Shown one piece after another: positions 1-35,075 of a DNA stretch of 35,075 nucleotides (position 1 is the stretch's first letter; the number at the start of each line of letters is the position of its first letter). The DNA is taken from the NCBI GenBank assembly GCA_001770815.1, contig MESD01000020.1, forward strand, positions 1,961-37,035, in the 5' to 3' direction. The notes beneath the pieces are model-generated. The model did no database searches. It was not told the origin of the DNA and saw nothing but the letters and a program-made list of their open reading frames with translations. Origin of the DNA: Burkholderiales bacterium RIFCSPHIGHO2_12_FULL_69_20. Its GTDB lineage: Bacteria > Pseudomonadota > Gammaproteobacteria > Burkholderiales > Burkholderiaceae_C. Made by a program: the position numbers and the translations under genes.

Positions 1-24
1 AATTTGGCGCGCTGGTGGCGAGGG

Positions 25-1272
25 TTACTTGTAGAACGCGTAGCCGACCAGGATGGCGCCGACCACGCCCACCGCATCGGCGATCAGGCCGCAGGTCAGC
101 GCGTAGCGGGTCTTGCGGATGTTGACGCTGCCGAAGTAGACCGCCAGCACGTAGAAGGTGGTTTCGGTCGAGCCCTGGATGATCGACGCCAGCTTGCCCT
201 GGAACGAATCGACGCCGTAGGTCTTGAGCACGTCCACCATCAGCCCGCGTGCGCCGCTGCCGCTCAGCGTCTTCATCAGGCCCACTGGCAGCGCGGGCAC
301 GAAGTCGGTGTCCAGCCCCAGCGCGGCCACACCGTTGGCGATGGCGCCGACCAGGTAGTCCATGCAGCCGGTGGTGCGGAACACCGAGATCGCCACCAGG
401 ATCGCGATCAGGTAAGGAATGATCTGCACCGCCACGCCGAAGCCTTCTTTCGCGCCGTCGACGAAGGCCTCGTAGACGTTGATGCGCTTGGCCGCCCCGG
501 CCGCCACGAACAGCACGATCACCGACAGCACGATCGCGCTGCCCAGCACGCTGATGTATTGCGACATCACCGCCGGCGGGTACTGGTGCAGCCAGGCATA
601 GAGCCCACCCATCATCGCCGCGAAGCCGCCGAACAGCGCCAGCAGCGGCCACTGCAGCAGGTTGATGCGCTGGTAGGCCGCCACCGCCACCAGCCCGGCG
701 GCAAACGAGATGAAGGTGCCGATCAGCGTGGGCAGGAAGATGTCGGCGCCGTTGAAGCCGACCAGCCCCTGCTCGATGGCGATGCTCTGGCGGATGGCGA
801 TCACCGAGGTGGGGATCAGCGTGATGCCGGCGGTGTTGAGCACCAGGAACATCACCATCGCGTTGCTGGCGGTGTCCTTCTGCGGGTTGAGCTCCTGCAG
901 CTCGCGCATGGCTTTGAGGCCCAGCGGCGTGGCGGCGTTGTCCAGCCCCAGCATGTTGGCGCTGAAGTTCATCACGATGCTGCCGCCGGCCGGGTGGCCG
1001 GGCGGGATCTCGGGGAACAGCCGCTTGAAGAACGGCGCCATGCCGCGCGCGAACAACCCGATCACGCCAGCCTGCTCGCCGATCTTCATGATGCCCAGCC
1101 ACAGGCTCATCACGCCCACCAGACCCAGCGAGATGTCGAAGCCGGTCTTGGCGGTGTCGAAGATGCCGGTCAGCACCTGCGCGAAGATGGCCAGGTTGCC
1201 CTGCGCCAGCTGCACCAGCGCCACCACGAAGCCGACCAGGATGAAGGCAATCCAGATGTAGTTGAGGATCAT
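25..1272 (-). CDS. Fused SpmA/SpmB-type nucleoside-recognition (Gate) membrane protein
   Basis: A 415-residue, strongly hydrophobic polytopic membrane protein. The first half resembles SpmA (IMKIGEQAGVIG near residue 65, then a long PPGHPAGGSIVMNFSANMLGLDNAATPLG stretch, conserved core NMLGLDNAATPLG). The second half resembles SpmB (GFGVAVQIIPYLIAI, later GSTETTFYVLAVYFGSV). Fusion of the two Gate domains is common in proteobacteria, where the protein is a putative transporter of unknown substrate; the spore-maturation name is historical. I chose the ATG at 1272 because the hydrophobic N-terminus MILNYIWIAF begins there, and the longer reading frame only adds low-complexity, charged residues. 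It is divergent from the cupin gene, with a 180-bp gap. Family assignment is confident; the transported substrate is not known. Confidence 0.85.
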   Translation of the reverse strand: MILNYIWIAFILVGFVVALVQLAQGNLAIFAQVLTGIFDTAKTGFDISLGLVGVMSLWLGIMKIGEQAGVIGLFARGMAPFFKRLFPEIPPGHPAGGSIVMNFSANMLGLDNAATPLGLKAMRELQELNPQKDTASNAMVMFLVLNTAGITLIPTSVIAIRQSIAIEQGLVGFNGADIFLPTLIGTFISFAAGLVAVAAYQRINLLQWPLLALFGGFAAMMGGLYAWLHQYPPAVMSQYISVLGSAIVLSVIVLFVAAGAAKRINVYEAFVDGAKEGFGVAVQIIPYLIAILVAISVFRTTGCMDYLVGAIANGVAALGLDTDFVPALPVGLMKTLSGSGARGLMVDVLKTYGVDSFQGKLASIIQGSTETTFYVLAVYFGSVNIRKTRYALTCGLIADAVGVVGAILVGYAFYK

Positions 1273-1312
1273 TCGGGCGCGGTGGGCAGGGGCGGCGGCG
1301 GCGGCGTGGCGC

Positions 1313-1338
1313 TGGAGCGTGACGTTGGAGCGTGACGT
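1313..1338. repeat. Perfect 13-bp tandem duplication in a divergent intergenic region
   Basis: The unit tggagcgtgacgt occurs twice in direct succession (1313-1325 and 1326-1338), followed by a partial third copy (aggagca). It lies 41 bp upstream of the ATG of the SpmA/SpmB-type gene, between two divergent genes. It could be a pair of same-face operator sites or simply a slippage duplication; no regulator is suggested by the sequence. Confidence 0.6.
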
Positions 1339-1452
1339 AGGAGCATAAGCGAGCGCCCGGCCAGCCCGCGCTGCGTGACAGCGGCGTGCGCCGGGCTTGG
1401 TCACAATCGGGGCCGTCCGGCTGCCCAGCCAAGCCCCTTGGAGTCAGTGTTC

Positions 1453-2043
1453 ATGAACCTCATCCCCCTGCGCCAGTTCGTGGCCGATGTGACCCGTGCG
1501 GTCAGTGCCAAATCGGATGAACCCGAGTTGCTGGCCACCGTGCGCCAGCACCTGGCCACGCTGGTGGCGCGCGACGACTGGCTGCCCGAAGAGCTGGCGC
1601 AGCCGCACCCGCAGTTCTACCGCCAGTACCTGCTGCATGCCGATGCGCTGGAGCGCTTCTCGGTGGTCAGCTTCGTCTGGGGGCCGGGCCAGCAGACGCC
1701 GGTGCACGACCACACCGTGTGGGGCCTGATCGGCATGCTGCGCGGCGAGGAGATCGCCCAGCCCTATGGTCACGACGGTGCCGGCCGGCTGGTGCCGCAG
1801 GGCGAGGCGGTGCGTCTGCGCCCGGGCGACGTGGAGGCGGTGTCGCCCTCGATAGGCGACGTGCACCAGGTGCGCAATGCCTTCGCCGACCGCACGTCGA
1901 TCAGCATCCACGTCTACGGCGGCAACATCGGCGCGGTGCACCGCTGGGTGTATGCCGACGACGGCAGCCGCAAGCCCTTCGTCTCGGGCTATTCCAACGA
2001 CTGGGTGCCCAACCTGTGGGACCGCTCGAAGGAGGGCGTTTGA
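1453..2043 (+). CDS. Cysteine dioxygenase-family cupin (thiol dioxygenase)
   Basis: A 196-residue single-domain cupin. The metal-binding pattern of the cysteine dioxygenase family is visible: H85-x-H87 in TPVHDHTVWG and H138 in IGDVHQVRN. Members oxidise a small thiol (cysteine or 3-mercaptopropionate) to its sulfinate with a non-heme Fe(II) and O2. The residue in the position of the mammalian Cys-Tyr crosslink cysteine appears to be glycine (VWGL), as in most bacterial forms. The ATG at 1453 follows ttggag and begins a normal cupin N-terminus. The stop overlaps the start of the rhodanese gene (TGATG), so the two are very probably co-translated and work in the same thiol or sulfane-sulfur pathway. 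Which thiol is used cannot be told from sequence. Confidence 0.85.
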   Translation: MNLIPLRQFVADVTRAVSAKSDEPELLATVRQHLATLVARDDWLPEELAQPHPQFYRQYLLHADALERFSVVSFVWGPGQQTPVHDHTVWGLIGMLRGEEIAQPYGHDGAGRLVPQGEAVRLRPGDVEAVSPSIGDVHQVRNAFADRTSISIHVYGGNIGAVHRWVYADDGSRKPFVSGYSNDWVPNLWDRSKEGV

Positions 2044-3668
2044 TGATCACCGACCTGCCGCTGATGACACCACAAGCCGTGCGCCAGCACCTGCTGGCGC
2101 GGCGCGAGATCGCGCTGATCGACGTGCGCGAGGAAGACCCCTATGCCCAGGCGCACCCGCTGTTTGCGGTGCAGCTGTCGGCCAACCGCATCGAGCTGGA
2201 CGCACCCTGGCGGCTGCCGCGCCGCGACGTGACCATCGCCGTCTACGACAACGGCGAGGGCCTGGCCGAACCCGCCGCGCGCCAGCTGCAATCACTGGGC
2301 TACAGCGCGGTGCATCTGCTCGAAGGGGGGCTGGCCGGCTGGCGTGATGCCGGTGGTGAGCTGTTTCGCGACGTCAACGTGCCCAGCAAGGCTTTCGGCG
2401 AACTGGTCGAACATGAGCGGCACACGCCCTCGCTGCCGGCCGAGGAAGTGAAGGCGCTGCTGGCCAGCGGCGCCGACGTGGTGGTGCTGGACGCGCGCCG
2501 CTTCGACGAATTCCAGACCATGTGCATCCCCGGCGGCACCAGCGTGCCCGGCGCCGAACTGGCGCTGCGGGTGCGTGATCTGGCGCCCGACCCCCGCACG
2601 CGGGTGATCGTCAACTGCGCCGGCCGCACCCGCAGCATCATCGGCACGCAGAGCCTGGTCAACGCCGGCATCCCCAACCCGGTGGCGGCACTGCGCAACG
2701 GCACCATCGGCTGGACGCTGGCCGGCTTCGGGCTGGCGCACGGCCAACAACGCCGCTTCGGCGAGGCCAGTGCCGAGCGTCGTGACGAAGCCCGGCGCGC
2801 GGCGCAGGCGCTGGCTGACCGGGCCGGCGCGGTCCGCCTCGATGCCGCTGCATTGGCGCGTTGGGTCGCCGATGGCCAGCGCACGCTGTACCGCTGGGAC
2901 GTGCGCACGCCCGAGGAATATGCCGCTGGCCACCTGCCGGGCTTCGGCAGTGCGCCCGGCGGCCAGCTGGTGCAGGAGACCGACGTCAACGCGGCCGTGC
3001 GCGGTGCGCGCATCGCGCTGGCCGATGGCGGGCCTGAGACCGACGGCGTGCGCGCGGCGATGACCGCGCACTGGCTGGCCCAGCTGGGCTGGGAGGTGGG
3101 CTGGCTGACCGACAACAGCGCGGCCCAGCACACCGAGATCGGCGCCTGGCGGCTGGCCCCTGCGCCGTTGCCCGAGGTGGCGCTGCTGTCGCCCCCGGCC
3201 CTGGCCGAGGCCCTGCGCGCGCCGGCCGGGCAGGGCAGCACGCTGGTGCTGGACCTGGGCACCAGCGCCCAGTACGTGCGTGGCCATGTGCCCGGCGCGC
3301 ACTGGGTGCTGCGCACCGATCTGGCGCGCGGTCTGGCCCGGCTGCCGGCTGCCGATCGGTTCGTGCTGACCTGTGCCAACGGCCAGCTGTCGCGCCTGGC
3401 CGCGGCCGATCTGGCGGCGATCACCACCAGCCCGGTGGCGGTGCTGGACGGTGGCACGGCGAGCTGGGTGGCCGCAGGCCTGCCGCTGCAGACCGGCGAG
3501 ACGGCCCTGCTGAGCGAACGCATCGACCGCTACCGCCGGCCCTACGAGGGCACCGACGCGCCGCGCGAGGCGATGCAGGGCTATCTCGACTGGGAGTTCG
3601 GACTGGTGGCGCAGCTGGCGCGTGATGGCACGCACGGCTTCAAGGTGCTGCCGGCGGCCCCAGCGTGA
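2043..3668 (+). CDS. Four-domain rhodanese-like sulfurtransferase
   Basis: A 541-residue cytoplasmic protein with no signal peptide, made of four consecutive rhodanese-like domains of about 110-130 residues. Domain 2 carries a loop Cys at C192 (VNCAGRTRS) and domain 4 at C444 (LTCANGQLS). Domain 1 has VYDNGEG and domain 3 has ALADGGPET at the equivalent position, so both lack the persulfide-carrying Cys and are probably structural. Domain ends are marked by EGGLAGW, RNGTIGWTLAG and DGGTASWVAAG. The ATG at 2043 overlaps the preceding cupin stop by one base, so translational coupling is likely. Rhodaneses paired with thiol dioxygenases usually handle sulfane sulfur. The 3' end overlaps the convergent kinase gene by 29 bp. 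Confidence 0.87.
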   Translation: MITDLPLMTPQAVRQHLLARREIALIDVREEDPYAQAHPLFAVQLSANRIELDAPWRLPRRDVTIAVYDNGEGLAEPAARQLQSLGYSAVHLLEGGLAGWRDAGGELFRDVNVPSKAFGELVEHERHTPSLPAEEVKALLASGADVVVLDARRFDEFQTMCIPGGTSVPGAELALRVRDLAPDPRTRVIVNCAGRTRSIIGTQSLVNAGIPNPVAALRNGTIGWTLAGFGLAHGQQRRFGEASAERRDEARRAAQALADRAGAVRLDAAALARWVADGQRTLYRWDVRTPEEYAAGHLPGFGSAPGGQLVQETDVNAAVRGARIALADGGPETDGVRAAMTAHWLAQLGWEVGWLTDNSAAQHTEIGAWRLAPAPLPEVALLSPPALAEALRAPAGQGSTLVLDLGTSAQYVRGHVPGAHWVLRTDLARGLARLPAADRFVLTCANGQLSRLAAADLAAITTSPVAVLDGGTASWVAAGLPLQTGETALLSERIDRYRRPYEGTDAPREAMQGYLDWEFGLVAQLARDGTHGFKVLPAAPA

Positions 3669-5583
3669 AGTAAAACGTCGCGCCTTCGCCCGGCGCGGCC
3701 TGTGCCCACACGCGCCCGCCATGCCGCTGCACGATGCGGTCGACGATCGCCAGGCCGACGCCGCTGCCTTCGAACTCGACGTCGGCATGCAGGCGCTGGA
3801 ACACACCGAACAGCTTCTTGGCGTGCCGCATGTCGAAGCCGGTGCCGTTGTCGTGCACCACGTAGACCACCTGCCCCTGCTGCGTTTCGGTGCCCACCTC
3901 GATGCGGGCTTGCGGCTGGCGGCGGGTGTACTTCACCGCGTTGCCCAGCAGGTTGACGAAGACCTGCCGCAGCAACGTGGGATCGGCGCTGCAATCGGGC
4001 AATGCGCCGATCTCCACCGCCACCGCCCGGGCGTCGATCTCGCCGCGGAATTCTTCCAGGCAATGGCGCACCAGCGCGGCCACCGGCACCTGCGTGCGCC
4101 GGGGGGTTTGACGCGCCGTGCGGGCAAATTCGAGCAGGTCGTGGATCAGCCCGGCCATGCGCGTTGCGCTGGCGCGCAGCAGGCGCAGGCGCTCGCGCCC
4201 CTGGTCGTTCAGCGCCGCGTCGTGGTCTTGCTGCAGCAGCGCTGCCAGGCCGTCCACCGCACGCAGCGGGGCGCGCAGGTCGTGTGACACCGAGTACGAA
4301 AACGCCTCCAGCTCGTGGTTGGCCTGTTCCAGGGCCAGCGTGCGTTCGGCCACACGGCGCTCCAGTGACGCATTGAGCTCGCGCACTTCGGCCTCGGCGC
4401 GGTGGCGCTCGGTCAGGTCGACGCAGGTGCCCGACAGGCGCAGCGCGCGGCCCTGGGCATCACGCAGGATGTAGCCGCGCGCCAGCAGCGGCACGAAGTG
4501 CCCGGCCTGGTGCCGCAGGCGCAGCTCGGCCTCGAAGGTGTCGCCGTGCCCCTCCAGCGCGGCCCGCAGTTGTTGCGCCAGCGCCGCCTGTTCGTCGGGA
4601 TGCAACAGGCCCTGCGCCAGCACCGGATCGGGCGTGGTGTCGATCTGCGCGCGGCCCAGCATCTGCCACAGGCGCGGCGAGACATAGCGCTCGCCACGCA
4701 GCAGATCAAGATCCCAGGGCGCATCGCTGGAGCCGCGCAGCATCAGCGCCAGCCGCTCTTCCGATCGGCGCAGCGCCGCATGGTCGCGGGCTGCACGCAC
4801 GCGGTGGTAGGCGTTCTCCAGCGTGGCCGGCAGCGACATCAGGTAATGGTCGCGCTTGACGACGTAGTCGGTGGCGCCCAGGCGCATGGCCTGCGCGGCC
4901 ACGTCTTCGCTGCCCTGGCCGGTGACCATCACCACCGGCAGGTCGAGGCCGCGGTCCTGGCGCAGCCACTTCAGCACGTCCAGCCCGGTGTCGCCGGCCA
5001 GCCGGTAGTCGAGCAGCAGCACGTCGCAGGGGCCGTCCTCGCCGGCGGGCTGCTGCAGGCGCGCCATCACGGCGGCGGCATCGTGCACGCCGTCGAGCTG
5101 GATGTTGGCCGCGTGGCGCTCGAAGTGGCGGCGGGTCAGGTCGATGTCGAGCGGATTGTGCTCGGCGTACAGCACCCGCAACGCCCTGACATGGCGCTCG
5201 CGGTCGGCCTGAAAGCGCGCCAGCGCCGCGTTCAGGGTGCCGGCCACGCGGGCCTCGAAACCGTCGGCCTTGGCCAGGTAATCGTCGGCGCCGGCCTTCA
5301 GCGCCGACATCACCAGCGCTTCGTCACCCTGGCCGGTGAGAGCCACCACCGCCAGCGGCAAGGCCTGGGCGCGCAGCTCGACCACCAGGTCGATGCCGTG
5401 GCCGTCGGGCAGGTTCAGGTCAGTGAGCAGCACGTCGTGGCGGGGCTCCGTTGCGCGCAGCGCGTCGCGGGCCTCGGCCAGCGTGGTGACGATGTCGAGC
5501 TGTGGCTGAGGCTCGCTGCGTGCCAGGGCGCGGCGCACCAGGTCGGTGTCGCGCGGGTTGTCCTCGACGTAGAGGATGCGCAT
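3640..5583 (-). CDS. Histidine kinase with two N-terminal receiver domains (REC-REC-PAS-HisKA-HATPase)
   Basis: A 647-residue soluble hybrid kinase. REC1 spans about 1-120, with VEDNP and phospho-acceptor D55 (VLLTDLNLPD). REC2 spans about 133-260, with D192 (LLLDYRL) and K243; its acidic pocket reads AEHNP instead of the usual double acid. A PAS/PAC region covers about 275-400 (VDLTERHRAEAE), then a coiled linker. HisKA has H434 in SVSHDLRAPLRAVDG. HATPase has NLLGNAVKYTR, DNGTGFDM and GSGVGLAIV. No membrane segment is seen, so it is a cytoplasmic phosphorelay node. It is last in a three-gene minus-strand set, 30 bp after the response regulator. Input signal unknown. Confidence 0.9.
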   Translation of the reverse strand: MRILYVEDNPRDTDLVRRALARSEPQPQLDIVTTLAEARDALRATEPRHDVLLTDLNLPDGHGIDLVVELRAQALPLAVVALTGQGDEALVMSALKAGADDYLAKADGFEARVAGTLNAALARFQADRERHVRALRVLYAEHNPLDIDLTRRHFERHAANIQLDGVHDAAAVMARLQQPAGEDGPCDVLLLDYRLAGDTGLDVLKWLRQDRGLDLPVVMVTGQGSEDVAAQAMRLGATDYVVKRDHYLMSLPATLENAYHRVRAARDHAALRRSEERLALMLRGSSDAPWDLDLLRGERYVSPRLWQMLGRAQIDTTPDPVLAQGLLHPDEQAALAQQLRAALEGHGDTFEAELRLRHQAGHFVPLLARGYILRDAQGRALRLSGTCVDLTERHRAEAEVRELNASLERRVAERTLALEQANHELEAFSYSVSHDLRAPLRAVDGLAALLQQDHDAALNDQGRERLRLLRASATRMAGLIHDLLEFARTARQTPRRTQVPVAALVRHCLEEFRGEIDARAVAVEIGALPDCSADPTLLRQVFVNLLGNAVKYTRRQPQARIEVGTETQQGQVVYVVHDNGTGFDMRHAKKLFGVFQRLHADVEFEGSGVGLAIVDRIVQRHGGRVWAQAAPGEGATFYFTLGPPAAP

Positions 5584-5613
5584 GCGGTGGGTTGGTCGGT
5601 GGGGTCGGCAGGC

Positions 5614-6039
5614 TCAATAGGCCCGCTGGTTGACCACCGTCCAGTACAGCTCGATCTTCTCGCTGACGTCCATGAACTTCTCGAACTCGACCGGCTTGAC
5701 GATGTAGGAGTTGGCGCCCAGGTGGTAGGCGGCCTGCACGTCGGCGCATTCGGCCGAGGTGGTGAGCACCACCACCGGAATCACGCACAACGTGGGGTGC
5801 TGCTTGAGCTGGCGCAGCACGTCCAGACCGTCGATCTTGGGCAGTTTCAGGTCGAGCAGGATCACCACGGGCCAGGGCTCGCCGCCTTCCCAGCGCGGCA
5901 ACCAGGCCAGCGCCTCCTCGCCGTCGCGCGCCACGTGGATGGTGTTGGTGACGCGGCGCCGCTTGAACGCGCGCAAGGTCAGGTCCACGTCCATCGGATT
6001 GTCTTCGACGAGAAGGATCGGTCGGTCGGTAACGCTCAT
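5614..6039 (-). CDS. Single-domain response regulator (Rcp1/CheY-like)
   Basis: A 141-residue stand-alone receiver domain. Visible hallmarks are the acidic pair in LLVEDNPMD, phospho-acceptor D63 in VILLDLKLPKIDG, the threonine in VVLTTSA, and K115 in SYIVKPVEF. The extended loop between helix 1 and strand 3 and the PVEFEKF ending resemble Rcp1-type regulators that serve PAS/phytochrome-like kinases. There is no output domain, so it must act by protein contact or by phosphotransfer to a hybrid kinase. Its ATG overlaps the stop of the upstream kinase (ATGA at 6036-6039), and the second kinase follows 30 bp later, so the three proteins probably form one relay. Confidence 0.92.
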   Translation of the reverse strand: MSVTDRPILLVEDNPMDVDLTLRAFKRRRVTNTIHVARDGEEALAWLPRWEGGEPWPVVILLDLKLPKIDGLDVLRQLKQHPTLCVIPVVVLTTSAECADVQAAYHLGANSYIVKPVEFEKFMDVSEKIELYWTVVNQRAY

Positions 6040-8624
6040 CGGGCCTCCGGCAATTGCAGGGTGAAAGTGGCGCCTTGCCCCGGCTGGCTGACTGCCCAGA
6101 CCCGGCCGCCCATGCGTTCCATGGCCTTGCGCACGATGGCCAGGCCGACGCCGGTGCCGGGGTAGTCCTCGGCGCGGTGCAGGCGCTGGAAGATCGCGAA
6201 GATCCGGTCGTGGAACCTCATGTCGAACCCGAGCCCATTGTCCTGAAAGGCCAGCAAAACACCATCCTCGGTTCGGGTGCCGGTGATGGTGATGTGCGGC
6301 GGCTGGCGGGTGGCGCTGAACTTCAGCGCGTTGTCCAGCAGGTTGCGCACGCTCATCGTCAGGCCCTGCGCGTCGGCCCTAGCCTGCAGATCGGGCGGGA
6401 TGTGAATATCCAGCCGCACGCCGCGCGCGGCCAGGTCGGGCTGAAACCCCACCAGTGCGCTGTCGACCAGCGCGGCCAGCGGCAGCGGGTTCAGGGTCAG
6501 GTCGCGCCGCTCCAGGCGTGAATAGGTCAGCAGGTCGTCGATCAGCACGCCCATGTGCTGGGTGGCCTGGCGGATGTGGCCGAGGAAGGCGCGCCCCTCG
6601 TCGTCGAGCCGGTCCTGGTGGTCCGACAGCAGCAGCCGGCTGTAGCCGTCGATGCCGCGCAGCGGTGCCTTCAGGTCGTGCGAGACCGAGTAGGTGAAGG
6701 TCTCCAGCTCCTGATTGGCCTGGCGCAGCTGGGCCACGCTGCGGTCCAGCTCGGCGGTGCGCCGCTGCACGGTGCACTCGAGCGCGTTGCGCTGGCGCGC
6801 CAGTTCGGCTTCGGCCTCGCGCCGATCGGTGATGTCGATCCACGAGCCCACCAGTTCGGTCGGTGCGCCGGCGTCGTCGCGCAACAGGCGCACCGCGTCG
6901 CGCATCCAGCGCCAGCGGCCGTCGGCATGGGCAAACCGGTACTCCAGCACCGCTTCGCCGTGTTGCGGCAGCTGGTCCATCTGCAGCAGCAGTGCCTCGC
7001 GGTCGTCGGGGTGCACATGGTTCAGCCAGAAGCCCGGGTCGGCGATGAACTGCGCCGGCTGCCAGCCCAGCAACTCCTGCAGGTTGGGTGAGTAGTAGGT
7101 GGCGCTGAAATCGCCCTGGGTCATCGCGGTGTAGATCACCGTGGGGGCGCTGCGCAGCAGGTAGTTCAGCCGCGACTCGCTGGCGCGCAGCGCAGCGTCG
7201 GCGCGTCGGCGCTCGGAGATGTCACGGCTGATCACCAGTGCCGTGGGCGCATCACCGTTGCCCGCGGGCTCCAGCACCAGCTGTGATTCCCAGTGGGTCT
7301 CGCCGTTCGGACCGGCAAAGCTGAACTCCAGCCGATCGGCGTGGCCGGTCTCGAACACCCGCTGCAGGCAGGCCATCCAGCGCGCGACGTTCTCGGCCGG
7401 CATGCCGAGTTCGGTGTTGGTCTTGCCGATGAAGGCCGCGGACGGCAGGCCGGTGGCGTGCGCCACCGCCGCATTGGCATACAGGTGGCGGCCCTGGCGA
7501 TCCAGGCGCACCACGACATCGGGCAGGTTGTCGGCCAGTGTGCGGAAGTGCAGTTCGCTGCGCGCCAGCGCACGGCGGCTGCTGGCCATCAAGCGCAGCG
7601 ATGTGTCGAGGCGCCAGCCACCAAAGGCCATGCCGGCGGCCAGCAGCAGGGTGATGGCGGCGATGCCGGGCACCACCGCATGCCAGCCTGCCAGCACGTC
7701 GTCGGTGGCCACGCCGTAGGCCAGTACCAGCGCAGCGGCGTCGCCGTCCAGGCGCCGGTAGGCGACGATGCGGTGCACGCCGTCGAGGTGCCCGGGGGCC
7801 ACGAACACACCGCTCGGCGCTTGTGCCAGCGCCTGCGCCAACGGGCCTTGCACCCGCTGATTGATCTGTGTCTCGACCAAGGGCGCACGCGCCAGCACGA
7901 TTGCCGAGCCGTCGGGCTCCACCCGGTGCAGCACCACGCTGCCGCCAGGCGGCAGGCGATCGGATTCGAAGCGGTCCTGCAACGCCCGGTGGGTCAACTC
8001 GATGGCAAAGGCCACCACGCCCCGGGTGTTGGGCGCTGCTGGCCGCAGCAACTGCAGCGTGCGCGTGTCGGGCGGGCCTTGTGTCGAGCCCACGGCCCAG
8101 GTGCCGGTGGGCACGACGGGCGCCGGGTAGGGCGGGCGCGGGCCGGGGTTGGCCGAAGGCGCGGCGGCAAGGTCGATCGCGCGGCCGTCAGCGGCCAGCG
8201 CATGCAGCTCGAAGGGCAGTGGCAGTGCCGCCAGCAATTCGGCACGGTGGGTGGCCAGCGCATCCAGCCCACGCAGCCCGCCGGCCAGTGATGTCGCGGG
8301 CGGCAGTGCCTGCAGATGGGCGTCGGTCTGGGCCATCGCCACCTGGGCCAGGGCCAGGGTCTGCGCCAGATCGTCGGCCAGGCGGTTGACCCGCTGCACA
8401 GCGAGGGCGGCAGCCTGGTCCAGCCGTTGGGTCCGGCCATGCCAGACGAAGCCGGTTGCCGAGCCGACCAGCAGCAGCACCGCGGCCACCGCCAATATCC
8501 TGGGCCGCAGGCGCCCGATGCCCAGCTCGGCCGCATCGGGTGCGGTGTCAGCAGCACCGGCCAGCGGCGGCGCCGGCGTCGAAACCGGCCCGGGACCTTG
8601 CGTGTCTGCCTTGCGATTGCCCAC
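6036..8624 (-). CDS. Membrane sensor histidine kinase with periplasmic sensor and two PAS domains
   Basis: An 862-residue kinase. TM1 lies at about 43-60 (ILAVAAVLLLVGSATGFVW), followed by a roughly 260-residue periplasmic region of the PDC/Cache type, then TM2 (GIAAITLLLAAGMAFGGW). Two PAS/PAC units follow (ending ISRDISERRRA and WIDITDRREAE). HisKA has H649 in SVSHDLKAPLRGIDG, and HATPase has NLLDNALKFSA, DNGLGFDM and GTGVGLAIV. The start is a GTG at 8624, supported by a strong ribosome binding site (ggggagg about 7 bp upstream) and by the absence of another start before TM1. It is the first gene of the minus-strand set with the response regulator and the REC-REC kinase. The ligand is unknown. 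Confidence 0.9.
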   Translation of the reverse strand: MGNRKADTQGPGPVSTPAPPLAGAADTAPDAAELGIGRLRPRILAVAAVLLLVGSATGFVWHGRTQRLDQAAALAVQRVNRLADDLAQTLALAQVAMAQTDAHLQALPPATSLAGGLRGLDALATHRAELLAALPLPFELHALAADGRAIDLAAAPSANPGPRPPYPAPVVPTGTWAVGSTQGPPDTRTLQLLRPAAPNTRGVVAFAIELTHRALQDRFESDRLPPGGSVVLHRVEPDGSAIVLARAPLVETQINQRVQGPLAQALAQAPSGVFVAPGHLDGVHRIVAYRRLDGDAAALVLAYGVATDDVLAGWHAVVPGIAAITLLLAAGMAFGGWRLDTSLRLMASSRRALARSELHFRTLADNLPDVVVRLDRQGRHLYANAAVAHATGLPSAAFIGKTNTELGMPAENVARWMACLQRVFETGHADRLEFSFAGPNGETHWESQLVLEPAGNGDAPTALVISRDISERRRADAALRASESRLNYLLRSAPTVIYTAMTQGDFSATYYSPNLQELLGWQPAQFIADPGFWLNHVHPDDREALLLQMDQLPQHGEAVLEYRFAHADGRWRWMRDAVRLLRDDAGAPTELVGSWIDITDRREAEAELARQRNALECTVQRRTAELDRSVAQLRQANQELETFTYSVSHDLKAPLRGIDGYSRLLLSDHQDRLDDEGRAFLGHIRQATQHMGVLIDDLLTYSRLERRDLTLNPLPLAALVDSALVGFQPDLAARGVRLDIHIPPDLQARADAQGLTMSVRNLLDNALKFSATRQPPHITITGTRTEDGVLLAFQDNGLGFDMRFHDRIFAIFQRLHRAEDYPGTGVGLAIVRKAMERMGGRVWAVSQPGQGATFTLQLPEAR

Positions 8625-8796
8625 CCGCCCGCCTCCCCCGACGGTGTCCGCCGTGTGTTTGCTGTGTGCCCGACGTGTGCCCGCCGGTCTGCGCGGGTCA
8701 GTCTAGCAAGGCCGGTTGCTGGTGCGCGGCCCATCTGGTCGGAACACGCCGGCCTAACCTGCGTGGTACGCGCGGTGTGTTCACCAAGACGCCCGG

Positions 8797-8802
8797 TATA
8801 AA
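8797..8802 (+). promoter_or_regulatory. Possible -10 element upstream of the FecR-like gene
   Basis: TATAAA stands out in very GC-rich DNA, 78 bp before the likely start codon and in the 223-bp gap between divergent genes. I found no convincing -35 hexamer at normal spacing, so it is only a weak candidate, perhaps for an activator-dependent promoter. Confidence 0.25.
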
Positions 8803-8880
8803 GTCGGGCCTCCGCGGGGACAGGATCAACGATCACCGGCGGGCCTCGTGCTAGCAGTCAACACCTGGACAACCCGCTCC

Positions 8881-10581
8881 ATGCATCACCCCCGCAGTAG
8901 CCCGTGCGCCAGCGACCCCGCTTCATCGCGACCCCGGGTCGCGCTGGCCCTGGCGGTGGTGCTGTTCATCGTTCAGCAGCCCGCCCGGGCCCAGGGTGGC
9001 GGTGACGACTGGCCCTACGTGGTGGTGCGCGGCGACACGCTGATCGGCGTGACCGCCAGGTACCTGGCACCACCGCATGGCTGGCGCGACCTGCAACGCC
9101 ACAACCATGTCAAGCGGCCGCGCCGGCTGATGCCGGGGTCGACACTGCGCATCCCCGAGGCCTGGCTGGGGCGCACGGCCACGGTGGCCGAGGTGATGTT
9201 CCTGCAGGGTGATGCCACGGTGCGCAGCAACGCCCAGGCCGCGTGGGCGCCGCTGGGCGTGGGCAGCACCCTGGCCGCCGGCAGCCAGCTGCGCACTGGC
9301 GCCGATGCCTCGCTGACCTTGCGCTTTGCCGATGGATCGAGGCTGCTGGTGGTGCCCGGCACCGAACTGGCGATCGAGCAGTTGTTCAACCTGGGCCCGC
9401 GCGCACAGCCGCACATCCGCCTGCGGCTGGACCGCGGCAACGTCGATGCCCAGGTGCAGCCCTTGCCTGCACGGCCGCCGCGTTTTGAGATCCGCACACC
9501 GGCCCTCAACCTGGGCGTGCGCGGCACCGAGTTCCGCGCCCGGGTCGAGGCGGTGGGCGGCGCGTCGCGGGCCGAGGTGCTGAGCGGCCTGGTGGCCGCC
9601 GCTGGCGGTCGGGTCGAGCAGGCGCTGGCCACGGGCTTCGGCCTGCTGGCCCGCCCGGGCGAGCCGCCGGGGGCGCCGCGCCGGCTGATGGCCGCGCCGC
9701 AGTTGCAGGGGCTGCCGGCGCGCGTGGAGCGCCTGCCGCTGGCCCTGGCCTGGACCCCGTTGGACGGCGCCACTGCCTACCGGGCGCAGGTGTTTGCCGC
9801 CGATGACCAGGGCCTGCGGCTCGACCCGTTGCACCTGGACGGCCGTTTCGACGCGGCCCAGGCCAAGTGGGCCGATCTGCCTGACGGCCGCTACCTGCTG
9901 CGGGTGCGTGCGGTCGACGCGTTGGGGCTGGAGGGCGCCGATGCGCTGCAGGCGTTCACCGTCAAGGCCCGGCCCGAGCCACCCTTCACCCGCCAGCCAG
10001 CGGCCGGCGCGCAGGTGGTGGGCGAGCAGGCGCGCTTGGTCTGGGCCGCTTCGACCGCGGCCATGCGCTACCGGCTGCAGGTGGGCGGCAGCCCCGACTT
10101 TGTGGCGCCCCTGCTCGACCGCGCCGACCTGCGTGCGCCCGAGTTCACGCTGGCCCTGCCGCCGGGCGCCTACCACTGGCGGGTGGCCAGCATCGTGGGT
10201 GACAGCGACCAAGGCCCGTTCGGCGATGCGCAATCCTTCACCCAGAGAGGTCTGCCGACCAGCCCGGTGATGTCGCCGCCGCAGGTTCACGAAGGCGGCC
10301 TGTTGTTCCGCTGGCCGGCGCCGGCCGCGGGGCAGCGCGTGCAGTTCCAGTTTGCGGCCGATGCCGGGTTTGAACAGGTGCTGCTCGATCAGGTCACCAC
10401 GGCGGCCGAGGTCACCGTGCCGACGCCGGCACCGGGCCACTACCACCTGCGCGCGCGCACCATCGACGCCGACGGCGTGGTGGGCCCCTTCGGCGCCACG
10501 CAGCAGGTGCAAGTGCCCGAGCCGCCGCGCTCGTGGTGGCCGCTGCTGCTGCCGCTGGGTGCGGTGCTGCTGCTGCTGTGA
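8881..10581 (+). CDS. LysM-FecR-FN3-like envelope protein
   Basis: A 566-residue exported protein. A long n-region and a hydrophobic signal (VALALAVVLFIVQQPARAQ) end near residue 38. LysM-type peptidoglycan binding lies at about 44-91 (YVVVRGDTLIGVTARYL to STLRIP). A FecR domain covers about 105-205, with GVGSTLAAGSQLRTG, LRFADGSRLLVVPG and LGVRGTEFRA. Three FN3-like beta repeats follow, each ending near a YLLRVRA, YHWRVAS or YHLRART strand. The extreme C-terminus is a short hydrophobic tail (WWPLLLPLGAVLLLL). I used the ATG at 8881; a GTG at 8848 in frame is an alternative. The stop overlaps the start of the CHASE2 kinase (GTGA). FecR domains normally relay a periplasmic signal, so it probably works with that kinase. 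Confidence 0.85.
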   Translation: MHHPRSSPCASDPASSRPRVALALAVVLFIVQQPARAQGGGDDWPYVVVRGDTLIGVTARYLAPPHGWRDLQRHNHVKRPRRLMPGSTLRIPEAWLGRTATVAEVMFLQGDATVRSNAQAAWAPLGVGSTLAAGSQLRTGADASLTLRFADGSRLLVVPGTELAIEQLFNLGPRAQPHIRLRLDRGNVDAQVQPLPARPPRFEIRTPALNLGVRGTEFRARVEAVGGASRAEVLSGLVAAAGGRVEQALATGFGLLARPGEPPGAPRRLMAAPQLQGLPARVERLPLALAWTPLDGATAYRAQVFAADDQGLRLDPLHLDGRFDAAQAKWADLPDGRYLLRVRAVDALGLEGADALQAFTVKARPEPPFTRQPAAGAQVVGEQARLVWAASTAAMRYRLQVGGSPDFVAPLLDRADLRAPEFTLALPPGAYHWRVASIVGDSDQGPFGDAQSFTQRGLPTSPVMSPPQVHEGGLLFRWPAPAAGQRVQFQFAADAGFEQVLLDQVTTAAEVTVPTPAPGHYHLRARTIDADGVVGPFGATQQVQVPEPPRSWWPLLLPLGAVLLLL

Positions 10582-13031
10582 CGGCGGCTGATCGATCCAC
10601 CGGCCCAGCCGGCGCGGGCCCGGCCGCGGGGGCTCGGCGCCTGGCCTGGCTGCCCGTGGCCGCGCTGGCGCTGGGCCTGTTGTTCTCGCTGACGCCGCTG
10701 CGTGATGGCTTGTCGACCGCGCTGGGCGATGCCAGCCGGCGCTGGACGGCCCGCCCGGCGCACTATGACGGCGTGGTGGTGGTCGACGTCGACGATGCCG
10801 CGCTGCGCCAGCTTGAGCCGCGCCTGGGCAACTGGCCGTATCGCCGCGACACCTGGGCCTTGGTGATCGACTACCTGCGCGAGGCCGGTGCCCGGTTGAT
10901 CGTCTTCGACATCGTCTTCAGCGGCGCCCGCGACGGCGACGATGCGCTGGTCCGCGCGATCGCCCGGCGTGCCGACACGGTGCTGGCCACATCCGCACGG
11001 TCGCTGGCCGCGGGCATCGATGGCGAGCCGCCCGATGCGGCGTTCGACCGGCTGACCTGGCCCCTCGCGCCCACGATGCCGACCACGGCCTGGCCGGCGC
11101 TGAACCTGCCGCACGCCCGGCTGCTGGACGCACTGCAGCCGCGTGGTGCGCTGGGTGTGATCAGCGTGCCGCTGGACGACGACGGCACGTTGCGCCGCTT
11201 GCCGCTGCTGCACAGCGTGCAAGGCCGGGTGCTGCCGTCGCTGCCGCTGGCCGCCCTGTGGCGTGTGCGGCTCGATCCCGCCGCAGCCGCCGACCCCGTG
11301 GCCTGGGCTGCTCGCTGGCCGCAGGACGCGCAGGGCCGCGTGCTGCCGCTGCTGCCCGCCAACGCCGACGCGGTGCCCGCACTGGCCTTCCACACGCTGG
11401 TGGCCGACGCGCTGGGGCAGACCGATGGCCAGGCCGCGCGCGCGGCGGTGGCGGGCCGCACGGTGTTCATCGGCAGCAGCGCCTTCCAGGGCGACGCGGC
11501 AATGACGGTGCTGGGCCAGCGGCCGGGCATCGTCCTGCTGGCGCAGGCCCACGGCGCGCTGGCCCGCGGTGACGTGCTGCAGACGCTGGGGGCGCTACCG
11601 CAGGCGCTGCTGCTGGCCCTGGCGCTGGTGCCGGCCCTGCTGACCTGGCGCCGCGGGCGGCCCAGCATCCCGGGCGATCTGGGCAGTGCAGCGGCAGTGG
11701 CGCTGGCGCTGGCGGCGATCGGCGCGAGCGCGCTGATCGCCTTGCGCCGGCAGGCCGATCTGGTGCCGGCGCTGGCCGTGCTGGGCTTCGGGCTGCTGCT
11801 CAGCGTGATGCTGGGCCAGCGCTGGATGGCGCTGGCCAACCGCCGCCTGGCCGAGGAACGGGCGGCCGCACAGGCCGCCAGCCAGGCCAAGGGCGTGCTG
11901 GTCTCGGCGCTCAGCCACGAGTTGCGCACGCCGATGAACGCGATGCTGGGTTTTGCGCAACTGCTCGAGACCGATGTGCGGTCGCCGCTGGCGCCGCACC
12001 AACTGGCGCGGGTCCAGGAGATCCGCCGCGGTGGCCAGCACCTGCTCGACCTCGTCAACGACCTGCTCGACCAGGCCGCCGTGGAGGCCGGCAAGCTGCG
12101 CATCGACCTGCAGTCGGTGCCGGTGGCCGAGGTGGTGGACGAGTGCCTGCTGCTGCTGCGCCCGCTGGCCGATCAGCGCGGCATCACGCTGGTGCACAAG
12201 CCCAGCAGCGGTGACGATCTGCACCTGCGGGCCGACCGCCGCCGCCTCAAGCAGGTGCTGCTGAACCTGCTGTCGAACGCGATCAAGTACAACCAGCCTG
12301 AAGGCCGGGTGCAGGTGGTGATCTCGGCCGACGGCGCGCAGGTGCGCGTCGACATCAGCGACACCGGACCGGGCATCAGCGCGGCCGACCAGCAGCGGCT
12401 GTTCCAGCGCTTCGATCGGCTGGAGGCCGACGGCCATGCGGCGATCGAGGGCAGCGGCCTGGGCTTGGCCTTGTGCAAGCAGCTGGTGGGCCTGATGCAG
12501 GGCCAGAGCGGCGTGCTGAGTCAGCCCGGCGTCGGCAGCATTTTCTGGATCCGCCTGCCGCGTGCCGAGGTTGCCGACGCCGCCATCGTCCCCGCCATCG
12601 GCGCGCCCCTCGCGTCGGCCATCGCATCGGCCATCGTGCCGGCGCAGGCGCATGTGCTCTACATCGACGACGACCCGGTCAACGTGCTGCTGATGGAGGC
12701 GCTGCTGGCGGCCCATTGGCCCGCGCGTTTCACTGCGGCGGCCTCGGGCCGGTCCGGCCTGGCCACCGCGCTGGGCGAGCGGCCCGACGTGATCCTGCTG
12801 GACATTCATATGCCCGACATGGATGGCTTCGAGGTGCTGCGCCAGTTGCGTGCCGCGCCGTCCACGTGTGCCACGCCGGTGATCGGCGTCAGTGGCGCGG
12901 CCTTCGACGATGACATCGAGGCCGGCTTGCGGGCCGGCTTCGACGCCTACCTGACCAAGCCGCTGGCCGTTGAGCCGCTGCTGGCGGCGCTGAACGCGGT
13001 GCTGGGCAGCGGGCGGGCGCCGCGCGGATAG
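10578..13031 (+). CDS. CHASE2-domain hybrid histidine kinase with C-terminal receiver
   Basis: An 817-residue membrane kinase. After an N-terminal TM helix (LPVAALALGLLFSL) comes a large extracytoplasmic CHASE2 domain (about 35-330: VVVVDVDDAALRQLEP, RDTWALVIDYLREAGARLIVFDIVFSG, TVFIGSSAFQGD). A cluster of TM helices follows at about 340-415. HisKA has H447 in ALSHELRTPMNAMLGFAQLLE, and HATPase has LLSNAIKYN, DTGPGIS and GSGLGLALCKQL. A receiver domain (about 690-810) has DDDP and D742 in VILLDIHMPDMDG. I chose the GTG at 10578 because it forms a GTGA overlap with the FecR-like gene; the extension upstream is alanine-rich low complexity. FecR-like proteins are known neighbours of CHASE2 enzymes. 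Confidence 0.9.
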   Translation: MTAADRSTGPAGAGPAAGARRLAWLPVAALALGLLFSLTPLRDGLSTALGDASRRWTARPAHYDGVVVVDVDDAALRQLEPRLGNWPYRRDTWALVIDYLREAGARLIVFDIVFSGARDGDDALVRAIARRADTVLATSARSLAAGIDGEPPDAAFDRLTWPLAPTMPTTAWPALNLPHARLLDALQPRGALGVISVPLDDDGTLRRLPLLHSVQGRVLPSLPLAALWRVRLDPAAAADPVAWAARWPQDAQGRVLPLLPANADAVPALAFHTLVADALGQTDGQAARAAVAGRTVFIGSSAFQGDAAMTVLGQRPGIVLLAQAHGALARGDVLQTLGALPQALLLALALVPALLTWRRGRPSIPGDLGSAAAVALALAAIGASALIALRRQADLVPALAVLGFGLLLSVMLGQRWMALANRRLAEERAAAQAASQAKGVLVSALSHELRTPMNAMLGFAQLLETDVRSPLAPHQLARVQEIRRGGQHLLDLVNDLLDQAAVEAGKLRIDLQSVPVAEVVDECLLLLRPLADQRGITLVHKPSSGDDLHLRADRRRLKQVLLNLLSNAIKYNQPEGRVQVVISADGAQVRVDISDTGPGISAADQQRLFQRFDRLEADGHAAIEGSGLGLALCKQLVGLMQGQSGVLSQPGVGSIFWIRLPRAEVADAAIVPAIGAPLASAIASAIVPAQAHVLYIDDDPVNVLLMEALLAAHWPARFTAAASGRSGLATALGERPDVILLDIHMPDMDGFEVLRQLRAAPSTCATPVIGVSGAAFDDDIEAGLRAGFDAYLTKPLAVEPLLAALNAVLGSGRAPRG

Positions 13032-13069
13032 GGGCTGTTTGCGCGCGGGCCGCGGGCAGGGCGGTTGGT

Positions 13070-13510
13070 TCAGCCCAGCGCGTCGTTCACGCGCTCGTGG
13101 AACTCGGCCAGATCGACGGCGGTGTTGACCTCGCGCGGCAAGGCCTCGCGCACCGAGAACACGCCCAGGATCTTGCCGCCCTCGGCCACCACCGGCAGGT
13201 GCCGGAAGCCGCGCTCGATCATGATCAGCACCGCATCGGACACCCGCATCTCGGGTGGCACGCAGCGCGGGTGCGGCGTCATCACCTTGGAGACGGGCGT
13301 GCCGGTGGGGTCAAGTGCCTTGGCCATCACCCGGGTCATCAGGTCACGCTCGGTCAGGATGCCCAGCAACGTGGTGTGGCTGTCGATGATCAGCACGCTG
13401 CCGCAGCCCGCGCGGGTCATCACGCAGGCGGCCTCGTGCACCGTGGCGTCGGGCCCCAGGCTGATGACATGCCGGTGCGACATGGCCTGGAAGATGGTGC
13501 GTTCTGACAT
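13070..13510 (-). CDS. Tandem CBS-domain protein at the end of the kor operon
   Basis: A 146-residue soluble protein consisting of two CBS motifs. The first covers about 8-65 (VHEAACVMTRAGCGSVLIID, LLGILTERDLMTRVMA). The second covers about 73-130 (PVSKVMTPHPRCVPPEMRVSDAVLIMIERGFRHLPVV, ILGVFSVREAL). Such pairs usually bind adenine nucleotides (ATP, AMP, NAD or SAM) and sense energy state. Its ATG has a good ribosome binding site (gaaggag) and lies 39 bp after the KorB stop on the same strand, so it is probably cotranscribed with the 2-oxoacid:ferredoxin oxidoreductase and may gate it. There is no DNA-binding or enzymatic domain. The ligand cannot be told from sequence. Confidence 0.88.
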   Translation of the reverse strand: MSERTIFQAMSHRHVISLGPDATVHEAACVMTRAGCGSVLIIDSHTTLLGILTERDLMTRVMAKALDPTGTPVSKVMTPHPRCVPPEMRVSDAVLIMIERGFRHLPVVAEGGKILGVFSVREALPREVNTAVDLAEFHERVNDALG

Positions 13511-13549
13511 GGCGAGGCTCCTTCGCAGGGTGCACGGGGGATGGATCGG

Positions 13550-14605
13550 TCAGCGCAGCGAGGCGTTGATCTTGTCGAGCACGCTGGTGCCGGGGCACAG
13601 CTGCCGCTCGCGCAGGCTGTTCAGCGGATCGGCGCAGGTGTTCAGCGAGGTGTGCAGGTCGGTGGCCAGGGTGTCGAGGTACAGCAGCCCGGTCACCACC
13701 TCGCCGCGCGCGGCATGCTGCTGCATGTAGCTCATCGCGGCCCAGCGGTCGGTGGGATCGTAGTCGGCGTGCAGCTTGCGCAGGCGCAGCAGGGTGCCGT
13801 CGTGCTGCGGCACCTCGATGGTCGCGCCGGGGCCGTACATGGCGGTGATCTCCTGGCCCGGCGTCATGAAGTCGATGCGGCTCACCGCCTCGTTGTGCTG
13901 GCGCACGTAGTCGTAGCTCTTGGTGCTGCCACTGTGGTTGTTGAAGGTGACGCAGGGGCTGATCACGTCGATGAAGGCCGCGCCGCCGTGCGTCATGGCG
14001 CCCTTGATCAGCGGCACCAGCTGCTCCTTGTCGCCCGAGAAGCTGCGGGCCACGTAGGTGGCGCCCAGCTGCAGCGCGATGCCCACCAGATCGACCGGCG
14101 AGTCGCTGTTGATCACGCCCTTCTTGCTCTTGGAGCCGCGGTCGGCGGTGGCCGAGAACTGGCCCTTGGTGAGGCCGTAGACGCCGTTGTTCTCGACGAT
14201 GTAGGCCATCCGCACCCCGCGCCGCATGGCGTTGGCAAACTGGCCCAGGCCGATGGAGGCGGAGTCGCCGTCACCCGAGACGCCGAGGTACAGCAACTCG
14301 CGGTTGGCCAGGTTGGCGCCGGTGGCCACCGAGGGCATGCGCCCGTGCACCGTGTTGAAGCCGTGGCTGGCGCCCAGGAAGTAGTCGGGCGTCTTGCTGC
14401 TGCAGCCGATGCCCGAGAGCTTGGCCACGCGGTGCGGCTCGATGTCGAGCTCCCAGCAGGCCTGGATGATGGCCGCCGAGATGCTGTCGTGCCCGCAACC
14501 GGCGCACAGCGTGGAGATGCGGCCCTCGTAATCGCGCCGGGTGTAGCCCACCTTGTTGGGCTGCAGGGTGGGATGGTGCAGGCGGGGTTTGGCGATGAAG
14601 GTCAT
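13550..14605 (-). CDS. korB: 2-oxoacid:ferredoxin oxidoreductase, beta subunit (KorB-like)
   Basis: A 351-residue thiamine-diphosphate subunit. The N-terminus holds the [4Fe-4S] cysteines C34 and C37 (LCAGCGHDS) and C68 (GIGCSSK), with another in DVISPCVTFNNH. The ThDP-binding motif is GDGDSASIGLGQFANAMRRG ending in NNGVYG. These features match KorB of 2-oxoglutarate:ferredoxin oxidoreductase, which decarboxylates a 2-oxoacid to acyl-CoA and reduces ferredoxin. The ATG at 14605 overlaps the KorA stop (ATGA) and has aggag upstream; reading further upstream in the same frame only runs antisense-like through korA. Substrate could be 2-oxoglutarate, pyruvate or another oxoacid; 2-oxoglutarate is favoured by the subunit sizes. 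Confidence 0.88.
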   Translation of the reverse strand: MTFIAKPRLHHPTLQPNKVGYTRRDYEGRISTLCAGCGHDSISAAIIQACWELDIEPHRVAKLSGIGCSSKTPDYFLGASHGFNTVHGRMPSVATGANLANRELLYLGVSGDGDSASIGLGQFANAMRRGVRMAYIVENNGVYGLTKGQFSATADRGSKSKKGVINSDSPVDLVGIALQLGATYVARSFSGDKEQLVPLIKGAMTHGGAAFIDVISPCVTFNNHSGSTKSYDYVRQHNEAVSRIDFMTPGQEITAMYGPGATIEVPQHDGTLLRLRKLHADYDPTDRWAAMSYMQQHAARGEVVTGLLYLDTLATDLHTSLNTCADPLNSLRERQLCPGTSVLDKINASLR

Positions 14606-16422
14606 GCGGTCTCCTGGATCGAGACGAGGCTCTTGCGGATGGCGCCGGCGATGAAGCGGGCGGTGATCGGCGTGCCGTCGTAATGCAAGACGCGTACCAG
14701 TCGGGCCGGGTCGATCTGCAGCTCGTTGACCAGCAACTGGTGCATCTGCGCGTCGCGGTTCTGCTCGACCACGAACACCCGGTCGTGCGCGGCGATGAAG
14801 TCGGCCACCGAGGTCGGGAACGGGAAGGCGCGCAGCCGCATCGCGTCGAGGTGCACGCCGTCGACGTCGAGCACGTCGAGTGCTTCGCGCATGGCCGGGC
14901 TGGTCGAGCCGAAGTAGAGCACTCCCAGCCGCGAGGGCTGCTGCGCCGCGCGCAGCACCGGCTGCGGCACCAGGGTGGCCGCGGTGGCGAACTTCTTCAG
15001 CAGCCGCTCCATGTTGTAGATGTAGTCGGGCCCGCGCTCGGAGTACTGCGCATACGGGTTGCGCGTGGTGCCGCGGGTGAAGAACGCGCCCTTGCTGGGG
15101 TGGGTGCCGGGCAGCGTGCGCCAGGGGATGCCGTCGCCGTCCACGTCCTTGTAGCGACCGAAGTCCTTGCCGGCTTCCAGCTCGGCGGCGGTCATCACCT
15201 TGCCGCGGTCGTAGCGGCGGGCGTCGTCCCAGACGAAGGGCTTGGACAGGCGCTGGTTCATGCCGATGTCGAGGTCGGTCATCACGAAGATCGGCGTCTG
15301 CAGCCGGTCGGCCAGGTCGAGCGCGGCGGCGGCCTGCTCGAAGCACTCGTGCGGATCCTGCGGGAACAGCATCACATGCTTGGTATCGCCGTGCGAGGCG
15401 TAGGCGCAGGCGATCAGGTCGGACTGCTGGGTGCGCGTGGGCATGCCGGTGGACGGCCCGCCGCGCTGCACGTTGATGATGGTGCAGGGGATCTCGGCAA
15501 AGTAGGCCAGGCCGATGAACTCGGTCATCAGTGACACGCCCGGGCCCGAGGTGGCGGTGAAGGCGCGCGCGCCGTTCCAGCCGGCGCCCACCACCATGCC
15601 GATCGAGGCCAGTTCGTCCTCGGCCTGCACGATGGCGAAGCGGTGCGTGCCGGTGGCGGGGTCGATGCGGTACTTCTCGCAGTATTTCTGGAAGGCCTCG
15701 GGCACCGACGACGAGGGCGTGATCGGGTACCAGGCCGCCACCGTGGCGCCGCCGTAGATGCAGCCCAGCGCCGCGGCGCTGTTGCCGTCGGTGAAGATCT
15801 GGTCGCCCACCTTGTCGGCGCGTTGCACGCGGATGCCCAGCGGCCATTGCAGTTGCGACATCGCGTGGTCGCGGCCCAGGCGCAGCGCCTGCAGGTTGGC
15901 GTCGAGCAGGCGCTCCTTGCCACGGTACTGCTCGGCAAACAGCTTCTCGAACACGCCGGGGTCCATGTCGAGCAGCACCGACAGCACGCCCACGTAGATG
16001 ATGTTCTTGAACAGCTGGCGCTGGCGCGGGTCTTCGTAGGCGTTGTTGGCGATCTCGGTCAGCGGCACCGGGATCACGTGCACGTCGTCGCGCAGGGCCG
16101 ACGGTGGCATCGGGCGGGTGCTGTCGTAGAGCAGGTAGCCGCCGGGCTCGATCTCGGCCAGGTCGGCGCCCCAGGTCTGCGGGTTCATCGCCACCATCAT
16201 GTCCACGCCGCCGCGCCGGCCGTGGTAGCCGGCCTCGCAGACGCGGGCCTCGTACCAGGTGGGCAGGCCCTGGATGTTGCTGGGGAAGATGTTGCGCGGG
16301 CTGACCGGCACGCCCATGCGCATCACCGCCTTGGCGAACAACTCGTTGGCCGAGGCCGATCCCGAGCCGTTGACGTTGGCGAACTTGATGACGAAATCGT
16401 TGACCGCTTCGATGCGCTTCAT
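14602..16422 (-). CDS. korA: 2-oxoacid:ferredoxin oxidoreductase, fused gamma-alpha subunit (KorA-like)
   Basis: A 606-residue subunit in which the gamma domain (about 1-190: FVIKFANVNGSGSASANELFAKAV, then PVPLTEIANNAY) is fused in front of the alpha/pyrimidine-binding domain (about 215-560: AALGCIYGGATVAAWYPITPSSS, FTATSGPGVSLMTEFIGLAYFAEIP, QRGGPSTGMPTRTQQSDL). This is the two-subunit (KorAB) architecture known from anaerobic aromatic degraders and reductive-TCA organisms. The ATG at 16422 follows aaggag by about 6 bp and overlaps the stop of the upstream flavoprotein gene (ATGA). No ferredoxin domain is present in KorA itself; electron transfer probably leaves through KorB to a ferredoxin or to the adjoining flavoprotein. 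Confidence 0.9.
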   Translation of the reverse strand: MKRIEAVNDFVIKFANVNGSGSASANELFAKAVMRMGVPVSPRNIFPSNIQGLPTWYEARVCEAGYHGRRGGVDMMVAMNPQTWGADLAEIEPGGYLLYDSTRPMPPSALRDDVHVIPVPLTEIANNAYEDPRQRQLFKNIIYVGVLSVLLDMDPGVFEKLFAEQYRGKERLLDANLQALRLGRDHAMSQLQWPLGIRVQRADKVGDQIFTDGNSAAALGCIYGGATVAAWYPITPSSSVPEAFQKYCEKYRIDPATGTHRFAIVQAEDELASIGMVVGAGWNGARAFTATSGPGVSLMTEFIGLAYFAEIPCTIINVQRGGPSTGMPTRTQQSDLIACAYASHGDTKHVMLFPQDPHECFEQAAAALDLADRLQTPIFVMTDLDIGMNQRLSKPFVWDDARRYDRGKVMTAAELEAGKDFGRYKDVDGDGIPWRTLPGTHPSKGAFFTRGTTRNPYAQYSERGPDYIYNMERLLKKFATAATLVPQPVLRAAQQPSRLGVLYFGSTSPAMREALDVLDVDGVHLDAMRLRAFPFPTSVADFIAAHDRVFVVEQNRDAQMHQLLVNELQIDPARLVRVLHYDGTPITARFIAGAIRKSLVSIQETA

Positions 16423-18239
16423 GCGAACTCCTTGTCACGGCAGCGCTGGCCGGCTTGCGTGGTGTTGAGCAGGAACTTCTGCATGTCCCAGGCGCCGGTG
16501 GGGCAGCGCTCGGCGCACAGGCCGCAGTGCAGGCAGACGTCCTCGTCCTTGACCATCGCGCGCCCGCTCTTGAGCTCGGTCGACACGTACAGGTCTTGCG
16601 TGGTGTTGGTGGCGGGGGCTTTCAGCCGCCCGCGCACCTCGGCCTCGTCGGCCTCGTGGCCCACCGGGGTGAAGGTGATGCAGTCCATCGGGCAGATGTC
16701 GACGCAGGCATCGCACTCGATGCAGGTGTCGCGGTTGAAGACCGTCTGCACGTCGCAGTTCAGGCAGCGCTCGGCCTCCTTGAAGGCGGTGGCGGCGTCG
16801 AAGCCCAGTTCCACCTCGACGCGGATGCTGGCCAGCGCCTTCTCGGCCGCGGCCCAGGGCACCTTGGAGCGCACGTCTTCCGACACGTCGTTGTGATAAC
16901 TCCACTCGTGGATGCCCATCTTCTGCGACATCAGGTGGGTCATCGGCGGCGGCCGGCGCGCCGGGTCTTCACCGTTGACGAAGCGGTCGATCGACACCGC
17001 CGCCTCGTGGCCATGCGCCACCGCGGTGATGATGTTCTTGGGGCCGTAGGCCGCATCGCCGCCGAAGAACACCCGCGGCACGGTCGCCTGGAAAGTGTCG
17101 GTCTTGAGCACCGGCAGGCCCCAGCGGTCGAACTCGATGCCACTGTCGGCCTCGATCCACGGGAAGGCGTTTTCCTGGCCCACCGCCACCAGCACGGTGT
17201 CGCAGGGCACGAAGACATCCGGCGCGCCGGTGGGCACCAGGTTGCGCCGGCCCTTGGCGTCGTACTGCGCCTCGACGATCTGAAAGGTCATGCCGATGAG
17301 GCGGCCGCCCTCGTGATCGAAGTGCTTGGGCACGTGGAAGTTGAGGATGGGGATGCCTTCATGCAGCGCGTCTTCCTTCTCCCAGGGCGAGGCCTTCATC
17401 TCGTCGAAGCCGCTGCGCACGATGACCTTGACGTCCTGGCCACCCAGGCGCCGGGCCGAGCGGCAGCAGTCCATCGCGGTGTTGCCACCGCCGAGCACGA
17501 TGACGCGCTGACCCACGCTGCTGATGTGGCCGAACGACACCGAGGCCAGCCAGTCGATGCCGATGTGGATTTGCGCGGCGGCCTCCTGCCGGCCGGGCAG
17601 GTCGAGGTCACGCCCACGCGGTGCGCCGCAACCCACGAACACCGCATCGAAGCCCTGGTCCAGCAGCGCGTTCATCGACTCGATGCGCTGGCCGCTCTTG
17701 AACCTGACGCCCAGGTCGAGGATGTAGCCGGTCTCTTCGTCGATCACCTCCTCGGGCAGGCGAAAGCGCGGGATCTGGGTGCGGATGAAGCCGCCGGCCT
17801 TGGCCTCGCCGTCGAACACGGTGACCTCGTAGCCCAGCGGGGCCAGGTCGCGGGCGACCGTCAACGACGAAGGCCCGGCACCGATGCAGGCCACCCGCTT
17901 GCCGTTGAACGGTGCGATGGCGGGCATGCGCGACCTGACGTCGTCCTTGTAGTCGGCCGCCACACGCTTGAGCCGGCAGATGGCCACCGGTTCAGGCGTG
18001 CTGCCGTTGTTCTCTTCGACCCGGCTGCGGCGGCAGGCGGGCTCGCAGGGCCGGTCGCAGGTGCGGCCCAGCACCCCGGGAAACACGTTGGACACCCAGT
18101 TGATCATGTAGGCATCGCTGTAGCGGCCTTGCCCGATCAGGCGGATGTACTCCGGCACGGGGGTGTGGGCCGGACAGGCCCACTGGCAGTCCACGACCTT
18201 GTGGAAGTAGGCCGCGCCGGCGGCATGGGTGAGTTGCAC
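16419..18239 (-). CDS. GltD-like FAD/NAD(P) oxidoreductase with two C-terminal [4Fe-4S] sites (KorC-type partner)
   Basis: A 606-residue flavoprotein. The N-terminus has the cysteine-rich Fe-S region of glutamate synthase small subunits (C18, C22, C61, C65, C69). The first Rossmann motif is IGAGPSS at 119-125 (FAD), and the second, VLGGGNTAMD near 246-255, would bind NAD(P)H. C-terminal ferredoxin clusters are CIECDACVDICP near 501 and CLHCGLCAERCP near 566. No large glutamate synthase subunit is nearby, so it is not GltD. Being first in the kor operon with an ATGA overlap, it probably links NAD(P)H and ferredoxin to KorAB. The start is GTG at 18239, chosen for the aaggaga site 7 bp upstream and the conserved N-terminus. 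Confidence 0.85.
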   Translation of the reverse strand: MQLTHAAGAAYFHKVVDCQWACPAHTPVPEYIRLIGQGRYSDAYMINWVSNVFPGVLGRTCDRPCEPACRRSRVEENNGSTPEPVAICRLKRVAADYKDDVRSRMPAIAPFNGKRVACIGAGPSSLTVARDLAPLGYEVTVFDGEAKAGGFIRTQIPRFRLPEEVIDEETGYILDLGVRFKSGQRIESMNALLDQGFDAVFVGCGAPRGRDLDLPGRQEAAAQIHIGIDWLASVSFGHISSVGQRVIVLGGGNTAMDCCRSARRLGGQDVKVIVRSGFDEMKASPWEKEDALHEGIPILNFHVPKHFDHEGGRLIGMTFQIVEAQYDAKGRRNLVPTGAPDVFVPCDTVLVAVGQENAFPWIEADSGIEFDRWGLPVLKTDTFQATVPRVFFGGDAAYGPKNIITAVAHGHEAAVSIDRFVNGEDPARRPPPMTHLMSQKMGIHEWSYHNDVSEDVRSKVPWAAAEKALASIRVEVELGFDAATAFKEAERCLNCDVQTVFNRDTCIECDACVDICPMDCITFTPVGHEADEAEVRGRLKAPATNTTQDLYVSTELKSGRAMVKDEDVCLHCGLCAERCPTGAWDMQKFLLNTTQAGQRCRDKEFA

Positions 18240-18347
18240 TGAAGTCTCCTTGTCCCATCGTGTCTGGTGGCGACACTCGTTGTGATGCCCAGTCTAGGTG
18301 CATCGCCCCTGGGCCGACCAACGGGTTGTGCCCCATCGACAGTATTC

Positions 18348-18361
18348 TTGATCCAGGTAAA
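18348..18361. promoter_or_regulatory. FNR/CRP-family-like site 1 (kor/mtrC intergenic)
   Basis: TTGAT-CCAG-GTAAA matches 8 of the 10 defined bases of the FNR consensus TTGAT-N4-ATCAA, with a perfect left half. It lies about 115 bp before the start of the GltD-like gene and about 250 bp before mtrC, so it would more naturally serve the kor operon. Inference from sequence only. Confidence 0.3.
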
Positions 18362-18469
18362 GGCGCGCCGACAGGCTGCTGCCGCCGCCGATCGGCGCGG
18401 CCCAGGACCGGTGTTTCGCCGCTGTGGCCGTGCCGCTTGGCCGGTAGTTCCCCGCAGCGCAAGGCGCAG

Positions 18470-18483
18470 TTGATCTGGCGCAA
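18470..18483. promoter_or_regulatory. FNR/CRP-family-like site 2 (upstream of mtrC)
   Basis: TTGAT-CTGG-CGCAA matches 8 of the 10 defined bases of the FNR consensus, with a perfect left half. It is centred about 127 bp before the mtrC ATG. Such an AT-rich motif is rare in DNA of this composition. It is the best candidate for oxygen-dependent control of mtrC. Confidence 0.38.
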
Positions 18484-18603
18484 CTTTTCGAGGTGACGCG
18501 CGCGCAAAAGTCGACCAATCAGAACCGAAGCGTGCCGCCGGGCGTGCATGCCGGACTGGCCAGACGTAGCGGTCGGTGGTGGTCGAGCAAGGTGGAGAAG
18601 GCG

Positions 18604-21048
18604 ATGACGAACTTGTCTCATGTGCGACATCTGGCCTCCGGGCTGCTGCTGTCTCTGCTGGTCGCCTGCGGCGGTGGTAGCGATCCGGCGCCGGCGGCGC
18701 CACCGGTCGCGCCACCTGCGGCGGCGGCCACCGTCAAGGACGCCCTCGCTGCCGCTGCGGCCGTGGCCAACAACGACACGGCCACCAACGCCGCGGCATC
18801 CTTCACCGTGCTGCAGGCTGCGGGCGTGCCTGCGGTCACGGTGGCCAGCCCGCCGAAGGTCAACTTCGCCGTGTTCTCCGACGGTGCAGTCAAGACTGGC
18901 CTCAGCAACGCCAACGCACGTTTCGCGCTCGCCAGATTGGTGCCCGGCACCAACGGCGATCCTGACCAGTGGGTGAGCTATGTCTACCGCAAGGAGACGG
19001 CCGCCGCCGGCATCGGCCCCAACGGCACGCCGGCGCTGGCCACGGCCATGCAGGCCACCACCGACACGAGCACCGCGGCGCAGTTGGTCTACAACGCCGA
19101 CGGGTACTACACCTATACCTTTTCGACGGACATCACCGATCCGGCCAAGACCAACGGCGTGGTGTACGAGCCAACCCGCACGCACCGCATTGCGATCCAG
19201 CTGAGCTACACCAATGCAGCCGGCGAGACGGTGCTGGTGAATCCGTACTTCGACTTCACGATCGACGCCAACGGCAAGTCGGTGGCCGTGACTGATGCCA
19301 GCAAGACCCGCAAGATGACCGATGTGTCGTCGTGCAACGGTTGCCACGAGAAGCTGTCGCTGCACGGCGGCGGTCGTGTCGACACGCAGTACTGCGTGAT
19401 GTGCCATAACCCCAGCACGGTGGATGCCAACAGCGGCAACAGCCTGAACCTGGCCACGATGACCCACAAGATCCATGCGGGCCGGCTGCTCAAGAGCAAG
19501 CTGGCCACCGGCGGCGAAGATTACGCCATCTGGGGTTACGGCAACAGCAAGCACGACTATGCCGAGGTGGGCTTCCCGCAAGACCTGCGCAACTGCACGG
19601 TCTGCCACAACGGCAGCAACCCCGACACCCCGCAGGGCGACAACTGGAAGACCAAGGTCTCGAAGGAAGCCTGCCTGACCTGCCATGCCAACAACACCGG
19701 GTCGGACTGGGACACCAAGCACGTCAACTACGCGGTGCTGCTCAACGGTGCGGGTGCCACGGCCAAGGGCATGAGCAACCAGCAGTGCGTGGATTGCCAC
19801 AAGCCGGGCACCAACATCGCGCCCGACCGCGTGCACTGGAACCAGAACGAGGAAAACGCCGCCAAGTACAAGATGAACATCGACAGCGCCACCTACGACG
19901 CTGCCAACCGCAAGGTGGTGGTCACCTACAGCCTGGTCGATCCGAGCAACGGCAACGCGGCCTACAACCTGGTGGCCGCCGACTGCGCCAGCACCACGGT
20001 GCCGACCTGCAGCACCAGCACCAGGTTCGGCAACCTGCGCTTCTACCTGGCCTACCAGAACATGGTGGGGCAGCTGGGCGCGGTGACCGAGTTCTCGGCC
20101 TACAACAACGGCGGCAGCAGCGCCAACGCCTATGCCTACAAGGGCATCAACGACGGCGGCAATCGCTACACGGTCGACATCCCGCTGCCCGCCGACACGG
20201 CCACCGCGGTAGCCAGTGGCACCGCACGGGTGGTCAGCATCGGGCAGATCAAGGAGCCGCAGCTGCAGGCCAAGTGGGCCACCGACCCGCGGCCCGAGGT
20301 GGTGCCGCTGACGCTGGTCAACACCGTGGTCCAGCACAGCTACAAGGACGTGGCGCTGACCGGCAGCCTGCAGGCGCGGCGCGACGTGGTGTCCAACGAC
20401 AAGTGCAACGTCTGCCACGGCGCGCTGGGCACGACCTCGGGCTCCAACACCCTGGCGGAAGCCTTTCACCGAGGCGCCAGAAACACCGTCGAGTCGTGCG
20501 TGATCTGCCACGACGCCAACCGCGGCTCCAGCGGCAACATGATGACCAGCGGGCTGAACCTGTACGAGCCTTACCAGTTCAAGCGCATGATCCACGGCAT
20601 CCACGGCAACTCCAAGCGCACCTATCCGTTCACTCATGGCAACCGGGTGGTCGGCGCGTTCGCCAAGGACGGCAGTTCGCTCACCGGTGGCGCACCCCTG
20701 GCCAGCACGGTCGAGAACTACGCGGCGGAGGTGGCCTATCCGCAGGTCGGCCTGAACTGCAACGCCTGCCACGTGAACAACTCCTACAAGACCGACAAGA
20801 GCACGTTGGGCTCGGTGGTGTTCAAGGACACCGGTGTCACCGACCCGAACCTGTGGAAGGTGATCTCGCCCAAGGCGGCCAGCTGCACCGGCTGCCACGA
20901 CTCGAGCAGCGCGATCGGCCACGTCACCACCTTTGGCGGTTCGTCGTTCGGCAACCTGGCGCAGAACGCCCGACCGCAGGAAACCTGCGATGACTGCCAT
21001 GCACCGGGTGGCTTCAAGGGTGTGGACGCGGTCCACGGCCAGAAGTAG
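18604..21048 (+). CDS. mtrC: OmcA/MtrC-family decaheme outer-membrane lipoprotein cytochrome
   Basis: An 814-residue exported cytochrome with exactly ten CxxCH heme motifs. The lipobox LLVAC gives lipidated C22, followed by GGG, so it is an outer-membrane lipoprotein. Hemes 1-5 fall between C244 and about 399 (CNGCH, CVMCH, CTVCH, CLTCH, CVDCH). Hemes 6-10 fall between C601 and about 799 (CNVCH, CVICH, CNACH, CTGCH, CDDCH). The two pentaheme blocks are separated by a beta-rich domain, and another beta domain precedes the first, matching the four-domain plan of MtrC/OmcA. It would exchange electrons with extracellular metals, flavins or electrodes. The start at 18604 follows ggagaagg and directly yields the signal peptide. 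A hairpin terminator lies 22 bp downstream. Confidence 0.93.
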   Translation: MTNLSHVRHLASGLLLSLLVACGGGSDPAPAAPPVAPPAAAATVKDALAAAAAVANNDTATNAAASFTVLQAAGVPAVTVASPPKVNFAVFSDGAVKTGLSNANARFALARLVPGTNGDPDQWVSYVYRKETAAAGIGPNGTPALATAMQATTDTSTAAQLVYNADGYYTYTFSTDITDPAKTNGVVYEPTRTHRIAIQLSYTNAAGETVLVNPYFDFTIDANGKSVAVTDASKTRKMTDVSSCNGCHEKLSLHGGGRVDTQYCVMCHNPSTVDANSGNSLNLATMTHKIHAGRLLKSKLATGGEDYAIWGYGNSKHDYAEVGFPQDLRNCTVCHNGSNPDTPQGDNWKTKVSKEACLTCHANNTGSDWDTKHVNYAVLLNGAGATAKGMSNQQCVDCHKPGTNIAPDRVHWNQNEENAAKYKMNIDSATYDAANRKVVVTYSLVDPSNGNAAYNLVAADCASTTVPTCSTSTRFGNLRFYLAYQNMVGQLGAVTEFSAYNNGGSSANAYAYKGINDGGNRYTVDIPLPADTATAVASGTARVVSIGQIKEPQLQAKWATDPRPEVVPLTLVNTVVQHSYKDVALTGSLQARRDVVSNDKCNVCHGALGTTSGSNTLAEAFHRGARNTVESCVICHDANRGSSGNMMTSGLNLYEPYQFKRMIHGIHGNSKRTYPFTHGNRVVGAFAKDGSSLTGGAPLASTVENYAAEVAYPQVGLNCNACHVNNSYKTDKSTLGSVVFKDTGVTDPNLWKVISPKAASCTGCHDSSSAIGHVTTFGGSSFGNLAQNARPQETCDDCHAPGGFKGVDAVHGQK

Positions 21049-21069
21049 GCGCCAGCGCTGTCGTCAGCG

Positions 21070-21103
21070 TGGGAGGGCTTTTGCAGGCCCTCCCATTTTG
21101 TTT
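21070..21103 (+). terminator. Rho-independent terminator after mtrC
   Basis: A perfect 9-bp stem, TGGGAGGGC (21070-21078) with GCCCTCCCA (21087-21095), has an 8-nt loop and is followed by a T-rich run (ttttgttt). It sits 22 bp after the mtrC stop and 85 bp before the mtrA start, so it can terminate or attenuate mtrC transcripts before mtrA. Confidence 0.85.
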
Positions 21104-21187
21104 GGTGGACCACCGCCGCCGCGGGGCTGGGTGCCGCGATCGGACCTGACCATGGGCCCGGGATACTGGCAATTGAGGGGGATTCGA

Positions 21188-22159
21188 ATGCGGATCAAGC
21201 GTCTGTTGGCTGCCGTCACCTTGGGCCTGTGGGCACCGCTGGCAGGGTTGTCGCTGGCCTGGGCCGCCGCCGGTGACGAACGCTCGGCGGTCTGCGTGGA
21301 ATGCCACGACGACCTGCCCGACATGGGCCGCTCGGCCCATGTCACCGCCGCCGACCCGCGCACGCCCGACTGCGTGGCCTGCCACGGCCCCAGCACGGCG
21401 CATGCAAAGAAGCTGCGCGGCCAGAAGCAGGGCAAGCCCGACCGCGCTTTCACCGGCGACGATGCGCTGACCGCGCGCGACAGCAGTGCCGTGTGCCAGG
21501 GCTGCCACGACAAGGACGCCAAACGCGCGCTGTGGGCGGGCAGCCAGCACCACAACGCCGACGTGGCCTGCAGCACCTGCCACCAGGTGCACACCAACCA
21601 CGACAAGACGCTGGCCAAGGCCACGCAGGCCGAGACCTGCTACGCCTGCCACAAGGCGCAGCGCGCCCAGTACAGCCGGCCGTCGCGCCACCCGGTGCCC
21701 GAAGGCCAGATGAGCTGCTCGGATTGCCACAATGCGCACGGCTCGGCCGGTGCCATGCTGGCCCGGCGCGACAGCACCAATGCCACCTGCTACACCTGCC
21801 ACGCCGAGAAGCGCGGGCCGTTCGTGCATGCGCACGAGCCGGTGGCCGACGATTGCAGCCACTGCCACAGCCCGCATGGCAGCACGGTGCCGGCGATGCT
21901 CAAGGCCCGCCCGCCGATGCTGTGCCAGCAATGCCACACGCCGCACGTGGCGGGTGGCGTGGGCGCCGTGGGCGGACAGCCGGGCGTGTTTGCCCCCAAG
22001 GTGCCTGGGCAGAGCGGGCCGGCCGTCACCGCCGTCACCAGCGGCAAGAACGTCGTGAACCTGTGGCAAGGGCGCAGCTGCATGAACTGCCATGCCCAGG
22101 TGCACGGCTCGAACAACCCGTCGACGAGCAGCGGGGTGCCCCTCTTGCTGGGGCGCTGA
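21188..22159 (+). CDS. mtrA: MtrA/PioA/DmsE-family periplasmic decaheme cytochrome
   Basis: A 323-residue protein with a Sec signal peptide (cleavage near residue 27, LAWA-AAGD) and ten CxxCH motifs from C36 (CVECH) to C298 (CMNCH). In order they are CVECH, CVACH, CQGCH, CSTCH, CYACH, CSDCH, CYTCH, CSHCH, CQQCH and CMNCH. Length, heme number and the DDLPDMGRSAHV start match MtrA, which sits inside the MtrB porin as a wire across the outer membrane. The ATG at 21188 follows agggggа-type SD (aggggga, 4 bp upstream) and starts the signal peptide; upstream reading is unsupported. The porin gene follows after 31 bp, so the two form a transcription unit. Homologues also serve Fe(II) oxidation (MtoA, PioA), so direction is open. 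Confidence 0.93.
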   Translation: MRIKRLLAAVTLGLWAPLAGLSLAWAAAGDERSAVCVECHDDLPDMGRSAHVTAADPRTPDCVACHGPSTAHAKKLRGQKQGKPDRAFTGDDALTARDSSAVCQGCHDKDAKRALWAGSQHHNADVACSTCHQVHTNHDKTLAKATQAETCYACHKAQRAQYSRPSRHPVPEGQMSCSDCHNAHGSAGAMLARRDSTNATCYTCHAEKRGPFVHAHEPVADDCSHCHSPHGSTVPAMLKARPPMLCQQCHTPHVAGGVGAVGGQPGVFAPKVPGQSGPAVTAVTSGKNVVNLWQGRSCMNCHAQVHGSNNPSTSSGVPLLLGR

Positions 22160-22190
22160 GGCCATGCATCGCAACATCCGGGGAAGCACC

Positions 22191-24386
22191 ATGCACCACG
22201 ACGGTCGGCACTTTCAACTGCGCCAGCGTGCCCTGGCATGGGCGCTGCTGGCCGCGTTCGGGCCGGTGCTGGCCCAGGGCGAGGTGGTGAATGCCAGCGT
22301 CACCGTGGGCGCGGGCCTGATGATGGGTGACGCGGCCGACCGCGCCTGGTTCGGCCAGTACAACGGCCTGCGCTACGGCGACAGGGCGCTGGGTGTGCTG
22401 GATCTGCGCTACCACCGGCGCAGCGATGCCGCCGGCACCGAGCAGATCGACGTGCTGGGCACCCGCCTGCTCACCAACACACGCGAATTGAGCCTGCGCT
22501 GGCAGCAGCAGGGGCGCTGGCGCCTCAGTGCCGACATCGGTCAGAGCCAGCGTCACGATCCCTACACCCTGCGCACCGGGCTGGTCGGTGCCGGCAGCAC
22601 CACGCCCGAGGTGGTGCCGGTCGCGATTGCCGGCGGCACCGACCGGGACCTCAAGCTCAAGCGCACCAGCGTGGGCGTGGGGATGTGGACGGCCTTGTCG
22701 CCGCGCTTCGATCTCGACATCAGCCTCAAGAGCGAAGAAAAGCGCGGCGAACGCCTGTTCGGCATGGGCATGAACTGCCCCTTGCCGGTGACACCCGGCT
22801 GCCGCGGCGCCACCACCGCCCACACCGGCTGGGCGCTGCTGGCCCTGCCCGAACCGGTGAACGCCCGTCACAGCCAGATCGAGGCCCGGGTGAGTTATGC
22901 CGGCGAGTCGCTGCGCCTGAGCGGCGGCTATTACGGCTCGTTCTACAACAACGCGCATGGCGCGATGTCACCCCGCGTGCCCGGCAGCCTGAACAACGCC
23001 CTGGGCGAGTTGCTGCCGCTCAACACCGGGTTGCAGGCGCTGTTGAACCTGCCAGTCGCGCTGGCCCCCGACAACCAGGCGCACCAGTTCGATGTCACCG
23101 GCAACTACACGGTGGCGAGCCACACGCAGATGCGCTTCAAGCTCGCGTTCGGCCGTGCCGAGCAGCACCAGGATTTCCGGGCCGCCGGCTTCCTGGACGC
23201 GCCCGCCGGCGTGGCCAACCTGGGTGGGCGGATCAACACCACGCTGGCCGAGGTGGGCGTGTCGTCGCGGCCACTGCCCAAACTGACGCTGGTGGCCGAT
23301 CTGCGCCAGGAGGACAAGGACGACGCCACGCCGCTGGCGGTCTACAACGTGGCCGGCACGCTGACCTACACCAACCGCGCGCTGCCCAGCCGGCGCACAC
23401 GGGCCAAGGCGAGTGCGGCCTACCAGTTCAGCAGCGCCCTGAAGGGCGTTCTGGGCGCCCACCACGAAGCCATCGACCGCGGCGTCTTCACCGCCAGCAG
23501 CGCCGTGGGGGGCCTCAGTGCGCTGCGCCAGAAGACCGACGAAACGGGCCTGCGGGCCGAATTGCGTCGCCTGATGTCCGAGAGCTTCAGTGCCTCGCTC
23601 AGCCTCGAATCCAGCCAACGCCGCGGCAGCAACTGGCTGCGGCCCGGCAGCACGCTCGGCGTCATCGAGGTGCCCGATCCGCTGGATCCGGCCAACGGTT
23701 TCGGCAACACGGCGATCTTCATGCCCACGCTGGCCGATCGCCAGCGCGACAAGATCAAGCTGCAGGCCGATTGGCAGCCGAGTGCCGCGATGTCGGTCCA
23801 GTTCAGCGTCGAGGATGGCCAGGACCGCTACCGTGTCAGCAGCCAACAGGGGCTGCGCCATTCGGGCATCCGCCAGGTCAGCATCGACGGCAGTTATGCG
23901 CTGTCCGACAAATGGGGCGTCACCGGCTTCTTCAGCTACGGCGACCAGCAGCTGCACCAATCGCGAGCCGAGGGCTACATCCTGTCGTTCCGCAATGCCA
24001 ACACCCACTTCGGCCTGGGGCTGACCGGCAAGCCCAGCGACAAGCTGCAGGTGGGCGCCGAGCTGAACTGGAGCGACGACAAGAACGTCTACGCCCAGGC
24101 ACTGGACGGCTACGCGCCGCCCGACAGCGTGGCGCTGCTGGCGGCCACGGGGGGCCTGCCCGACATCGTGTTTCGGCAGTCCACCCTGAAGCTGTTCGTC
24201 AAGGCCGACATCGACAAGCGCTCATCGGCCCGCATCGACCTGGTGCACCAGCGCGCGCGGCTGAACGACTGGGGCTGGGGCTACAACGGCGTGCCGTTCG
24301 CCTATTCAGACGGCGCCACGCTGTGGCAGCAGCCGAACCAGCAGGTGACGGCGATGGCGGTGAGCTACACCTATCAGTGGAAATGA
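22191..24386 (+). CDS. mtrB: MtrB/PioB-family outer-membrane beta-barrel porin
   Basis: A 731-residue protein with a signal peptide (ALAWALLAAFGPVLAQ) and then alternating amphipathic strands to the C-terminal YTYQWK, typical of a large outer-membrane barrel ending near an aromatic residue. Length and the position after MtrA match MtrB. It would enclose MtrA and dock MtrC. The mature N-terminus (GEVVNASVTVGAG) has no CXXC, a motif present in MtrB of Shewanella-type metal reducers; the only cysteines are the pair in MNCPLPVTPGC. I prefer the ATG at 22191 because it has ggggaag about 6 bp upstream; the ATG at 22164 is an alternative. A hairpin lies just past the stop. Confidence 0.9.
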   Translation: MHHDGRHFQLRQRALAWALLAAFGPVLAQGEVVNASVTVGAGLMMGDAADRAWFGQYNGLRYGDRALGVLDLRYHRRSDAAGTEQIDVLGTRLLTNTRELSLRWQQQGRWRLSADIGQSQRHDPYTLRTGLVGAGSTTPEVVPVAIAGGTDRDLKLKRTSVGVGMWTALSPRFDLDISLKSEEKRGERLFGMGMNCPLPVTPGCRGATTAHTGWALLALPEPVNARHSQIEARVSYAGESLRLSGGYYGSFYNNAHGAMSPRVPGSLNNALGELLPLNTGLQALLNLPVALAPDNQAHQFDVTGNYTVASHTQMRFKLAFGRAEQHQDFRAAGFLDAPAGVANLGGRINTTLAEVGVSSRPLPKLTLVADLRQEDKDDATPLAVYNVAGTLTYTNRALPSRRTRAKASAAYQFSSALKGVLGAHHEAIDRGVFTASSAVGGLSALRQKTDETGLRAELRRLMSESFSASLSLESSQRRGSNWLRPGSTLGVIEVPDPLDPANGFGNTAIFMPTLADRQRDKIKLQADWQPSAAMSVQFSVEDGQDRYRVSSQQGLRHSGIRQVSIDGSYALSDKWGVTGFFSYGDQQLHQSRAEGYILSFRNANTHFGLGLTGKPSDKLQVGAELNWSDDKNVYAQALDGYAPPDSVALLAATGGLPDIVFRQSTLKLFVKADIDKRSSARIDLVHQRARLNDWGWGYNGVPFAYSDGATLWQQPNQQVTAMAVSYTYQWK

Positions 24387-24394
24387 GCGACTAG

Positions 24395-24418
24395 GCTGCC
24401 CGGGCCGGGCGGCTTTGT
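24395..24418. terminator. Probable terminator between mtrB and the convergent NapC-type gene
   Basis: An 8-bp GC-rich stem with one G-U pair, GCTGCCCG (24395-24402) and CGGGCGGC (24406-24413), has a 3-nt loop and is followed by tttgt. It lies within the 33-bp gap between convergent stops, where a terminator is expected. The T run is short, so termination may be weak. Confidence 0.5.
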
Positions 24419-24419
24419 C

Positions 24420-25049
24420 TCACTGCAGCGACGACGTCTTCACCGGGGCCTTGGGCTCCTCTGGCTCGACGGGCTCCTGGTGCGCCACGCCGGTGTGGCA
24501 CTCGATGCAGGTGGCCTTGCCCGAACTGAACTTCTTGTGCTGCTTGACGGCATCCTCGTTCTGCTTGGCGGCGTCCATCGCCTCGGGGGTGTGGCAGGTG
24601 CGGCAGTTGGCCGAGTTGTCAGCCTTCATCTCGTCCCACACGTGGTTGGCCAGTTCCCAGCGCCTGGCGTCGAACTTCGCCTGCGTGGAGATGGTGCCGC
24701 GCGCCTCGGCGATGGCATCGCGGATGCCGGCTTGCGCCTTGTAGATCAGCTTGGCCGGGTAGGTGTGGGGCACGTGGCAGTCGCTGCAGCCCGCCTGCAC
24801 GCCGGTGCGGTTCTTGCCATGCACCGAGGCCTTGTACTCGGGGTAGATGAACTGCGTGTGCGAATGGCAGGCCGTGCCGCAGAACTCGTTGCTGCCGGTG
24901 ACCGCCATGGCCACCTGGGTGCCGGCGGTGGCGACGAAGCCGATGATCAGGCCGACCAGCAACAGCGCAAACACCGACCACCGCGCCGACGGCGAGAACA
25001 ACCAGGTGAAGAACCGGCGAATCACGCCAGGCCTGCCGGAATCTGCCAT
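24420..25049 (-). CDS. NapC/NirT/CymA-type tetraheme quinol dehydrogenase
   Basis: A 209-residue inner-membrane cytochrome. An uncleaved N-terminal anchor lies at about 24-45 (SVFALLLVGLIIGFVATAGTQ), then a periplasmic heme domain. Heme motifs are C57-GTA-C61-H62, C88-SD-C91-H, C149-RT-C152-H and C181-IE-C184-H, so the first has three residues between the cysteines instead of two. Spacing and the EYKASVHGKNRTGVQAGCSDCHVPH block are typical of the NapC/NirT family. Such proteins oxidise menaquinol or ubiquinol and pass electrons to periplasmic partners, as CymA does in Shewanella; CymA homologues in Mto loci may run in reverse. It lies convergent to mtrB with a 33-bp gap. A 12-bp tandem repeat and an FNR-like site lie upstream. 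Confidence 0.9.
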   Translation of the reverse strand: MADSGRPGVIRRFFTWLFSPSARWSVFALLLVGLIIGFVATAGTQVAMAVTGSNEFCGTACHSHTQFIYPEYKASVHGKNRTGVQAGCSDCHVPHTYPAKLIYKAQAGIRDAIAEARGTISTQAKFDARRWELANHVWDEMKADNSANCRTCHTPEAMDAAKQNEDAVKQHKKFSSGKATCIECHTGVAHQEPVEPEEPKAPVKTSSLQ

Positions 25050-25074
25050 TGCCTACCCCTGGTTGCTGGCCAAA

Positions 25075-25098
25075 GTTGTTGACCACGTTGTTGACCAC
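25075..25098. repeat. Perfect 12-bp tandem duplication upstream of the NapC-type gene
   Basis: gttgttgaccac occurs twice in direct succession (25075-25086 and 25087-25098), 26-49 bp upstream of the NapC-type ATG. On the transcribed strand each unit reads GTGGTCAACAAC. It falls between the FNR-like site and the start codon, where the promoter should be, so it might be an operator pair or a slippage product. Confidence 0.6.
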
Positions 25099-25113
25099 GC
25101 TCGCTTGAGCTCA

Positions 25114-25127
25114 TTGACGGCGATCAC
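25114..25127. promoter_or_regulatory. FNR-like site upstream of the NapC-type gene
   Basis: TTGAC-GGCG-ATCAC matches 8 of the 10 defined bases of TTGAT-N4-ATCAA, with one mismatch in each half. Its centre is about 71 bp before the ATG, a plausible place for class II activation (site near -41) with a short leader. Confidence 0.42.
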
Positions 25128-25265
25128 CGCCACGCTGGTGCTGGGCCACGGCTCAGAACCTGACTGACCGACGACCCTGGCCATGGGTCGGGCCGAGGTG
25201 CCAATGCCGCGCAGCCCAAGACCGGGGCAGGGCGTTCAGCCGCCGGCCGCCGCCGTCTGGCCGGC

Positions 25266-25577
25266 CTACCTGGACGCGAGCACGACCGCCACCAAGGCCT
25301 TGATGTCGGCGTCGGTCGCTTCGACCTTTTTGTGGTCGTCGTCGTCGGACATCTTGCCGCCCGTCTTCAGGTAGACGAACAGCTTGTCCGACGCGTCGGC
25401 CTTGCCGGCGTACTTCTCGGCCACCGAAGCCCACGACGGCCCTTTCTTGGTCGTCTTGGCCGTGTGGCACTTGCTGCACTTCTGCGCTGCGGCCAGATCT
25501 TCGCCCGGCCCGGCGAACACAGGGCCGCTGAGGGCCAGCACGAAGGAGGCGACGGCAAGGGGCAAGTCGATGCGCAT
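25266..25577 (-). CDS. Small periplasmic class I monoheme cytochrome c (MtoD-like position)
   Basis: A 103-residue protein with a signal peptide (LPLAVASFVLALSGPVFA, cleavage near residue 22) and a mature part of about 80 residues. Heme binding is C34-SK-C37-H38, and the likely axial Met is M76 in KTGGKMSDDDD. This is the compact cytochrome c5/c551 size. It would shuttle electrons in the periplasm, most likely between the NapC-type protein and MtrA. A small monoheme cytochrome (MtoD) also accompanies mtoAB and cymA in Sideroxydans. I chose the ATG at 25577 for its ggag ribosome binding site and the signal peptide. It has its own upstream FNR-like site, and 216 bp separate it from the next gene on the strand. 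Confidence 0.87.
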   Translation of the reverse strand: MRIDLPLAVASFVLALSGPVFAGPGEDLAAAQKCSKCHTAKTTKKGPSWASVAEKYAGKADASDKLFVYLKTGGKMSDDDDHKKVEATDADIKALVAVVLASR

Positions 25578-25632
25578 GGGAAAACTCCGGGTGACTCTGG
25601 CTTGGCCAGCGGCTGTCCGGTAACCCGTGGGG

Positions 25633-25653
25633 CCGGACAAATTCATTGTCCGG
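25633..25653. repeat. Inverted repeat CCGGACAA-N5-TTGTCCGG
   Basis: A perfect 8-bp inverted repeat (25633-25640 and 25646-25653) with a 5-nt AT-rich loop. A third TGTCCGG stands at 25614-25620. There is no T run on either side, so terminator function is doubtful. It overlaps the predicted promoter of the small cytochrome gene and may be an operator. Confidence 0.55.
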
Positions 25654-25671
25654 ACGCAAGGCGCCGAAATC

Positions 25672-25685
25672 TTGACCCCCATCAA
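25672..25685. promoter_or_regulatory. FNR-like site upstream of the small cytochrome c gene
   Basis: TTGAC-CCCC-ATCAA matches 9 of the 10 defined bases of the FNR consensus TTGAT-N4-ATCAA. On the minus strand a -10-like GACAAT lies at 25650-25645; a start of transcription near 25637 would place the palindrome centre at about -41.5, the class II activator position. This is the best FNR-like site in the window. Confidence 0.55.
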
Positions 25686-25709
25686 TCATCATGGCGGGCA
25701 ATCCCGGGG

Positions 25710-26174
25710 TCACCGATCAACCCCGTCTGGCGCGCGCTGCGGCGGCGGCACTGCGGTGACCAGCGCCTGATGCACGAAGGCGTCGACCAGGGTGTCGGCG
25801 ATGCGGTTGAACAGCGGCCCGGCGGCGCGCGTCATGAAGGCGCTGTCGAACTCGTAGTCGAGCGCAAAGTTCACCTTGCAGGCGTCGCTGGCCAGTTCGG
25901 TCAGGCGCCACTCGCCCTCGAAGCGACGGAACGGCCCGCGCTCCAGGTGGATGGCCATGTAGCCCGGCCGTTGCTTGGGGTTGCGCGTGCGCAAATCGAA
26001 GTTCATGCCGTGCCAGCACACCCGCAGATCGGCCGATACCAGTTGGTCGTCACGGCTGACGATCTGCGCGTCGGCGCACCAGGGCAGGAAGCGCGGGTAG
26101 TGCTCGGCCGCCTCGATCAGATCGAACAGGCGCGTGGCCGGCTGGGGCACCAGGGCCGAACGGCGCACGATCAT
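25710..26174 (-). CDS. COQ10/RatA-like START-domain protein
   Basis: A 154-residue single START/SRPBCC domain. The family pattern is clear at the N-terminus (RSALVPQPATRLFDLIEAAEHYPRFLPWC) and in the middle (LERGPFRRFEGEWRLTEL, CKVNFALDYEFDS). It is usually annotated RatA toxin or ubiquinone-binding COQ10. Members bind quinone in a hydrophobic cavity, and COQ10 assists quinone function. The usual RatB partner is not next to it, whereas the neighbours upstream are menA and ubiE, so a quinone-related role is more likely than a toxin. It follows the Bug-type gene by 38 bp on the same strand and is probably last in that operon. The ribosome binding site is weak. Confidence 0.82.
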   Translation of the reverse strand: MIVRRSALVPQPATRLFDLIEAAEHYPRFLPWCADAQIVSRDDQLVSADLRVCWHGMNFDLRTRNPKQRPGYMAIHLERGPFRRFEGEWRLTELASDACKVNFALDYEFDSAFMTRAAGPLFNRIADTLVDAFVHQALVTAVPPPQRAPDGVDR

Positions 26175-26212
26175 CGGATGCCTGGTGCCGTGTCCAGCGC
26201 GGTCGACACGGC

Positions 26213-27202
26213 TCAGAGCCGCGCGATCCGCCCTTCAATGACCAGCGGGCGGTACAGCGCGATGTCGGCCTCGATGCGATCGCGCAGGCCTTGCGGCGTG
26301 GACGGCGTGAGCTCGAAGCCGGCCTGCTCGGCCTGCGCCCGCACCTCGGGCAGGGCCATCACCGCGGTGACGGCCTGATGCAGTTGCGCCAGCAGCGGCG
26401 CCGGTGTGCCGGCCACCGCCACCAGCGCGGCCCAGGGGTGCATCGCCACTGGCGGGCCACCCGCCTCGGCCAGCGTGGGCAGGTGCGGGTGCGTGGCCAG
26501 GCGCTGGCGTGCGGCCACGGCCAGCGGGCGCAGCTTGCCGGCAGCCAGCAGGCCGGCCGTGCTGTTGACGCTGAAGGCGGTGAAGTCGACATCGCCCGAG
26601 GCCACCGCGGTGAACAGCGCACCGGCGTCCTTGAAGGGCACGTGCAGCAGGCGCAGGCCAGCCGCCCGGGCCATGGTTTCGACCGCCAACTGGCTGGCGT
26701 GGCCGTTGCCCAGCGTGGCGTAGCTCACGCCTTCGGGCGTGCGGCGCGCGGCCTCCAGCAGATCGGCCACGTTGTGCAGCCGGCTGCTGCCGCCGGTCAG
26801 CAATACGAAGGTGGCGCGGAACAGCAGCGTCAGCGGCGCCAGATCCCGCACCGGGTCGTAGGGCAGGCTGGCATGCAGCAGCGGGTTGACGGCCAGCGTG
26901 GCGGTGTCGGCCAGGTACAGCGTGTGGCCGTCGGGCGGGGTGCGGCGCACGTCGCCAAAGGCCACGATGCCCGAGGCGCCAGGCTTGTTGTCCACCAGCA
27001 CCGGCTGGCCCCAGCGCTGCGCCAGCCGCTCGGCCACGCTGCGCGCCACCACGTCGGGGCCGATGCCCACCGAGTAGGGCACCACCAGACGCACCGCGCG
27101 CTCGGGAAAGCCAGCGCCGCGGTGGGCCCAGGCCGATGCCGTGGGGCCGGCCGCGGCCAAGGCGGCCAGCAGGCTGCGGCGCTGGATCACGCCGACGTTC
27201 AT
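26213..27202 (-). CDS. Bug-family (TctC-type) periplasmic substrate-binding protein
   Basis: A 329-residue exported binding protein. The signal peptide contains QRRSLLAALAAAGP, an RR motif that resembles a Tat signal. The mature part shows Bug-family landmarks: FPERAVRLVVPYSVGIGPDVVARSVAERL, GQPVLVDNKPGASG, LYLADTATLAVNPLL, and later PLAVAARQRLATHPHLPTLAEAG. Bug proteins bind small carboxylates and are abundant in Burkholderiales, most without their own permease. The ATG at 27202 overlaps the menA stop (ATGA), so it is translationally coupled to menA; no TctA/TctB permease is in the window. The ligand and the reason for linkage to quinone genes are unknown. Confidence 0.88.
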   Translation of the reverse strand: MNVGVIQRRSLLAALAAAGPTASAWAHRGAGFPERAVRLVVPYSVGIGPDVVARSVAERLAQRWGQPVLVDNKPGASGIVAFGDVRRTPPDGHTLYLADTATLAVNPLLHASLPYDPVRDLAPLTLLFRATFVLLTGGSSRLHNVADLLEAARRTPEGVSYATLGNGHASQLAVETMARAAGLRLLHVPFKDAGALFTAVASGDVDFTAFSVNSTAGLLAAGKLRPLAVAARQRLATHPHLPTLAEAGGPPVAMHPWAALVAVAGTPAPLLAQLHQAVTAVMALPEVRAQAEQAGFELTPSTPQGLRDRIEADIALYRPLVIEGRIARL

Positions 27203-28140
27203 GCCAGCACCGTGCCCAACAAGGTGGCGGCCGACAGCAGCGCGGCAAACCACAGCTCGAGCCGGAAGGTGCGGAACAGGATCTCGTTGAAGGCCAGGCC
27301 CGGCGCGCAGCGGCCCAGATCGCGCCGCAACTGCAGGGCGGTGGGCACCAGCACCAGCGGCAGCAGCAGGGCGGGTGAGCGCGCCAGCCAGGCCATCGCC
27401 GGCACCAGCGCAAACGGCCCCAGCACCAGCAGGGCGTAGAGCGCACGCGAGGCCGCATCGCCATAGCTGACCGCAAAGGTGTTGCGACCGACCAGCCGGT
27501 CGTGGGCGATGTCGCGGTGGTTGTTGACGGCCAGCGCCGCGGCGGCCAGCGCGCCGATGGCCACCGACGCCAGCATGCTGACGCTGCCGATCTGGTCGGT
27601 GAGCACCCAGTCGGTGCCCATCACCGCCACCAGGCCGAAGAACACGAACACCGTCAGCTCGCCAAAGGGCGTGTAGGCGATGGGTCTGGGCCCGCCCATG
27701 TAGGCCAGCGCCGCCAGCAGCGAGGCCACGCCGATCGCCAGCACCGGCCAGCCGCGATAGGCCATCAGCGCCACACCCAGGCCGGTGGCCACCAGCGCCA
27801 CCACCACGATGCCGGCGCGCACATGGCGCACGCTGAGCCAGCCGTTGGCGGTGGCGCGTGGCAGGCCGGTGCGGGTGCCGCTGCACTCGGCACCACGCAC
27901 GGTGTAGCCCACGTCGTTCTGCATGTTGGTGACCACCTGCACCAGCAGCGCCGCACCCAGCACCAGCAGCGCGGCGAGCAGGTCGATGCTGCCGTTGCGG
28001 GCGAAGCCCAGCGTGGCGCCCACCAGCACGGGGCTGAACGCCACCAGCAGGCTGTGCGGCCGGATGGCCACCATCCAGGCGGCCACGGAGCCTGAGCGCA
28101 CCTGGGCGGTGCTGACGACGGACCCTCGGTTGGCTGTCAT
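27199..28140 (-). CDS. menA: UbiA-family prenyltransferase, MenA-type (1,4-dihydroxy-2-naphthoate prenyltransferase)
   Basis: A 313-residue polytopic membrane enzyme with about eight or nine hydrophobic helices. The first prenyl-diphosphate/Mg motif is NMQNDVGYTVRGAE near 95-107, with the MenA-like continuation TRTGLPRATANGWLS. The second is NNHRDIAHDRLVGRNTFAV near 215-233. MenA attaches the polyprenyl tail to 1,4-dihydroxy-2-naphthoate, giving demethylmenaquinone. The ATG at 28140 has ggagg about 9 bp upstream. It lies 128 bp downstream of ubiE, whose product methylates demethylmenaquinone, supporting a menaquinone role. The first motif has Y where canonical enzymes often have D (NDxxD), so another UbiA-type substrate is possible. 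No other men genes are visible. Confidence 0.78.
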   Translation of the reverse strand: MTANRGSVVSTAQVRSGSVAAWMVAIRPHSLLVAFSPVLVGATLGFARNGSIDLLAALLVLGAALLVQVVTNMQNDVGYTVRGAECSGTRTGLPRATANGWLSVRHVRAGIVVVALVATGLGVALMAYRGWPVLAIGVASLLAALAYMGGPRPIAYTPFGELTVFVFFGLVAVMGTDWVLTDQIGSVSMLASVAIGALAAAALAVNNHRDIAHDRLVGRNTFAVSYGDAASRALYALLVLGPFALVPAMAWLARSPALLLPLVLVPTALQLRRDLGRCAPGLAFNEILFRTFRLELWFAALLSAATLLGTVLA

Positions 28141-28268
28141 GCGGGATGGCCTCCGGTGGCTCGATGCAGGCCACCCTGCCTGGCATTCTGGGCAGCCGAG
28201 GGGGGCTCAAACTTGCGCAAGGTCAAGTACGCCGTTGCGTGCGGGCAGCTTGCGGCGCCGCGGTCCGC

Positions 28269-29006
28269 TCAGTGGGTGCTGCGCATCGGTGGGCGCCTGC
28301 CCATGTGGATGCAGGCGATGCCCAGGCTGAGGTTGCGGTAGTGCACGCCTTCGAAGCCGGCCTGCTCGATCAGCGCCTGGAAGGCCCGCTGGTCGGGGAA
28401 GCGGCGGATCGACTCGACCAGGTAGCTGTAGGCCTCGGGGGCCTGTGCGATCCAGGCGCCCAGGCGCGGGATCACGGTGAACGAGAACAGGTTGTAGAAC
28501 GGCCGCACCGGCGCGTAGGGGCGCGAGAACTCCAGGCACAGGAAACGGCCGCCGGGCTTGAGCACCCGCAGGATCTCGCCCAGCGCGTCGTCCAGGCGGG
28601 TGACGTTGCGGATGCCGAAGGCGATGGTCAGCGTGTCGACCGACGCGGAGGCCAGCGGGATGGCCTCGCCGGTGCCTTCCAGCCACTCGACGCCGACATG
28701 GCCACGCGCGCGGCCCACGTCCATCATCGGCAGGCTGGGGTCGCAGACAGTGACCCGCCGACCGGGCGCGGCCATCAGCGCGGCCACGTCGCCGGTGCCG
28801 CCGGCCAGGTCGACGATGAACTGGCGGTCGCGCGGTGCGGCCAGGCGCACCAGGGTGCGCTTCCACAGCCGGTGGATGCCCAGGCTCATCAGGTCGTTCA
28901 TCAGGTCGTAGCGCGCGGCCACGGCTTCGAAGACACGGCGGATGCGCTGCTCGCGCTCCAACTCGTCAACGCTGTGCTTGCCGAAGGTCTTGGACAGATC
29001 GGTCAT
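28269..29006 (-). CDS. ubiE: Ubiquinone/menaquinone C-methyltransferase UbiE
   Basis: A 245-residue class I SAM-dependent methyltransferase. The N-terminus VFEAVAARYDLMNDLMSLGIHRLWKR is diagnostic for UbiE. SAM motif I is VDLAGGTGDVA (about 69-79). Further blocks are IAFGIRNVTRLDDALGEILRVLKPGGRFLCLEFS and PEAYSYLVESIRRFPDQ. It methylates demethylmenaquinone and the ubiquinone intermediate 2-polyprenyl-6-methoxy-benzoquinol. The ATG at 29006 is used because the conserved N-terminus begins there; residues further upstream are unsupported. No strong ribosome binding site is seen. It heads the minus-strand set ubiE-menA-bug-START. It could serve ubiquinone alone, but the adjoining menA argues for both quinones. 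Confidence 0.93.
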   Translation of the reverse strand: MTDLSKTFGKHSVDELEREQRIRRVFEAVAARYDLMNDLMSLGIHRLWKRTLVRLAAPRDRQFIVDLAGGTGDVAALMAAPGRRVTVCDPSLPMMDVGRARGHVGVEWLEGTGEAIPLASASVDTLTIAFGIRNVTRLDDALGEILRVLKPGGRFLCLEFSRPYAPVRPFYNLFSFTVIPRLGAWIAQAPEAYSYLVESIRRFPDQRAFQALIEQAGFEGVHYRNLSLGIACIHMGRRPPMRSTH

Positions 29007-29105
29007 AGGGCAATCAGCGTAGCAGAGCGACCGGCGCGCTTGATCACGCCTGAGCACGCGCTTGACCCAGCCCGGCCCGCGCCTGACTGCACCGTGGGTC
29101 AGAAT

Positions 29106-29117
29106 GTCAGATCTGAC
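29106..29117. promoter_or_regulatory. Perfect palindrome GTCAGATCTGAC upstream of a small gene
   Basis: A 12-bp perfect palindrome within a longer imperfect one (ggtcag at 29097-29102 also pairs with ctgacc at 29113-29118). It lies 38 bp before the ATG at 29156 and inside the 149-bp gap between divergent genes. It may be an operator; no T run follows, so it is not a terminator. Confidence 0.3.
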
Positions 29118-29155
29118 CAGGCAGGGGTGCTGCCGCAAACCACATTGCATCGAAC

Positions 29156-29563
29156 ATGCCTTTTGAGCTGAGTTGGGAACCCGCCGGGGTCTATCGCCGC
29201 TATTTCGGTCATGTCACGATCGCCGATCGGCAGCGCTCGCTCGAACGGATCTGCGCCGATCCCCGCTTCGACGAACTGCAGTTCACCATCACCGACTACC
29301 GGGATGCCGAGCGCTACGACACCTCGCGTGAGGCCACCGCCGAGATCGCCGCCCTGCACGTCGGGCCCTTGATGACCAACCCCAACATCGTGATTGCGGC
29401 GGTCGCCGTCGACGAACGGATCGTCGCTTCGATTCAACACTTCATCGGACTGGGGTTCATCACCCAGCCCTACCGCATCTTTTCGACGGTGGCCGCGGCC
29501 AGGGCCTGGATGGCCAGCCAGCCGCCCCGACTGAATCCGCGCGCGCCCCACCTGCCGCGTTGA
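29156..29563 (+). CDS. Conserved-looking small protein, possibly SpoIIAA/STAS-like
   Basis: A 135-residue soluble protein that I do not firmly recognise. The pattern of a short beta start (FELSWEPAGVYRRYFGHVT), a DPRFDELQFTITDYRDAERYD segment and helix-strand alternation (NIVIAAVAVDERIVASIQHFI) resembles the SpoIIAA/STAS-like fold found in small proteobacterial proteins of unknown role. No signal peptide, membrane helix or catalytic motif is visible. It starts at the ATG at 29156, with no clear ribosome binding site, and is divergent from ubiE. The palindrome upstream suggests separate regulation. The codon pattern is in keeping with neighbours and no overlapping frame competes, so it is probably real. 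Confidence 0.7.
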   Translation: MPFELSWEPAGVYRRYFGHVTIADRQRSLERICADPRFDELQFTITDYRDAERYDTSREATAEIAALHVGPLMTNPNIVIAAVAVDERIVASIQHFIGLGFITQPYRIFSTVAAARAWMASQPPRLNPRAPHLPR

Positions 29564-29712
29564 TCGTCGCCGGGCCCGGCCCGCTCGAGCGCGCTCTCGG
29601 GCCAGGCGTCAGGGTTTGACCCGCGCAGCAGTGCGCCGGCGCGGCGGTCAACTTGACTTGCATCAGGCGCGGCGCGGCCCGCAGTGCCTAGAGTGGCGCA
29701 GCGGAGGGTGCC

Positions 29713-31725
29713 ATGAGTCCTGTGGGAATGAGCCTGCTGATGATGCTGGCCTTCGCGGGCTTTGCCACGCTGGCCTGGCGCAAGCTGCAGCTGGTGCTGG
29801 CCTTGCAGCCCGAGCCGCGCTGGGACCAGCCGGTCGAGCGCCTGCGCAGCGTGCTGGTCAACGGCCTGCTGCAGCGGCGCATGGTGCAGCGCGAGTGGCG
29901 ACCGGGGCTGATGCACGCGGTGATCTTTCTCGGCTTCATGTCGCTGCTGCTGCGCAAGCTGCAGTTGATCGCGATCGGATACCACGAGCCGGCGGTGTTC
30001 CCGGATTGGTTCGGCGGGCCGTTCGCGGCGTTCAAGGACTTCATCGAGCTGGCGGTGATCGCCGCGGTGCTGTATGCCTTCTGGCGCCGCTTCGTGGCCC
30101 GGCCGGCGCGGCTGGAGCCCAACCGCGAGGCGGTGCTGGTGCTGGGGCTGATCCTGGTGATCATGCTCACCGACCTGGCCTTCGACGGCTTCCGCTTCAC
30201 GCTGCTGTCGGCCAGCGCGCCGGGCATCGCGCACGAGCGGGCCTTCGCCTTTGCCGGGGGCGCGGTGGCGAGTGTTTTCCAGGGCTGGTCGCCCGGCGTG
30301 CTGCAGGCCGGTTATGGGCTGTCGTACTGGACGCAGATGGTGGTGGTGTTCTGCTTCCTGGTGCTGCTGCCCACCGGCGAGCACTTCCACATCGTCACCG
30401 CATTGCCCACGCTGTTCTTCCGCCGCGGGCGGCCGGCCAACCAGGTGCCCAGCGTCGACATCGACAGGCTGATGGCGGCCACCGACGAGGCCGACATGAA
30501 GGCCGGCGTGCGCACCGCCGCCGACCTGGTGTGGAAGGACGGGCTGGACGTCTTCACCTGCACCGAATGCGGCCGCTGCACGGACGCCTGCCCGACCCAC
30601 CTGACCGGCAAGCCGCTGTCGATGAAGAGGGTCAACGACCGCCTCAAGCACCACCTGGTCGAACAGCGTGACCTGCTCATCGCCCATGACCCGAAGGCCG
30701 AACTGCCGGCGCTGGTGGGCACCGTGATCAGCGAGGACACGCTGTGGGCCTGCACCACCTGCGGCTACTGCGAGGCGGCCTGCCCGATCGAGCTGGAGCA
30801 CCTGCCGCGCTTCCTGCGCATGCGCCAGCATCAGGTGATGATCGCCGGCGAATTTCCGCACGCGCTGAAGAAGGTGTTCGAGGCCTACGAGTCGCAAGGC
30901 AACCCCTGGGGCCTGCAGGCCGCTCAACGTGGTGATTGGGCGCAGGGCCTGAATGTGCCGGTGGTGCGCAGCGCCGAGGACATGGCCGCGCTGGACTGCC
31001 TGTTCTACGTCGGCTCGGCGATGAGCTTCGATCCACGTGGGCAGAAGATCGCGCGCGCCTTCGTCACCATCCTGCAACGTGCCGGCGTGCGCTTCGGCAT
31101 CCTGGGGCCCGACGAGGGCGCCACCGGCGAATGTGTGCGGCGCGTGGGCAACGAGATGCTGTTCCAGCAACTGGCCGCCACGCTGGTGGAGACGCTCAAT
31201 CAGCGTGGCGTCCAGCGCATCGTCACCTGCGACCCGCATGCGCTGAATTCGCTGCGCAACGAGTACCCCGAGTTCGGCGGCCACTACGCGCTGGTGCACC
31301 ACAGCCAGTTCATCGCCGAGTTGCTGGCGCAGGGCCGCATCCGTGTGAGCAACGGGTTGATGCGGGTGGTCTTCCACGACCCCTGCTACCTGGGCCGGCA
31401 CAACGGTGAGTTCGACGCCCCGCGCGAGGTGCTGGGCCAGCTGTGCAGCGACGCGCCGCTGGAGATGGCGCTCTCGCGCGAGAAGGCGATGTGCTGCGGC
31501 GCCGGTGGCGGGCGCATGTGGCTGGAAGAGACCATCGGCAAGCGCATCAACATCACCCGGGTGGAACAGGCGCTGGCACTGAAGCCGCAGACGATTGCCA
31601 CCGCCTGCCCCTACTGCGCGGTGATGATGGCCGACGGGTTGGCTGCGCTGCCCGAGGCCGGCGCCACGCAGTCACGCGACATCGCCGAACTGGTGGCCGA
31701 GGCACTGGTGGCCGGGACGGCCTGA
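29713..31725 (+). CDS. ETF:menaquinone oxidoreductase-like membrane Fe-S protein (HdrD-type, NarI-like N-terminus)
   Basis: A 670-residue fusion. The N-terminal part is a NarI-like membrane domain of about five helices (LLMMLAFAGFATLAW, LMHAVIFLGFMSLLL, IELAVIAAVLYAF, VLVLGLILVIML, WTQMVVVFCFLVLL) with candidate heme histidines (H68, GEHFH). Two [4Fe-4S] motifs follow at C283 (CTECGRCTDACP) and C347 (CTTCGYCEAACP), then two CCG domains. The second is complete (C558 in HDPCYLG, C594-C595 in CCGAGGG, C632 in CPYC). The first has lost its cysteines (YVGSAMSFDPRG, ATGEC, CDPHALN). This layout matches EMO/EtfD proteins that move electrons from ETF to menaquinone, though no etfAB is in the window. 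The ATG follows ggaggg by about 5 bp. Confidence 0.8.
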   Translation: MSPVGMSLLMMLAFAGFATLAWRKLQLVLALQPEPRWDQPVERLRSVLVNGLLQRRMVQREWRPGLMHAVIFLGFMSLLLRKLQLIAIGYHEPAVFPDWFGGPFAAFKDFIELAVIAAVLYAFWRRFVARPARLEPNREAVLVLGLILVIMLTDLAFDGFRFTLLSASAPGIAHERAFAFAGGAVASVFQGWSPGVLQAGYGLSYWTQMVVVFCFLVLLPTGEHFHIVTALPTLFFRRGRPANQVPSVDIDRLMAATDEADMKAGVRTAADLVWKDGLDVFTCTECGRCTDACPTHLTGKPLSMKRVNDRLKHHLVEQRDLLIAHDPKAELPALVGTVISEDTLWACTTCGYCEAACPIELEHLPRFLRMRQHQVMIAGEFPHALKKVFEAYESQGNPWGLQAAQRGDWAQGLNVPVVRSAEDMAALDCLFYVGSAMSFDPRGQKIARAFVTILQRAGVRFGILGPDEGATGECVRRVGNEMLFQQLAATLVETLNQRGVQRIVTCDPHALNSLRNEYPEFGGHYALVHHSQFIAELLAQGRIRVSNGLMRVVFHDPCYLGRHNGEFDAPREVLGQLCSDAPLEMALSREKAMCCGAGGGRMWLEETIGKRINITRVEQALALKPQTIATACPYCAVMMADGLAALPEAGATQSRDIAELVAEALVAGTA

Positions 31726-31758
31726 AACCCGCCCCGTGCAGGCCTGGCGATGTATCGA

Positions 31759-32360
31759 TCAGCGCCAAGCCGGGCACCGACGGCGCGCCCTGCCTGGCGA
31801 ACACCAGCGTCAGCGCGTCGTCGCCGCTGGCGTGCTGCACCTGCGGTTTGTCGAAGGCCGCAAAGCCGAACAGGTAGCGACCGGCCAGGTTGTCGAACTG
31901 CACGTCGAACTTGGCCGCCGGTGACCAGCTTGCGCGCCACCACCGAGGTGTGCAGGCCATTGGCCCGCCCTTGTCGGCCGGGTCCTTCAGCTTCTTCCAG
32001 CTGCCGTCGGCCTGCTTCTGGTAGGGCCCGCGGCGGGTAGGGCCCGCGGCGGCGCGAATCGGTGGGGTCGGGGTGCTGCACCAGCATGTACAGCCTGTCG
32101 CCGGCCCACGCCGCCTTCAGCGTGGCGGTGTTCTCGCCCTTGCCGCCGGCAAAGTTGACCGCGCCGCTCAGCGGCACGTCCAGCCCGCGCGCCTGGGCCC
32201 ACACCGGATCATTGGCGCCGGCGGCCATGTTCGGTGCGGCAGCGGCCTTCACGGCAACCAGGGTGTTGGGGGCGGTCGAAACCTGCACGGCGGTGCAGCC
32301 GGCCAGGCCCAGCAAGGCGGCGGCGGTTGCCGTGGCCGACAGGCGGAGGGTGAGTTGCAT
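31759..32360 (-). pseudogene. Broken gene for an ethylbenzene-dehydrogenase-type heme-binding lipoprotein
   Basis: The 5' end is intact: an aaggag site, ATG at 32360, signal peptide and lipobox LLGLAGC. The protein then follows the EB_dh/cytochrome c-552-DMSO-reductase-like heme-binding family (PVWAQA, VNFAGGKGENTATLKAAW, DRLYMLVQHPDPTDS) as far as RRRGPY. There a 16-bp tandem duplication shifts the frame. The expected continuation QKQADGSWKKLKDPADKGG is found in the next frame, then SVVARKLVTGG back in the first frame, then KFDVQFDNLAGRYLFGFAAFD in the second. The central part of the family (about 100 residues) is missing between DKGG and SVVARK, and no stop follows in the final frame. The 3' boundary is therefore approximate. 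It lies convergent to the EMO-like gene. Confidence 0.82.
32021..32052. repeat. Perfect 16-bp tandem duplication causing a frameshift
   Basis: The unit gtagggcccgcggcgg is present at 32021-32036 and 32037-32052 with no mismatch. Because 16 is not a multiple of three, the second copy shifts the reading frame of the heme-binding lipoprotein gene. Removing one copy in silico joins RRRGPY to QKQADGSW, as in intact family members, so the duplication is recent relative to the gene. Confidence 0.85.
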
Positions 32361-32496
32361 GAGCAGAACTCCTTGGCGTTGGGCCTTGTTCGCCCCGCAC
32401 CGTCTGCCGGCCGACCGCACCGGCGTTTGAGGAGCAGCGCTCATGCTGCGGCGCGGCAGGCTGAAGCGGACTGTTCGACGTCAACCTTTGCGCCCG

Positions 32497-32892
32497 CTAC
32501 AGCCCTGGCTGGGAGCCCACTGCCGCCAGGGCGATGCGCGCCGGGCCGGGGGCGGCGCCGCCTTGCTTGATCGGCGGCGGAAAGTGGTAATGGGCGTCGT
32601 TGAGGTAGACGGCCACCTGCTGGATGTCGTCGTCGGTCCAGGCCAGCTGGGCCGTGGCCTGCCAGGCCCGCACCTGCGCGCGCAGGCTGGGCCAGTCGGA
32701 GGCCTGCTTCTTGGCGCGCCAATGCACCTGCGTGTTGTGGCAGGCGATGCAGTGGGTGGTGTAGAGCAGTTCGCCTCGGCTCTGCGCCGCCGCAGGTGCG
32801 GCGACGGCGGCCAGCAGCGCCATGGCCAGCAGCGCCCTGGCCGGGCCCGTGGCGGCGGTGCGCAACGGCGCGGTCATCGTGAACAGTGTCAT
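32497..32892 (-). CDS. Small periplasmic monoheme cytochrome c without an obvious Met ligand
   Basis: A 131-residue exported protein with a signal peptide (ALLAMALLAAVAAPAAAQ) and one heme motif, CIACH, in ELLYTTHCIACHNTQVHW. The family pattern WPSLRAQVRAWQATAQLAWTDDDIQQVAVYLN follows. No methionine occurs after the heme motif, so the sixth ligand is either a His (YLNDAHYHFP has two) or absent. The ATG at 32892 follows aaggaga and overlaps the stop of the FAD/Fe-S dehydrogenase gene (ATGA); an in-frame ATG at 32877 is an alternative. Coupling suggests it accepts electrons from that dehydrogenase or from a heme partner; the decayed heme-binding lipoprotein gene is 136 bp downstream on the same strand. 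Confidence 0.87.
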   Translation of the reverse strand: MTLFTMTAPLRTAATGPARALLAMALLAAVAAPAAAQSRGELLYTTHCIACHNTQVHWRAKKQASDWPSLRAQVRAWQATAQLAWTDDDIQQVAVYLNDAHYHFPPPIKQGGAAPGPARIALAAVGSQPGL

Positions 32893-35075
32893 TCGATCTT
32901 CTCCTTGGCGCACCGCTCCACCAGGTACAGGATCGATTGGTAGGGCATGTCGGCCATCTCGGACAGGCCGATCTCGCAGGTGCGGCTGCTGGAGTATCCC
33001 TGGCTGCAGCCGGCCGGCAGCGCGGCCTTCAGGTGGCGCAGCGCATGTTCGTTCAGCTCGGGTCGCATGAAACCACGCTCGCCGGCAAAACCGCAGCACT
33101 GCACGGCGTCGACCGACACCACCTCGGCGCTGCAGCGGCGGGCCACCGCCAGCAGCTGGTCGGTGCTGCCCATCTTGCGCACGCTGCACACCGGGTGCAC
33201 CGCCACTGCTGCGGGTTGGGGATCGATGCGCAAGCGCGGCAGCAACGTGTCGTGGGCGAAGGCGACGCTGTCGTGCAGCGGCAGCCGGCCGGCCAGGAAC
33301 TTCTGCATCCGGTAGCTGCAGGGGCTGGTGTCGAAGACGATGGGCCAACGGCCCCCGTCGCTGGCCTCGGTCAGCGCGGCTTCGAGCTCGGCCGCCTTGT
33401 GATCGGCGGCGTCCGTCAGGCCTTTGCTCTCGAACGGCTGGCCGCAGCACAGGCCGTCCAGGCCGTGGGGATAGACCACGTCGAAGCCGGCGCGCCGGAA
33501 CAGCCGCTCGGCCACGATGGGCAGCGCCTCCACGCCGTCGTGACCACGCTGCGGGCCCATGTTGCGCGCCGCGCAGCTGGGGAAATAGACGATGCGCTCG
33601 GCGCGCTGCGGTGGCTGCACCCGCGGCACGAAGTGCAGCGGCCGCGCCAGCGCCGGTGACCACTTGGGCAGCCGCCCGCCGCTGAGCTTGCGCAGGCCGT
33701 CGAGCGTGCCCTTCATCACCGTGGTGCCGACCACGCCGTGCAGCAGATCGGCCGCGCCCAAGCCCAGACGCACGCCGGTGGTCAGCGGGCCGTAATGGCG
33801 TGCGGCGAAACCGGCCGCGCGGTGCGCCAGCGGGCTGGCGCGCTGACCGCGCAAGGACTTGATCAGCAACCCGGTCTCGATGCCGACCGGGCAGGCGGTG
33901 GCGCACAGGCCGCAGGCCGCGCAGGTCTCGATACCTTGGTAGTCGTAGAGCGCCTTGAGTTCTTTCGAGCGCTGCGGCTCGCTGCCTGCCGCATCCAGCC
34001 GGGCGATCTCGCGCCAGCCCACGATGCGCTGGCGCGGCGACAGCGTGAGCCCGCGCGACGGGCACTTGGGTTCGCAGAAGCCGCATTCGATGCATTTGTC
34101 GACCAGCACATCGGCCGCGGGCAGCGGCTTCAGATGCTTCAGATGCGACTGCGGATCGGCGTTGAGGATCACACCCGGGTTCAGCAGCCCCTGCGGGTCG
34201 AGCAGGGCCTTGATGCGCTGCATCAGCGCAAAGGCCGGCGCGCCCCATTCCCTCTCGACGAAGGGTGCCATGTTGCGGCCGGTGCCATGCTCGGCCTTCA
34301 GCGAGCCGTCGTACTTGTGCACCACCATGTCGCACACGGCGTCCATGAAGCGGGCATAACGCTGCACCTCGGCGGCATTGCCGAAATCCTGGGTGAAGAC
34401 GAAGTGCAGGTTGCCTTCGAGGGCATGGCCGTAGACGATGGCCTCGGGGTAGCCGTGTTCGGCCAGCAACTGCTGCAGCTCGAGCGTGGCCTCGGCCAGG
34501 CGCTCGACCGGAAAGGCCACGTCCTCGATGATCACCGTGGTGCCGGTGGGCCGCACCGCGCCCACGGCCGGGAAGATGCCCTTGCGCACCTTCCACAACG
34601 CGGCCGACTCGGCGGCATCGGTGCTGAAGTGCAGCGGCGTGGCCAGCGTGATGCCCTGCAGCGCCAGCGTGATGGCGGCGATCTTCAAGTCCAGCGCAAC
34701 GGCGGTGGCCGCACGCGTCTCGACCAGCAGCGCGGCGCCATCGGGGGGCAACGTGCCCAGCGCGGCGGGCAAACCGGGTTGGGCCTGCACCGCGCGCAGC
34801 GAGGCGCGGTCGAGCAGCTCCACCGCCACCACCGGCGTGGGCTTGAGCTGGCTGACCGCGCTGCAGGCCGTCTGCAGGTGGTCGAACAGGATCAGCGCGC
34901 TGGCCTTGTGCGCATGCTCCTCGACGGTGAAATAGCTGATCTCGCTGATGAAGCCCAGCGTGCCTTCCGAGCCGATCATCAGATGCGACAGGATGTCGAC
35001 CGGGTCGGCATGGTCCAGCAGCGCATTCAGCCCGTAGCCGGTGGTGTTCTTCAGCCGGTACTTGTGGCGGATGCG
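32889..35075 (-). CDS. Dld-II-like FAD-linked dehydrogenase with Fe-S and CCG domains (5' end outside window)
   Basis: Coding continues to the window edge, so the N-terminus is missing; about 728 residues are visible. First comes the end of the FAD-binding domain (KNTTGYGLNALLDHADPVDILSHLMIGSEGTLGFISEI), then the FAD-oxidase C-terminal domain (PTGTTVIIEDVAFPVERLAEA, VYGHALEGNLHFVFTQDF, EHGTGRNMAPFVEREWG). Next come two [4Fe-4S] motifs (CIECGFCEPKCP, CAACGLCATACP) and two CCG domains (PSCAARNMG with CCGQPFES; HPVCSVRKMG with CCGFAGERG). This layout matches Dld-II of Shewanella (D-lactate dehydrogenase); a 2-hydroxyglutarate or glycolate enzyme is also possible. A cytochrome c gene overlaps its stop (ATGA), suggesting heme c as electron acceptor. 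Confidence 0.88.
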   Translation of the reverse strand, partial: RIRHKYRLKNTTGYGLNALLDHADPVDILSHLMIGSEGTLGFISEISYFTVEEHAHKASALILFDHLQTACSAVSQLKPTPVVAVELLDRASLRAVQAQPGLPAALGTLPPDGAALLVETRAATAVALDLKIAAITLALQGITLATPLHFSTDAAESAALWKVRKGIFPAVGAVRPTGTTVIIEDVAFPVERLAEATLELQQLLAEHGYPEAIVYGHALEGNLHFVFTQDFGNAAEVQRYARFMDAVCDMVVHKYDGSLKAEHGTGRNMAPFVEREWGAPAFALMQRIKALLDPQGLLNPGVILNADPQSHLKHLKPLPAADVLVDKCIECGFCEPKCPSRGLTLSPRQRIVGWREIARLDAAGSEPQRSKELKALYDYQGIETCAACGLCATACPVGIETGLLIKSLRGQRASPLAHRAAGFAARHYGPLTTGVRLGLGAADLLHGVVGTTVMKGTLDGLRKLSGGRLPKWSPALARPLHFVPRVQPPQRAERIVYFPSCAARNMGPQRGHDGVEALPIVAERLFRRAGFDVVYPHGLDGLCCGQPFESKGLTDAADHKAAELEAALTEASDGGRWPIVFDTSPCSYRMQKFLAGRLPLHDSVAFAHDTLLPRLRIDPQPAAVAVHPVCSVRKMGSTDQLLAVARRCSAEVVSVDAVQCCGFAGERGFMRPELNEHALRHLKAALPAGCSQGYSSSRTCEIGLSEMADMPYQSILYLVERCAKEKIE

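What the first reader, a model, noticed from the sequence alone, without database searches (positions are those of the whole stretch)
18604..25577. A hybrid Mtr/Mto extracellular electron transfer locus in a betaproteobacterium
Seen: a ten-heme MtrC/OmcA-type lipoprotein, a ten-heme MtrA-type cytochrome, an MtrB-type barrel, a NapC/CymA-type quinol dehydrogenase and an ~80-residue mature monoheme cytochrome c sit side by side. Known: Shewanella metal reduction uses MtrCAB with CymA; Sideroxydans Fe(II) oxidation uses MtoAB, MtoD and a CymA homologue, without MtrC. This locus has parts of both. Inference: it is a complete cell-surface conduit that could run outward (Fe(III), electrode) or inward (Fe(II)), or both.
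Basis: partly seen in the sequence, partly recalled or inferred. Interest (0 to 1): 0.8.

Follow-up and report, generated by a model that had tools for sequence, protein, structure and literature searches.

The report
Electron-export conduit beside quinone genes
A betaproteobacterium carries a known kind of protein wire for passing electrons across its outer membrane, but the inner half of the wire is a rare variant whose genes sit with quinone-making genes in several relatives, which suggests a small respiratory chain for breathing on material outside the cell.

Summary
The five genes are mtrC 18604-21048, mtrA 21188-22159, mtrB 22164-24386 (+), a NapC-family gene 24420-25049 and a monoheme gene 25266-25577 (-). 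MtrCAB with Mto-type periplasmic parts in Burkholderiales is already published (Baker 2022, Group 4), so the 'hybrid' is not new as a kind.

Two things were missed. (1) The NapC is neither a typical CymA nor ImoA: three CXXCH plus heme I as CX3CHSH, with His where 30 of 35 compared NapCs have Met. With its probably bis-His monoheme partner it forms a separate clade. (2) In 4 of the 5 genomes where I found this pair, a menA over the family cut-off lies on the same contig, whether or not mtrCAB is beside it. menA and MtrC co-occur more than expected (7 genomes against 1.7, of 399). In three same-genus relatives complex I genes adjoin the mtr cluster.

I read it as an outward anaerobic chain: quinol, NapC, monoheme, MtrA/B/C, then Fe(III), humics or an electrode. 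Inward flow is less likely but not excluded. Puzzle: none of the five menA-bearing genomes of the genus shows a MenD over cut-off or any MqnC match.

The parts
18604..21048 (+). mtrC: decaheme OmcA/MtrC-family outer-membrane lipoprotein
   Evidence: 10 CXXCH, LVAC lipobox, TIGR03507 603.7 bits; PDB matches to Shewanella OmcA, MtrF, UndA chains
21188..22159 (+). mtrA: decaheme periplasmic cytochrome in the barrel
   Evidence: 10 CXXCH, TIGR03508 273.8 bits; 6r2q chain A 199.3 bits (that 6r2q is a Shewanella MtrCAB complex is recalled, the molecule name printed there is another)
22164..24386 (+). mtrB: outer-membrane barrel, without an N-terminal CXXC
   Evidence: TIGR03509 380.9 bits; only Cys205 and Cys213
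24420..25049 (-). NapC/NirT-family quinol dehydrogenase with heme I motif CX3CHSH
   Evidence: PF03264 197.3 bits; motif census and tree
25266..25577 (-). MtoD-like monoheme cytochrome, probably bis-His
   Evidence: PDB 4xxl_A 47.6 bits, best single-stretch match; His82 invariant in 9 aligned rows
25710..26174 (-). ratA-like (START/polyketide cyclase fold), between the monoheme gene and tctC; passenger or ancestral neighbour
   Evidence: PF03364 113.3 bits
26216..27208 (-). TctC/Bug periplasmic carboxylate-binding protein, next to menA in relatives
   Evidence: PF03401 194 bits; neighbourhoods; PDB relatives include terephthalate-binding proteins
27202..28140 (-). menA-family prenyltransferase (NDxxY variant)
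   Evidence: TIGR00751 140.6 bits, cut-off 102.15; motif
28272..29150 (-). ubiE/menG-family methyltransferase
   Evidence: TIGR01934 247.2 bits, cut-off 158.35; below the UbiE equivalog cut-offs
29713..31722 (+). Fe-S/CCG (DsrK/TfrB-like) redox protein, kept beside ubiE-menA in G009 and beside another menA in G254 and G141
   Evidence: PF02754 76.7 bits

Best explanation
The locus encodes an outward (respiratory) extracellular electron transfer chain. Quinol in the inner membrane is oxidised by the CX3CHSH NapC protein; the MtoD-like bis-His monoheme carries electrons across the periplasm to MtrA inside MtrB; MtrC passes them to Fe(III), Mn(IV), humics, an electrode or another cell. The conduit half (MtrA/B/C) is the Burkholderiales MtrCAB already known as Group 4. 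The inner half (NapC plus monoheme) is a separate module that is linked to menA and ubiE and has been joined to different conduits, so the partner quinone is probably a low-potential naphthoquinone. Shown: gene content, heme motifs, family membership, trees, linkage and co-occurrence. Inferred: localisation, electron order, direction, quinone identity, substrate.
For: Family scores and heme counts. Same five genes in the same layout in G018 (82, 92, 91, 95 and 83% identical). CX3CHSH NapC found in 5 genomes (G000, G009, G018, G152, G377), each with a monoheme of one 99* clade directly upstream. menA over cut-off on the same contig in 4 of 5: window, G009, G152, G377; in G009 the order is ubiE-menA-tctC-monoheme-napC-mtrC-mtrA-mtrB, and G377 uses a different menA lineage (46% identical). 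A separate link: menA directly beside mtrB in G391. In the 21 genus genomes all 5 with menA are among the 8 with MtrC (p 0.0028). Family samples of 399: MtrC 23, menA 29, both 7, expected 1.67, p 5.6e-4; without the window genome 6 of 22, p 0.0024. Complex I genes adjoin mtr in G018, G009 and G005. ES-1, which is thought to run inward, lacks menaquinone genes (PMC13390432, passage).
Against: No expression, redox or mutant data. 16 of 23 MtrC genomes in the family sample, and G003, G016 and G019 in the genus, have no menA over cut-off, so menA is not needed for MtrCAB. In many relatives ubiE-menA-tctC(-ratA) occurs without MtrC, so in the window the EET genes may only sit next to an older menA neighbourhood. 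In the fifth genome (G018) the over-cut-off menA is on another contig; beside the monoheme gene there is only a MenA-family gene at 82 bits, under cut-off. MenD, MenB and MqnC are not found over cut-off, so the naphthoquinone itself is unproven. MtrB lacks the CXXC that Shewanella MtrB has. ImoA, from an Fe(II) oxidiser, can itself oxidise quinol (PMC9600427), so NapC type does not fix direction. That the two family samples are the same 399 genomes is assumed from their shared handles.
Confidence: 0.6

Rival explanations
1. An inward, Mto-like Fe(II)/Mn(II)-oxidising pathway: MtrC binds the donor, electrons run through MtrA/B and the monoheme to the NapC, which reduces quinone.
For: MtrA groups with Mto-type loci (L081-L083, whose monoheme matches 4xxl at 141.5 bits) at 97* and apart from Shewanella; no CXXC in MtrB, as in those loci; a bis-His monoheme. 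Baker 2022 cites Ramlibacter lithotrophicus, a Group 4 relative, as expressing mtrCAB on Mn(II) in coculture (passage).
Confidence: 0.2
2. A reversible conduit used in both directions according to conditions.
For: Multiheme conduits are reversible in principle (general knowledge); ImoA oxidises quinol although it comes from an Fe(II) oxidiser.
Against: No feature here specifically calls for inward use; the linked genes are those of quinone synthesis and dehydrogenases.
Confidence: 0.15
3. The menA/ubiE linkage is accidental: a mobile EET cluster landed next to an existing ubiE-menA-tctC-ratA neighbourhood, and the NapC uses ubiquinol.
For: ubiE-menA-tctC-ratA occurs without MtrC matches in, for example, G259 and G110; ratA still stands between tctC and the monoheme gene in the window.
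Against: The monoheme-NapC pair follows menA in G377 with a different menA lineage and in G152 and G009 without ratA between; menA also abuts mtrB in G391.
Confidence: 0.25

Closest known systems
MtrCAB Group 4 of Burkholderiales (Baker et al. 2022, PMC8805035; passages seen)
   Same: mtrC-mtrA-mtrB with Mto-type periplasmic genes alongside; betaproteobacterial; the MtrA lies in the clade that also holds Ideonella sp. A 288 and Ramlibacter lithotrophicus, both named by Baker as MtrCAB-bearing
   Different: Inner-membrane partner here is a CX3CHSH NapC of another clade, on the opposite strand, with menA/ubiE next to it
Rhodoferax ferrireducens cluster (Zhong and Shi 2018, PMC6295460; passages and section 9 seen)
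   Same: mtrABC with cymA; its two CymA homologs also have CX3CH
   Different: mtrH there; the CX3CH NapCs beside Group 4 mtr that I could read (Ramlibacter, L038) have CX3CHEM, not CX3CHSH, and are about 40% identical. R. ferrireducens itself was not fetched
Sideroxydans lithotrophicus ES-1 Mto pathway (MtoA, MtoB, ImoA, MtoD)
   Same: MtrA/B lineage, a NapC-family protein and a bis-His monoheme
   Different: No MtrC in ES-1 (as the finding states); CXXCHxM heme I in ImoA; monoheme only 47.6 bits to 4xxl; ES-1 lacks menaquinone genes (PMC13390432, passages)
Shewanella MtrCAB-CymA
   Same: Decaheme MtrC and MtrA, barrel, NapC-family quinol dehydrogenase
   Different: CXXC in MtrB there; MtrA clades far apart; a monoheme carrier here instead of FccA/CctA

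Membership tests
MtrCAB conduit (Burkholderiales Group 4) | Decaheme MtrC/OmcA-family lipoprotein, decaheme MtrA and MtrB/PioB barrel in one cluster | tested here: met
MtrCAB conduit (Burkholderiales Group 4) | MtrA falls with Burkholderiales MtrC-bearing loci | tested here: met
   38-row clade, SH-aLRT 100*; Baker's own tree was not rebuilt
MtrCAB conduit (Burkholderiales Group 4) | Conducts electrons across the outer membrane | not testable with these tools
   needs electrode or mineral assays
Mto pathway | MtoAB without MtrC | tested here: not met
   MtrC present
Mto pathway | MtoD orthologous to the ES-1 protein | tested here: not met
   separate 7-row clade at 99* (only 88 columns); 47.6 bits to 4xxl against 141.5 for the L082 monoheme
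MtoD-like bis-His class I cytochrome | Distal His instead of Met | tested here: met
   His82 invariant in 9 rows, no conserved Met after the heme motif; inference from sequence
NapC/NirT family | N-terminal membrane helix and four heme sites, PF03264 | tested here: met
   197.3 bits; three CXXCH and one CX3CH
CymA/ImoA type | Heme I as CXXCH | tested here: not met
   CX3CHSH; Shewanella CymA and ES-1 ImoA themselves were not in the tree
MenA | TIGR00751 over cut-off | tested here: met
   140.6 bits, cut-off 102.15
MenA | First Asp-rich motif NDxxD (motif recalled) | tested here: not met
   NDVGY in the window and 22 of 35 rows
MenA | A DHNA-making pathway in the genome | tested here: inconclusive
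   MenD and MqnC over cut-off 0 of 21, MenB over cut-off 0 of 21 though the own genome has a MenB-like match at 302.1 of 342.7 bits; MqnA, MqnE not searched; genome 96.7% complete

The most novel reading that the evidence does not exclude
The CX3CHSH NapC, its bis-His monoheme, menA/ubiE and the TctC-type binding protein form a portable inner-membrane module that makes and uses its own low-potential quinone for extracellular respiration and that docks onto different MtrCAB conduits; because no known naphthoate route is seen in the genus, the quinone is either built from scavenged 1,4-dihydroxy-2-naphthoate, with TctC as its catcher, or by an undescribed route or as an undescribed quinone.
Probability: 0.25. 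Interest if true: 0.8.

Novelty: new variant of a known kind. Interest (0 to 1): 0.5.

Why it matters
If true, direction in these 'hybrid' loci could be predicted from the attached quinone genes rather than from Mtr or Mto names, and betaproteobacteria, usually thought of as ubiquinone users, would have an EET chain with its own quinone supply. It also exposes a testable gap: menA with no recognisable DHNA pathway, possibly a community-dependent (scavenging) EET.

Tried and rejected
Searching viral contigs with MtrA gave no relative. Plasmids: no MtrC match at 1e-30, and NapC matches only below 60% identity, the ten listed about 43%, so no support for a plasmid-borne locus in that collection. 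Rfam: no match at gathering score. Promoter scan: 0 sites; terminator scan: 8 against 5.2 expected by shuffling, so little weight. The 2-oxoacid oxidoreductase and GltD-like genes that diverge from mtrC in the window were considered as part of the system and dropped: no match above 120 bits to them in the loci then held from L023 on (one weak 28-35% match in L192), and G018 has complex I genes there instead. A stable menaquinone pathway was looked for and not found. No structure was predicted.

Rows dropped before counts: in the NapC and MtoD trees duplicate loci of the same gene (among them L025, L080, L113, L124, L125, L147, L148, L165) and ORFs outside the stated score and length limits; in the MtrA tree L080 and L050 as copies of L025 and L024; L116 and L175 hold the same menA, so 22 NDxxY rows are 21 genes. 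G391 was left out of the MtrC count because its MtrC is a fragment under cut-off.
Full report
What is there. The window (contig C20, 1961-37035 of 37035, of a 5.53-Mb genome, 96.7% complete) encodes mtrC, mtrA and mtrB on the + strand and, converging with them, a NapC-family gene and a monoheme cytochrome on the - strand. Family scores are well over cut-off for MtrC, MtrA and MtrB. It is the only MtrC-family and MtrB-family match in the genome. The nearest genome, G018, is the record 'Aquabacterium sp.' JAURXG010000115 (identical contig), and G017 of the same genus overlaps the record of Ideonella sp. A 288; so the window is from a Burkholderiales bacterium of that kind.

The conduit half is known. 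In a tree of 86 MtrA rows the window sits in a 38-row Burkholderiales clade (SH-aLRT 100*) with Ramlibacter, Rhodoferax, Polaromonas, Ideonella and others. That clade joins a 12-row clade whose fetched stretches show no MtrC (several are short contigs) and the Mto-type loci L081-L083 at 97*, apart from Shewanella. L082's monoheme matches 4xxl at 141.5 bits; that 4xxl is ES-1 MtoD is recalled. MtrB of the window has only Cys205 and Cys213, whereas the Shewanella and the same-genus Group-3-like MtrBs read have a CXXC near the N-terminus; in the window's clade only L046, L063 and L066 show a C..C, at positions 27-28 of the frame, in the likely signal peptide. So the barrel and MtrA are of the Mto side and MtrC is the extra part. 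Of the 80 loci fetched with MtrA, 7 (L036, L038, L044, L052, L055, L057, L080) show MtrC, NapC and MtoD-like genes in the stretch held (bit thresholds 100, 100, 45); contig ends make this a lower bound. Baker et al. 2022 already describe mtoC and mtoD homologs beside Group 4 mtrCAB (passages). The hybrid as such is therefore not new.

The inner half is unusual. The NapC has three CXXCH and a first heme site CGTACHSH. Among 35 NapC rows, five have CX3CHSH (95* clade), three CX3CHSM (sister), five CX3CHEM and 22 CXXCHEM. HMMER aligns the second His with the Met of the CxxCHxM motif of Desulfovibrio-type NrfH (organism recalled). CX3CH itself is known from Rhodoferax ferrireducens (section 9 of PMC6295460). 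NapCs of this type are rare: E 1e-60 or better in 3 of 399 family genomes (own included), in 3 of 21 genus genomes, and in 4 of 399 order genomes, of which the three besides the window have CX3CHSM. Each of the five CX3CHSH genes has a monoheme gene directly upstream, and those monohemes form, with two more from G005, a 99* clade (only 88 columns). The distal His is invariant in 9 aligned rows, no Met is, which fits the bis-His ligation reported for MtoD (passage of PMC11511738).

Linked quinone genes. Upstream of the pair on the same strand the window has ratA, tctC, menA and ubiE. The menA scores 140.6 bits to TIGR00751 (cut-off 102.15). In G009 the order is ubiE-menA-tctC-monoheme-NapC-mtrC-mtrA-mtrB with a quite different conduit (MtrA 39% identical); in G152 ubiE-menA-tctC-monoheme-NapC with no mtr gene on a 9.1-kb contig (its MtrCAB, with a second NapC and monoheme of the ordinary type, is on another contig); in G377 menA-monoheme-NapC on a 3.9-kb contig, with a menA only 46% identical to the window's; in G018 only an under-cut-off MenA-family gene adjoins and the better menA is elsewhere. 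In G391 another menA abuts mtrB. Co-occurrence: genus, all 5 menA genomes are among the 8 MtrC genomes of 21; family samples of 399, MtrC 23, menA 29, both 7, p 5.6e-4, or 6 of 22 and p 0.0024 without the window genome; by genus 7 genera hold both of 14 and 17 among 141, p 2.2e-4, but in g130 and g153 the two genes are in different genomes. These tests ignore relatedness. Against a strict link, 16 of 23 MtrC genomes have no menA over cut-off, and ubiE-menA-tctC(-ratA) also occurs without MtrC matches.

Complex I. Next to mtr in G018 (divergent from mtrC), G009 and G005 (after mtrB) lie complex I genes: NuoB, NuoD and NuoE by family in G018, NuoD in G009; NuoB 89% and 83% identical in G009 and G005. 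The window and the other loci from L023 on had no such match. Whether it is a second complex I was not tested.

Missing precursor. In the 21 genus genomes MenD over cut-off is 0 of 21 (best 90.2 of 244.2 bits), MqnC over cut-off 0 of 21, with matches only in two menA-less genomes (G015, G020, 322 and 325 of 428.1 bits), and MenB over cut-off 0 of 21, though the own genome has a MenB-like gene at 302.1 of 342.7 bits that also occurs in genomes without menA. The window's menA belongs to a group with NDVGY where others have NDxxD (22 of 35 rows, 21 genes). A TctC gene stands next to menA in 15 of the 21 NDxxY genes and 0 of 13 NDxxD rows, one of these cut by the contig end. Known Bug/TctC relatives in the PDB include terephthalate-binding proteins. 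A scavenging route for DHNA is my conjecture; a betaproteobacterial symbiont without either menaquinone pathway was earlier proposed to receive menaquinone or a soluble precursor from its partner (passages of PMC4053972), and DHNA-fed EET is reported for Lactiplantibacillus plantarum (search listing and abstract starts only).

Verdict. Conduit: known kind. Inner module and its menA linkage: a new variant that I did not find described in searches of the open-licence library. Outward respiration is the best reading (0.6). Recalled, from no call: potentials of menaquinone and ubiquinone, that CXXC is absent from MtoB and PioB, and Shi et al. 2012 (not seen).

Noticed in passing
13568-18239 (-): 2-oxoacid:acceptor oxidoreductase alpha (TIGR03710 577.7 bits) and beta with a GltD-like Fe-S/NAD(P) protein, diverging from mtrC over a 364-bp gap; not found beside mtr in the relatives read.
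   Followed up: partly
32892-35075 (-): FAD-oxidase/4Fe-4S/CCG protein (D-2-hydroxyacid dehydrogenase-like) running off the contig end; its G009 homolog lies next to a LutB/LldF-like partial protein.
   Followed up: partly
31614-32444 (-): Reading frame with an under-cut-off match to the ethylbenzene dehydrogenase heme-b domain (PF09459 26.3 of 33.3 bits); a 48% match lies after the NapC in G152.
   Followed up: no
21069-21096 (+): Strong hairpin with a T-rich tail between mtrC and mtrA (12 pairs), possibly lowering mtrAB against mtrC.
   Followed up: no
L030 13424-19318 (-): G005 has two monohemes of the window's clade beside its MtrCs, then a 490-residue frame with five CXXCH and one CX3CH (ImcH-like in length) and an 11-CXXCH frame.
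   Followed up: no
27202-28140 (-): menA with NDVGY in place of NDxxD, kept in 22 of 35 rows, and without a recognised DHNA pathway in the genus.
   Followed up: partly
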